Below, piece by piece: positions 1 through 64,000 of a stretch of DNA of 64,000 bases (positions are counted from its first letter, which is position 1; each line of letters starts with the position of its first letter). The notes under the pieces were generated by a model. The model saw only the letters and a program-made list of their open reading frames with translations, was not told the DNA's origin and did not search any database. Both the position numbers and the translations under genes were made by a program. The DNA is from Paracyclopina nana (Eukaryota; Arthropoda; Copepoda; Cyclopoida; Cyclopettidae): positions 6,222,501-6,286,500 of the forward strand of contig JAGUCH010000007.1 in the NCBI GenBank assembly GCA_019096065.1, read 5' to 3'.

Positions 1-1829
1 CTTGGGGGAATAAATAACAAATGTGTATGAAATTGGTTTAAATCGCATGCAAATGGAAAAAATGTGTGATTTATTTTTCAAGGTGTCTCAAAATAGCTAA
101 AACAATGCCATGTTCAAAGGTTGCAAGCACAGCAAGTGTTTTTGGCAAAAAGATTTTTCAAACTTGACAGACAAGGTGCAAATGTCGCACAATTCCCATC
201 CTGCTGTGCAATGATGTAACCAAATATTTTTTGTAACAGAGTTTATAAATATTATAACCTTACTTTTCTCTTAAAACTTGGTTTTCCTCAGATTCCATTT
301 TGGCGGTTTGCTGATTATAGCTCGAGTTTTGTTTTGTACTATAATGCTGTAGAGAAACAGAGTATAGTTGGCAATGAGAAATATGTTATAGAAATTAAAT
401 CATTTTAAAAAATATGGAGCTACTTACAGTGAAGATTTCAGAACATAAGCGAGCAAATTAAATAATTTAGCTGCATGAATGTCCCAATTGAGAGGCCAGG
501 TGAAAATTAGTACAAATGTTGTACAATTTTTTGTACGAATTTCTCGAAATACTAGTTTGCGACTTTAGAGACAAATTTTCGCAGAAACTCGGATAATTAT
601 CTCACATTTAAAAGTGATGTAAAATGTCAGTTTGAATTCATAGAACTTCAAATGGGAAAATTGTCTTTAAGTCGCATCAATTAGTAGTTCATCTAAAGAA
701 ATATCAGAGTCGCCGCTACTTCCAGTTTAGGATCTTTCAAAGAAACAAAAAGCGCGGGAAATTCAAACGGTTGATGTGGAGTAAAGCGGTAATTCTGGTA
801 CTTGGCTAGATATAATGATTTCAAATTGAAAAAAGGCAGAAACTGAATGTATTTGCAAACAGTTGGGCCATCAAGTTTACATATTGTAGAGCCATGTGTC
901 ATAGCAAGCTTTTGACGTGTCCAAAAAGAAATGTTTTACGATTTTTAGAATAAAAATCATACATGCAAAACTATTGCCGTATAGCTGTATTTCGATATAT
1001 TTACACTGCAAAAAATCTATCGCTTCTTTTCCTTTTGTTTTTACCACCTTTGCTTCTCTTTCTATAAAAAAAAGCCAAAATAGTCCCAAAAATCGCTCGC
1101 ATTAAATGTCATGGGCATAAAATCATTTAGACAAAAGTTGTCAGCTCTTGGTCACTCGAAAGAAAAAACTGACAAGTTTTAAGTTTTTTCTTAAAAATTA
1201 AAAGTTAATATTGCAAAAAATCAACCACGAAAAAAGATATTTAGGCTAAAGCTAACTATCTATTATTGCAAATGATGATGGGTAAGTCAAGTTTCTCCGT
1301 GCTTTCATTAAGTATACTGAAAATGTCACATTTTTAACTCTGGTTTTATTCAATGACACGCCTTACGTAAATGTAGCAACGTACCATGCCTAGTGAAAGA
1401 CCATACAAGCCTGTACAATATGATGCAAATATTTATGCCATGCTTGACGTAAGTTTTTCACGGCTTATACGTCAGAGAACATAAGAGAGAGCAAGGCATG
1501 CCGATTGAAAAAAGGCCGATAAAAATCGGTAGTTGTTTCAAAACAGATTGTCCCACCTTTGCTGAAGCGAGGTAAAAAGCACTCAGATGAATCGAGCCTA
1601 TATTTCTAAGGCGCATTTTCAGGCAACGCGCTGCGCGCCGTGCACGCACCGCTTAGGTGCAGCCGCACCCGGCTCGACTTGGAGCCCGATCTGATTAGCC
1701 TTGCAGCTTGCTCCGAACATTGTGGGACAGCCTGTACGCGTGAAAAGGGCCGCACATATGCAAAGATACTTATAGGACCTCTAGGTTGAAAAGGCCTCAC
1801 TCGAGAGCAACTCTTTGAGTCGACAGGAC
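1..1829. other. Intergenic, no gene seen
   Basis: Mostly AT-rich sequence with only short open frames, none with a signal peptide, recognisable domain or convincing splice sites. About 1612-1700 is a local GC- and CpG-rich patch with several overlapping short palindromes. It lies some 130 bases upstream of the mucin-like gene and could belong to its promoter region. I see no clear TATA box there. Confidence 0.6.
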
Positions 1830-4800
1830 ATGATTGACCACCAGCAAAAATGGAGTTCTGCCACAATGGCAGCAGTAGCCATTTTCCTAAGTTCAATTGT
1901 CAGTATAACCATCCAACCTGTAGCAGCACAAACCAAAGAAGCAACAGCGTCGAATACAGGCTGTGCTTGCCAGTGGGATCCCCTGCAGCTCTTCATTGAT
2001 CCTAGCACAAATCAGCCCTATGATTGTGCTTGCTGCATCAATGATCCCAATGTTGTACAGTGCGGATATCCCAAGAGCAACTGGTGCAAATTCAAGGATC
2101 AAGATGAATTTTTGGGTTGTCAAGGTGAATTTATTGAGAAATCATGTAGATTTGTAATATGATTGAATCCCAGTTTTTTTGTTCTAAATGCTCACCGAAA
2201 TTACCGAGCTTCCTTCTGAAAATGACTTCATATAATTTTTTTTTCTACTTTGCAATATTTATTACAGAAAAGTAGGCACAAAACAGTGCGCAAAAATTGA
2301 ACAGAGACAAAAAAAAACAGAGGATTTGAGATTTGAATTTCGTTTTCAGGTGTGACCATGAGGCAATCCACTTTTTCCGAGATTGGAGCCCCTTGCCATT
2401 ACAACACTAGTGATTTCTCCTGTGCTATTTGCCATAGCGGTAAGAATGCTCATTCCAATATCAAAACACGCTGCAAAGACCGACTTTTCTGGTGAAAAGC
2501 CTGCTGATGATTGAAATAGCGCATGCTTTATAGACTAAATGTATGTGAGCTTCAATTTGGAAAGCTCCCCCTTTCACCAAATTTCATTCTGTAGGGCATT
2601 TGCCTCTCAATACCTTGGGGAGTTTTGGAAGTACACAAACCTTCATAGAGGCCAAAAGTGAAACTAGGCTCAAAGTAAACAGAACATTCTTGATCTTTGA
2701 AATTAGTGGCCTAAAAGTCAATTGGCTAATTCTGGCGCAAATTAAGCAAACCGTCGAAATTTGCGCCCAAAGCTGCTTTATCAGTTTTTGCTCACGCGAG
2801 GTAATGATAGCTTCACTATTGAACAGGTGCTTACCAATGTGGAGCCTTCACCAAAGGAATTCCAGGCAAAAACAAGGGAGAATATTGCCTTCCTCCTGAA
2901 GCAGAAGAGTCAGGATGCTGGGGACGCAGTAAGTTGAATAAATACAATAAACTCGCAAAGAGGCTATAAGAAATTAAAGGACGAATAATCGTCTTTTAAA
3001 GGTACGGACTGTCGAGCTTGGCCCGAGTCATGCGACTCGAATGCAAAATGCGTTAATTCTGGATACAATGTAGCCCCAGGATGGGATCTTTACCAATGTA
3101 AATGCAACACTAACTACCTTGGAAATGGATACGTTTGTGTTCCGAAGCCGACCAATTGCCTACAGACATGCTGCTTCGATCCAAATGCTCTTGCTATAGA
3201 AAAGGACTTTTGTCAATGTACCACAAAAGTTACCTGTCCCAAAACAACCACAACAACAACTACTACTACCACCACCACCACCACAACTACCACTACCACT
3301 ACCACCACCACAACAACAACTACTACTACTACAACAACAACTTCTACTACTACTACAACAACCACTGAGTTGGAGACAACCACTGAGCTAGAGACAACAA
3401 CTCAGCAAGATGTAACAACTCCAGCACCAACAACAGATGCGACAACTACTCAGGCAAAAACCACTGCAGAAGCAACAACCGAGGAAGCTACAACAGTGGC
3501 TGTAACAACCACTGCAGAGGCAACCACAACTGCAGAAACAACAACTGAGTCAGAAACCACTGTAGCAGCAACCACCCCAGCACAAACAGTAGAGCCAGAA
3601 ACTACAGCAACTACTGAGGCTCAGACTACAGAAGCAGAAACAACCATAGTAGCAACCACAAAAGAAGCAACAACTGTTGCAGCAACTACTGAAGCAGAAA
3701 CCACTGCAGCAACAGCAATAACTATCGAGGTGGAAACTACTCAAGCAGAAACCACTGCAGCAACGACCACAAAAGCAACAACAACTGAGGTGGAGACTAC
3801 TACTGCAGCAGAAACCACTGTGGCTCCAACAACTGAAGTGGAAACTACAGAAGCAGAAACCACAGTGGCAGCAACCACTGAGGTGGAAACTACTGAAGCA
3901 GAAACCACAGTGGCAGCAACAACAGAGGTGGAAACTACTGAAGAAGTAACCACTGTTGCAGCAACCACTGTAGCAGAAACCACTGTGGCAGCAACTACAG
4001 AGGTGGAAACTACAGAAGCAGAAACCACTGTGGCAGCTACCACAGAGACAGCAACCACTGCTGCAGAAACCACTGAAGCAGAAACTACTGTTGCAGCAAC
4101 AACTGAGATTGAAACTACTGAAGCAGAAACCACTGTGGCAGCCACCACAGAGGCAGCAACAACAGAGGTGGAAACTACAGAAGCAGAAACAACAGTTGCA
4201 GCAACCACTGAAGTGGAAACTACAGGAGCAGAAACAACAGTAGCAGCAACCACTGAGGTGGAAACTACTGAAGCAGAAACCACTGTTGCAGCCACCACTG
4301 TGGCAGCAACAACTGAGGTGGAAACTACAGAAGCAGAAACCACTGTGGCAGCTACCACAGAGACAGCAACCACTGTTGCAGAAACCACTGAAGCAGAAAC
4401 TACTGTTGCAGCAACAACTGAGATTGAAACTACTGAAGCAGAAACCACTGTGGCGGCCACCACAGAGGCAGCAACAACAGAGGTGGAAACTACAGAAGCA
4501 GAAACAACAGTTGCAGCAACCACTGAAGTGGAAACTACAGGAGCAGAAACAACAGTAGCAGCAACTACTGAGGTGGAAACTACTGAAGCAGAAACCACTG
4601 TTGCAGCCACCACAGAGGCAGCAACAACAGAGGTGGAAACTACAGAAGCAGAAACAACAGTTGCAGCAACCACTGAAGTGGAAACTACAAAAGCAGAAAC
4701 AACAGTAGCAGCAACCACTGAGGTGGAAACTACTGAAGCAGAAACCACTGTGGCAGCCACCACAGAGGCAGCAACAACAGAGGTGGAAACTACAGAAGCA

Positions 4801-7800
4801 GGAACTACAGTTGCAGCAACCACTGAAGTGGAAACTACAGGAGCAGAAACAACAGTAGCAGCAACCACTGAGGTGGAAACTACTGAAGCAGAAACCACTG
4901 TGGCAGCCACCACAGAGGCAGCAACAACAGAGGTGGAAACTACAGAAGCAGAAACAACAGTTGCAGCAACCACTGAAGTGGAAACTACAGGAGCAGAAAC
5001 AACAGTAGCAGCAACCACTGAGGTGGAAACTACTGAAGCAGAAACCACTGTGGCAGCCACCACAGAGGCAGCAACAACAGAGGTGGAAACTACAGAAGCA
5101 GAAACAACAGTTGCAGCAACCACTGAAGTGGAAACTACAGGAGCAGAAACAACAGTAGCAGCAACCACTGAGGTGGAAACTACTGAAGCAGAAACCACTG
5201 TGGCAGCCACCACAGAGGCAGCAACAACAGAGGTGGAAACTACAGAAGCAGAAACAACAGTTGCAGCAACCACTGAAGTGGAAACTACAGGAGCAGAAAC
5301 AACAGTAGCAGCAACCACTGAGGTGGAAACTACTGAAGCAGAAACCACTGTGGCAGCCACCACAGAGGCAGTAACAACAGAGGTGGAAACTACAGAAGCA
5401 GGAACTACAGTTGCAGCAACCACTGAAGTGGAAACTACAGGAGCAGAAACAACAGTAGCAGCAACCACTTTGGTGGAAACTACTGAAGCAGAAACCACTG
5501 TGGCAGCCACCACAGAGGCAGCAACAACAGAGGTGGAAACTACAGAAGCAGAAACAACAGTTGCAGCAACCACTGAAGTGGAAACTACAGGAGCAGAAAC
5601 AACAGTAGCAGCAACCACTGAGGTGGAAACTACTGAAGCAGAAACCACTGTGGCAGCCACCACAGAGGCAGCAACAACAGAGGTGGAAACTACAGAAGCA
5701 GAAACTACAGTTGCAGCAACCACTGAAGTGGAAACTACAGGAGCAGAAACTACAGTAGCAGCAACCACTGAGGTGGAAACTACAACTGCAGCAGAAACCA
5801 CTGTGGCAGCCACCACAGAGGCAGCAACAACAGAGGTGGAAACTACAGAAGGAGAAACTACAGCAGCAGCAACCACTGAGGTGGAAACTACTGAAGTAGA
5901 AACCACAGTGGCAGCGACCACAGAGTCAGCAACCACTATTGCGGAAACCACTGCTGCAGCAACCACTGAAGTGGAAACTACAGGAGCAGAAACCACAGTG
6001 GCAGCAACTACTGAGGTGGAAACTACAGAAGCAGAAACTACAGTTGTAGCAACCACTGAAGTGGAAACTACAGGAGCAGAAACAACAGTAGCAGCAACCA
6101 CTGAGGTGGAAACTACTGAAGTAGAAACCACAGTGGTAGCTACAACAGAGGCAGCAACCACTATTGCGGAAACCACTGCTGCAGCAACAACTGAAGTGGA
6201 AACCACTGAGGCAGAAACCACAGTGGCAGCAACTACTGAGGTGGAAACTACAGAAGCAGAAACAACAGTTGCAGCAACCACTGAAGTGGAAACTACAAAA
6301 GCAGAAACAACAGTAGCAGCAACCACTGAGGTGGAAACTACTGAAGCAGAAACCACTGTGGCAGCCACCACAGAGGCAGCAACAACAGAGGTGGAAACTA
6401 CAGAAGCAGGAACTACAGTTGCAGCAACCACTGAAGTGGAAACTACAGGAGCAGAAACAACAGTAGCAGCAACCACTGAGGTGGAAACTACTGAAGCAGA
6501 AACCACTGTGGCAGCCACCACAGAGGCAGCAACAACAGAGGTGGAAACTACAGAAGCAGAAACAACAGTTGCAGCAACCACTGAAGTGGAAACTACAGGA
6601 GCAGAAACAACAGTAGCAGCAACCACTGAGGTGGAAACTACTGAAGCAGAAACCACTGTGGCAGCCACCACAGAGGCAGCAACAACAGAGGTGGAAACTA
6701 CAGAAGCAGAAACAACAGTTGCAGCAACCACTGAAGTGGAAACTACAGGAGCAGAAACAACAGTAGCAGCAACCACTGAGGTGGAAACTACTGAAGCAGA
6801 AACCACTGTGGCAGCCACCACAGAGGCAGCAACAACAGAGGTGGAAACTACAGAAGCAGAAACAACAGTTGCAGCAACCACTGAAGTGGAAACTACAGGA
6901 GCAGAAACAACAGTAGCAGCAACCACTGAGGTGGAAACTACTGAAGCAGAAACCACTGTGGCAGCCACCACAGAGGCAGTAACAACAGAGGTGGAAACTA
7001 CAGAAGCAGGAACTACAGTTGCAGCAACCACTGAAGTGGAAACTACAGGAGCAGAAACAACAGTAGCAGCAACCACTTTGGTGGAAACTACTGAAGCAGA
7101 AACCACTGTGGCAGCCACCACAGAGGCAGCAACAACAGAGGTGGAAACTACAGAAGCAGAAACAACAGTTGCAGCAACCACTGAAGTGGAAACTACAGGA
7201 GCAGAAACAACAGTAGCAGCAACCACTGAGGTGGAAACTACTGAAGCAGAAACCACTGTGGCAGCCACCACAGAGGCAGCAACAACAGAGGTGGAAACTA
7301 CAGAAGCAGAAACTACAGTTGCAGCAACCACTGAAGTGGAAACTACAGGAGCAGAAACTACAGTAGCAGCAACCACTGAGGTGGAAACTACAACTGCAGC
7401 AGAAACCACTGTGGCAGCCACCACAGAGGCAGCAACAACAGAGGTGGAAACTACAGAAGGAGAAACTACAGCAGCAGCAACCACTGAGGTGGAAACTACT
7501 GAAGTAGAAACCACAGTGGCAGCGACCACAGAGTCAGCAACCACTATTGCGGAAACCACTGCTGCAGCAACCACTGAAGTGGAAACTACAGGAGCAGAAA
7601 CCACAGTGGCAGCAACTACTGAGGTGGAAACTACAGAAGCAGAAACTACAGTTGTAGCAACCACTGAAGTGGAAACTACAGGAGCAGAAACAACAGTAGC
7701 AGCAACCACTGAGGTGGAAACTACTGAAGTAGAAACCACAGTGGTAGCTACAACAGAGGCAGCAACCACTATTGCGGAAACCACTGCTGCAGCAACAACT

Positions 7801-10800
7801 GAAGTGGAAACCACTGAGGCAGAAACCACAGTGGCAGCAACTACTGAGGTGGAAACTACAGAAGCAGAAACCACAGTGGCAGCAACAACAGAGGTCGAAA
7901 CTACTGAAGCAGAAACTACAGTTGCGGCAACTACTGAGGTGGAAACTACAGAAGCAGAAACCACAGTGGCAGCAACAACAGAGGTCGAAACTACTGAAGC
8001 AGAAACTACAGCTGCAGCAACCACTCAAGTGGAAACTACAGGAGCAGAAACTACAGTAGCAGCAACCACTGAGGTGGAAACTACTGAAGTAGAAACCACA
8101 GTGGCAGAAACCACAGAGGCAGCAACCACTATTGCTGAAACCACTGCTGCAGCAACAACTGAAGTGGAAACCACTGAGGCAGCAACTACTGAGGTGGAAA
8201 CTACAGAAGCAGAAACCACAGTGGCAGCAACTACAGAGGTGGAAACTACAGAAGAAGAAACCACAGTGGCAGCAACTACAGAGGTTGAAACCACTGAAGC
8301 AGAAACCACTCTCGCAGCAGCAACTGAAGTGGAAACTACAGAAGCAGAAACCACTATGGCAGCAACAACTGAAGTGGAGACCACTGAGGCAGAAACCACA
8401 GTGGCAGCAACAACTGAGGTGGAAACTACAGAAGCAGAAACCACAGTGGCAGCAACTACAGAGGTAGAAACTACAGAAGCAGAATTTACAGTTGCAGCAA
8501 CCACTGAGGCGGAAACTACAGAAGCAGAAACCACTGTCTCAGCAACAACTGAAGTGGAAACCACTGAGGCAGAAACCACAGCAACAACAACAACTGAGGT
8601 GGAAACTACAGAAGCAGAAACCACTGTGGCAGCAACAACTGAAGTGGAAACCACTGAGGCAGAAACCACAGAGGCTGCAACAACTGAGGTAGAAACTACA
8701 GAAGCAGAAACTACAGTCGCAGCAACCACTGAGGTGGAAACTACTGAAGCAGAAACTACAGTTGCAGCAACCACAGAAGTGGAAACTACAGGAGCAGAAA
8801 CTACAGAAGCAGCAACCACTGAGGTGGAAACTACAGAAGCAGAAACCACTGTCGCATCAACAACTGAAGTGGAAACAACTGAGGCAGAAACCACAGCGGC
8901 AGCAACAACTGAGGTGGAAACTACAGAAGCCGAAACCACACTGACAGCTACCAGAGAGACAGCAACAACTGAGGTGGAAACCACAGAAGCAGAAACCACT
9001 GTGGCAGCTACAACTGAAGTGGAAACCACTGAGGCAGAAACCACAGTGGCAGCAACAACAGAGGTGGAAACCACTGAAGCAGAAACTACAGTTGCAGCAA
9101 CCACTGATGTGGAAACCACTGGAGCAGAAACTACAGTTGCAGCAACCACTGACGTGGAAACTACAGAAGCAGAAACCACTGTGGCAGCAACAACTGAGGT
9201 GGAAACTACAGAAGCAGAAACCACTGTCGCAGCAACAACTGAAGTGGAAACTACAGAAGGAGAAACTACGCTTGCAGCAACCACTGAAGTGGAAACTACG
9301 GGAGCAGAAACTACAGCAGTAGCAACCACTGAGGTGGAAACTACTGAAGTAGAAACCACAGTGGCAGAAACCACAGAGGCAGCAACCACTATTGCAGAAA
9401 CCACTGCTGCAGCAACAACCGAAGTGGAAACCACTGTGGCAGAAACCACAGTGGCAGCAACAACTGAGGTGGAAACTACAGAAGCAGAAACCACAGTGTC
9501 AGCAACAACAGAGGTGGAAACCACAGAGGCTGAAACTACAGTTGCAGCAACCACTGAAAGGGAAACTACAGAAGCAGAAACCACTGTGGCAGCAACAACT
9601 GAAGTGGAAACCACTGAGGCAGAAACCACAGAGGCAGCAACAACTGAGGTGGAAACTACAGAAGCAGAAACCACAGTTGCAGCAACTACACAGGTGGAAT
9701 CCACTGAAGCAGACACCACTCTGGCAGCAACCACTGAAGTTGAAACTACTGAAGCAGAAACAACTATAGCAGCTACCACAGTTGCAGCAACCACTGTTGT
9801 GGAAACCACTGTTGCTGTAACAACTGAAGTTGAAACCACAGAAGCAGATACTACTGTTGCAGCAACCACTGATGAAGTTACAACTAATGCACCAACCACT
9901 GTTGCACCAACTACTGTAGCAGAAACAACATTAGCTGTAACCACAGATGCAGCCACTACTAAGGCAGCAACCACAGAGGCAACAACCACTGAGGCAACAA
10001 CCACTGAGGCAACAACCACTGAGGCAACAACCACTGAGGCAGTAACCACTGAGGCAACAACCACTGAGGCAACAACCACTGAGGCAACAACCACTGAGGC
10101 AACAACCACTGAGGCAACAACCACTGAGGCAACAACTACTCCAGCACCCTTTTTAAGTAAGTTATTCTATCAAATTGCCTTGCATGTTTAATATTACATT
10201 GTTTTAATTAGGGTGTGACACATGCAGCTTGGTGACAGTCTACTCTCAATGTGGCTATTCAGTCATATATGGTGCATATGCATCAGTTGCAGGAGCAGAT
10301 GACCAATACACTACTTTTGAGAAGGCTGGTTCGACCATTTACACCATTGTCTTTGACTCAGTTGCTTCAGTAAGAGTGGAATACTTTGTGTGGTTGATTT
10401 GACTTACAACTTTTTCGTATTTAGACATGGAAAATTGGGCCTCAAGGCCAGGCTGCAACCATTTCATCAGGAGTTACCACTGAACTTTGCCCTAACTTAG
10501 CATCGGAATGGGTTCATTTAGCTGGAGTATGTCAATTAATGTTTATATACTATGAGTGAGTTGATAAAAATCTGCCTTTTTCAGACCTCTGACTGCTCTT
10601 TGAAAGTTGTGTGTGGAAATGTTGCTCTTCCAAGTGCAGCTGATCCTACCACTAGAAATTTAGTTGGAAGCATCAATCAAGTTACAGTCAAGACTCCACT
10701 TGCAGCCTCATTTGCATCAGATCCAGCAAGTGAGTCATTTTCCTAGGTATGTGGAGCCAAAGTGAGATAGCCTTCATTTTAGGTTGTGCTTGCTCTGGTA

Positions 10801-11873
10801 ATGTAAACTTGGCATCAACTTGCAATGCTGCTGATCTTCAAGTGGCAAGGTTAGGTGATTTCAAGCCCATTTGTACAGCACAAGACTCAACCACTGTTTA
10901 CCAGCATACTACAAGAAAAGTCACCTATCTGTACAATTATGGTTCAAATGTAATCTTTACAGTCTAACTTATTTTCTTGACTTTACCAATGTTGGCTCTT
11001 TCTTTCCATGTGTAGACATGGGCTGCTTCTTCTCAAATAGGATCTGTAGATGCAGGCATTGCCATCCCTTCATTGCAAAAATGTGCAGCTGATGTAGACA
11101 CACATGACACTCTCTTGAACTACAACTACTATGATGGAACAGTAAGTTTTCCTTAATTGGAAACTCTCAATGCAATCGATTATCTAGTATTTTACCTCTT
11201 ATTCATTCACAGAGATTCTATGAAGATTGCTCAATGAGCCTTAAATGTGTGGCTAGAGCTAGAGGATGGCTAGTGAATAGTTTTAGCCGGTTTACATCAA
11301 TGCTAGGTCTTGAAACAAGGTCCAATCAACTGAGTCCTGAAACAATAGCTGTGACTGAAGCAGCACTTGATTTCTTGAATCAAAACAACATCCCCCTTCC
11401 CAATGATGATGGACTTTCTAGTAATTTTTAAAAGCAGGCTACATTGGATCCTAGTTCAATAATCTTTTCCACCTTAGATGCTGTAACTGGTGGATGTGCT
11501 TCTGGGTACACCTTTGTAGGTGGATCTCTTGTGAACAACTACAAGCCTTTGTTTCAAGGCACTTATAACTTGGTGTGCATGGACTTGGCTTTTTCAGCTG
11601 AAATCTACCGAAAAGCCGGATCCCAATATTATGCATATTATGTGCGAACATCAGGAGGATTTTTTTGGTTTTTCGGAACTGCCTACGATGACGGCAAACC
11701 CCAGGTGATCCTAATACAGGCTGCAGCTAATTGCCCCAATGATCCTGGAACTTGGCTGGTTAATCAAGCTGTAAGTAGAGCAATTTTCAGTCTTAAGAAC
11801 ATCTACTATACATGCTTTTTTTTTGCAGGGCTCCTTCAAATCAATGCCAGCCCCTGCCATCACTGCTTTCTAA
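1830..11873 (+). CDS. Giant secreted mucin-like Thr-rich repeat protein with EGF-like domain
   Basis: I assembled 12 exons: 1830-2124, 2350-2439, 2827-2928, 3002-10156, 10212-10369, 10425-10526, 10585-10729, 10783-10949, 11016-11141, 11213-11420, 11478-11770 and 11829-11873. All have GT-AG junctions, and phases stay consistent to a TAA, giving about 2961 aa. A hydrophobic stretch after Met13 is a signal peptide. A Cys-rich head follows, then an EGF-like six-cysteine motif (C166, C172, C178, C194, C196, C207). Residues from about 243 to 2547 are Thr-rich repeats of the TTEVETTEAETTVAA type, likely heavily O-glycosylated. The last 400 residues form a Cys-containing domain I do not recognise. 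A peritrophic, cuticular or gut-surface mucin is a reasonable inference. The first ATG at 1830 is preferred because it gives the signal peptide. Introns of 53-58 bp in the 3' part are typical of the window. Confidence 0.85.
3241..10145 (+). repeat. Coding minisatellite with 15-codon units and a 150-bp higher-order unit
   Basis: The Thr-rich part of the mucin-like exon starts with ACA/ACT/ACC runs and continues as diverged 15-residue units alternating EVETT and EAETTVAATT. In the middle, three units plus a five-residue insert form a 50-residue, 150-bp higher-order unit: the same junction recurs at 4921, 5071 and 5221. The 3' end is a run of six-residue TTEATT-type units (about 9970-10140). The reading frame is never broken over 6.9 kb, so the array is under coding constraint. 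Confidence 0.9.
4652..7867 (+). repeat. Recent 1608-bp tandem duplication inside the mucin repeat
   Basis: Rare variants that occur once per copy are all spaced exactly 1608 bp apart. The ACAAAAGC variant is at 4687 and 6295, the ACTTTGG variant at 5467 and 7075, and the inserted ACAACTGCA at 5782 and 7390. The two copies (about 4652-6259 and 6260-7867) are near identical, so one block of 536 codons was duplicated in a single recent step. A smaller 315-bp duplication is visible further 5' (4036 versus 4351). Confidence 0.85.
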
Positions 11874-12569
11874 GACAGAAAACCAAACTGGAACTGAGAT
11901 TTAAAAAAAAAACCCACATATTTTATAAAAAATAAGCATATCATAGAATTCTTGGACAAATAATGTATTTTGTAACATCTATCAGCAGACACTCAAATAT
12001 ACTTATATATTTTAAGCAGCAACAAGAGGAGTGTTTTAATTGTGTGCCGGTAATAAGATCAAATTTAGGAAGAATTTCAATGTCGAATTAACAAAGGATT
12101 TTCATGTCGAATCTCTAGGATTTTAATATCGAACCAAAATTGTTGCTGGGTAATAAGATCGAACGGGAAAATTCAAAACGAAACAGTACATATAATCAAA
12201 ACACCTAGATTTTAGAGTCGAATAAAAAAATGTGAGTTTAAAATGAAATTGTATTAGTAGAAATCGATTAGCTGAGGGCTTCAATTCGCTTTTCTTAAGT
12301 TTCCGATTTCCATTTCATTTTTTATCATATTTCAAGCAATAAAAAGATGAGGGCTTTAATTCACACCATTTAAAAATTCATATCTTTTCATTTGCTCAAA
12401 AACTACTCACATCCCACCAAGTGGAAAATTCCATGAACCACCAAGCATGGAGTTGAAAAAGGTAGGCCACCTGATGTGAACAATGTGAGCTAGCCATAAA
12501 GAGTCGTCTTGTCTAGGTGCATAACCTCTCGGGGAAATCCCATCTTTGGCATTCATAAGTCGACGCTAG
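11874..12569. other. Intergenic
   Basis: This is the 3' flank of the mucin-like gene and the 5' flank of the next gene. It is AT-rich, with a loose repetition of a phrase resembling 'gatttcaatgtcgaat' around 12055-12240. No coding potential or clear element was recognised. Confidence 0.5.
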
Positions 12570-12577
12570 TATAAATA
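12570..12577 (+). promoter_or_regulatory. TATA box
   Basis: TATAAATA lies 59 bases before the ATG of the small secreted protein gene. This is the right place for transcription to start near 12600, giving a 5' UTR of about 35 bases. Confidence 0.65.
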
Positions 12578-12635
12578 GCATCTCACTTTCAAGAAACGCA
12601 TCGAATTCTCAACAAGGCTTTGATTGACTTGGAAC

Positions 12636-13282
12636 ATGAATTACTTGGCCCCAGTTCTTGCCTTGATTGTCCTGGCCAATTTGGTGCAAGACAATAAAGC
12701 TCACAGAAGGAAAACTTATTATAGAGGATCTTCAACTCGTTCAAATGGCCAATGCTCTTATGATAGTCAGTGCAGCACTGGCAAATGTGTGAGGCAAGCG
12801 GACTTTATTTGCGGAGCTGGAAGTAAGGCTAACTTAAATCCTCTTTTTTTAAGCAAATTGATCAATCTTTGACTTTTTCAGATTTTATTCAAAGCATTTT
12901 TGGTGGTAGAAGGAGAAATCAAAGAGTTTGTCACTCTTATAAATGTGCTCAATGCACTTCGAACTATCATTGCTCCTCGGGCCAATCTTGTTCCGGATAC
13001 ACCTGCGTGAATAACTATCAACCAGACTACAACAACTACAATGATTACAACAACAATAATAACTATGGATTTGGGAGTAGCAAGAACAATTATGGATTTG
13101 GGAGCAGCAAGAACAATTATGGATTTGGAAGTAACAATAACAACTATGGATTTGCAAGCAATGACAACTACCTAAGCTCAAGCTCCATTACAAATTATCA
13201 GGACAACTTTAAATTTCCTGATCCACCCAAATACAATGATTTTTCTGACACCAGCAACATCCCTGATTGGGCAAATTTCTAA
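12636..13282 (+). CDS. Small secreted Cys-rich protein with NNYGFGS repeats
   Basis: Two exons (12636-12822, 12882-13282) joined by a 59-bp intron give 195 aa. Residues 1 to about 22 form a signal peptide. Two cysteine clusters follow: four Cys around the pattern CSYDSQCSTGKC before the intron, and six in the second exon (VCHSYKCAQC, CSSGQSCSGYTC). The spacing is reminiscent of small disulfide-rich or dickkopf-like secreted proteins. The second half is Asn/Tyr-rich with four copies of NNYGFGS-like units and a polar tail ending in NIPDWANF. I do not recognise the family. Cuticle, silk/cement or innate-defence roles are all possible. A TATA box sits upstream, and an AATAAA-like signal lies about 105 bases after the stop (near 13389). 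Confidence 0.75.
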
Positions 13283-13522
13283 TCCAGGGAAAGTTCTTAA
13301 GTATTTCCTTGAAATTGGCTTTGTTTTTTTAAGCTGACAGGGAATGAAAAAAATGTAAATTCAAAACTACCTGAAGAAACTGCTTTGAAATAAATAATAT
13401 TACCTTAAAATGGCCTCCGCGTCCTCACACTCTCCACATTTTTTTTCATTTTCATAGGTTTTCAAACAAATCACTTTTTTGAGTCATCTGGAAAAGCGAT
13501 AACTGATGAACTGAAGTTTATG

Positions 13523-13958
13523 CCAGAGACTTATATAACAAGAGAAGTGCTACTGGGCGAGGCTTAAGGGGGTGCGTTTGCAGATCTGCTGCACGCTCCA
13601 AAAGAGACTACAATGGAATTTTGGTCGCGGCTGCCTGAATTTGGGCCGGGGCAGACTTTTGGTTGCTAATAACTCCTAAATGAGTCCACTTAGCCAAAAT
13701 AGTCCTATTTTACGAGGTGCTCAATTTTGCTAGGGCTATCTTTTGTCTTTTATAAATATTTTCACAACTATTAGGAATTAAAAGTTGTAAAACAGAGGTG
13801 CCAGTTGGCGTTTTCCTTTCTGGATCATTGCAGCCCCCTGACTATTTTATTAGAACAGCTGACCCAAATGTTTTCAAAATCTCTAGTAGCACTTGGCGCG
13901 CGCTCGCGTGCAGTGAGAATGCAAGAAGTAGCACTTCTCTTTCTATATAAGTCTCTGG
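13523..13958. mobile_element. Non-autonomous inverted-repeat element (MITE), 6-bp target duplication
   Basis: The termini are inverted repeats of about 35 bp beginning CCAGAGACTTATATA. The left copy starts at 13523 and its inverted partner ends at 13958. Both ends are flanked by the same hexamer TTTATG (13517-13522 and 13959-13964), a target-site duplication. The 436-bp element has no open frame and a GC-rich interior. The superfamily is not assigned. Confidence 0.75.
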
Positions 13959-14344
13959 TTTATGCATCAAGTATCTGATTATCTCAGTTTTCTAAGACGG
14001 CAAAAAGTCGAGAACTGAGAAGAGAGAAGTTTCGTGTCATTTGACGAACAAATATTCCCATAAGATGAATGGAGCGAAACTGAGTCGCACAACTTTGGGC
14101 TAATTAAAATTTATGAATTAAATGAATAGACACCTGTAAAAATGAATAAAAGCCCGCAAAATGAACGAATTCCTTTTTGGAAAAATTATTTCGACCAGCT
14201 CGTCCAATAAAATTTTGAGTTAAACTTGCTTTTTTTGGTTTGCTTCTTAAAAGATTGTAGATCGACTCAAGTTCGATCCTCTTTATTTACCGAAAGAAAA
14301 AATCAACACCGAAAGAAATTAAATAACGCAAAAAGTTCGTTTAG

Positions 14345-14590
14345 ATGACGGGTGTTGAGGAAACCAAGCCGTACAAGCCTGATAATCGTCCTTGCGGAAA
14401 TTTGCGCGTTCAGCTCAAGATTTGCCTGCTTCAAACCGATTGTTGTCGCGTCCAGAAGAAAACACCTCTTCAGTGTCTGAGAGAGAACGACGTTCCGGAA
14501 GAGTGTCAAGCCTTGCGAGTCTCCTTTTTCGAGTGCAAAAGATCCATCCTGGATATGCGAGCTCGTTTCCGAGGCCGCAAGGGAAATTGA
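14345..14590 (+). CDS. COA5: COA5/PET191, cytochrome c oxidase assembly factor 5
   Basis: This is an intronless 81-aa protein and a mitochondrial intermembrane-space assembly factor for respiratory complex IV. The twin CX9C signature is explicit: Cys-GNLRVQLKI-Cys near the N-terminus and Cys-QALRVSFFE-Cys near residue 60, with a CC pair between them (TDCCR). The C-terminal RARFRG is as in animal COA5, and the length is close to the human protein. The ATG directly follows TTCGTTTAG, which looks like a splice acceptor and could be either a 5' UTR intron end or a trans-splice site. MRPS33 begins nine bases after this stop codon, so both may lie on one mRNA. Confidence 0.9.
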   Translation: MTGVEETKPYKPDNRPCGNLRVQLKICLLQTDCCRVQKKTPLQCLRENDVPEECQALRVSFFECKRSILDMRARFRGRKGN

Positions 14591-14599
14591 TTTTGAAAC

Positions 14600-14980
14600 A
14601 TGGCATCCACGACCTCAAGAACTGTTGCCATGTATGGCATCGCTCGTGGCCTCCGAGGCGGAGCCACATTATACGACAAATCTCCGAGCCAATACAATGC
14701 TCGAATGAAGTACTTGTCCGCCTCCATTTTTGGAGACTACACCAAACCGATCGAGGGCAAGATGAACCGCAAGCTCATGTTCTCCATGATCCACCGGCCT
14801 TTGTATGAAAGGCCTGAAATCATCCGCTACTACCCTCCACATGAGGAGACTGAGGAGCTCATGACAAAACTGAGGGATTATGGATTGTTCCGAGACGAGC
14901 ATAAGGATTACGTTGAAGAGATGGAACGTCTGCGAAACCTCCGTGGGAAATCCAGATTCAGGGATAGGAAAAAGAAGTGA
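14600..14980 (+). CDS. MRPS33: Mitochondrial small ribosomal subunit protein mS33
   Basis: This is an intronless 126-aa protein. The core matches the mS33 family: YNARMKYLSASIFGDYTKP, then a YYPPHEETEELMTKLRDYG segment, then LFRDEHKDYVEEMERLRNLRGK and a basic tail. It is a component of the mitoribosome small subunit in the matrix. Its ATG lies in the same frame as COA5, separated by TGA, TTT, TGA and AAC, so readthrough is not the expression route. No splice acceptor fits in the 9-base spacer. Both products serve mitochondrial respiration, consistent with co-expression. Confidence 0.9.
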   Translation: MASTTSRTVAMYGIARGLRGGATLYDKSPSQYNARMKYLSASIFGDYTKPIEGKMNRKLMFSMIHRPLYERPEIIRYYPPHEETEELMTKLRDYGLFRDEHKDYVEEMERLRNLRGKSRFRDRKKK

Positions 14981-17231
14981 AAAACGTTGCCTTTTTCCCC
15001 TTACGTAGTCAGTCTGTAATCCAATATAGCCAAATAGACATACCTAAAATTATTGCGAAAAGTTTGACACATTTCTTAATGTTAGCTGCTTGAAAAAGCA
15101 AGTGGATTTTCAACTGATCCAATGAGAGAAACATTGTGCATTTTGTGTCATACCAGGGGCGCCCTTTATTTTTTTTTCAATTTGGGAAAATGCTTCAAAA
15201 ACAGAAATAACTGCGAGCTTCGCCATATTTGGCCAGTGTATATCCAGTTTGAAATTTGTTCATCGTTAAGATGGGAGATATGTTTTTGTCATGAGCTTGG
15301 AAGCTAGAGAAGAAGAAATGGCTAATATTAGAAGCCATGACCAAAATCGGCGAGAAAAAAGCATTCCTGGCCATAAATGAGGACGCCAGATAAGAAAACT
15401 GACGCCAATGACACCACGCAAAACAAAGCTAGGTTGGCTAAGGCAAAAAAGGCATAAAAGCAAATTATGATAGTTTGCCCTTTCGATTGGAAAATCACTA
15501 GGCTTTGATCAACCGTGCATTTTCACCGAGGAATGATTGGAGTGCTAGAGTGGTATTATTTTCTCAGATAAAATTCGTCACATTGAAGTTGAACAAGCTA
15601 AGGCTTCGTGGCCAACCCACGCAAAAGCTCAATTTTATTCTTCACCTTTCTTCTACAACCTACAACCATAATGTGGTATAGGCTATATGTTTGTGGGAGA
15701 GGCTTGAGACAAAAAGGGAGTAAACCACGTGTCTTTTTACAGCTATATCATTTAAAAGCTAGATGTTTTATAATCGGTTTGAATTTTATGTCTTTAAAAA
15801 AATTGCTAGAATAGCTAAAAGTATGACCACCTACACACACTTTTTGGCTGTGGCTCTTTGCAAAGCTGGTTTTACAATTTGGAAAATTGACCAGTAGCAT
15901 CTAGAAAACTGGAATTGTCTAGACGTGACAAGACAATATTTTGGCTGGAGTTTCTCCATTTCATGCTATTTTCATAAGCAAATTGCTCGCTACAAGCTAA
16001 TGCATTTTAAGCTAACAATTCATCTTTGAGAAGCTCAACCTCTACTTCTTCCAAGTCATTGTGTATGGTTTTAGCATAATGGAGAAAAATTGCTCCATTT
16101 CCTGGTTCAATTTGGGCTAATTTTGACTGATGCTTCTTTTTCAAGATTTATGAGTTGCACTTGCTGATTGGAGTGAAAGTTTAGCTGGCAAATGGCTGCG
16201 TTTTTCCTGATAGCAGATAAAGTACTAGGATAATTTTCAGGTTTTGGGCTGCTTTAACCAGCCAACTTTTTAATGGATTCCGTCAAAAACTGAGCTTTGA
16301 TTACATCCCATGCAAACTAATTCTCATTATTTTAAAAATACGTGAAATAGCATTTGTGTCTTTATGCTTAAAAAACGAGAGTGTTCTGAAAGGACGAATT
16401 TTGACCGTAGCCAATTGAGGCAAAATGTGTTTTTCGAATTTGCCGGAATTATCTCGTCATGCCTTATTTTGATGCATTTTGGGCCACAATCTAGGGCTAG
16501 AAGTAACAACGGTATAACCAAATCCCAACATCTTGTTTCTTCTTCTTCTTTGTTCCACCAGCACGAAAAGCTCTCGTGGAATCAAGTCATTGTTGCCATT
16601 TTCTGGCCACTTTTGACAGAAAAGGTAACTGGTACCATTAAGAGTTAATTTTTTATCATTACCTTTTTTTGGACTTCCTTGCAATATTTTTTTTCACGTT
16701 GGTTTTTAGCCTAACAATAAAAGGAAGTCGATTGTTTTTTAAAGTTCCTCGTGGTCATTAAGGATCGATGATGGATTAACATCATAATCAGCCAATTTGT
16801 TATAGATAATAATTATGTTAAGACTGTGACTTCCCAAAATCTGCTGAAATGTAGAGCAGCTACATAAATGAAAATGTGATCAAATTACCAGACTTGAAAA
16901 TTCTGAAAGTGTGGCAATTATTTGTAGGTCAAAATAGCTCTGTTTTTCTCTTCCTCGATAATCAAACTTCTCATTGATGCCAAAAGCAGTTTGTTAAAAG
17001 TCACGTTGTAGCATATTTTTTTTTGAGCTTTTGACTCCCACGTGCTTTATAGAGGCTTTTCTTACAACCAGGTAAAAATGCAATTTGAATGCATTTTTAA
17101 AGTGCTTTTTAATATTCATTGTGCTATTTACTGACCTTGTTTTGGGGGATCCTTAAGTGGGCAAAAAGTTGGGGTTTCAGCTCTTTTGGCCGCAGGTTGG
17201 TGTACAAGGGTGATGAGTCACTGCAGAAATA

Positions 17232-17780
17232 CAGTGCGCGTCATCTAAACGTCGAACGCTTCCTTAGAGCTACATTTCGTGACAACTGATAATCACTTTT
17301 TTGTGTCTCGACCCCATGATCACGTAGAATATATTAAGGTATTACAGCGTTCCTTCTGCTCATGCTAGCATCATAAAAATTGCATTTTCTCGTGGAGAAC
17401 CGACACGAATTGAATGGACTTTAAAATCTGCGCGTTGAATTATTAGCCCAGCTCATGCAGAATCATAGTGGCTATTTTAACAATCTCATCAAAAATCACC
17501 TTCATTTCACATTTTCAATTCCTTAAATGGTTAAAAAGTCTTTTGAATAGATATTTACGAGATTTTGCTCAATAGAATCAAAAGTATTTAAATACTTTAA
17601 AAAGAATTTTAAAAAGTGAGCCAAGCTGAATCGAAAAATTGAATGCTAACCAATTTGCGATCAACACTAATAGATGAAGTCAATTTAATTAATTATGACC
17701 TGCATATTATTTACATCCTTTTCAATTATCATGCAAGTTCACTGTCTTGGTTTTTTTGCCAGGTTAAATTACGCGCACTG
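17232..17780. mobile_element. Tc1/mariner-type MITE with TA target duplication
   Basis: Terminal inverted repeats begin CAGTGCGCGTMATYTAA at 17232 and, inverted, end at 17780. They are flanked by TA on both sides (17230-17231 and 17781-17782). CAGTG-type ends and a TA duplication are typical of Tc1/mariner elements. The 549-bp interior is AT-rich with no transposase frame, so this is a non-autonomous copy. Confidence 0.75.
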
Positions 17781-19265
17781 TACTTTTGAACTTCATAGCG
17801 CGCCGATTGAAGTGCCCTGAGCACATGTGTGTGAGTTCTTATTTTGGGCAGTTCAGCTCCAACCGAGACCAAAGGAGCTCGGGCATTTTATGCCAAAAAA
17901 ACAATCATCATCCACAACACCAAAAACATCAGTAGTTTTGACGTGGCCTCAAAAAGTGAAATCCACCTTCGTTATAGTTTAATACTATTGTTGCATTATT
18001 TGCCTGCATTGAAATTTACAACGCCCACGCTCATCAAATTGGCGGAGTTTTGTGTGTGGATGAGTGTGTGCACAGTGCAACCAAGCCTTCGTTATACTCC
18101 ACAACTTGGATGTGAATTCCCAACATTTTAGAGTGATTTCCTCATTATCAGTGGCATTTTTTCCCCGAGAGGTGAGCATATTTCCATACACTTATCTGTG
18201 CATGAGTCACAATAAAAGTGAGCTGGCAAATTCTTGGGACTATTTTATTTTATGCAAACAAAGATAAGCTCAGCAGAGTCACTTATTGCTTACCCTTATA
18301 ATTATGAGCCTTGTGGTTGTCCTATTATAAGCCTTTGTAATTAGTTGCTTAAAGAAAAATGAGCTTCCTTGACATAATGGCAACACAATATATTAAAAGT
18401 TCAAGTGGAGCAAATATTTTTTTTTTGCATGAGCATTAAGATAATGTGGCCCAGATGTTCATCTTATCATAAGTGTTTTTTCTAGACGCGTTCTCATAAA
18501 TTGTGTGCATTACCATACAGCTACAAATAATCTATTTTCCACTCCTTTTTTATTGCATATTATGCTTACACTCCCACATGTGAATTTTCAATTCGAATAT
18601 CTTTTTAGAATTGCCTCCCTTGAAACTCCTCAAATTACACAAAATTGCTTTATAGCACGTCAATTCTAGCTGAAATTACACCCGAATTTCTTTTATGGCA
18701 GTACATTGCATCGACCCTAAGATAGCCTATATTGATTAATTAATAGTTTAGCTGGAGGTCAACGTACAAAAGTACGGCTATATTTAGCCAGATTCAATTT
18801 CCTTCATCTGTGATGACTTGTCTGATCCAATTAAGGATCAACAAGGTCTTGTGCCATGGACAAAAATGCTTCTGCGCCTGCTGAAAGTGGCCAATTTTTC
18901 CCCAAGGACTGCAAGTGAAAAATAAAATAGCTGAACTCGAAATTCCACAAATATTGCATGTCCATAGAACTTGCTACCAAGAAATGTGGTGCTCTTCTGT
19001 ACCTAAATCATTTCATAATAATAAAAAAACTTCATTCTAGATATTTATGCACTTACGTTTTGGTGACTTCATTAAAAAATTCCATCATTTTAATTCATAT
19101 TAGTATTTTCATTAATAATCTTATACTCATTCTTAGGCCTTGCAATTTAATTGGCAAATATGAGGAACCGTATAAGCATAATATTTGAAACTATCACCCT
19201 TTAATATTTTATATTACTTTGGCCTTAATGGTCTGATAATTAGAACGATCTTTGAATTTGGTTTA

Positions 19266-19499
19266 GGCCTGGTTCACCTGGATATTATGACACGTCATTA
19301 TGGCGCGATATTATGAGGATATTTGGAAATATCGGGTATTTGCAAAATAATTTTACGAATTTTTTCTTCGAATTTGCTCTTTTGTGATCAAAACCCTTTG
19401 CCTAAAATAATAAAGTCTCGATATTTCCTTTTATTTCGCTCCGATATTTTGTAATATCGAGCCATAATGACGCGTCATAATATCCAGGTGAACCGCGCC
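19266..19499. mobile_element. Harbinger-like MITE with TTA target duplication
   Basis: This is a 234-bp foldback. About 40 bp at each end match as inverted repeats around GGTTCACCTGGATATTATGA with very few mismatches. The outermost bases are GGCCTGG and GGCGCGG. A TTA trinucleotide flanks both ends (19263-19265 and 19500-19502), which fits the TWA preference of PIF/Harbinger transposases. It carries no coding capacity. Confidence 0.7.
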
Positions 19500-20186
19500 T
19501 TAGGTTTTAAAAAAGATATTCACTCCCAAAGAGAAAGGTTTTCTTAAGTAAAATATTTTGTTCACTTTCGTAGATGAACACCTCAAAAGTTGTTATGTTT
19601 GCATTTCCACTCATTTTGTGTGCGCATAAATGACGTTGATAGGAAGTTATTTTTCTTGCGAAATTCCCTGTTGAACATGGATGTCCGGGGGTGAAATCCA
19701 ACCCTGGAGCAATCCTGAATCCTGATAGGTAACATTGGTGTATACCACACGAGGTAAAAAGTCAGGGTGTTGGCTGATTTGCATGAAATTGAATATGCCA
19801 TAAGAGTAAGTGGAATTGGTTTTTTCGTAGATCAGATGGGCATTGCCAGCAGACACGTATTTTTGTGTCTCAATAAATAGTAAGAAACAAAAGGGAGCCA
19901 TCAATCATTGGCGTATGCAAGCTATGAGCAGACAAAATTGGTATTTTATGACAGCTGAGGCTCAATGATAAAGGTTGCAGCCCAAAATTTGGCCCAATTT
20001 TCAATGGCCTAAAATGGCATTGTTCGAATCGATCATCAAATCTTGTGGTTTCAAATCTGCATTTTTAGTCATTGTTTGATTGTTTCATGAAAAAACAACA
20101 ACAAAAAAAAAAAAAAAAAAAACAGAAAACAGAAAACAATTTCCATTTATTATTATTTATAGGGCTGGAAATCATGAAATCTAATA

Positions 20187-20623
20187 GGGTGTTCATCTAT
20201 GCCTCGTTTCCTTAAAATCTTACGACAGCCTTAAACGAAATGCTTAAGTTTTTGTACTTCTGATTTATCAAAACGCTTCTAGCTCATATGAGCAAAAGAG
20301 GTCGAAAAAGTGGTCTATAACTGAAGCTTTGAAAAGTGAGTAAAAATGATCAGTTCTGAAATAGGAGGCTTAAGTAAAACGTAATTTAACGGAAGGAAAA
20401 AATTTCCTTGGTAGGTGAACACAGCATATGTGCTTTATGCTGTGTTCACCTGTGTTCACTGATCATTTTTACTCACTTTTCAAAGCTTCAGTTAGACCAC
20501 TTTTTCGACCTCTTTTGCTCATATGAGCTAGAAGCGTTTTGATAAATCAGAAGTACGAAAACTTAAGCATTTCGTTTAAGGCTGTCGTAAGATTTTAAGG
20601 AAACGAGGCATAGATGAACACCC
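20187..20623. mobile_element. Long-armed foldback MITE next to the ZC2HC1 5' end
   Basis: Two arms of about 165 bp (20187 to about 20353, and about 20460 to 20623) are near-perfect inverted repeats starting GGGTGTTCATCTATGCC. TAATA flanks both ends (20182-20186 and 20624-20628). The loop holds a second palindrome, AGGTGAACACAGCATA and its inverse (20413-20451). The element ends only 82 bases before the ATG of the downstream gene. If transcribed it would form a long hairpin. The superfamily is not assigned. Confidence 0.8.
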
Positions 20624-20705
20624 TAATAATGTGACCTTATTAGATGGCTCAAAAGATAAACAAGTGGCCATAAGTGAGCGTAATTATGTTAATTGCAGGT
20701 CGAAA

Positions 20706-23280
20706 ATGGCGGCAACGTCTCGCTATTTGCCGCGTCGCGTGGACGTCATTGTGGAAGAAGAGGGAAGTAGGAGCTCGGACGACGAAGACTTTGTAACGCA
20801 AGAGGCTCGCATCTCGGCTGAATATAGCAGCTTCTCAAGGCCGAAATACTGCGAGGGCGAGGAGGACTCCAATGCCTATGGCGAAGCCGTTGCCATTTTG
20901 GACCAAGCAGCTCTGGCTTGTGACCAGGAATTTGCCGACCACTACCCGCCACCAACTACTGTAATCGTGGATGATGACCACACTCAAATGAGCAACGGGC
21001 ATGATGCAAAGTTCATGAATTGCAGACCAGATCCGAGGTACTTTTCATCGTGCCAAAAATATGGGAAACTGGTCTACATTTATCATATGATCATTTAATT
21101 TGGTAGAATTTATGTTAGTGTCTTAATCGATAGAAAACTGGGAAATATTTGATTGCTCCAAAAGGCCATTTTTTACTACATATCTTGGGCATCTTTAAAG
21201 TCGTGCATTGTCAATTTAGCTTTAATGTGGGCAGAAATGCTATTAATGCAACTCATGATGCTCGCAGAGTGCCAAATATTCCATTCACTTATTAGTAGCG
21301 GCGCATTTTGAACATGTAGCACGAATGTGTCATATCTTTTGATGGTTTCAAGCTCTTGAAGGTTTTGAGTATGCTTCAGTCAATGCAGGGATTTTGGCAG
21401 CAATCGACATGAATTCAGCGTTTTTTATTCCATTTGCGTCACGGCTGACTAGACTGTCACAGCTTAATTGCAAGTGACTGTGAGAATTAAGCAATTAAAG
21501 TCGGTCCCAATTGCGAGCGATTGTTTCATATGGCCAAATTGATATGTCATGAAATAACTTCCTTCATTGCAATTTTAGTTGGAAACATGGTGCTGTCAAA
21601 GTAAGAACTCAACTCCTTCAAGGACTTTGCTAATTTGTCAAGTAGCGCATTATTTACGTGCTGGATATGGTGATTTCAACGCGCGGGCGGACCAAAAATG
21701 AGCCCTACTAATTTAAAGTTGAAACGCGAGCATCAATTTTAAGTGTGGTGACTTCAACGCGCGGGTCCATGAAAATGTATGCTCTCTTTTGCAGTGATGA
21801 CATTGTGCTGCCAGCTTTGACCAAAGCTCACAAAATCGAGGATGGCTTCGACGAAAAAGTCCTTTCGCCATCCGATGGAGCCTTTGATGACGACCAACTT
21901 TATCCTTGCGGCAATTGCGGCCGCACATTCATGCAAAAGGCCCTGGAGAGGCATAGCAAAATTTGCGAGAAGGTCACGAGCAAAAAGCGAAACGTCTTCG
22001 ATCTGGCCAAGAAACGCTTGGAGGGCTTGGAATCTGTTCCCAAAAGTAGGGAGACGACACCAAAGAAGAAAGCTGTCAAGGCTGAGGATGAATTTCAGCA
22101 GTGTCCTTCATGCTCTCGGAAATTTGGAGACAAAGTAAATTTAGCAAAATAAATAATTTCCTTAGATCAACTTTTCTTAAACTAATATTGCTTCTAGGCA
22201 TATGATCGACATGTGCAATGGTGCATGGAGAAATCTAGGAGAATGCAGGTCTCGCCCAAAAAGGACCTTGTGGCCTTGGCCAAGCTTCAGGCCAGGGTGG
22301 CCTATCGGCCCAAAACGCCCAATCGGAAGGACTCAGGCGGGAGCCCATCTCGAAAAGCAAGCAATACGAGCAACGACAGCTGCGAAGAATTGATGACGAG
22401 AAGTTTGAGTCGGAACAGCAACACTGGATCCCTGAGGAGATCCTTCTCTGGCACCAAAAGCCTGGGCAGATCCAGTGGAATCAGCTTTCTCAAAGAGGCA
22501 GACCACACCAAGGAAACGGAGGAGATTCACTTCATTCGGGCTGCCACTGGAAGAGGCAGCATCAAAAGAGGACCAGCCCCGACCAGGGCTTCAGTGTTGC
22601 GCCAGCAAAAGATGTCAGAGGTGGCCAGTAATAATATGAACAACAATAACAGCAGTCGATCCAGGACGCCCAACATCCCCAGGAATATTGCGAGCCCCAT
22701 GACACCCACTGTAAGGAGAAGAGCCCCGTCACCAGGATATGCCTCGAGCAGCTCGGGAAGGTTGTCGAGTGACTACATGTTCCAGACGCTGGTCAAGCCC
22801 TCGGTCGTGAGGCCCTCCAGAACGTCATATGGGCTCCGGAAGGATCCGGAAGGCATTGAGTCCTCGAGTGTCAAGCCATCCAGACATTCAGCTGCTGCGA
22901 GTGAGCTTTTGGGCGGTGGACATTACGACCATAGTCAAGAGTATGATCCGTACCAATCTGCAGCCAGGCAAATGCAGGAGCTGCTCTTTGGCACCTCCTC
23001 CTCCAATTATGACGATTTGAAGACCTCCAGCAATTCAGCTTTTCAAAAGTATGTGCCTGCCTCGAATGTGCCCTCCACTGCTGACATCAACAACAAGCTG
23101 TCGATCAGCTCGAGCAACTCGCCACCAAGGAGGCTGTCATGGGAGAGCAGGCTCATTTCCAAGCAGGATGGACGAATGGCCTCGAAAGTGGCCAAATTTT
23201 GCCACGAGTGTGGCAACTCCTTTGCCAATCCGGACATTCGATTTTGCTGTGAATGCGGAGTCAAGAGGTTGAACTGCTGA
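20706..23280 (+). CDS. ZC2HC1: Zinc finger C2HC domain-containing protein 1 (FAM164 family)
   Basis: Three exons (20706-21037, 21795-22134, 22198-23280) give 584 aa in consistent phase. Two C2HC zinc fingers, the family hallmark, lie at C149-C152-H164-C168 and C214-C217-H229-C233. The intron at 22135-22197 splits the second finger right after GDK. A long Ser/Arg-rich disordered region follows. The C-terminus is a four-cysteine zinc ribbon (CHEC, then CCEC). In vertebrates the family is poorly characterised, with links to cilia, testis and RNA. Whether this is orthologous to 1A, 1B or 1C cannot be decided here. TTGCAG occurs six bases before the ATG, so a 5' UTR intron is likely. Intron 1 (757 bp) carries two copies of a dispersed GC-rich motif. 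The gene is tail-to-tail with the lipase, 220 bp apart. Confidence 0.85.
21675..21764. repeat. Two copies of a dispersed TTCAACGCGCGG motif in ZC2HC1 intron 1
   Basis: GTGATTTCAACGCGCGGGC and GTGACTTCAACGCGCGGGTC occur at about 21670-21688 and 21748-21766. The same core recurs at 32771-32782 and, with two changes, at 42699-42710 inside a tRNA-like stretch. All probably come from one short-interspersed repeat family. Confidence 0.45.
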
Positions 23281-23500
23281 CAATTTGTGATACTAACTCG
23301 AAATGAATGGATTGGCTAAAAGCATATAAATCGGATAACTTTATTAATAATAATAATAATAAACGATTGGAATAGAATTATTGAAATAATAGTAGCATAT
23401 GACACTTAGTTTCTTCTCTCTTTTAATGTTCTTACATATGTTAAGAAATCGGGACTCTCTGTCGTTCTCTATCACAGACTCAACCACGGGAAAACGGTGA

Positions 23501-26500
23501 TCATTCCACTGGTATCAGCATCGTTGTCGACTCCAAAAAGTAGTCATCATCTGAGAAGGATGTGGACAAGTCTTCCTGGGGGATTTCGGTAGTGGTCTCA
23601 GCATTGGACATTGTCGTAGAGCCAGCAGTTGTTTTAGGTGATGAATCACCTGTTTTGGCACTGCGAGAGTAATCCAATGGAATGTCAATGGAGAGTGGTT
23701 GCCACCAAAGCCGTGGACTTGGTGTGGTTATCCCCCTTAAAGGGATATATTTGTAAGGGTCAGGTGAGTCTGCCACCAGCTGGCTTTGAAACCTCCGAAA
23801 GGGGTAAGATCGATTTCTTCGAGAGTACCCAGGAGCTCCACTCCTCAATTGAGCTCCAGACCTTAAGAACATGGAATACAAATCAGTACAAAAAGCCATT
23901 TCAAAGGATCATGAAAAGCATACCTAATCGTAGAGTCCAGGGAACGTGCATACTTTTGCTCCAGGCCAGTAGGGTCAATTTGGAAGGCTGGAGCAATTTT
24001 GTTTTGCCTGGATGACTGCCTTGAGCCACCGCCCACAAGAGACCTTTGCTTTTGGCTGACATGATAGAGGACTGCAGACAGCCTTGATGGCAGCAACTGA
24101 ACATTGATCAAGGGCCGGTTGCCCTTAATGTTGGATATGTTCTTCCTGATGACCTCCTTGGCCAAGTCAGTCTGGTCTGTCAGAGTGACTCTTGCCAGCT
24201 CACTCAGCTTCTCGATGTCACTGGCTTTGACAGTGCCTCTATAATTAGGTGGAGCAGGAGAAGGACCAAAGGTTGGCCTCTTGGGGATTGGAGTCCAATT
24301 GAAGTCATACACAACTGTTTGTGTGTCAAAAAAGTCCTTTGGACTTGAGGTTGTCGTTGGAGGAGCAGTTGGCATAGGAGTCGAGCTCAATGAGCTGCTG
24401 GTCAAGTTCATGATAGCAGTCGGATCAAAAATGGTTCCTCCAATGAACTTTTTTTCCCTCTTGGAATCTTGGCTCGTCAAGTTCAACTTGAAAAGTTCCA
24501 AATTAGCTTGTTCGAGAGCCTCTTTCACCTCATCTTCAGTGGGTGGCTGAATTTCTCCACTTATGCTCAAGTCTCCCTTGAGTGGGTTGATGATGTAGAC
24601 AGGATGAGGATCCAGGTTTGGCATTGCCTCCAAGTCCTCAAGCTGGTCCAGTGGAATAGGCTCGTACTCCTCTGGTTCAATCAGAGGCCTCTCAGACATG
24701 ACCAACTCCTCCAAGGGTGAAATGTCATAATCAATTGAGGGCTGCAAGCTCCTGGGATGGTAGTCAGGTTTGGCTCCACTTATGCCACTCTCCACGTCAG
24801 CCATGCTGGAGTACGTCTCAAGGTTTTCCAGGTTCAAAGCTTCACCATTGGGAAGCTTGTGGAGCACAATGTAATCAGACTTGTGATCATCTTCTTGTGC
24901 GTCTTCCACGCTATTGCTGTCAGCAATGCTATTGTCAATTGTCTCGTTGATCTCACTGGAATCTTCATCAACCTTCAGTATGGTCAAATGTTCATCCGAG
25001 GACAAGTGATGCATGGTCACATGTTGGTGCTGAGTGCCGTTCTTGGTTTTCGTTGACAGGGTGATTTTCTGCTGAGGAATCAGTTTTCTTGGTGGGATCT
25101 GCTGGCCAGGTGGCATTGGCAGAGGTTGCCTTATGGTGGGCCTTGTCTCTGTGACAGGTGGGATGGTTAGCATGGGCATTGGCCGTGGCGTTGGCTTTGC
25201 CTCCGAGTTGCTGGATCCGCTGAAAAAGTCCAAGAATCCGGGCCAGAACAGAGAAGATTCCGGCTTTGGAGTTGTTGTGGATGGACCCTGTTGCTGCCTC
25301 CAGGGAGAAGAATGTCCCTTCAAACCAGGCTGAGTTGGTCCTTGAGTGCTGGCAATATCAGGAATGGCACTCGGAGCCAAATTGTCCCAAACTTCAATAG
25401 GCTTCGCCGAGTCAGTGGCAACTGAGTACTCTGTCTTCTTCAAGTTATCAGCTGGAATTGATACTGGAGCCACCTCATCATTGATCTAGAATTGAGTTGA
25501 GATTATTGAAAAAAGTCAATTTAAGTCAATACAAGGAGACCACTTACTTGGATGGAGTTTCCAGCCGAATCTCCGGATTCCACGAGCTGAACAATTTTGG
25601 TGTCCATGACGAACTCATCAGTGGTTCCTTGGGTGGTTGTGGAGGGAGAAGAGGCTGGCACTGTGGGAGGTGGTGGAGGTGGAGGAGGCAACAGAGCATT
25701 CAGAGGCTCGTTTCCAGAAATTGGAGGGAAGTGATCCGGCCCAAGCGGATGCAAGGGTTTCTTAGGGAACTGAAAAATTGAAAAAGTCATTAATGACTAC
25801 ATTAAATGTTGAGGCATGATTGATACTCACTTTGGGCCCAATGAACATTGGATGGTCTGGTCCGAGCAGTGGGACCAGGCAGTCACCAGGCAGGAGCTTG
25901 AACTCGGCAGGAATGCCTGACCTTAGCACGGTCTCTGCTTCGCTGCTCTTGCAATGCGAGATGTGAGATCCAGTTCTTCCTTCCATCAAGGAGATCTTGT
26001 CCACCCTCCAGAGCAGCCTTCCTGAATAGATCCAGCCATCGTAGGCTACATAGAGCAGCAGAGCAGAAACTGGCTCGATGACTGGGTGCACTGTGATCAA
26101 TTTTTCCAACTTTGTCCCTGATGTCAGCAAATCATCCACATCTCTGAAAAACGCACAATGACTAATTAGCTTTTGAAGAGGCCATGCCATAAATCCTGCA
26201 GCTCACTGGGTCAGCGCAAAAGTCTCATTGATGCCATTCTTGTCCACCAGCATCAGCTGGAGTCTTCCATAGGTCTGCAGGGGCTGGGAAGGTCCTCTCC
26301 GTCCAGAAAAGACCACACTCACTATATACTGAGTGCCTGAAAAATGGGGGAAAATCATTTCAAGTAAAGACAGAGTAGTTTTGGTGTTCTCCTCACCACA
26401 AAATGGCTCCTCATCTCTCGTGAGCAAATAGAGACTTCCCCTGCCTTTGGCCTGGTTGGAGTAGTAACCAAGTCTGCCACATTCCTTGCCATTGGCACAT

Positions 26501-28704
26501 GAGAAGCATTCGCCCTGTTCAAATTTGTCGTAACTATCGCATGGAAATGCAGTGAAGTAGCACTTGGGAGAGATGGAGTCTGTGAAGAATTTGTAGGCTC
26601 GTCTGTGGTTGCAGAGATACCGATAAGTCTCAGTGCCATTCCCATTATAAGCTGAAAATAAAAATTTGTGCTGAAGGAAAATGCTAAAAATCAGCTTTAG
26701 GCCTCGATGGCAAATTACACTCGATGACAAGGCACATACAATGGCAAAGTGGAAAATTGACCTTTCTGGAGAAATTTTCACCGGATGACTTCTAGAAAAC
26801 TCCAGTTTTCACCTCATAGGACATTATTTCTGCTACCTGAGTGTCGCGTCCATTATTGATGCTACTAGTGCTGGCTGGCATGAATGCATAAAGGCACCAA
26901 ACCATGAACTAGTCTGAAAAACTTACAATATATGAAGTCATACAGGCCGCCAATCAGCAAATGTTGGCATCCCCTCTGAGCCCTTCCACCGTTGGGATAA
27001 AAGTCCACGTGGCCTATGGGCTCCCAGGTGCCAAAGCCACCCACAATGAGGCTCTCGCCATTCGAATGGATGACATCCACGTAATTGGCATCACTTTGGT
27101 CCAATCTCACCTTCCCATCATAGCCTTCAAACAAAGGACCAGCTGGATCCAAACCTAATCAAGGCAAAAAAAAAAAAAAATTTATCAGAATTCAAGCTGA
27201 TGAGAAATTATGGGAGAAGATGGAAATGATTATACCTGTGATTCTGCTCAAGTTTTTCAGGTGGTTTCCTGCGAATCCGGCAACGTGAGCTCCCAGGCTG
27301 AAGCCAATGATGTGAGTTCTTCCATTGATGCTCTGGCCAAGGAAGTCATTGATGCCTTCAATCAACAAAGCCACCTGCTTTCCAACCAATCTGGTGTTGA
27401 CAGCTGCCCTCACATAATTGGGATCAGCAGCTCCAGCCGACCAGTCCACACAGATGACATTGACATCTTCCTGCAAAGAAAAAAATTACATTATTATTAT
27501 ACTATTAAATTACTGAAAATCTTGTGATGAGCAAATGTAGCAGCAGCATTTCGCTTCTTTTTGCAAAAGCATTATTTTTCGTCAAGGGTGGCTGCACTTG
27601 CAGCATCAGCACTGATCTGAAACTGGAACCCTGACAATTTTATAGCTTGGAATGCGGACAATTTGAGGGAATTTTGGTAGCCATGATATAGAGCGAAAAA
27701 TTTGAAAACTTGGTCTTCTTACAACTGCCAAAAATGAAAGCCTCATTTCTCGGGCCCAAACTCGGTTGCAAGATGATCCGAAGCCATGAATGATTATTTT
27801 GGTGTTGAGGCTGGCGTTGTAGTTGGACTCGAACACTGAAGTCACATTGTGGTACTCGATGAATTGAGCCTTCTCCAGATTCTGCCTGGTGAATAGCATC
27901 ATCAAAGTGCCCACTTCCTCTGGAGACGAGGGCAGCATGTCCAGATAGTCAAAGGGGCCATCATCCCTGAAGCAGCCAACGTTCGGATAACAAACGACCT
28001 CTTCATCACGTTTTTCCCTGAAATACATGAAAAAAAGTCAATTTCAGGAACCGCAGACATTTTGTCACGCCTGAATGGCCTCAAATTTGATTAATATTTG
28101 TTAGGACAAAAATTGCCTCTCTCAGCATGACGCCAATCAACAAATAATGTGCGATATTATCTCCATAAAAGTTAAAAATGTTTTTTCAAAAATGTTCATA
28201 TTCTAGAATTATTATTGAGATTTTCTGTTGAAAAGCATTGCTTTAAAAATTGCTGGCACTGAATTAAATTAATGGTCTAGGAAAAATAACCACATTAAGA
28301 ATATTGACTTTTTTGGAAGCAATTGCAACCACTAAACGAGGAAAATTTGGAGTATTTCGCAGAAAAAAAGAAGTGCAGCATGAACATTACCTATGGGATT
28401 TTTTCAGCTTGTCCTTTAGCATTTTGTTCTCTTGCCATTCTTTGATGCTCTCAATTGCATCAAGCCAAAGTTGGACATCATTTTCTTCATCCTCAGAGTC
28501 CTCCTCCTCTTGGTAGTAGCTGAATGAAGATGGGCCAAAGTCACTGAGAAGAAGCATTTCGTCATTTTCCTCGAGATCATTACTGTTGCTGTCTGCAAAA
28601 AGAGGCTTGTCCAAGCCGTGATTGTTTGACTTAGACTTGTCTGTGACTATGGCTGACACCAGAGGTGGGAAGAAATAAATGCCTGAAGAAAATAGCCATG
28701 ACAT
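23501..28704 (-). CDS. Pancreatic-type lipase with PLAT-like domain and long disordered tail
   Basis: Ten exons: 28391-28704, 27723-28017, 27236-27470, 26927-27154, 26397-26651, 26207-26336, 25831-26143, 25548-25769, 23924-25485 and 23501-23861. The total is exactly 1305 codons (1304 aa). A signal peptide comes first, then an acidic stretch, then the lipase core opening with CYPNVGCFRDDGPFDYL. The catalytic triad is visible: Ser261 in GFSLGAHVAG, Asp284 in LDPAGPLF, and His373 in YLCNHRRAY, with spacings like pancreatic lipase. Residues about 443-580 resemble the C-terminal PLAT (C2-like) domain. The last 700 or so residues are low-complexity and acidic with one eight-proline run. This is far longer than the usual 450-aa lipase. 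The likely role is extracellular hydrolysis of triglyceride or phospholipid. The start could move if an upstream exon exists, because TTTTCTTCAG lies just inside the chosen first exon. Confidence 0.88.
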
Positions 28705-30377
28705 GAGGCCTGGAAGAAATAAAGAATTTTTACGTACTCGGCTGAAGATGAAAAAGCCACTAAAAACTTTATTGATTCTACGCTCTTGGCATGTTGATTT
28801 TTGCGTGAAGCAATATTATTTCGTGATATTTGAGAATTCACATTTTTACCCATGAAAGTACACTCGCGCTCCAAGAAGGGTCCCCTTTTTTTGACCATAC
28901 ATTGCAATGGCCCCTAAAGTGGCATTATTTGAAAAAAGAAAGTTGCAAAGTCAGCACCACTGCAAATTTCTATTCTTGGGCTATAATTCAAGATTGTTAC
29001 TAGGGAATGCAAAAATGCCACCTTCCAGCTAAAAAGCTTTGCATTATCAATATTTATATCCCAATATAGTGACCAAGGTTAAAAGAGCAGCTTCAGTTGC
29101 ATTTTTTATTATTCTGAAAAGTTGGCAACTTGACAATGTGCTGACTTTATTAGGGTTGAAACCTTGAATGGTAACAGCTCACAAAACTGTACTAAAGCAT
29201 GAAAAGCGTTGAAGTTATGGCAGTCGTCAACTTTTTAGGGATGGAGGCTGTAATTGATCAATTTAAGTGCATTTCATAATCGACTGTAAAACCTGCTTGA
29301 CAACTCGGCAGCTAAAAGAGCCTCAAAAGTGATATCAGCTGAGAAATCTGGAAAAAACGACAAATCTACCCGAAAATCAAGGTCATGGAAATATCTTACA
29401 ATCCTAATTTCAGCAAAGTACATTTTCACAATATTTCTGATTAAACTTGTTTTTGGCAATTCAAACGAATGGAAAAATTCGAGACTTGATTGCCATGCTT
29501 CACTATTAACGCTTTCAGCTTCCAAAAACTGAAATTAAACTGCAAACTAATTAATCCTAATTGGCATGCATGCTACATTGCTATAAAAAGGTTGCGTGCT
29601 CCTTTTTTGCCATGTGATGGAAAAACCCATTTTCTCCCCGGTGGAGCCTCCAGACTGCTTGGCTCCATCTCGAATGGCAAATGAAAGTTTGGGAAGAGAA
29701 ACTACTCCACGATGAGCAAAATTTGGGCCACTACTACTACTACTACGCTAAAATACGCCCAGGGCAAAAATGCACCACCGACCAGACTTCATCATACGAG
29801 AAAAAAGCGTCAGTAGCATGCACCCATGTCCACTGCTCTCGCTTGGTAACGAAAAAGTAATAATAACGAAGCTGGCTGGCTTGAGGGGTAGGTAGCATAA
29901 AAGTTGGGGAAATTTCACTTTCTTACGAGAGGGTCGCACCACAGAGTGCACAGGTTGTTGCCCCTTTGATATGTCCTGGCTGAAGAAGGGGTGGCTTTTC
30001 ACGATTTAGGTCATGCCATAAAACTGCAATAATCACATGCTCCTAAAAAAACCCTACTTTCTACTCTTTATATACAACGCTGCGAAACTGGAGCTGGAGC
30101 AATTGTTGCTGATTTGAAAATCATGCGTAAATTAAAGTGTAAGGGCTCCTTTGAAGCTGAAGTTCAGTTTAGCAAACTGAAAACAAAGAGATAACCATCG
30201 AGTCTCATTAAGTAATTTGAATATGTCATTTTGTCTCAAATAAAAGTGTTACACAAGACTAAAAGCTTAAATCCGCGAGCTGAAAAAAATAAAAATCGAA
30301 CAATGATGGAAAGAGAATGAATAGAGATTTTTTTATGTCATTGAAAAATTGCAGAGAAACTATCAAAATGATGCAAT

Positions 30378-30998
30378 TATAGCAACTTGACACTTTTCCT
30401 CGTGAGGCCCAGTTAAAGCGCTGGATGTACGTAGTTCACTCGCTGCCTTAGGAATAAGAACGGTTAATCAATTAGAAGTGGAAATCTTGACCGGCCAGCC
30501 TGCAGGGGCGTCACAAAAACAGAAATTTACATCATAAAAATTTTTAATTTTTGTATAGTCTTGAAAAATATCCAAATATCATTTAGTTGAAAAATATTTT
30601 TTTCAGTGGTAATTTTCATTTTTTAATAGTCCTTTGGGATGAGCTCGATTTTATTGAACTGCTGATTGACTTAGTTGAGGCTTTGCAATTTGTAAAGCCT
30701 TTTAACCTTAAAATGTGAGTAAAAACTAAAACAATGGAGCAGTGCCATTCTAGAACTAGCAATATAACTGAAAATTCAATGTAAAGTGAAAAGTAAAGTC
30801 ACTTTCTTAAGTTATTCTTTTGTTAAAAGCCTTAAAAATATAAGCACAAAGATGGTTTCCACTTATACCATAGCTACTTTGAGCGCACGCTTCCTCAAAA
30901 ACCGAGATCGTCCGTTACAAAATTAGTCGCTAGGCTAGATATGGGGTCTGTTTACTGTTTCCTATAGCAACTTGACACTTTTCCTCGTGAGGCCCAGT
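30378..30998. repeat. Perfect 36-bp direct repeat, 585 bp apart
   Basis: The same 36 bases (starting TATAGCAACTTGACAC, ending GAGGCCCAGT) occur at 30378-30413 and 30963-30998 with no mismatch. The flanks are unrelated. There is no polypurine tract or primer-binding site to suggest an LTR element. The second copy lies inside a minus-strand candidate coding exon. Confidence 0.8.
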
Positions 30999-32741
30999 AG
31001 AGTAATTTTGCATTTGCACCTGGAAGGCCTTGATGTTTCGCGAACACGGTCAGTTCAAACGGTGAAAACCGTTTCATTTTGTATTGTGCCGCAGAAATAA
31101 AACCCACGATCACACCGAAGGCCAAGATTCCAACTATAGGCAATCTTTTCTTCAAAGGTCCTTCTTACAAGCCTAAGGTCATGTGCAGCAGCACACACAC
31201 TTTTAATTGTCTTTAACAGCAGACCTTCAAAGATTGTGTTACCTTCAAGGATTCTCGAAATAATAAATTCACTCCTTGAATTTTTCTCATAGCAGATATG
31301 TAGTCCTTCATGCCCTGACTACTGTCACAACTTTGGCTGCTGCTGCTGCTGTTATCAACGTGAAAAAGTACCAGAAATAACCTTGCTGCCATGCGAAGAC
31401 AATGCAATTGACCTACACATAACACACACACACACACGTGCGTAGTGAAATTCGTACTTCAGCTCTAGCAAGGTGAAATGACACTCGTTGACTTTGGTCA
31501 TTATCAAAATACATTCATTGCCATAGCAACAACATCACCATCATTTTTTGTCAGCTGTCTCAAAACAAAGCTGCTGTCACTCTTTAACAATATGAAACGT
31601 GAACATGATACGTTGTTTTTGTCTAGGAGAGTCGGCCACAAAAAACAACGTTTTCATCTGCATTTGACATCGGGAACTGACAACAATAACAACAACTCTC
31701 TCTCTCTAATTAAGTATCGTAATTTTTTAGCCCACTTTAACTCCACAATAGCCTAGGTGAAACTGGAATTCCAGGCTGTGCATTGTTTAGCCGTTGTTCA
31801 CTTTCTTCATGTGGCAAAGAGGGAAAAAATGTAGCACACGCGACTCAAGTGGCTGAGTGGCAACATTGATTGATTTTGGAAACTTCCGTAGCTGTGAGGA
31901 GCGGATGTTTGCGAGCTGGTAACACCACAAATTGATGTGACCAATTTTGATGATGATCCACATAACGGTTCAAGCATTGGGAAAAACATGTTACGTGGTA
32001 AAGCTTTTATTGTTGCCCCTAGGCCTTCCCCACTCACACCCAAAAAATGAACTTTGAAATAATGATCCTCAAGGATTTCCTCTTAGCCCGAAACCGCTAT
32101 TTCAAAACGGCAATGCCCACAAAAGAAGCATATAGAATACAGCCTCATTAGAAATTACCTTGAAAAGCCGAAGACTAAAGGTAATTCTACAAGGCTGCAG
32201 AAATTTCATGAGACTGAATTCCGAGTCTCAAAACCGAGAGAAATTGACGACAAACCTGCCTGATTTTCACAATAATGAAAGTTTGCACACACACACATGC
32301 ACCAGCGTATATAGCCACGAGTAGCCCTAATTATGAAACCAGTAAGTTTGCGGTGGCCACATTCTTCCTGCTCTTTTGACCCAAATATCGTCTCAATCAG
32401 TTTTCTCAAATTATGAATGGCAAAATTGCACAGAGTGGAAAATAAGCTGAAAAAGGTCACTTTTCCTTGCTGTAGGCATTTAACAGTGCCACTAGAGGAG
32501 TTGCCAAGAAAAAAAACTTACCATAATAAATGTAAATCAATCCCAGTGCGTAGGCTTGTTTTCTTTTCTTCAATTTCCACGTGCCACTGAACAATTGACG
32601 GAGCAAGTTTTTTCCGCCAAAAAAGGTGCCAATTTGTTTATTTTCATTTTGGGCCCACCATGGCTGCTGGCTATCACATTTTTTCGTCTTTGTTTCCTTG
32701 TCCTTCTTCTTCGCATTAATTATGCTCACTTTCAAGCTCAT
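30952..32741 (-). other. Possible exons of an uncharacterised membrane protein gene
   Basis: Three minus-strand pieces look mildly coding. The first starts at ATG 32741 and reads to a GTAAGT donor near 32520. The second lies between a GTGTAG acceptor near 31422 and a GTAACA donor near 31250. The third (about 31155-30952) contains a 20-residue hydrophobic span with basic flanks (RLPIVGILAFGVIVGFISA), as in a type II membrane anchor. I could not join them in one consistent frame and recognise no family. Treat as a hint only. Confidence 0.2.
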
Positions 32742-33980
32742 GATCCGGAGTGATGAAGAAGTGTGGAGATTTCAACGCGCGGATGCTCAATTCGCGGAAT
32801 GAGGAACGAGCAAGGAAAACAACATGCTTTTCTCGTCACACTAATAATTATTACGCTTAATACAATGTCGTCGTCGGCACAAATTCATAGATCAACTGAC
32901 TGAAATCTGGGAAAATCAGGGTTACGACTACTACTGCACTGAGACGACGGACGAACGCACACCCGACAAAAATACCACACTAAAATAGACGACGACGCAC
33001 TTCGACTACACGCACGTGCACACGCACGACTCCAAAGCCATTGCAGATCCCTGGCTGTGGCTGCTACTGCTTACACGGTGGAAAATTGGCAAAAATGACG
33101 CCGCATGCATACGTAAAAAGGGAAAAAGAGAAGCGAAGGTTGCGTGGCAACGCTTGAAATGTTGCGAAAAAGCCACCCCAGTTTTCGCAGGATTTTGTAA
33201 GAATGTCAAAAATATCATATTAGTGAACATATTAGCTAATGATAATTCAGTTAACGTAAGGTTTCATTTATTTATTTTTTTGTGAGGAAAGATCAGAGGA
33301 ATTCGAAACGTGAGTATTAGGCAACCCTGAAGATGCTGGATAAGAGCAAACTTCTTTTGCCTACTTTTACTTTTCAAGTCGCTTTTTTATCGTATTGGCT
33401 TTTAAATAACAGGAAATATGCGTAAGATCAAATGGACCTACTCTGAATTGGGAAACGAGAAAAAAGAGAACTTGCGTGTAATCATTAGCAGAGAAACGTT
33501 GTGTCAATTAACCTTGATTTTACTTTGAATTTTTCTAAATGATCAATGATCTTTGAAAAGATTCTTGTCATTGTTCAGATTGCTGCAGCTGGTGAACTTG
33601 GATGATTTTTCCTTTTTCCAATGAAGAAAAATTCCTCTCGCAAGCCATAGTCAGCCATAGTCTGGTCACAGAGTCAAAAGAGCGTTGAAGCCCTCGAAAA
33701 TTAGTAAAATACTCTAACGGAAAAATACACAAGTGACCATAAAGGGCCACATAATTTGTACTCACTTTAAAATTGCACATGCGTTCGCGTCATTTCAGGT
33801 ATTTAATATTTCCTGATATAGCTACGCGTAATTCAAAGCAATTTCATGCGAGTGCAATAGTGACGTGAATTCCAGGAATTTTGTACAAATCATTTGCCAT
33901 TAAGGACGCTATATGAATGTGTTAATTTGTCTTAGTACTAAGACAGTTTAAATAAAGACACCGCAGAATACTGAAGCTTT

Positions 33981-34308
33981 TCAACGAGCGAAACGTATCG
34001 AAAGATCCGAATAAAAAACTAGTGATTGAGATTCCAAAAGGCTTACTTGACTGAATGAAGCAAATGGAGCATGAAGTTGCTGAGCTCTTTTTTCCATAAA
34101 CAGCCTCTCGTAGCTCAAGTATGAAGCAGGTTTCCAAGGTCGACCAATTTTCCAAGTGAACAAATAGCGGCAACAGTCACCAAGGACTCCAACGAAAAAT
34201 CCGATGATCCGGCCAATTTTCCACTGAAACGAAAAAAATGACGCAAATTGCAAAACCGGATCAACCAAAATAAAGAAGACACGTTGTCAAGCGTTGCCTT
34301 ACCATCAT
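33981..34308 (-). CDS. Candidate small membrane-associated protein, unrecognised
   Basis: ATGATG at 34303-34308 is followed by a GTAAGG donor. A GTTTCAG acceptor brings in an exon from 34223 that stays open to a stop at 33981, predicting 82 aa. The first half holds one hydrophobic segment (IIGFFVGVLG) between two copies of the pentapeptide WKIGR. A second donor (CAA then GTAAGCC) after the residues ASFSQ means the real C-terminus may come from another exon. No family is recognised. The region up to 34848 could be a bidirectional promoter shared with the plus-strand neighbour. Confidence 0.35.
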
Positions 34309-34848
34309 GTTGAGTGATATTTCCACGAATCCGGACTCTTGTAGATCACTTCTTCCGAATAATCGCTTCTGAATATGTTGAAAATATTTCTCGCCAAATT
34401 TGCTGTGATCCGAAATCTGGATTGTGCGTCATACCCACGCATACTTCATGGGAAAAATAAGCGAAAATGAGATGATGCTTTAAAATTCTCAAGATAACTA
34501 TGCCACACTTTGATGGAAAACTGGACTACGGGAGCCTGAAATCTGAAATCTGAATGCTGTGGCCTGTGGCTGTCAAGCTGAGAGTAACCAGAGAGAAACA
34601 CTGAGTAAGCTGTTCTCCAATGTTAGCGCACTTCTCAGCAAAAAGAACTGAGAGTCAGCAGCTGACGCGAGCTGAGCGGCTTTTGTTTTGATTTGGTTAT
34701 TTTCGCGTACAATTTAGGCTAGAGAATAAAATGTTCGTCAAACTGGTGCGGCATAAAACATGAAATAACCGTCGCGTTGACGGTTGATCAAGTACGTCAA
34801 TCGCTAAAAAAGTCGCGAAAGTGACGAGTCGAATACTTTACAGCCATC

Positions 34849-36032
34849 ATGGATAAGGAGATTGATTCGGAAGAAATCGATGCGGTTTTATCGTTTTATG
34901 ATTGCGATGATGATCCAGATTCGAAAGCCGATGCGTCGTCTGAGAAAAGAGATGAAGCCGACATTGGTTCCGAGATCGCCTTGGAAATCGGTAAGAATCT
35001 TACGCATCTTTGCTTGATCTTGAATTTGCTCATCCGGATTCTATTTAGAATTCTCAGTGGTTCCATCTAGAAGCTCTCCCAAAGGCTTGCCGTCAAATCC
35101 AGACGTCAAATTGAGTAGCATTGACGATTGCTTTGACAGTGCAGATGACGATTTTTCTAGCATTGACGCGAGCCCGCCCAACTTGCTCATGCTAGAAGAT
35201 TTCTTCATATCGGATGATGAAGAATTTGACCGTTTACAAGCCATAATCGACAAAAGAAATCCAAGGCTCAAAAGTCCTCCCAACGCATCAAGCATTTCCG
35301 TTGGTCAACTTTTGAGTCCTTTAAATGGTAAATCTAATCTTTTTTAAGTTTTTAAACGTTCTTTTAATTTAATTTCATCCAAGATACGCTAGGAGCTTGT
35401 GAGTTTGTCGGAGAATCACCCAATGCCTCAACCAATTGTTCCGATCTTGAACCAAGTTCGATGGTTCAAGTCACGAAACCTCGAGGTTCTAAACGAAAGC
35501 TAGTCATAGATGAGGCTGATCTGGAAGTCTCCTTCAATCCTAGAGTAAAAATGATGTGCACTGACTTGGACATTCTTGAAAATTCCGATTTTATGGATGA
35601 ATGTGGCGACAACGATATCAAGCACTTACGAGGTGATGTATCCAGAATTGGATATAATAATGACCGTGATGTCTCCTCTGAATCAGCGACTGGAGCTCCC
35701 CTAACTGTTCAGGAAGAAATTGAGCGGGAGCTGAATGAAATCAAGGAAATGTTCAAGCAAGGTTTGTTCAAGATAGGAAAGCTTCCTCTCATTTATGACT
35801 AATTTATGTAATTTCAGAGGAGATGGAATATGAGCTTGACAGCTCTTTCCGAATCTCCAAATCGGACTTGAAGTTGATCGTTAGCAGTGACAAGGAAATA
35901 GACTCGCTGCTTTTTAATTCTTCTGGAAGACGGAGGCCTTTTTCTGATGATGATGATGAAGAAGGTGAAGAATGTCGTGCCAAGAAGCGAGTCCGGAGAC
36001 GGTTGAACTTTTCCGATGACGAAACAAAATAG
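34849..36032 (+). CDS. Unrecognised acidic, Ser/Asp-rich protein
   Basis: Four exons (34849-34990, 35049-35327, 35384-35761, 35818-36032) join in consistent phase into 337 aa. The third donor, GTTTGT, is weak. The protein is strongly acidic with Asp/Ser clusters (SFYDCDDDPDS, FISDDEEFD, FSDDDDEEGEE) and ends in a basic patch and RRRLNFSDDETK. Alternating acidic and basic blocks with SP sites suggest a phosphorylated nuclear protein. I recognise no domain. It is tail-to-tail with DFF40/CAD, with only 66 bases between the stops, so the two 3' UTRs probably overlap. It shows no CIDE-N domain and is therefore not the CAD inhibitor. Confidence 0.65.
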
Positions 36033-36098
36033 CCGCGGAGCTATCGAAGAAAATCTATTCAATTATGAAGGTAATTTTTCGCCCTCTTTTAAGGTAAA

Positions 36099-37473
36099 TT
36101 AATTGTAATTGTATTTCCGCTTCTTAGAATTCCTCTTTAAATAAATCAACTTAGAATCGCACTTTTTACTCAAGTGCTCTTGCTTGTCGTGGCACACGAT
36201 ATGCACCAACTTCAAATTGAGCCTGGTAAACAATAATTCGTAGAAGTAATTAACGTTGATTTCCTTCGTTTTGGGGCATTTCTTCAATGCATCCACAAGG
36301 GTAGGCACAATTGTTCTCGACCTCTCGATGCTGAAATTCAAACTAATGATATGTGGTAATTTTGAAATGATAACTTTTTGTCTTACACGTGATCTAGGTT
36401 CCACGTTGAGAACATGATTCTTGCTTCGTTACTCTCATACGGGTTAATGCTGTGTTCAAGATCCTTGAGATCACCCTTAGGCCCATATTTGCATTGCACT
36501 TCATCGTATCGGCCTTCGCATCGAAACAGGCCATTTTCGTCACAAATCCTGTCAAGTGTTGACCTTCTATCGAAATAGTGCCCATTGTACCTATGCTGTT
36601 TTAGCAGATGCCGAAATTCGCCCAATATTCGAGTGATTTCGTTCAGTGATTGCTTTTGCTCTTTTAATCCAGCCTCAGCTTTGGCTAGGTAGCCACGAAT
36701 TCTAGCTTGGCATCCCTTGGTTAAAAATTCTTCTTTGGTTTGTGCATTAGTGGATGTGTCTGAAATTATTTAATAATACGAGTTGATGAGGCGTGTCGTG
36801 AAAAATTATCAAACACATCCACCAATGCATAAAACAAGTACATAAGACATACAGATTGCTTAGCATGGACAATGAGGCTCATTTTTTATCCAAGTTTATC
36901 CCACTGTGAGATGAAATACCTTGGAACCAATCTGGATCGTCCAGTCTAGAGCTGAGTTTGGCTTTGCATTTGGCTTCCTTGTGGCCGTCCATGTAAGCTG
37001 TCATAGCTTGCCATTTGGTCTGGTCACTAAGCAGTTGGCGAACCTGATCCACGACCTCTTTGGCGCCATCTTGCCATCTCAGCTGGGTCAAAAATGCATC
37101 AAGAAAGTTACCTGCAGTACAATTATAGCATTATCCTCCTTGCATTTACAGTTACTTTTGAATGTTTACTTTGGTCCAAGCTAAGCAAATCCAATTTTTT
37201 TGATTGAGTGGCATACACCACAGATTGGTTTTCTAGGTTTGAGAAATATTCTTCATCATCTATTTCAGTTCCATCAGGCAGAAACAGCCGCAATTCATCA
37301 TGCTGATTCAGCAGCTAAATAGAATTATAATGTGGTTCTTTTGTCTGTTATGCACACTGTGTATATACTACCTTTGTTGTAACTTTGTCTTTCAGGCTCT
37401 GCAGAGATGTGGCTGCAAATCCCCGCCTGATTTGGGGCTCTGCATCATAAAGAATTACTTTGACGCCCTTCAT
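36099..37473 (-). CDS. DFFB: DNA fragmentation factor 40 kDa / caspase-activated DNase
   Basis: Five exons (37372-37473, 37170-37314, 36920-37111, 36387-36759, 36099-36330) give 347 aa, close to human DFF40 (338). Residues 1 to about 80 form the CIDE-N interaction domain (RGFAATSLQSLKDKV, then LRLFLPDGTEIDDEEYF). The nuclease part carries the family signatures CEGRYDEVQC, INPYES and STWNLDHVIERSRTIVPTL. It also has the catalytic histidine cluster VHIVCHDKQEH, with three His and the Lys in the same spacing as H304, H308, K310 and H313 of mouse/human CAD. The C-terminus is basic, like a nuclear localisation signal. The role is double-strand cleavage of chromatin during apoptosis, released from its inhibitor by caspases. 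All key residues look intact. Confidence 0.93.
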
Positions 37474-39385
37474 TTTTCTGACAGGTCAACATTTGACAGC
37501 TCCGATTTGTTTTTGTTTTGGTTTTTGAATTTTGCGGAATTCGCGTCACACATATTTTTCGGAACTCATTTTTGCAGCAACCTCTCCATTTACTCTAATT
37601 TACAGGTCATTTTTTCAAAGGTTCACATGCCTCATTTATTAAAGAATCTGAGGCAAGAGAACAACCAAATTAATGAACTCTTTGCGAATTTATCAAGATT
37701 AATAAGTAATCTCAATTCAGTCGTATTGCGAATTTGCAGCTTTTAGGCTATAAAACATTCAATTATGCTAAATTAGTACAAAATTGCATGGAAACAAATA
37801 ATATATTTTTATACAATTATAAATAATTATAGTGACGCATTTAAAACATGTGGTCAAATTTATTAAGTAATGGCTGCAATATACGTTACAGATGATATAC
37901 TTCTATAATCTGTTCATGGAAATCTTTCATTTTATAATCTTATTGTGAGCTGGATGAAAAAAGTACGCGGAATACATTTTAAATCTGATTTTAGGATTTT
38001 TAAAACAACTTAGTTGCCCAACAAAGTTTATGGTATTGGTGAAATAAAGCTCGAGAAACAGAAACGATTGCAAAGGTGATCCAGAACACAGGTCTAGTTT
38101 TTTCAAAACACATAAAGGTCAAATCGTGGCTTTTTTCTTCTCAGGAAATCAGGTTCTCGAAAAAGCTGCAAGATCAGAGAATTTTCTTAAAGCTGCTGCT
38201 TTGTTTCAGAAATTAAAAAACAGTGGATTTGCAATAAGACATGTTTACTACCTGCGCGTAGGTAAGCAAGTATTTATGATAGTTTGAAATTGCGTTTGGC
38301 CTCCTCTCAGCTGGTTTTTTTAAGATAAATCCAATTTTAGCCAACTTGAAGCATAATAATTCTCTTTGTTGTGGCTTCACATAATATTCCACTGCTGTGG
38401 GTGCAAACTGGTAGAACTTGTGATTTTATCAATCCTCTTGCTCATCCCGGATCCGCAGCGAATTTGAGCATCCCAAAAAGTCTATTTTTTCGTTGCTCAA
38501 AGAACTGGTTTTTTGGGGGTCTTTTTTCTGTGAATGTGCGATCAGATTTTGGCTTAGGGTACGTGATTCCAAATCACGTGACCAACGAAGCCAATGCTGC
38601 TCAATCATATTTTCTTTGTTGGGCCGTTTTGAGTACTTTTGAAGATGTAGAGTGTGGGCCATAAAAAATGCGACCATTTTGAGTTTTAAAAATGAATTTA
38701 AAAATAGTTCTCCTCACCACAATCTCCATGAGCCGAATGGAATTAACATAATTGCTTAAATAATAAATGATTGCCTTCACTTTCTCAAGTTCAAAGTGTT
38801 CATAATATAAAAAAAAATTAAATGACCCACAGTAATAAAATAGCTCTATGATTTAATATTAAAGCTTTCTCCAATTCAAGAATGTTTATAAATCATCAAA
38901 AATACCTCAAAAAAATTAGAAAATAATGCAAAGTCATCATTTCTTTTAACTTTTATCGTCCAGTCTCTATTTGCCTGATAAATGGTTCTATAGTAAATGA
39001 GAATGCTGTACACGGTCAAAAAGCTGGACGATTTTCTTTAAATTTTTTCGGGGTAGCAACCGGCTGATTTTCCCTGCAAGAAAGGCTTTAGAAAGTGCTA
39101 GAAGTTTCTTTCGTAACCATTTCTGGGCCTGGAGGCATCTTTGAAAAGTTCAAGCCTATATTCAGCTCGGCAACAAGTTGGCTTGGCAGCCAGGCATCCC
39201 AGCAGCAGCAGCAGCTTGGCATTATTGTAACGCTGCGGCCAGAATTATATAACACAGAGGGGCCCGTATGCAGCTCGGAGCGCAAGGTATATGTAGGCAA
39301 GCCATGAAAAAAGAAACGAGCCCACTCGTTGCCGCGGACAATAGTCACGGTAGGCCCGTGGTCACACCCCCGGCTCCGCTCCGAA
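37474..39385. other. Intergenic
   Basis: The plus frame 37300-37746 is mainly antisense to DFF40 plus low-complexity sequence. The frame 38371-38664 has no signal, domain or splice support. A CAG run (39199-39213) and higher GC content mark the proximal promoter of the next gene. Confidence 0.5.
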
Positions 39386-39393
39386 TATATAAG
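39386..39393 (+). promoter_or_regulatory. TATA box of peptide precursor 1
   Basis: TATATAAG sits about 30 bases before TCAACATTCAGTT (39412-39424), which resembles an arthropod initiator. The ATG follows at 39453, giving a 5' UTR of about 35 bases. A strong TATA promoter fits a highly expressed secretory gene. Confidence 0.75.
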
Positions 39394-39452
39394 GGCCTCC
39401 AAGCCCCCGACTCAACATTCAGTTTTGCTTCAGTCCAAAACAAATCATCAAC

Positions 39453-40006
39453 ATGAAGGTCCTTGTAAGTATCCATTACAATAAGCTCCTCTTTGAAATG
39501 TACCAATACATCTGCTCTTTGTATAGCTGCTCGTAGCTCTCGCTGTCGCAGCCGTCATGGCTGAGCCTGAGGCCGATGCTAAAGCCGCTGCCGATGCCTG
39601 GTACGGATACTACGGTGGCTACTACGGCCGCCCCTACGGATACTACGGTGGCTACTACGGATACCCCTACAGGGGCTACGGATACAGGTACTGGAAGAGG
39701 GAGGCCGAGGCCGAGCCCACCGCCGTCGCTGATGCCGAGGCCCAACCCGCCGCTGATGCCTGGTACGGATACTACGGATACCCCTCCGCCTACGGATACG
39801 GCCGCTACTACGGTGGATACTACGGATACCCCGCCTACGGATACCGTTACGGATACTGGAAGAGGGAGGCCGAGGCTGAGCCCGAGGCCAAGCCCGCTGC
39901 CGATGCCTGGTACGGATACTACGGCAACCGTTACGGATACTACGGTGGATACCCCTACAGATACGGCGGATACTACGGATACCCCTATGCCGGCCGCTGG
40001 TGGTAA
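39453..40006 (+). CDS. Gly/Tyr-rich multi-peptide precursor 1 with X-Ala/X-Pro spacers
   Basis: Two exons: a 12-base first coding exon (39453-39464) encoding MKVL, a 62-bp intron, then 39527-40006. The product is 163 aa. The signal peptide is MKVLLLVALAVAAVMA. Three GY-rich segments, each starting WYGYYG, are separated by Lys-Arg sites. The first two end in Trp just before KR and the last ends in RWW. Every spacer between the signal or KR site and WYGYYG is made only of X-Ala or X-Pro dipeptides in register (6, 10 and 7 dipeptides). That predicts furin/Kex2-type cleavage, basic-residue trimming, then dipeptidyl-peptidase trimming to release three peptides of about 32 residues. These could be antimicrobial, neuropeptide-like (compare nematode YGGW peptides) or structural cuticle/cement peptides. 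AATAAA lies at 40264-40269. It is convergent with paralogue 2. Confidence 0.88.
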
Positions 40007-41772
40007 TTCCTGGGTACCCAACCTTTTGAGCTTTCAAGATCTAGCTGCCACAACATAACTGCCGTCCGTTTTTCCAACATACCTGAAGAAAATCCGCTGT
40101 TTGTTGCACCTAAACTGTCATCCAAATTTGAATTTCCCTCCACCGCCTGCCGCCACTCATAAAAGTGGGGGTACGGTTGTCACTTTTTTAGATTGGGAAT
40201 TGTGCTAATAGTCTTTTGTTACAATGATTGCCCATTTTGAGTATTCTAAGGTATTTGGACTGAAATAAAAACCAAAACTGCTCAAAAAACTCGAGCTTCT
40301 TGCCTCCTTTACTTACAAACTAATTTTTCCAAGAAATGGTCATAGTATGAATCTATTTTGCTAAGCATTTTAATTTAAAAATGCTCCAAGCTTTCGAGTT
40401 ACAAGCTTTTAGGAATTTTGTGTCTAGTGCGGAATTTGTACTTCAAACAGGAAAAACGCTTGTTATTGACCTCTTACTGCGTAGTTGCTGCCAATTCAAG
40501 CCAGAAAGATGGGCACTATGGGGCACTCTCCACCTTAAAAAAGGCGCAACTTTAAAATTCAAAATGCTACAAATAAAAAGAGATGCAATTGCTTATTTTC
40601 ATTCTTCTCCTCCATGTGTCGTAACAATTCTTTGTTTCGTCAGTGTCGAAATATTGAAGTAAAGCTTTACCTTGCGGCAACAGTTGGTCATGCTTTGTGG
40701 CAACACCAAATTTTAAATCACTGTGGGAATGCGCTTCTGCCAAAAATAATGACTCGTGTGGTTGCATCTCGGGACTTTGTTCCCACAGTGGAATGATCAG
40801 TGGGGCCCCTTCACGCAAAATATATAGAATCCAGGTGTTATTTTTTCAAAATATATTTCAAGCCATTTTCCTCATATTTTCTAATATGTTCTAGTTTTTC
40901 AGGCTTGAACCAACATTTTGGATGAACTATGTAGTAAAATACTTTTGGTTTGCTTTGGGTACATTCTATAGATATACCCAAAAAGGAGCCATTTTCCTCG
41001 TATTTGCTAGTTTGCCATTAGAAAAATTCAAATCACTCAAGCTTGCCTTAATTTCTGCCCATAGCTCTACATAAAAATAGTTTCCATTTTTGCACACAAG
41101 ATCTTGGCATAAATGTATTAAATATCAGCCTAGAAACACACCTTTATAGGTTTGTACCTGGTAGGTCGTAACATTTTACGAGTCCGTTGTTGCCATGCAA
41201 TCTCACTTCTTTTGATCCATCTTCTTCCAAGTCTTGCAACTCATGCTGTGAAATCTCACGAGAATGGAGATCGTGTGCCCATAACGAATAACGACCAAGC
41301 CAAGAAAAAAAAACTAGAGCTATTAAAAATTATGGTTGGCATCTTTTTTTGCTCGTAATTTGCCAACCGACTTGGCTCAGTGATAATTATAACTATTTTT
41401 AGCCAAATATAAGTGCATTGTTTTGCAGATGCATCAATTTTTTTGCTGCCATGAAATTCAACGATGTTCCACTGTTTTAGCTCATTTTATAAGCTTTAAA
41501 GGTTGCGTGAATCTTAGCGCGAAAAATATCGCTAGTAAATCACTTTTCGTTTAGCTTGGCGGATAAAGAAGTTACATCATCTTCGCGTTGATGGTTTTTT
41601 ATTTGCGATTTTTGCGTGTTGATTTCAATTGAAATGCACTAACAGAAAGTAGACGTAGCAGACTTTGCGAAAACGCAAAACGAGCTTCGTGATAATTTTG
41701 AAAAAGGTGGCGTTGCTTCATTTTGAGCGTAGTACATTTTTTGCATCGAGTGACTTGATCCTGTTCTTGAGC
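40007..41772. other. Intergenic between the convergent precursor genes
   Basis: This stretch holds the 3' flanks of both precursors. AATAAA is at 40264-40269 for precursor 1. TTTATT at 41598-41603 would serve precursor 2 on the minus strand. The remaining frames (40381-40894, 41152-41358) show no domain. Confidence 0.5.
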
Positions 41773-42438
41773 TTATCCGTAGTAGTATCCACGGTGTCCA
41801 CCGTAATATCCGCGGCCGTATCCGCCGTAATATCCACGGCCGTATCCGTATCCGTAGTATGCGTCGGGTTGGGCCTCGGCATCAGCGGACCTCTTGCCGA
41901 AATGCCTGTATCCGTAGCCGTAGCCGGGGTATCCGCCGTAGTATCCACCGTAGTATCCACGGCCGTAATATCCACCGTAGCCGTAATAGGCATCGGCCTC
42001 AGCCTCAGGTTGAGCAACGGCGGTGGCCTCGGCCTCAGCGGACCTCTTGCCGAAGTGCCTGTATCCGTAGCCGTAAGCGGGGTATCCGCCGTAGTATCCA
42101 CCGTAGTATCCACGGCCGTAATAACCGCCATAACGGTAAGCCTCGGCGTCAGCCTCGGCTTCGGGTTGAGCCTCAGCCTCGGCCTCGGCCTCGGGCTTGG
42201 CCTCAGCCTCGGCATCAGCGGACCTCTTGCCAAAATGCCTGTATCCTCCGTATCCGTATCCGCGGTATCCACCACGGTATCCGCCGTAGTATCCGCGGCC
42301 GTAACCGTATCCGTAGGGTTCGGGCTCAGCAGAGGCCATGGCGACGGCGGCCAGGAGGGCAACAACGGCAAGCTACAATATATAATGTATTATTGTGTAT
42401 TCTACTCTAACTTTTGATGATCTTACCACAGTCTTCAT
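41773..42438 (-). CDS. Gly/Tyr-rich multi-peptide precursor 2, predicted amidated RHF ends
   Basis: Exon 1 (42427-42438) encodes MKTV, and exon 2 runs 42372-41773, giving 203 aa. After the signal peptide (ending AMASA) come four Gly/Tyr/Arg-rich segments. The first three end in YRHF-Gly-Lys-Arg, so processing should leave a C-terminal Phe-amide. The spacers (2, 14, 9 and 5 dipeptides) again consist solely of X-Ala or X-Pro pairs in register (for example SA-DA-EA-QP-DA before YYGYGYG). It shares its gene structure, micro-exon and spacer grammar with precursor 1 and is clearly its paralogue. Its mature segments differ (RGYYGG, RHF ends rather than W ends). A secreted bioactive or antimicrobial peptide role is inferred, and a cuticle-type structural role is the main alternative. 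Confidence 0.88.
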
Positions 42439-42500
42439 TTCGGTAGTTGTGTTCAGGATCACTCACAGGAGTTGAATGTCTTTTGGGAGCAAATGTGGAG

Positions 42501-42508
42501 CTTATATA
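42501..42508 (-). promoter_or_regulatory. TATA box of peptide precursor 2
   Basis: TATATAAG on the minus strand is about 30 bases upstream of a CATTCAACT initiator-like site (about 42471-42479) and 62 bases upstream of the ATG. It has the same TATA octamer and spacing as precursor 1, so the two are probably co-regulated. Confidence 0.75.
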
Positions 42509-42649
42509 CGAGAGCGAAGCAGAGGCTGGGCCTCCGGCCCCCCGACCGTGGACGTCAAAAAGCCGGCCGTATGACCTTTAGAGGCTTGGCAGATGGCTTG
42601 CAAGCCCCGGGCGAGAAATGCGGATCGAGCGCGTTTTTTCGCCACTTTT

Positions 42650-42745
42650 TGACGCCGAACGCACCAGCCTGGTTTCGAACCCACGCCCTCCTGGAAATGT
42701 CAACGCACGGAGACACAGTAGCGCACTCGGCCTCTTTAAACTACT
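42650..42745 (-). other. Degenerate tRNA-like sequence, possibly from a SINE
   Basis: The minus strand shows an A-box-like AGGCCGAGTGCGC (complement of about 42721-42733). About 45 bases later comes a perfect B-box core GGTTCGAAACC (complement of 42671-42681), flanked by a nearly paired T-stem CGTGG/CCAGG. The sequence before the A box does not pair with the 3' side, so there is no acceptor stem and it is not a working tRNA. The interior carries the dispersed TTCAACGCGCGG-type motif seen elsewhere in the window. Confidence 0.4.
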
Positions 42746-43730
42746 TTTAAGCAGCGAGGACGTTCACTTTGAATTTTCAGAGGGCTTTTAAATCTACTAT
42801 TTAATTTGCTTTTCGGTCTTTTTCTCATTTTTCTCAGTGTGCTGCGCATCGCTGATTCATCATCCGGAATTTATGTAAGTTTTGCAGTACGTCGTACCAA
42901 ATTGGTATGTATCAACGTAAGCGTTGATATTTTGTAATTTTTACTCGCGTCTCCTTCCATATTGTTCACCTGACTTCAAAACATCATCATTGAGTGTTGT
43001 TTGTAGTAAAAGTCCTTTGTGTAAGTGTATAGCAATTATAGCGTTTTCCAATTATTAGCCTAAATGATGTGCAATCGGGTTGAACGGACATTGACTGTTT
43101 TTCAGGAACTGCTGTACCATAAAAAATCCAGTTTGTTAGCAGAAAAACAGCCACTTTTGAGCCTCGTTGTTGCTATTTCGAGCCTCTTTTGAATATTCGC
43201 AAGCTCAATTGAAGATTGCTCCTCTTGGTTTCGCAAAAGTGCATCTGCATGAAATGTCAGGCTTGTAAATAGGTTCGTGGAATAAGGCCAACCTATTTTA
43301 GCTGTTGATTAAAAAAAATCAAATCTTGATTGAATTATGTAAGGCAAACTCTTAACAAACTGAATTTTCATCATTGTATTGAAATAAAGCTAAAATCGAT
43401 CTGTTTTTAAATCATCCATGCTAAAAATGAATCTTAATAGATTTATCATAAAAGTCACGATTCCTGCTGAGAGTTTCCACAGTGGGAAAAAAAGAAACTC
43501 GCATGTTAAAAGTTTACCTACATAATGAAAATTGATTGAGCACCGTGTTAAAGTGCTATCGGTTAAAAAACTAGATCGTTATCATCAATCCAAGATTTTT
43601 TTCCATTGCACTCTCGAAAGGGCATCATGGCTTCTTTTGGGCTGGGTACAAAAGTGAAAAATATGGCTTAAAATCGTGATTGTATTATCCATCAAGAGCA
43701 TCAGCAGCCAAATGTCATCACAAAAGAATT
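42746..43730. other. Intergenic
   Basis: AT-rich sequence with no supported gene. It contains the 3' flank of the second mucin-like gene. Confidence 0.5.
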
Positions 43731-46332
43731 TTAAGCCAGCCGCCACAAGCCCATGAATTTGCTGTTTTGTCTAGACGTAGGAGGTTGTAGCTCTGACTCG
43801 CCTTGATTACCGCTCTCGTTTCGATTTGTGAATGATGACTTTGGTTTAACCGCCACACTCGGCGACGAAAAGATTATCTCATTGTGTGCTGCGATGCCAA
43901 GAAAGGACTTTAACGTGGTGGTTCTAGTCGTGGTTGTTGTTGTTGTGGTGGTGGTAGTTGTTGTTGAGGTGGTGGTAGTTGTTGTTGTGGTGGTAGTTGT
44001 TGTTGAGGTGGTGGTAGTTGTTGTTGTGGTGGTACTGGCTGTGGTGGTTGTGGTACTAGACATAGTGGTACTTGGTTCCGAAGGTCTTGCAGTGGTGGTA
44101 CTTGATGTCGTCGGACTTGTTGTAGTGGTACTGGTTGCTGTGGTACTAGACATAGGGGTAGTTGATTCTGTAGTTCTTGCAGTGGTGGTGCTAGTTGTTG
44201 TTGTGGTACTTGTTGTAGTGGTATCAGATGCAGTGGTACTTGTTGAGGAAGTTGTTGTGCTTGTTGTTGTGGAACTCGTTGTTGTCATGCTGGCAGTTGT
44301 GGTACTTGGTGCTGTGGTGCCAGTTGTTGTGGTACTTGTTGTCGTGGTATCAGATGCACTGGCAGTGGTTGTTGAGCTTGTTGTTGTGGTACTTGTTGTT
44401 GATGTGCTAGCAGTAGTGGTACTTGTTGTTGTCGTGCTAGCAGTTGTGGTACTTGTTGTAGTGGTACTTGTTGCTGCGGTGCTAGTTGCTGTGGTACTTG
44501 TTGTGGACGTGCTAATAATTGCTGTACTTGTGGTCGTTGCGCTAGCAGTTGTGGTAATTGTTGCTGTACTTGTTACTGTCGGGATTGTTGTAGTCGAACT
44601 TATTGCGGTACTTATTGCTGTGATACTGGTGGTTGTGGCATTTGTTGTAGTACTGGTTGCAGTGGTACCTATCGTAGTGCTGGTTATTGATGTGCTTGAT
44701 GTTGTAGTAATTGTTGCTGTTGGGCTTGTTGTTGTGGTACTTGTTGCTATGGAGGTATCTGTGGTTGTGGAGCTAATTGTTGAAGCCGTTGTTTCTGGAA
44801 TGGTGGTAAGAGTTGTACTTATTGTTGCACCAGTTATGGTTTCTATTGTTGAGCTGGTGGTGGTCATGCTGGTGCTTTCAGGTGCTGGAGAACTCTCAGT
44901 TCCTTTCATTGTGCTTCCAGATGGATCAGAGGTAATTGCAGCGCTTGAAGTTGTTGAAGGGCTATCAGTTGTACTTGTGGTGGTTTGCAATGTACCAATT
45001 GTTGATGTTGGAAAATTATTGTTTGACAAAGAAGGATCTGGCGTAGTGGACAAGGGCTTATCTAATGTTACAGTTGTACTTAGTGTCTGATGCGTTGTGG
45101 ATGTCACTAAGTTAACCATAGCAGTTGAGGATTCAATAGCATTAGTGGTGGAGGATGGAGTGGTTGTGGCTGCAGTGGTTACATCCGAGAGGGTTGTTAA
45201 CCCAGTAGTTGAAGTAGCTGTTGTAGTCGATGATGCCGTTGTTGCATCAGTGGTTGTAATTGAGGTGGTAGTTGTTGCTGTGGTTGTGTCTTCAGTAGTT
45301 GTCATTGCAGTGGTTGTGACTGCAGTGCTTGGTGATATGATTGGTGTTACTGTAGTTGATGCTCCAGTGGTTAATACTGCAGTGGTTGTTGCTGAAGTGG
45401 TTGGCGCTGCAGTGGTTGGAATTACAGTGGTTGGCGCTGAAGTGGTTGTGGGAGCAGTGGCTCCTACAGCTGTGGGCGGCATTGAAGTGGGTGTTGAAAG
45501 AGTATTTATTGCCACAGTGGTGGTTGCTTCTGCAGTGGTTGTAGCTGCAACAGTAGTTGCAATTGCACTGGTTGTAGCTGCAGTGGTTGTAGCTGCAGTG
45601 GTTGTAGTTGCAGTGGTTGTAGCTTCAGTGGTTGTAGCTGCAGTGGTTTTAGCTGCAGTGGTTGTAGCTGCAGTGGTTGTAGCTGCAGTGGTTTTAGCTG
45701 CAGTGGTCGTAGCTTCAGTGGTTGTAGCTTCAGTAGTTGTAGTTGCAGTGGTTGTAGCTGCAGTGGTTGTAGCTGCAGTAGTTGCAATTGCGGTGGTTAT
45801 GGATGTAGTGGTGGTAGAAGTGGTTGTCGTAGCAGTGGTTATTGTTGAAATCGTAGTTGTTGTTGTAGAGGTTGTAGTTGTGGCTACGGTGGTTGGTACA
45901 GTTGTAGAAGGTGGTAAAAATGTTATTGTGGTAGGAGACAAAGGTTGAGAGGTGGTAGTTGAAGTTTGCATTTGCCTCTCTAGCAGAATTTGCATTATGT
46001 ATTGGGCCAATAAGGCAGATGGTGAGCTCTGAGACTGGGACTGGTTTTGCGATTGACTTATGTTGATTTTCAGCTGGATTCCTTTGGTCAAATCCGAGCC
46101 AGAGTTGAGCATGAAACTTTGCTCGTTATTTGCAGGAAGACTAGTTGGAGTTGTGAATAATGTCAACTCTGCCAATTCTTGGGAAGGAATCACCACTGCA
46201 AAAAAAGCTAACTAAAATACCTGCTTGTTTATACCTTATGTAATTGTGCATAAATATACCTGGAAGACTCATTGCAAAATTCCGCAATTCCGACAAAACT
46301 AAGACAATGATGAAAAGTGAAGCAGCGCGCAT
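43731..46332 (-). CDS. Second secreted mucin-like Thr/Ser-rich protein
   Basis: Exon 1 (46260-46332) encodes a signal peptide starting MRAASLFIIVLVLSELRNFA. After a 64-bp intron, exon 2 (43731-46195) completes 845 aa in frame. About 100 residues of ordinary sequence (including QLKINISQSQNQSQSQS) are followed by some 600 residues of TTTTSTT/TTAATTT low complexity. The protein ends with a 60-residue non-repetitive tail containing Arg and Asn but no cysteine. There is no transmembrane segment and no chitin-binding cysteine pattern. It is a candidate heavily O-glycosylated secreted mucin. It is not simply a copy of the first mucin-like gene: its repeats lack the EVETT/EAETT grammar. On the DNA the 3' part is a GTT/GTG trinucleotide microsatellite (about 43920-44060). 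Confidence 0.75.
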
Positions 46333-47615
46333 ATTTTCACACCACGAACATTCACACTTAACTGAATAATTTTCCTGACTTTTTGCGGCTATTTTCCCCT
46401 TTGGCCAAATCGATGAAAAAACTATTTATGGCTCTTTGACGAGATCATCTATATCCAGTTTTTCTGCTAATGAAACATTACATTAAAAAATCAAAGGAAT
46501 CTGAACTTTTAATTCCATATTTCCGAACGTTGAAACGTTGAATGTTTTCAAAAGTAGATGAACACCGCATTAAGGATCCAAGGAGCGGGCTTGTGAAATA
46601 TCGTATATTAAGGCTATAAAAGAGAGAGATATAATAATTTTCACCATTTTTTTTAGATTCGCTTTGACAGCCACAAGATGGATTATACAACTTTTTAAGG
46701 CCTTCATTGCATTGTTTACAGTCAATTTAAAAAAAAGATCTCTATTTGGAATACGTATTTCATGCATTGTTTTCAAGACCAGAAAAATGCTGACATTTTG
46801 TATAACTTGATGCCATCTTGCTCAAATGTCAACTTGTGAAAAAATGCTACAATTTGCCATATCTGCTCTAAGCTTCATCTCTTACTCCGCAAAGTTGCTC
46901 CAAATTATTAAGCTGCCTTAATTGCTTGTGCGTCATTTGTTGGCTAATTCGGTCTAATATGTTTCATGTGGCCAATTTTACGATGTTACAAATGGCTAAA
47001 TGCCAAGTAAAATAATGAGCAATAAACATGTCAAAAGTTGATATCATTTTTTGTCATTTTTTTTGCGCACAAAGCCAACAATAAACAATTATTCCTTGCA
47101 GTGATTTCAACTCAAAAATAAAAATATAGTACCATTATTTTTTGGCTCTTTACAAAAACTTTTGGCCTTGGCTCAATTCTAGTGAAATTTCAAGTGACTG
47201 ATCAGCAAAATGGGATTTTTCTGCCTTAAAGATTTTCATTAGTGAATAACCAAAATCTTTGGAATTTCATTGAAACAAAGGCGCTCCAAGCTCATAAAGC
47301 CACAAAGCAATAAGTGGAATTTCTGGTCCAAGGCTGATAGAATTCAGACAACCATGAATCAAAAAAAGTTTTCTAGCATGATGCCTATATGATGATTTTT
47401 TGGCAGAACACCGAGTTTATGATGGCAAATATGCGCTTGAAAAAGTGGTCTGCTTTTTGCTGTATGGAACTTTGAATAAGGCAGAAGCTAAGGAAGTGTT
47501 TTACACATGTCTGAATGAATTTAATGGTGTCAAGACATTTTTGATTCCTGTATACGAGCCGGTTTTCAGGGTTCAAGTGGGTTGCTATTAGTAACAGAGC
47601 CATTGAGGAGGAAAC
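46333..47615. other. Intergenic
   Basis: This is the upstream flank of both the mucin-like gene and the ML-domain gene. GTAGATGAACACCGCATTAAG (46554-46574) resembles the terminus of the foldback element at 20187-20623 but has no inverted partner nearby. No supported coding sequence was seen. Confidence 0.45.
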
Positions 47616-48427
47616 ATGCGTTATTTAATTCTGATCTCTTGCCTTTTTTCCGCGAGTTTCGCGCAATCCGGATTTTCCCCCGAATTGCAAGAAGCCATCG
47701 ATTTTTGCGGCAGTCTCACTGCGTTGACAGAGGGAAATTGCCCACCCAAACCTTCAGCACCGATTCCAAATGCTGACAAAACCTTCAAGGGTGCCAAAAA
47801 CATCAAACTGTGCAAACCCACGTAAGCCAACTACAAAAACTCATAATCATTCCCCAAAATTAACTTTAAATTTTTTTGCAGGGACGTTCCCGGACTGGTT
47901 AATCCTCAGCAGTTGTGGACCCTGACCAAGCTGAAATTTGTGGGGCTCAATGCCCATTTCAATGAGGAGAAAGGAAGATATGCACTGAGCAGTGGATCCT
48001 TTTTGATGGCTGTCAACTTTACTGCGCCCAAAAATGTGGACTTTTTGGTGGGACGAGCTGTGGGCATTCTCCCGGAATTGCCCAGAAAAGAGAGCTTTGA
48101 GAGGGACATTTGCAGCCCTTTCTTCCAGGATCCCTGCAAAATTCGCGCCTCAGGTAAAACAACATATTAGATAAAAGCTGATCTTCTTTGAGGCAGAACG
48201 AGTTTTTTGTAGGCCAATCCAGATGCCCTCTGGTGGAAGGAAATGATGTCAACTTGGCTGGGCTGATGGAGTCCAAGGGAAATTTCTATCCGGATTTGCC
48301 AGTCGATTTGCGCTTCGAGATCTACGAGTCACCTGTGGCTCAGCCTAACCAGTGTGTCACGCAAGAGACCTTGAGCCAATATGGGGAACCGCTCATTTGC
48401 TTCATCATCCCTGGTTACATTCAATAA
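47616..48427 (+). CDS. NPC2-like ML-domain secreted lipid-binding protein
   Basis: Three exons (47616-47821, 47882-48153, 48213-48427) give 230 aa. The signal peptide is MRYLILISCLFSASFAQ. The C-terminal half matches the MD-2-related lipid-recognition fold of NPC2 proteins: a DPCKIRASG strand, then CPLVEGNDVNL, then YPDLPVDLRFEIYE, and finally LICFIIPGY with the paired cysteine. The N-terminal half is longer than in typical NPC2 (about 150 aa), with an additional CGSLTALTEGNC segment. Arthropod NPC2 families are expanded and bind sterols, fatty acids or semiochemicals. The ligand here is unknown. The family call rests on pattern only. Confidence 0.65.
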
Positions 48428-48629
48428 CTGCAAACCTGATTAAAATCATGACGTAACAGAAAACAAGTTTCAGTATCGGAAACTGAAAACAACATCTCTT
48501 ATTTGCTTTGAAATCGTTAATTTGCCAAAAAAGCATCGATGACAGCAAAACTAATCAACCTGAATCAACCCTCATTCAGTGAAACTTACGCGTTTTATCA
48601 ATATAGAGTTTATGTCATCATGTAACATA

Positions 48630-49022
48630 GGGCGATCCCATATTCGAATTTTTAGTCAAGTTACCTTGCTAAAACAGCAACCTTGCTTGATCAGTCAAGT
48701 TCAGCTTGTTCTAGCCAAGTTCGGTTCCTTTTAGCTATGTTCAGTTAACCGCTGAGCTGACAAGCCAACGCGTTGTACATCAGCAGCTGATGAGCAAAGT
48801 TAGCTTTTCTCAATTAAGCAAGCTTCAGCTACTACGCATAAGAGAACACTTTTTGTAGCTAAGTTCAGCTTGGCAACTGAACTTAGCTAGGCAAGCAAGC
48901 TAGTACTACATAAAATTAAGCTAAGTTAAGTTCTACCTTCATAAATATCTGGGAACGGAACTGAACTAAACTTAACTTTTTACCTAACTTAACTTCACTA
49001 ACAGGTCAATATGGGAACGCCC
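48630..49022. mobile_element. 393-bp MITE, copy 1
   Basis: The ends are GGGCGATCCCAT at the left and, inverted, GGGCGTTCCCAT at the right, with TA on both sides (48628-48629, 49023-49024). The body repeats AAGTTCAG-type words. A second copy of exactly the same length, in opposite orientation, is at 52035-52427. Confidence 0.8.
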
Positions 49023-49054
49023 TACTGGATGATTTTCATACCTAACTCAAGCAA

Positions 49055-49660
49055 CACATTGACTTGAGAGAGAACCTAACCTAGACTTTGTCAACCACCC
49101 CTAAACCTATATATTTTCTGAAAGCTTATGTCCAAAGGGTTCGTTTGGTGGTAGTTTTAAAATCCTGGCCTATCCATCCTTATAACATAAAATATTAAAA
49201 AACCTCTAGTTCTCTTCAGCGTACTTTTTTCGATAAGTTAAGCTTCAAATACCCCTCCTAAAATCAAAAGGGCTAACTTTTTTTATTTCATAAGCAAATC
49301 GTTAAAATGTCCAGAAAAGGAGATATGGAGAGCCAAACTTTATGTTGGATTGTTACAAATGTTTTGCTACTTGAAAAATTGTCCCTCTCTTTCTCTTTTC
49401 CTGGTCATCCTAGCAACTTGCTTATAGAATAAAAAAAGTTAGCTCTTTTGATTTTATGAGGGGTCTTTGAAGCTGTGTTCAGTGAAAAAAGCATGCCGAA
49501 GAGAGCTAGAGGTTTTTTAAAATTTTATGTTATGAGGAGGGATAGGCCAGGATTTTAAAACTACCACCTAACAAACCCTTGGGACATAAGCTTTCAGAAA
49601 ATATATAGGTTTAGGGGTGGTTGACGAAGTCTAGGTTAGGTTCTCTCTCAAGTCAATGTG
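49055..49660. mobile_element. 606-bp foldback element with GCAA target duplication
   Basis: Arms of more than 200 bp (49055 to about 49285, and about 49425-49660) are near-perfect inverted repeats beginning CACATTGACTTGAGAGAG. GCAA flanks both ends (49051-49054 and 49661-49664). The loop contains no coding sequence. It inserted 32 bases from the neighbouring 393-bp MITE. Confidence 0.8.
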
Positions 49661-49803
49661 GCAAGGCAGTAAATGTCACATTACGACATAACCTAAACTT
49701 GGGTAAAACGAAGGAGTGCTAGCACGTTATAATAACTTTCAGTAAACTTGGGAACATTTCAGGTCTTAAAAAAAGTTGTCAATTAGAAGAAGAAGGATTA
49801 TTT

Positions 49804-51444
49804 TCATGATTGCTCCTCCAAAAATTCCTCAGTTGAAGGTGCATTCTTTTTCTTGACATAGAGATGGAGCACAGCAGGGTGCTTCCTCTTTATGTGCCTC
49901 TTCATGGCAGACTTCCTGGTAAATGTCTCAGGGCACTCTGGGCATGTGCAAGGCCTCGCCCCTTCATGAGCCACAGAGACATGTGTCTGCAGCTCTTTGG
50001 GCTCAAAAAAGGCCTTGTCACACTGGGTGCAGGCATGTGGCTTGGATCCAATGCCATGCTTGGAGGCCTTGTGCCTCTTGAGCTCGAAAGGCCTGCAGAA
50101 CTGCTTGCCACATAAATCACAGCAATAGTTATACCTCTCATGATGCCTCTGGTTATGCGTGTACAGTCCACCTTGGTTGCCAAACACCTTGTCACATTTG
50201 GTGCATGGGTAGTTCTTGAGATGTTCATGCACGTTCAGCCTGTGCGTTTTGAGCGAGGACGCGGAGCAAAATCCTCGGCCGCATTCGGCACACAAATGAG
50301 GCCGTTCCTTCATGTGCACGGAGCGCACGTGGATTTTGACAGTTTTGTTGTCAATGAAGGGCTTCTCGCAAATCGGGCACGTGACCGGACGTTCTCCCAG
50401 ACAAGTGAATTGCACGTGTTTCTTCAACGAGGCCTCGGACTTGAGCACAGTGTTGCAAATGTCACACTCAAACTCCTCTTGATTCCGACGATGTTTCACC
50501 ATCATGTGCAAATCCATCTTTTTCTCCTCCTTTTCGTATTTGCCGCACACCTTGCAGTAAATGACGTCGGCTATCACCGGCTGCAATTCCTCGGTTTCTT
50601 CTGGAGGATCTTCCATGAGGAAATCAGGATCGTCCAAGACCTCTTCTAACACCTCTTTCTTGTCAGCTACTTTTGAGGATCGTTTCCGTGATATTACTAC
50701 GCTAGCATCTTCCACCTGGAAATCCGGATCTAATTCTTCTTTCTTATGAGTGAGCTTCGAGGATCTTCTCTTCCTTGGTGGAGAATCTGGATCTTGATCA
50801 ACATCTTCCAGATCTTTAAAGCAAATCTTGGAGCTTTTTCTCTTTTGGCGAGGCTTCACTTTGCCAATGGTGACAGCCCATTTGCCCTTGGATTCCTCCG
50901 CAAGATTCTCAAGTTTAATGTCAGGTTTGATACCTTCAGAATCAAGAGCTTTTGCAACTGCCAGAGCTTCTTGAAGAAACCCACTCAAAGTTGATTGGTT
51001 GCAAATGATGACTTTGGCCTGCAGTTCTCGTTTCATGCCCAGCAAAAAGTTGAGCAGAACATCACGCTCAAAAATGGCCTCATTCACCTCGTCATCATCG
51101 GTGATGGCGAATTGAGCATTGGTGCAACGTTCAAGGTACTCTTCGATGGATTCTTCTTCATTTTGCCTTAAAGACTGCCTGATTTCCACTTTGTCCTTGA
51201 CTGACATTTGAGTCTTGAACTCGGCCAAAAGTTTCTCCTTGAGGAATGACCAATCCGTCAGGTTTCCCTCAAGGCTCAAGAACCAATCCAAAGCTGGCCC
51301 ATCCAGGTTTTCAGCTAGGATTTTCGCCTTGCTGAATCCACTCTTTCCATGCTCTTCCTCCACATCCTTCAAAAAAGCTTGGCAAGTCAACTCGAGCCTT
51401 CCATTTTGCCAGTAAGGGAAATTCCCTGTGAATTTTCCCCTCAT
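49804..51444 (-). CDS. GZ1: Gag-capsid-like domain plus eight C2H2 zinc fingers
   Basis: One coding exon, 546 aa. Residues 1 to about 165 match the Ty3/Gypsy Gag capsid pattern: LDGPALDWFLSLEG, FLKEKLLAEF, KVEIRQSLRQ, IEEYLERC, FERDVLLNFLLGMKRELQAKV, LSGFLQEALAVAK. A basic/acidic linker with KRKSSK-like nuclear signals follows, then eight C2H2-type fingers (residues about 285-520). The second is C2HC-like (KKHVQFTC). There is no CCHC knuckle, protease or reverse transcriptase. The likely role is a DNA-binding regulator that oligomerises through the capsid fold, by analogy with SCAN-zinc-finger proteins. CTTTCAG lies just before the ATG, so a 5' non-coding exon or leader is spliced on. It is the last gene of the five-member array and the most diverged. 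Confidence 0.85.
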   Translation of the reverse strand: MRGKFTGNFPYWQNGRLELTCQAFLKDVEEEHGKSGFSKAKILAENLDGPALDWFLSLEGNLTDWSFLKEKLLAEFKTQMSVKDKVEIRQSLRQNEEESIEEYLERCTNAQFAITDDDEVNEAIFERDVLLNFLLGMKRELQAKVIICNQSTLSGFLQEALAVAKALDSEGIKPDIKLENLAEESKGKWAVTIGKVKPRQKRKSSKICFKDLEDVDQDPDSPPRKRRSSKLTHKKEELDPDFQVEDASVVISRKRSSKVADKKEVLEEVLDDPDFLMEDPPEETEELQPVIADVIYCKVCGKYEKEEKKMDLHMMVKHRRNQEEFECDICNTVLKSEASLKKHVQFTCLGERPVTCPICEKPFIDNKTVKIHVRSVHMKERPHLCAECGRGFCSASSLKTHRLNVHEHLKNYPCTKCDKVFGNQGGLYTHNQRHHERYNYCCDLCGKQFCRPFELKRHKASKHGIGSKPHACTQCDKAFFEPKELQTHVSVAHEGARPCTCPECPETFTRKSAMKRHIKRKHPAVLHLYVKKKNAPSTEEFLEEQS

Positions 51445-51796
51445 TCTTCAGCCTGAAAGTTAAAAAAGAGAGAAACTTTCAATATTTTTGACTCAGCTTC
51501 CAAGGCAATTATTGGTTAGTTTTGGGGCTTTTTATGCACATTTTTTAAAATATTGTGATCACCTACTAGAACAAGCAAGGACTTAAAAACGTCTTCTGGA
51601 TTTTTCACCAAATAGATGTTGAGTTTGCCCCTAAAATCCACCACTATCACATGGGTCAAGCCAAACAGAGCTCTTTTTTGATCAAACGTCTTTACACATG
51701 ATCTGGAAAAAGCAATAGTAACCTTTACTATCATCAAATATAGTAGTTCTAATTGAGTAGTTGATCGTGTACTAAAAATCATAAAATAAGAGATCT

Positions 51797-54136
51797 TCAA
51801 CATAAGGCAGATGGTGGCGGTTGCTGCTGTGGAATATTGCTAGTCTTCACCACGTTGCTATGCACGTTTTTAATGTGTTTCTCCAGGTTGTTTTTGTAGC
51901 TGGAACGATGGTTACACATGGGACACGAGAACTTCCTCTGCTCGTGCGTGGCTCGAATGTGCTCACGTAGGATATCTGAAGAAGGAAAAAACAGTTGAAA
52001 ACACTCAAACTACTCCAACTAAATCAATTCAAGAGGGCGTTCCCATATTGACCTGTTAGTGAAGTTAAGATAGGTAAAAAGTTAAGTTTAGTTCAGTTCC
52101 GTTCCCAGATATTTATGTTGGTAGAACTTAACTTAGCTTAATTTTATGTAGTACTTGCTTACTTGCCTATCTAAGTTCAGTTGCCAAACTGAACTTAGCT
52201 ACAAAAAGTGTTCTCATATGCGAAGTAACTGAAGCTCGCATAATAGAGAAAAAGTAACTTTGCTCGTGCGCTTCTGATGTTCAACGCGTTGGCGTGTCAG
52301 CTCAGCGGTCAACTGAACATTGCTAAAACGAACCAAACTTGGCTAGAACAAGCTGAACTTAACTGATCAAGTAAGGTTGCTGTTTTAGCAAGGTAACTTG
52401 ACTAAAAATTCGAAAATGGGATCGCCCTAAGAAGAAGGAAATCATGGCGTAATCCTTCATCAAAATTAATTTATGAATTTGTACTACGTACTTCTGTATG
52501 CTGAGGAGAAGTCGCACAATGTGCACTTGTGCGGCTTGGTATTCAAATGCACCCCATTGGTGTGCTCTCGCAAGCTGGATTTGCCCCAGAACTTTTTGGG
52601 GCAGTAGGCACACTTGTGCTTGCCCTCGAGATTCTTGTGCACAACGTCGTCATGCATTCTGAGCTTGGCTGCCACCTTGAACACTCGCCCACATCCTGGA
52701 TGAGGGCAAGGGTAACTTTGGCCTCCATTTGTACTGGGATGCACAGCCATTTTGTGCTGCCTCAACGTTGACTTGGTGTTGTAAGGCACTCCGCACTCGT
52801 CACACATGAAGTTGCCCTTGTCGTGATTGTTCAAGATGTGAGCCTGCAAGATTTGCTTGTAGGCAAACTTCTTGTCGCACTGGTCACATTGGAGCCATTC
52901 TCCTTGATCTCCATGCGCTGAGCGGCAGTGGATCAAAAGGCCACCAGAGGTTGAATACTGCTTACCACATTTATCACAAGCAAATGGCTTCTCGTTCAAG
53001 TGCACAATTTTGATGTGCTTCTGGGCGTCCGTGATGGTGAAGAACTTCTTGTCACATCGATCGCAAGGAAACGGCTTCTCCTTGTAATGCTTGCGAATCA
53101 TGTGGACCTGAAGGCTGTGACTTTTCGTATATGGCCGGCGACAAGCGAGGCAGAAGACCTGATCGCCATTTCGCTCTGCGTGGTACTTGATTTGATGCAG
53201 CACAAACTTCTTCAAGTCGTAAAAGTCTTGAGCACAAGTTTGGCAGTTGTACTGGGAGTTGTCAGTGTGGTTCTTGTAAATGTGCAGCCTGAGCATCCTG
53301 GAGGTGCGGAAAGTGGCCTCACATGTGGAGCACTTGAGCTTTTCCGACTCAGCTTGAGGCTCAGAGTGTTCACTCTTGATGTGACTTTTCAACTGCTTCT
53401 CATTCTTGAATGGCATCTCACAATGTGAGCAAATGGACTCAGACTCCTCCTTTTTCACCACCACAAAATCCAGATCCTTGGTGTCTTCCTCCAGGTCTTC
53501 CTCCTCATCTTCCTCCTCCTCCTCGTCCTCCTCCTCGTCTTCTTCATCCAGTTCATCCAGGTCAAATCCAGTGAAGTCGTGAATGGCCTCCATTTCTGTT
53601 TTGACTCCGGAATCTAGACGCTCCTCTTTGATGGCAGCCTCGAGAAAGTCTGAGAGAGAGGAGCCTTCACTTTGCATCACTTTCAGCTGAATTTCTTCGC
53701 GAAGGCCGATGAGAAAGGTCAATAGGACATCTCGCTCAAAGGCTGCATCTTGCGTCTGCTCATCACAAATGAGCTTTTCAGCTTCTTTACACCGATTGTA
53801 GAAATCCCTCACATCTTCTCCATTCGATTGCTTCAAGGACTTCCTCAACTCAGCCTTCATTTGAATGGTCATTTTGCCCCTGAACTTGGCCTTCATGGCC
53901 CTCTTGAGCTCAGTCCATGTGTTGAGCGGCTCAAACTGAGCCCATTCCATTGCTGGGCTGGTAAAAGCTTGTACTGCATATGTATATGCATCTTGGTCAT
54001 TCCACTTGAAGGCCTCAATTTGACTCTCTACTATGGCACAAAATTGGTCACAAGAAAGGCCTTCTCCATTCAGGCCAACAGGGTTGCCACTGTATCGGGG
54101 CAATAAGACAAAGCCTTTGTCCTCCACTTCAGACAT
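51797..54136 (-). CDS. GZ2: Gag-capsid-like domain plus twelve C2H2 zinc fingers
   Basis: Exon 1 is 52492-54136 and exon 2 is 51797-51975, joined in phase for 607 aa. The Gag-like part (residues about 1-175) has MEWAQFEPLNTWTELKRAM, AELRKSLKQS, FYNRC, FERDVLLTFLIGLREEIQLKV and LSDFLEAAIKEE. A Glu/Asp-rich linker follows, then twelve C2H2 fingers. The intron interrupts finger 11 and carries a 393-bp MITE. Spliced finger 11 (SAYRNILREHIRATH) lines up with GZ5 (SAYQGHVKDHIRASH), which supports the junction. The gene ends in a PQQQPPPSALC tail. A TTTTTCAG acceptor is seven bases before the ATG and only 55 bases after the GZ3 stop codon. Confidence 0.85.
52035..52427. mobile_element. 393-bp MITE, copy 2, inside the GZ2 intron
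   Basis: This is the same element as 48630-49022 in inverted orientation, exactly 393 bp, with GGGCGTTCCCAT and GGGCGATCCCAT ends. The right flank is TA and the left is GA. It fills most of the 516-bp intron that splits zinc finger 11 of GZ2. Confidence 0.8.
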
Positions 54137-54198
54137 AACGTTTCTGAAAAATGAGAAAATATATATTTATGACAGCACAGCCAATTTGTTTTCTTGCT

Positions 54199-56289
54199 TC
54201 ATTTCAAATTTGGATTTATACCATCTGAAAGATTAATTTTACTGAGTCGAGCTTTCTTTTCAGCAATATTTGCTTGTCGCTCCAATTCTCTGACTTCACT
54301 TGGCATAGGCACTTGGTGAGCAACTTTCAAGTGCTTGGTCAAGTTGCGCTGGTATTTGGCAACAAATTTGCAGCCATCAAAGTTGCACCCAAAGATCACA
54401 TTTTCATGCATCACTTTGACATGATCACTGAAAACACTCACGTAAGCTGAGGCAAAGTCACACTTGTCACACTGATACTTTTTCAAGTTCAAATGGACAT
54501 TTTCATTGTGTTTTTTCAAAGTCTTGTTATTGTTGAAGGCTTTGCCACACTGAGAACATTTGAATGCTTTTTTCTTTTCAGAGTGGGCAGTTCGCAAGTG
54601 AGCATTTACCCTTTTATTCGAAGCATATCTTCTGTCACAGTCCTCACGAGGACACTCATAGGGTTTTTCTTCAGTGTGACGGGCTAAAATGTGATCTTTA
54701 AGGGCTGATCTGCTAGAAGAAATAAACCCACATTCTTCACATACAACTGGTTTGCGACAGATTCCAGAATGGATAGCTTTTTTGTGGCTGTACAAAGATT
54801 CAGCGTGTGGAAAAGCCTTGCCACATTCTTCACAAAAGTAATCCTGCCCAATGCCATGTACACTTTTTAAATGCCTCCTTAAATGACCATTGGTAAGCAA
54901 TTTTTCTTCACATTTATCACATTGGAAATTTAATTCCTTGTTGTGCTTAACTTTAATGTGCCTTCTCAGTTCATGGTTTTGGACAAATGACCAGTCACAA
55001 TGAGGACAAACAAATGGGTCAGTGTTAAAGTGGTCTTTCATGTAGTGCTTGTAGAGCAAATTTTTTGACATCCCACTCCTTTCGCACAAGTCACAATTGA
55101 TGGTATTATCAGGGCCTCTTTTGCCATGCTTACAATTCTTGTGAATGAAGAAGGCTAGCTTTCCTTTAGAAGTGAAATCGCGACCACAGCAAATGAGAGC
55201 TTCATTTGGATGAGCATAGTCCATATGCTTTCTTAAAACTCTTGATGACTTACACAAGAGACCACATAACACACACTTCTTTGTCTTCCCTTCTGCACCC
55301 TCAGCTAAGCTGTCCTTTTTATCTTCATCAGCTTTATGTTGGGCTTTCATGTGCATAGAGAGCTTAACTCGTAGCTTGTATTTGAGTCCACACAACTTAC
55401 ATTCCCATTTGGGTAAAAGGGGCTTATTGCAGTCATAATCAGGGTCATCCTCTGGATTAAAACTAGAATCATCTGAATCATCTGATTTGGCACCATTAAA
55501 GTTCCAAGACTGAAGGCTCACTTTCTTCCTCTTTCTTTTTGGCGCTTTGACTTCCTCATCTTCATTTTTTGCATGGAAATCCTCACATTTGATGTCATTG
55601 CCTTCTTCCACTTCTTGTTTGTATTTTTCTTGGTGAAGCTCCAGATCCACGATGTGAGGATCCATGATGTGGTCATCATCTTCATAGTCACTTTTGTGGC
55701 CAAAGTCATCATCACCCCTTTCAAATATGTCACTTTGAAAAGGGAAAATGATATCCTCCTCTTTTTTCACATCTTCAACAATGAAATTAAACTCAAGCTT
55801 GGCTGCCATGGTGAAATATGAGTCCAAAGTAGTGAGATTGTCCACCAAAATTAGAGCCTCATACAGCTCAGGTCTCAGTCCAAGAAGGAAGCTGATTAAA
55901 ATGTCCCTCTCCACCACAAGTTCTTCATCATCATCACAAATTAGAAATTGTGTCATGATGCAACGGTCAAGGAAACCTCGGCAGGTTTCGCCAATGTCCT
56001 GGCAAAGATTTCTCCTGAGCTCAACTTTCTCAGTGATCTTCAGACTCACATTGAACTTAGCAGCTATGGCATATTTGAATGCATTCCAGTCCAATTTAGC
56101 AGCCTTTCTTGACCACCTTTGAGCATCATCTTTCAAGTGAGCTAAAGCATAGTCTTTCTTCTCTTCATCTGTCAAGTCACTTCTGTAGCTGATTGAGTGC
56201 AAAAATTGCCCAATGGTCGGGCAATTGTCACCAATTTTAGGCTGATGGCTGAACCAAATCTCATCACTCAAATTCATCTTGACATTCAC
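54199..56289 (-). CDS. GZ3: Gag-capsid-like domain plus twelve C2H2 zinc fingers
   Basis: A single 696-aa frame. The Gag-like domain (residues about 1-175) includes LDWNAFKYAIAAKF, VELRRNLCQ, FLDRC, VERDILISFLLGLRPELYEAL and LDSYFTMAAKLE. An acidic linker with KRKRKKVS nuclear signals and twelve C2H2 fingers follow. The third finger is atypical (LICCGRDF). The alternative start at 56277 (MNLSDE) aligns with the GZ4 start and may be the real one. The Gag half is almost identical to GZ4 at the DNA level while the fingers have diverged. It begins 144 bases after the GZ4 stop and ends 62 bases before the GZ2 ATG. The role as a sequence-specific nuclear regulator is inferred. Confidence 0.85.
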   Translation of the reverse strand: MNVKMNLSDEIWFSHQPKIGDNCPTIGQFLHSISYRSDLTDEEKKDYALAHLKDDAQRWSRKAAKLDWNAFKYAIAAKFNVSLKITEKVELRRNLCQDIGETCRGFLDRCIMTQFLICDDDEELVVERDILISFLLGLRPELYEALILVDNLTTLDSYFTMAAKLEFNFIVEDVKKEEDIIFPFQSDIFERGDDDFGHKSDYEDDDHIMDPHIVDLELHQEKYKQEVEEGNDIKCEDFHAKNEDEEVKAPKRKRKKVSLQSWNFNGAKSDDSDDSSFNPEDDPDYDCNKPLLPKWECKLCGLKYKLRVKLSMHMKAQHKADEDKKDSLAEGAEGKTKKCVLCGLLCKSSRVLRKHMDYAHPNEALICCGRDFTSKGKLAFFIHKNCKHGKRGPDNTINCDLCERSGMSKNLLYKHYMKDHFNTDPFVCPHCDWSFVQNHELRRHIKVKHNKELNFQCDKCEEKLLTNGHLRRHLKSVHGIGQDYFCEECGKAFPHAESLYSHKKAIHSGICRKPVVCEECGFISSSRSALKDHILARHTEEKPYECPREDCDRRYASNKRVNAHLRTAHSEKKKAFKCSQCGKAFNNNKTLKKHNENVHLNLKKYQCDKCDFASAYVSVFSDHVKVMHENVIFGCNFDGCKFVAKYQRNLTKHLKVAHQVPMPSEVRELERQANIAEKKARLSKINLSDGINPNLK

Positions 56290-56433
56290 ACCAGTTTTCA
56301 GATCTTATTAAGCAGCCATGATGACAAAGCACAAATTCCTTGTGTAACTCAAGTGGATTGCTTCTCTCTGAAAGTGAAAAATATATCAGTTAGATACACA
56401 GCCAAATTTTTCAAGAATAAGGATAAGTCTTCC

Positions 56434-58542
56434 TTATGGGTTCTTTTTCTTGAGTTGGTGAGCCTTTTTGATGGCAATATTTGCTTTTCTCTGCATTTCT
56501 CTTATTTCCCCTGGCAAAGGAATTTGGTGAGCAGCCTTCATGTGCTTGCTCAAATTGTACTTGTATTTGGCAACAAATTTGCAACCATCAATGTTGCAAT
56601 CATAAATCAGATTTTCATGCATCACTTTTACATGGTCTTTGAAGACACCCAAATACCCGGTGGCAAAATCACACTTGTCACACTGGTGCTTTCTTAGATT
56701 CAGATGGATTGTTTCATGGTGCCTTTTCAATGAGGCTTTATGAATGAAGCTTTTGTCACACTTGGAGCATTTATGTGTTGCTTTCTTTTCAGAGTGTGCT
56801 TTTTTAAGGTGATTTCTCAACAATCGACTGGATGCATACTTTTTGTCACAATCCTCATTAGGACACTCAAACAGCTTTTCTTCAATATGACGAAGAATGT
56901 GAATGTTCAGAGCTGACTTGCAACTTGAAACAAATCCACATTGTTCACATATAGCTTTTTTAGGGGGAAGCCCAGAATGAGTGTTTCTCCTGTGATGATA
57001 GAGAGTCTCTTTATGATTGAATGCCTTCCCACACTCTTCACAAACATAATCTGGACCAATGCCATGCGCCTTTTTTAAATGCCTCCGCAAAGCACCATTA
57101 TGGGGGAATTTTTCTTCACACTTATTGCACTGGAAATTGAATTCTTTTGTGTGCACATTTTTTATGTGTACTCTCAATTCATGTCTGAGCACAAATGACC
57201 TGTCACAGTGAGGACAAGGAAGAGGCTCTGTGTGAAAATGGTCAGTCTTGTAATGTTTGTTGAGTGATTTTTTAAACAATCCAGTTTTATCACACAAGTC
57301 ACAATTGATGGACTTGTCAGGGCCTCTTTTACCATGCTTGTAATTTTTGTGAAGCAAAAAGGACATTTTCCCTTTAGATGTATAATCATGACCACAGCAA
57401 ATGAGTGCTTCATTTGGATGAGAAAACTCCAAATGTTTCCTTAAAACTTTGGCAGATTTGCACAACAGACCACACAATAGGCACTTGTTTTTCTTTTTGT
57501 CTTTGCCATTATCTGTGATGTTTCCTGTTGGCACATTTTCTTCATCTTCTTCATGCTGTGCCTTCATGTGCAACATGAGTTTTACTTTCAACTTGTACTT
57601 CAGTCCACATAGCTCACATTCATAATTTGGCAGCAGGGGAACGTAGGGTTTTTTAGAGGCATTGTCCGAATCCTCATCCTCATCATCAGGATTGTAGCTT
57701 GAATCCTCAGAGTCATCAAACTCAGATTCACTTGAATGGCACGATTTCCGTTTCTCTTTCTTTCTTTTTCTTTTTGGCCTGCTCATTTTCTCCTCTTTCT
57801 CAATTTTATTTTCTTGGCTTTCTCTCAATTGTCCTTCGTCCTCTCTGACGTTGCCACCTTTAGAAGGTTTGTCAATGTCTAATGATTGCTCAAGTTTATT
57901 AGTTTTGTCGTCAGTGCATTTATCATCGCCCTCATGTTCTCTTTTGCTCATAACTTCATCATCTCTGCCTTCAAATGTTTCACTTTCAAAAGGGACTGTA
58001 TCATCAACATCTTTGTTTTCCTCCTCTTTTTTCACATCTTCAACAATGAAATCCAACTCAAGCTTGGCTGCCATGGTGAAATATGAGTCCAAAGTTGTGA
58101 GATTGTCCACCAAAATCAGAGCCTCATACAGCTCAGGTCTCAGTCCAAGAAGGAAGCTGATTAAAATGTCCCTCTCCACCACAAGTTCTTCATCATCATC
58201 ACAAATTAGAAATTGTGTCATGATGCAACGGTCAAGGAAACCTCGGCAGGTTTCGCCAATGTCCTGGCAAAGATTTCTCCTGAGCTCAACTTTCTCAGTG
58301 ATCTTCAGACTCACATTGAACTTAGCAGTTATGGCATGTTTGAATGCATTCCAGTCCAATTTAGCAGCCTTTCTTGACCACCTTTGAGCATCATCTCTCA
58401 AGTGAGCTAAAGCATAGTCTTTCTTTTCTTCATCTGTCAAGTCACTTCTGTAACTGATTGAGTGCAAAAATTGCCCAATGGTTGGGCAATTGTCACCAAT
58501 TTTAGGCTGATGGCTGAACCAAATCTCATCACTCAAATTCAT
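56434..58542 (-). CDS. GZ4: Gag-capsid-like domain plus twelve C2H2 zinc fingers
   Basis: A single coding exon of 702 aa starting at ATG 58542, directly after the acceptor TTTTTTTCTTGCAG. The Gag-like domain is the near twin of GZ3, with five residue differences noted over the first 170 or so. The linker is longer and very acidic/basic (RPKRKRKKEKRK, SEFDDSEDSSYNPDDEDED). Twelve fingers follow in the same order as GZ3, including the atypical LICCGHDY finger and the duplicated DKCDFATGY finger before the last one. It ends in a basic KKAHQLKKKNP tail. The recent GZ3/GZ4 duplication is clear from gene order, finger count and Gag identity. Confidence 0.87.
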   Translation of the reverse strand: MNLSDEIWFSHQPKIGDNCPTIGQFLHSISYRSDLTDEEKKDYALAHLRDDAQRWSRKAAKLDWNAFKHAITAKFNVSLKITEKVELRRNLCQDIGETCRGFLDRCIMTQFLICDDDEELVVERDILISFLLGLRPELYEALILVDNLTTLDSYFTMAAKLELDFIVEDVKKEEENKDVDDTVPFESETFEGRDDEVMSKREHEGDDKCTDDKTNKLEQSLDIDKPSKGGNVREDEGQLRESQENKIEKEEKMSRPKRKRKKEKRKSCHSSESEFDDSEDSSYNPDDEDEDSDNASKKPYVPLLPNYECELCGLKYKLKVKLMLHMKAQHEEDEENVPTGNITDNGKDKKKNKCLLCGLLCKSAKVLRKHLEFSHPNEALICCGHDYTSKGKMSFLLHKNYKHGKRGPDKSINCDLCDKTGLFKKSLNKHYKTDHFHTEPLPCPHCDRSFVLRHELRVHIKNVHTKEFNFQCNKCEEKFPHNGALRRHLKKAHGIGPDYVCEECGKAFNHKETLYHHRRNTHSGLPPKKAICEQCGFVSSCKSALNIHILRHIEEKLFECPNEDCDKKYASSRLLRNHLKKAHSEKKATHKCSKCDKSFIHKASLKRHHETIHLNLRKHQCDKCDFATGYLGVFKDHVKVMHENLIYDCNIDGCKFVAKYKYNLSKHMKAAHQIPLPGEIREMQRKANIAIKKAHQLKKKNP

Positions 58543-58882
58543 CTGCAAGAAAAAAATGGGAGTTGTACATTAAAGCTACAAAGCAAGACTATCACAGAAT
58601 GTAAAATATAGCATGGCACTCAAGATAAAATATTAACATTGACTTTATGCCTATCCTCTTCAGTTTGTGCATTTTTCAGTAGGAAGGTGTCTTTTGAGCT
58701 AGCAAGGAGACTGGTGGTGATTGCACAAATGACTTAGTCAAGGGTGGTTCTGCCACACAATATGTAACACGATTGGTCAGTCAGTGAGATTTGAATTATG
58801 ATCCACTCGACACTTTTGATAAGATTAATGCTTCTGTTGAGTTTTTTTTGCATTCAATCTACCATGTTTCTCCTGGGATCTT

Positions 58883-60667
58883 TCAGTTTGCGCATGCCTC
58901 CAATGTTGAAGGCTCTATGTTCTTGGTGTGTATGTTGCGAATATGCTTGTCCAAGTTGCCTTTATAGCTGGATTGGTGATTGCACATAGGATATGGACAT
59001 GGGTATTTGACTGCTTCGTGACTTGCACGAATGTGGTCCTTGACATGCCCTTGGTAGGCAGAGGCAAATTCACAATGTGGGCATTTATGTGGCTTCTTGT
59101 TCAAGTGCACCCCATTGATGTGAGACTCCAAGCGCTGTCTGGAATGGTACTTTTTGGGACACATGTGACACACATGTGTGCCTTCCACCTTTTTATGCAC
59201 TCGCTTCACATGATTGCGAACTTGGAAGGGCACACGAAAGCGTTCCTTGCATTCCGGAAAGTAAGGGCACCCCAGCTTTTTCCCTTTGTCCTCGGAGTGA
59301 TCAGTGATTTTGTGAATCCTCAAAGCTTCTTTGGTGTTGTTGGCAGCTCCACACTCGTCACAAATGAAGGTGCCTCGATTATGCCTGTTCAAGATGTGAG
59401 TGGTGAGGGCCGACTTGTAGGGGAAGCTCATGTCACACTTGTCACACTGCAGGCGCTCACCTCTTCCATGGATCGAGGCTTGGTGAGCGGACAGGCCTCC
59501 CTCTGAAGCGTAGGATTTGCCACACTCTGAGCACTCATAAGGTCTCTCCATGAGGTGCACAATCCTCACGTGGGTCTTCAAGTTGGAAGCAGAGCTGAAT
59601 GTCTTGGGACACACCTGACATGAAAATCTCTTGTTGGTCACGTGCTTGGCATTAATGTGGGCTTTGAGGCTGTTCTTGTTGGAGTACTCTTTGGAGCAGA
59701 AGTGGCAGTACATCAGAGATTGATCTTCCTCCTCGTTCTTGTCATCCAAGGTATGCTTGGCCAAAATGTGACTAGCCAACTTGGTGGAGCTGGTGAAAAC
59801 TTGGTGACAGTCGTGACACTTGTGACACAGCTCTGGATGAGTGTGAATCAAGTGGAAGTTGTGCACCTTACGAGTGGCAAAAGGTATTGAGCAGGTGTCA
59901 CAATTGAGCTTTGCTGTGGCTTTGACATGCTCGTTTTCAGCATGAGAGGCTAAATTTCGAGTGAGGTAACCACACTGGTTGCACTTTTCTTCGGGGCGAG
60001 TGCCAAGCTCAGATTTGACTAGGAAATCAATGAGAGGTTTCTCCTCGTCATCCTCATCGATGTCATCATTGTCAGATATGATATCTTCAAAATCGTCATC
60101 TCCGTCGAAATCGAGCTGAGCTAATTGGGCATCCATGACCTCAGATTTGAGTGAAGTCTGCACAATTTCAACTTTGATGGCCGCCTCCAGAAAGGAGCTC
60201 AGAGTTTTGGCATCACTTTTTATGACAATGTCTTTGAGGTCGGGTTTGAGTCCTTGCAAAAAGGTGAGGAGCAAGTCCCTGTTGTCATGCAACAAATCCC
60301 AATTGGAGTCGATTTGGCAGAGCACAGATTTGCACCGGTCGAAGAAGTCTTGCACATTTTCGCACTCCTCTTGAACTAGGCTTTGCCTCAGCTCAATTTT
60401 CTCCCTCACGTTCATGACTTGAGGCTGGCATTGGGCAAGCAAAGCCTGCTTGAAGTCCTCATATGTGAGGAACTTGCAATTGCTGAAATTGGCATGCAAG
60501 CAAGCGTTGCTAGTAATTTTGAGCTTTTCTGCATCATTCCATTGGTTGACTCGAGCCAGAGATTCAAAGATGAACAAAAATTGGCCACAAGTCAGACAAT
60601 CCTGGTCAGGCACTCCATAAAACACTGGAAGGTTGACACTGAACTTTTTCTCCTCGTCCTCTTCCAT
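58883..60667 (-). CDS. GZ5: Gag-capsid-like domain plus twelve C2H2 zinc fingers
   Basis: A single coding exon of 594 aa. The ATG at 60667 (MEEDEEKKFS) is chosen because an acceptor (TTTTTTTCATTGCAG) lies 17 bases upstream. The Gag-like domain (residues about 1-180) shows FYGVPDQDCLTCGQFLFIFE, FKQALLAQC, IELRQSLVQE, FFDRCK, NRDLLLTFLQGLKPDLKDIV and LSSFLEAAIKVE. After an acidic linker come twelve C2H2 fingers. The last, with CPYPMCNHQSSYKGNLDKHIRNIH, is homologous to the GZ2 terminal finger. Its acceptor is 23 bases beyond the eIF2D stop codon, too close for a separate promoter and cis-spliced intron of the size used in this genome. Confidence 0.87.
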   Translation of the reverse strand: MEEDEEKKFSVNLPVFYGVPDQDCLTCGQFLFIFESLARVNQWNDAEKLKITSNACLHANFSNCKFLTYEDFKQALLAQCQPQVMNVREKIELRQSLVQEECENVQDFFDRCKSVLCQIDSNWDLLHDNRDLLLTFLQGLKPDLKDIVIKSDAKTLSSFLEAAIKVEIVQTSLKSEVMDAQLAQLDFDGDDDFEDIISDNDDIDEDDEEKPLIDFLVKSELGTRPEEKCNQCGYLTRNLASHAENEHVKATAKLNCDTCSIPFATRKVHNFHLIHTHPELCHKCHDCHQVFTSSTKLASHILAKHTLDDKNEEEDQSLMYCHFCSKEYSNKNSLKAHINAKHVTNKRFSCQVCPKTFSSASNLKTHVRIVHLMERPYECSECGKSYASEGGLSAHQASIHGRGERLQCDKCDMSFPYKSALTTHILNRHNRGTFICDECGAANNTKEALRIHKITDHSEDKGKKLGCPYFPECKERFRVPFQVRNHVKRVHKKVEGTHVCHMCPKKYHSRQRLESHINGVHLNKKPHKCPHCEFASAYQGHVKDHIRASHEAVKYPCPYPMCNHQSSYKGNLDKHIRNIHTKNIEPSTLEACAN

Positions 60668-60709
60668 TATGACAAAATATGGGCCTGCAATGAAAAAAAA
60701 GATCACAGG

Positions 60710-62455
60710 TCATTTTTTACCCTTCTTCTCCACAGCCAACTCAAGACCACGTATGTATTTCCTGGGTATTTTGTAATGTTCGCATAAAAGTTTGGCCACA
60801 AAGATCGCCTGGTTTCCTTGCACGAGCACTTCAATCACCGGATTCCCGTTGGCCTTTTTCTTGTTGGCAGCCTCGTGAATGCTCGTCGAGGCCGCCACAC
60901 CCACTTGACATTTGTGCGCAAACTCTTGCAAATTGATGCCGAAAACATCGAGGTTTTGCACAAGTGTGACCTTTTTGTTTCCGGACCGATTCCCAATGAT
61001 CATTTCGATCAGGTCCAATTTGCCCTTGCACACAGTGGGCCTCGCGTCAAGGCCGAATTGGATCGAGTAGCCTTTGCTCATCTTGGACTGAATCCTTGAG
61101 TGCAGCTTTTCCCACTTGAAAGTGACCACATTGTTTTCTCCCTTCACCAGGACAGCTTGAGCCAACACTGGATCCAAGTTGACCACTGTCTTGTCATCCG
61201 GATGCTGAAGGCCATTTTCGGTGACGTAATTACGTACGCATTCACGAACATCTTGGGCTGTCATACCGCAGCCTTTCTCCACCTTGAGAGCCTTGAAAAA
61301 CAAGGCCACGTCGCCTCCGGGAACGATGTAAATCTCATTGATGATGGGAGGCTCGTACTCGGCGTTTTCAGGCTTGTTAGCCTCAGATGCGGGCTTGTCA
61401 TATTTCACCACTCTGTAGGACACAACATCTGGATGATCCTGGTTGATCTCGGTGATGGTTTCGACCCCTTTTTTGGCCTCTGAGATCTTGAGGAACCCTT
61501 GAGCCTGCTTCTCCGCGAGGAATTTCGACAGCTTCTTCCACTTGGTTTTCTTCACATCAAGGTTGTCACAGTGGGGAGGACAAGCTGGGACAATGTGAGT
61601 CCTGAAAAAGTTCGAGGTGAGCAGAGGGAATTCAGTTTTCTTCGTGTTCAACGTTTTGCAAGCTCGTAAGAAAGCATCCTCCAAAATGTCATCCAGGTCT
61701 AATAGCTGCTCATTTTTCTCCTCGACTTGAAGCTCAGCAATGGCAACCTCAACATCATTATCCAGCTTTTTTTCTTCTATTTCTTCTTCTTGATCAATAA
61801 TATCTTCGGGAGCTTCGTCACTTGCGTCGATATTTTCAGGTACTCCAAGTTCTGGCAATGCTGGCTTACCAAAATGGACCCAAAGCTGATCACCAAGACA
61901 ATGCAGAACATTGAGGGCTTTGCCACGTTTGCCAGACATGTACATATCTTCACTGGAGAGGCAAGCTCTTCCAATGGCCACCAGGGCTTTGTTGGTGGTG
62001 AGGAAGACACCGATTTGGTCACCTTTCTTGATCTTGCCCTCACAATAGGCCTTGATGCCCAAGGCCTCATTCACAACCACTCCCGGCAGCATCAAATCCG
62101 CTCCATTGGCCAACTTGGCCAAAACTGGAGGGTAAGTTGGGAAAGCCATTGGCACGAGTCCTGGACACTGCCAAAGCGTGTACAAGGTAGGAAAAACCTC
62201 TTTGGCCTTTTCGAGCTCAAAGAAGAGAGTCACGTTTTTCTGCTTTTGGTACAGGAGCACAGCGTCCCCGCCAAAAGTCTCAATTTTGGTGACCAAAAGC
62301 TCCTCCTTGTTGGGTATCAACTCGTTGAGAGCATCTTGGTCGACTTCCGGATCGGAGAAGTAGGGGAAACTTTTCCGAATGTCAGCCTTGAACTTCTTCT
62401 TGTCAGAGCCCTTCATCTGAGAGCTGGACTTGATCCTGAACGGCTTGGTGAACAT
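60710..62455 (-). CDS. EIF2D: Eukaryotic translation initiation factor 2D (ligatin)
   Basis: A single coding exon of 581 aa (human 584). The ATG at 62455 directly follows TTTTTCAG, and its first residues MFTKPFRIKSSSQMKGSDKKK match the conserved eIF2D start. Domains in order are an N-terminal DUF1947 and PUA-like region (about 1-170), a winged helix (about 270-340), a SWIB/MDM2-like region (about 385-470) and a C-terminal SUI1 domain (about 480-570, with the LVQNLDVFGINLQEFAHKCQ segment). The protein binds 40S subunits, delivers or releases tRNA at the P site, and recycles post-termination complexes. PYM, another 40S-binding factor, is the upstream neighbour 151 bases away. The acidic linker around residues 215-245 is lineage-specific. 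Confidence 0.95.
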   Translation of the reverse strand: MFTKPFRIKSSSQMKGSDKKKFKADIRKSFPYFSDPEVDQDALNELIPNKEELLVTKIETFGGDAVLLYQKQKNVTLFFELEKAKEVFPTLYTLWQCPGLVPMAFPTYPPVLAKLANGADLMLPGVVVNEALGIKAYCEGKIKKGDQIGVFLTTNKALVAIGRACLSSEDMYMSGKRGKALNVLHCLGDQLWVHFGKPALPELGVPENIDASDEAPEDIIDQEEEIEEKKLDNDVEVAIAELQVEEKNEQLLDLDDILEDAFLRACKTLNTKKTEFPLLTSNFFRTHIVPACPPHCDNLDVKKTKWKKLSKFLAEKQAQGFLKISEAKKGVETITEINQDHPDVVSYRVVKYDKPASEANKPENAEYEPPIINEIYIVPGGDVALFFKALKVEKGCGMTAQDVRECVRNYVTENGLQHPDDKTVVNLDPVLAQAVLVKGENNVVTFKWEKLHSRIQSKMSKGYSIQFGLDARPTVCKGKLDLIEMIIGNRSGNKKVTLVQNLDVFGINLQEFAHKCQVGVAASTSIHEAANKKKANGNPVIEVLVQGNQAIFVAKLLCEHYKIPRKYIRGLELAVEKKGKK

Positions 62456-62606
62456 CTGAAAAACAATAATGACGACACAGTTATTACAGATGGCCAAGTG
62501 ATGTCATTCAAATGGGCAAAGCGGAAATTTAATGGTTGACTTTTTTCTTGCTGAACAGAACTGAAGATCCCTGATGATTGAAAAGTGCCCATCGTGACTC
62601 TGAGAG

Positions 62607-63385
62607 TTAGACCACTATTTTGGCCACCGCATCTTCAAGCTGAGCGATTTCCTCGAGCATCACGGATTTGCGAGCCACCTTCTCAAGCTGCTCTGGCTCC
62701 AAATGAGGCAAGGATCCATCGGCGAGTTTCGCTTCCAAGGTCTCAATGTCACGCAGCTTCTTCTTCAAGTTACGCAGCTTCTTGGCAGGATCAACATTGG
62801 CCTCCGAGTCCGAGGCTTGATACGTTTCATGAACAACAATGGATTCAGGTTTCACAGCCGGGGCAATAAAAGTACTTGATTGAGGTTGCTGTTTCTTCTT
62901 CTTCTTGTTGGACTTTTTCGTCATGGCGGACAAGTCGACGTTGGAGGGTCCTAACACGATCGAGTCTGGCAAACCGGGAATCTTTGGCGGGCCTCGCATC
63001 AAGGCCTTGTGGTCGAATGTGTCAATCTTCATGTCGAAAATGCCTCCACCTCCATTCGATCCCGACAAACCTGCCGAATCGAGAAAGCAAACGTAAATCT
63101 CAACGTAACAAATTCAAAAGAGATTTCAGGCTTGGGGACAGTTGGGGAAAAGTAACACCACTTTAAGACTGAGCCATGCTTACCAGGAATTGGATTAGAT
63201 TCACGAGACTTGGCAAATTGCTTTCCCTTGCTCTCATAGAGAGGCACTTCATCTTGGGGAACATAGCCCTCCTTGATTCGGCGCGGTTTCCGCCAAGATC
63301 CATCCGGACGCTTCGTTCCGGGCATCATCAGATGACCGGTGTCCGGATCACGATAATACGTCGCTTGCTGATCAGTGAGTGACAT
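62607..63385 (-). CDS. PYM1: PYM, partner of Y14 and Mago
   Basis: Two exons (63184-63385, 62607-63070) give 221 aa. The N-terminal Mago-Y14-binding motif is clear: [20 protein letters not shown] followed by [13 protein letters not shown]. The C-terminus has the family's basic coiled-coil ([20 protein letters not shown], then [20 protein letters not shown]). A Lys-rich patch lies in the middle. The protein binds ribosomal 40S subunits and dismantles exon-junction complexes in the cytoplasm during translation. It is transcribed in the same direction as ENY2 (346 bases upstream) and eIF2D (151 bases downstream). Confidence 0.93.
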
Positions 63386-63731
63386 TTCAGCAAGAAAAGT
63401 TGAACTTTTCGTCAAGTTGTCACTTCTGTCTGCTTTTGGGTTTATTTTGTTTGTGTTTTCTCTTTGAAATTCTCAGCTCCACTCGACTACTTGACTTATT
63501 AAGTGAATTTGCCACGAGTCAAGTGGGGCAGTGGGAACGTCAGCGTTTTTTGACGAAAGAGTGTATCGACCGTGGAAAATGTTACCAGACAGTATAAAAT
63601 TCGTCAAATCACTGTTTTGGCATTTTTGCATACTTAATGGATCTTTTTATTCAAGTTAGTGCGTACACATGTTTACTAAAATACAGATAAATACTGAATT
63701 CAACATATTCTCATTCTTTATTTGAAATTGC

Positions 63732-64000
63732 CTATTCTTCTTGCTCAGCTAGAAACTTTTTGATATCTTTGGCTAGCTTTTTCCTAGCCGAGTCTGGAAC
63801 ATAAGAGACTGCTTTTGGAGCCACCTCCTGAATCAGATCCTCCATTTTGGCTTTTTCTGCTCCTTTCTCATGCACAACCTCCATCACATACAGCTTAACC
63901 TGTTTCAAGAGTTTACTTTTTAAAATTGTTAAACTGTGATTTCAACTAAGCCTCACTTGATCCCTCCATCCAGATTCCGCCAACAAATTCATGAGTTTCT
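63732..64000 (-). CDS. ENY2: ENY2/Sus1, C-terminal part (runs off the window)
   Basis: Two exons are visible: 63957-64000 (continuing beyond the window) and 63732-63899, with a 57-bp intron. The translated pieces, LMNLLAESGWRDQ joined to VKLYVMEVVHEKG, then MEDLIQEVAPKA and YVPDSARKKLAKDIKKFL, align along the ENY2 family ([46 protein letters not shown]). ENY2 is a small helical protein of the SAGA deubiquitinase module and the TREX-2 mRNA export complex. The N-terminus lies outside the window. Confidence 0.88.

Follow-up and report, generated by a model that had tools for sequence, protein, structure and literature searches.

Five genes, GZ1 to GZ5, lie in tandem on the minus strand between positions 49804 and 60667 of the 64-kb window (the whole stretch of DNA analyzed), in the compact genome of an invertebrate. 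In each of them, a Ty3/Gypsy Gag capsid (CA) domain of ~170 residues is followed by a charged linker and by C2H2 zinc fingers. GZ1 (49804–51444; 546 aa) is encoded by one exon and ends in eight fingers. GZ2 (51797–54136; 607 aa) has an acidic linker, 12 fingers, and two predicted exons. GZ3 (54199–56277; 692 aa) and GZ4 (56434–58542; 702 aa) share a KRKRKK motif in their linkers, and GZ5 (58883–60667; 594 aa) has an acidic linker. All ORFs were read from their first ATG. The CA domain covers residues 1–168 of GZ1 (50941–51444; 37.5 bits with PF03732 when scanned alone) and of GZ2 (53633–54136; PF03732 scan and alignment), and was delimited by alignment in GZ5 (60164–60667). Open frames, Pfam matches, and profile comparison confirm the five-gene array of capsid–finger fusions proposed in a preliminary description of this DNA. 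The accompanying statement that capsid and fingers share one exon holds for four of the five genes. In GZ2, the final one and a half fingers are encoded by the second of the two predicted exons (52492–54136 and 51797–51975); the predicted intron between them (51976–52491, 516 nt, GT..AG) leaves the reading frame of the last fingers intact, and the open frame before splicing spans 52484–54136. This predicted intron contains a dispersed repeat of approximately 400 bp, and other dispersed repeats are found near the array.

The PF00096 profile matches all five proteins (E 3e-25 to 2e-30). By a strict pattern, 8, 12, 11, 11, and 11 fingers are counted from GZ1 to GZ5 (GZ2 after splicing); with one extra degenerate finger in each of GZ3 and GZ4 and one short finger in GZ5, recognized by eye, there are 8 fingers in GZ1 and about 12 in each of the other proteins. 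Few of the linkers between fingers resemble canonical DNA-binding ones (3/7, 3/11, 1/10, 0/10, and 2/10, respectively), and some of the arrays may therefore bind RNA or protein. Upstream of the fingers, the KRKRKK motif of GZ3 and GZ4 is similar to nuclear import signals and the GZ1 linker carries basic stretches, while the import motif K[KR]x[KR] does not occur in the linkers of GZ1, GZ2, and GZ5. The DNA-contact positions of the fingers have changed at 22 of 44 sites between GZ3 and GZ4, compared with 57 of 135 other variable finger positions (p = 0.39), and at 32 of 44 between GZ2 and GZ5, compared with 89 of 134 (p = 0.46). Accelerated change at the contacts, as in a KRAB-like family targeting transposons, was not found in this test, which covers two paralog pairs of one genome. 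The earlier suggestion that the proteins are aimed at transposons thus finds no support, since the contacts are no more divergent than the rest of the variable finger sites; furthermore, the arrays can be aligned finger by finger and just five members were found.

The PF03732 profile (Retrotrans_gag, curated cut-off 24.1 bits) scores above its cut-off in two of the five proteins, GZ1 (35.1 bits) and GZ2 (24.9 bits). GZ3, GZ4, and GZ5, scanned singly, gave no Retrotrans_gag match; they align with GZ1 and GZ2, match them with E values of at most 1e-10, and are assigned to the Ty3/Gypsy capsid because of this homology. Three of the five domains match PF19259 (Ty3_capsid), all below cut-off (best E 4.6e-5), and the remaining Pfam matches of the isolated domains are weak, the best being DUF4864 in a single domain (E 0.0032). 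We compared a profile of the five GZ domains with a profile of four gags from resident Gypsy elements, three of which (L072, L073, and L076) adjoin frames with reverse transcriptase, RNase H, and integrase, the fourth being L075. The hhalign probability is 97.7 and the score 88.1, against a mean of 13.6 (SD 2.6, maximum 28.6) for 200 column shuffles of this comparison and 23.3 for the reversed control. Taken separately, both the N-lobe (69.6; maximum of 100 shuffles, 20.9) and the C-lobe (37.6; maximum of 100 shuffles, 17.8) of CA match as well. Against 177,635 sequences of solved structures, a profile combining GZ and Gypsy gags gave nine matches, all to Arc (E 0.0019–0.64); when the Gypsy gags were left out, an Arc structure was matched at just E 0.076. 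Matches to designed PPR protein structures (PDB, E 1.9e-10) were discarded as artifacts of summed weak repeats of about 5 bits each. Among viral contigs, 64 pattern matches were obtained and none was confirmed as a relative. Taken together, the Pfam matches, the hhalign scores relative to shuffles, and the match of both lobes show at the sequence level that the GZ N-terminal domain is, as the preliminary description had proposed, homologous to the Ty3/Gypsy Gag capsid; both lobes are kept.

When four GZ CA domains were used as queries against the genome, just the five GZ loci were recovered below E 0.01. In the tree, the GZ domains stand on one side and the four Gypsy gags on the other, with a support of 100/100. 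Apart from GZ3 and GZ4, the closest pair is GZ2 and GZ5, both in the capsid (41% identity) and in the fingers (45%), which agrees with one fusion followed by duplication. We infer that GZ1 to GZ5 are host genes that arose when a Ty3/Gypsy capsid was captured once beside a C2H2 array and the fusion was then duplicated in tandem. From the start codon to about nt 525, that is over the capsid domain, GZ3 (55753–56277) and GZ4 (58018–58542) are nearly identical (96–100% per 100-nt window over roughly the first 500 nt). The dS is 0.05 in the capsid (168 codons) and 1.2 in the fingers, pointing to a recent gene conversion restricted to the CA segment. The dN/dS values between these two genes, 0.24 in the capsid (on just five silent and five replacement changes), 0.32 in the linker, and 0.20 in the fingers, are well below 1; the ratio was estimated for this pair alone because silent sites are saturated in most others. 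The GZ3/GZ4 identity begins at AG|ATG, at the splice acceptor of GZ4. The 21 nt preceding the GZ3 ATG were considered as a spliced leader, which a genome search allowing up to three mismatches did not support: one exact copy (the sequence itself) and seven places with three mismatches were found, and the reversed control gave four places.

Upstream of GZ5, on the same strand, lie an eIF2D gene (60710–62455), whose stop codon is 42 nt from the GZ5 ATG, and a PYM-like gene (62607–63472). The Mago-bind domain of the latter is found in the frame 63029–63472; an overlapping frame (62607–63113) has no Pfam match and was assigned to the PYM-like gene by position. The splice acceptors, located 0–90 nt ahead of each ATG, and the short gaps suggest that the GZ genes may form an operon with PYM and eIF2D. 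We also searched the window by tblastn with eight queries from resident elements (four gag and four pol frames). Below E 0.01, two gags matched GZ5 (7.9e-6, within its CA domain, and 2.8e-4); the next match was a gag on GZ2 (E 0.012), and the two remaining gags had no match on any of the GZ genes. With the pol queries, the lowest E value in the window was 0.21. No protease, reverse transcriptase, integrase, or LTRs were found beside the capsid domains, and long direct repeats in 46300–62600 are limited to those among the GZ genes themselves. Pfam detects a zf-CCHC zinc knuckle after the capsid in three of the four resident gags (E ≤ 0.1, one above cut-off) and none in GZ1 to GZ5 at E ≤ 1. The Pfam scan and the tblastn search thus bear out the earlier remark that the genes lack a zinc knuckle, protease, and reverse transcriptase, and the copies do not sit beside an intact Gypsy element with pol, an arrangement that had been named as contrary to the fusion.

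Several known families combine related modules. Like GZ, the SCAN-C2H2 proteins are described as having an N-terminal domain similar to the Ty3/Gypsy Gag capsid, C-terminal C2H2 fingers, and genes in small clusters, of two to seven in the case of SCAN (PMC5509000; PMC4592553). However, SCAN corresponds to the C-terminal portion of a Gmr1-like capsid (PMC4592553), whereas GZ has the N-lobe as well, and SCAN and KRAB are reported as typical of vertebrates (PMC5509000), whereas GZ comes from an invertebrate. Six families are listed for the isolated GZ domains at E ≤ 10, and SCAN (PF02023) is not one of them; a search of the genome with the SCAN profile gave no match, a result of limited weight as the control genomes gave none either. 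By these profile comparisons GZ is not a SCAN family, because no SCAN match was found and both lobes are kept. From this one genome, these two observations lend partial support to the earlier view of the array as a case independent of SCAN. In insects and other arthropods, the ZAD-C2H2 proteins similarly join an N-terminal module to a C2H2 array, and both ZAD and SCAN domains form homodimers, but ZAD is a zinc-bound domain (PMC5509000) and the GZ module a capsid. No PF07776 match is listed for GZ1 to GZ5 at E ≤ 1, and three ZAD matches above cut-off occur in this genome. Arc and dArc have a two-lobed capsid of Ty3/Gypsy origin (PMC6525542), as does GZ, where the lobes are recognized from sequence alone; Arc is also the best match of the GZ capsid among solved structures. 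Mammalian RTL/SIRH, PEG10, and PNMA are likewise described as host genes derived from metaviral capsids (PMC11011659). GZ differs from PNMA in that a PNMA-like gag of the same genome, tried as the source of the capsid, was rejected (hhalign probability 0.3 with the GZ profile). To our knowledge, Arc has no C2H2 array, and we know of no tandem C2H2 arrays of the GZ kind in the RTL/SIRH, PEG10, and PNMA genes.

The homology of the GZ capsid to resident gags, together with at least 98 PF03732 places besides GZ1 and GZ2 in the genome (among 100 scored), might indicate a restriction factor whose capsid joins and spoils Gypsy Gag shells and whose fingers bind element DNA or RNA. Particles can indeed be antagonized by a capsid-derived protein, as reported for RTL8 acting on PEG10 (PMC11684626). 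This role is nevertheless unlikely. GZ1 shares just 18–22% identity with the four resident gags in the capsid, a distance that makes co-assembly doubtful, and the finger contacts, which show no faster change, and the GZ3/GZ4 capsid dN/dS of 0.24 also speak against it. The same ratio, with its five silent and five replacement changes, argues against the capsid domain being a passive relic, carried by ordinary zinc-finger transcription factors after loss of oligomerization, as do the 24 columns invariant across the five domains, seven of which are residues common to the four Gypsy gags (K69, L92, Q94, E98, R106, G136, and L153 in GZ1 numbering). The strong divergence of the paralogs (29–41% capsid identity outside GZ3/GZ4) and the absence from GZ5 of a tryptophan common to the other four would agree with such a relic, which we consider quite unlikely.

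The presence of both lobes, Arc as the closest solved structure, and the position of the fingers, where the resident gags have the zinc knuckle that GZ lacks in the Pfam scan, could also be accounted for by an Arc-like carrier, with GZ shells packaging RNA and the C2H2 fingers replacing the lost nucleocapsid knuckle. This is very unlikely, as an array of some 230–400 residues would be bulky inside a shell, the KRKRKK motifs of two members suggest the nucleus, and tandem C2H2 arrays are in general mostly DNA binders. Finally, the element origin of the capsid and the dispersed repeats nearby might suggest that the array belongs to a mobile element or consists of decaying insertions. With all five frames open, one gene carrying a predicted intron, five genomic places alone below E 0.01 in the searches with four CA domains, no pol match in the window below E 0.21, and long direct repeats in 46300–62600 confined to the GZ genes, this explanation is extremely improbable.

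In our opinion, the GZ proteins are probably oligomerizing regulators that bind chromosomal sites and derive from one capsid capture followed by tandem duplication. They most likely work like the SCAN zinc-finger proteins, as oligomerizing nuclear DNA binders. GZ proteins would be expressed, located in the nucleus, and bound to DNA, and the domain family implies that they would oligomerize. The fingers are predicted to recognize specific sites on the chromosomes. Through the two-lobed capsid domain, the proteins would be linked as dimers or larger assemblies, which would hold bound sites together or tighten binding, as thought for SCAN and ZAD; the basic motif of the GZ3 and GZ4 linkers is a candidate for nuclear import, and the GZ1 linker has basic stretches. 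A more specific and unlikely reading is that of a second capsid–finger origin using a whole two-lobed capsid, in which GZ proteins bound to DNA would seed capsid-like lattices on chromatin, and conversion limited to CA would preserve the co-assembly of GZ3 with GZ4 despite fingers that recognize different sites.

The SCAN zinc-finger proteins are thought to derive from a capsid captured in vertebrates (PMC4592553; PMC5509000), and few domesticated elements have been described in nonmodel organisms, crustaceans above all (PMC12863088). Among the matches listed by a literature search on gag–C2H2 fusions, no invertebrate case is apparent from titles and the beginnings of abstracts. Wang and Han (2021) is said to be a survey of co-opted gag genes, and Emerson and Thomas (2011) reportedly deals with the origin of SCAN. 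The presumed capture of the SCAN capsid would have been a single event. As judged from its predicted domains, the GZ arrangement resembles that of vertebrate SCAN zinc-finger proteins and includes a larger portion of the capsid. If true, a separate fusion in an invertebrate would mean that new regulators can arise repeatedly by the coupling of a self-assembling capsid with DNA-binding fingers. GZ would then separate a general feature, oligomerization, from the peculiarities of SCAN, namely its one lobe and its KRAB partners, and, with both lobes kept, the formation of a capsid lattice on DNA becomes testable.

GZ1-GZ5 form an array of five genes on the minus strand, at 49804-60667 of the window. 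They all encode an N-terminal domain of ~170 residues, a linker of 64-137 residues, and terminal C2H2 fingers, which Pfam identified in 5/5 proteins. GZ2 carries a predicted 516-nt GT-AG intron, whose splicing would recover the last finger and a half present in the paralogues. A dispersed repeat of approximately 400 bp is found as two inverted copies (92%), one within this predicted intron (52027-52429) and the other beyond GZ1 (48628-49030). Of 368 first-pass candidates in the genome, 40 places were scored, the present one included, all at 91% or more; by its length and copy number, this repeat is MITE-like. Shortly 3' of the GZ1 stop codon lies an inverted repeat (49055-49341 and 49374-49660), a putative long hairpin or fold-back element whose 287-nt arms match at 87% and are separated by 32 nt.

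The preliminary description assigned the N-terminal domain to Gag capsids. Retrotrans_gag (PF03732) is above the Pfam cut-off in GZ1 and GZ2 and was not found in GZ3, GZ4, and GZ5. Ty3_capsid matches the isolated domain in three of the five proteins, always under the cut-off, and the remaining Pfam families are weak, the top one being DUF4864 in one member (E 0.0032). Alignment of the five domains reveals 24 invariant columns. In this 92-Mb genome of 10 contigs, which contains many retroelement copies, GZ1 and GZ2 are the top two among 100 scored PF03732 places. Of the resident retroelement loci L072-L077, the pol frames of L072, L073, and L076 were scanned; reverse transcriptase, RNase H, and integrase were present in 3/3. 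The profile of the GZ capsid domains aligned over 132 columns with a profile of four Gypsy gags (L072, L073, L075, and L076), with a probability of 97.7 and an E value of 1.7e-12 for this single comparison. The score was 88.1, against a maximum of 28.6 in 200 column shuffles of the GZ profile and 23.3 for the reversed profile. Each capsid lobe alone also matched the gags: 69.6 for the N-lobe (maximum of 100 shuffles, 20.9) and 37.6 for the C-lobe (shuffle maximum, 17.8). In tblastn searches of the window, the L073 gag matched GZ5 (E 7.9e-6) and GZ2 (E 0.012) and the L072 gag matched GZ5 (E 2.8e-4); those of L074 and L076 matched none of the five genes. Against solved structures, every one of the nine sequences retrieved by a combined GZ and Gypsy gag profile was Arc (E values between 0.0019 and 0.64), and the GZ-only profile retrieved three: Arc (E 0.076), a P40/C42 protein (0.32), and Arc2 (1). 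The Pfam matches of GZ1 and GZ2 and the excess of the gag profile score over the shuffles uphold, at the sequence level, the prediction of a Gag capsid domain. The PNMA-like gag of L074 was rejected as the GZ source, the profile comparison giving no match. L074 and L077 belong to one element family; the L074 gag, the one scanned with Pfam, exceeds the PNMA cut-off (35.3 bits vs 25) and is followed by a long frame, and L077 contains one 1742-aa open frame.

The GZ genes had also been described as devoid of zinc knuckle, protease, and reverse transcriptase, and this holds: Pfam listed no zinc knuckle in 5/5 proteins, and the best tblastn match to pol in the window had an E value of 0.21. Between 46300 and 62600, the direct repeats of at least 30 nt are those between GZ genes and a single one of 34 nt, none resembling long terminal repeats. 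Genome searches with the GZ1, GZ2, GZ4, and GZ5 domains (the GZ3 domain is nearly identical to that of GZ4) each returned the same five GZ places; the next matches were weak (E 0.0128 or worse), many overlapping the scored PF03732 places, and as the first pass was limited, distant members could be missed. The dN/dS ratios (Nei-Gojobori) between GZ3 and GZ4 are 0.24 for the capsid, 0.32 for the linker, and 0.20 for the fingers. In the other pairs, silent sites are at or close to saturation (dS at least 1.95 or beyond measure), which suggests that the family is old.

In a tree of the five GZ and four Gypsy capsids, the GZ sequences lie on one side of a branch with 100/100 support, their internal order being partly unresolved. 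The finger-array tree groups GZ2 with GZ5 (86/93) and GZ3 with GZ4 (96/92), with a very long branch for GZ1 and a long one for GZ5. A single fusion followed by duplication fits best, in a comparison covering a few resident Gypsy lineages. The GZ3 and GZ4 capsids differ by 5 silent changes over 168 codons (dS 0.05), whereas linker and fingers give dS values of 1.46 and 1.21, respectively. The stretch of near-identity begins at AG|ATG and tapers off around nt 525, the capsid end. The simplest reading is that gene conversion recently affected the capsid segment and nothing else, either by chance or under selection that would keep both proteins able to pair. A spliced-leader cDNA as the cause of this identity received no support from a leader-sequence test.

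Genes for a PYM-like protein (Mago-bind) and, downstream of it, eIF2D lie close upstream of the array on the same strand (60710-63472). Only 42 nt separate the eIF2D stop from the GZ5 ATG and 62 nt the GZ3 stop from the GZ2 ATG; the remaining gaps between GZ genes are 340, 156, and 352 nt, the last measured from the predicted GZ2 exon 2. A pyrimidine-rich splice acceptor precedes each GZ ATG at 0-90 nt, and an acceptor is also present immediately 5' of the eIF2D ATG. The small gaps, the acceptors, and these neighbors suggest a polycistronic unit resolved by trans-splicing, a candidate seven-gene operon. Trans-splicing of polycistronic units is known in several animal groups, among them nematodes and tunicates (PMC7986045). 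Elsewhere in the window, two very long threonine-rich, mucin-like open frames (2989-10191, 2400 aa; 43731-46211, 826 aa) show internal repeats by eye. Gly/Tyr-rich repeats (39527-40006 and 41773-42372), whose acidic spacers contain KR sites (KREAEAEPEA, GKRSADAEA), resemble by eye secreted cuticle or neuropeptide-like precursors.

Like Arc, GZ is a capsid domestication; Arc, unlike GZ, is not known to carry C2H2 fingers. In contrast to SCAN, the capsid-derived module of vertebrate zinc-finger proteins, GZ proteins have no PF02023 match and retain both capsid lobes. By its gene content the host is an animal, and ZAD matches in the genome hint at an arthropod. A large cluster of C2H2 finger frames occupies about 6.88-7.61 Mb of G000:C5; in three of its loci (L003, L007, and L008), Pfam found no gag domain at E ≤ 0.001, with 25/26 families covered for L003. 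At least four of the cluster loci share a start resembling MNKC..CG..FK..I.LKKH.

An animal-wide survey tied zinc-finger gene numbers to retroelements in many groups but found no such tie in dipteran flies; the terms gag and SCAN are both absent from its main text (PMC10547256). The proposal that GZ proteins target transposons was not borne out: the finger contact positions are no more divergent than other variable positions, and the family is small. The GZ3 and GZ4 linkers contain a KRKRKK motif, which fits with nuclear import; of 2000 linker shuffles, 2.3% (GZ3) and 3.3% (GZ4) equaled or exceeded the observed number of K[KR]x[KR] motifs. GZ1 has other basic stretches, and the GZ2 and GZ5 linkers are mainly acidic. 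According to PMC5509000, vertebrate SCAN and arthropod ZAD modules both dimerize zinc-finger proteins, and PMC6525542 describes SCAN as sharing the capsid fold, present in two copies in a complete capsid. On the model of these modules, the GZ capsids probably oligomerize DNA-bound GZ proteins, which would work by analogy with SCAN zinc-finger proteins.
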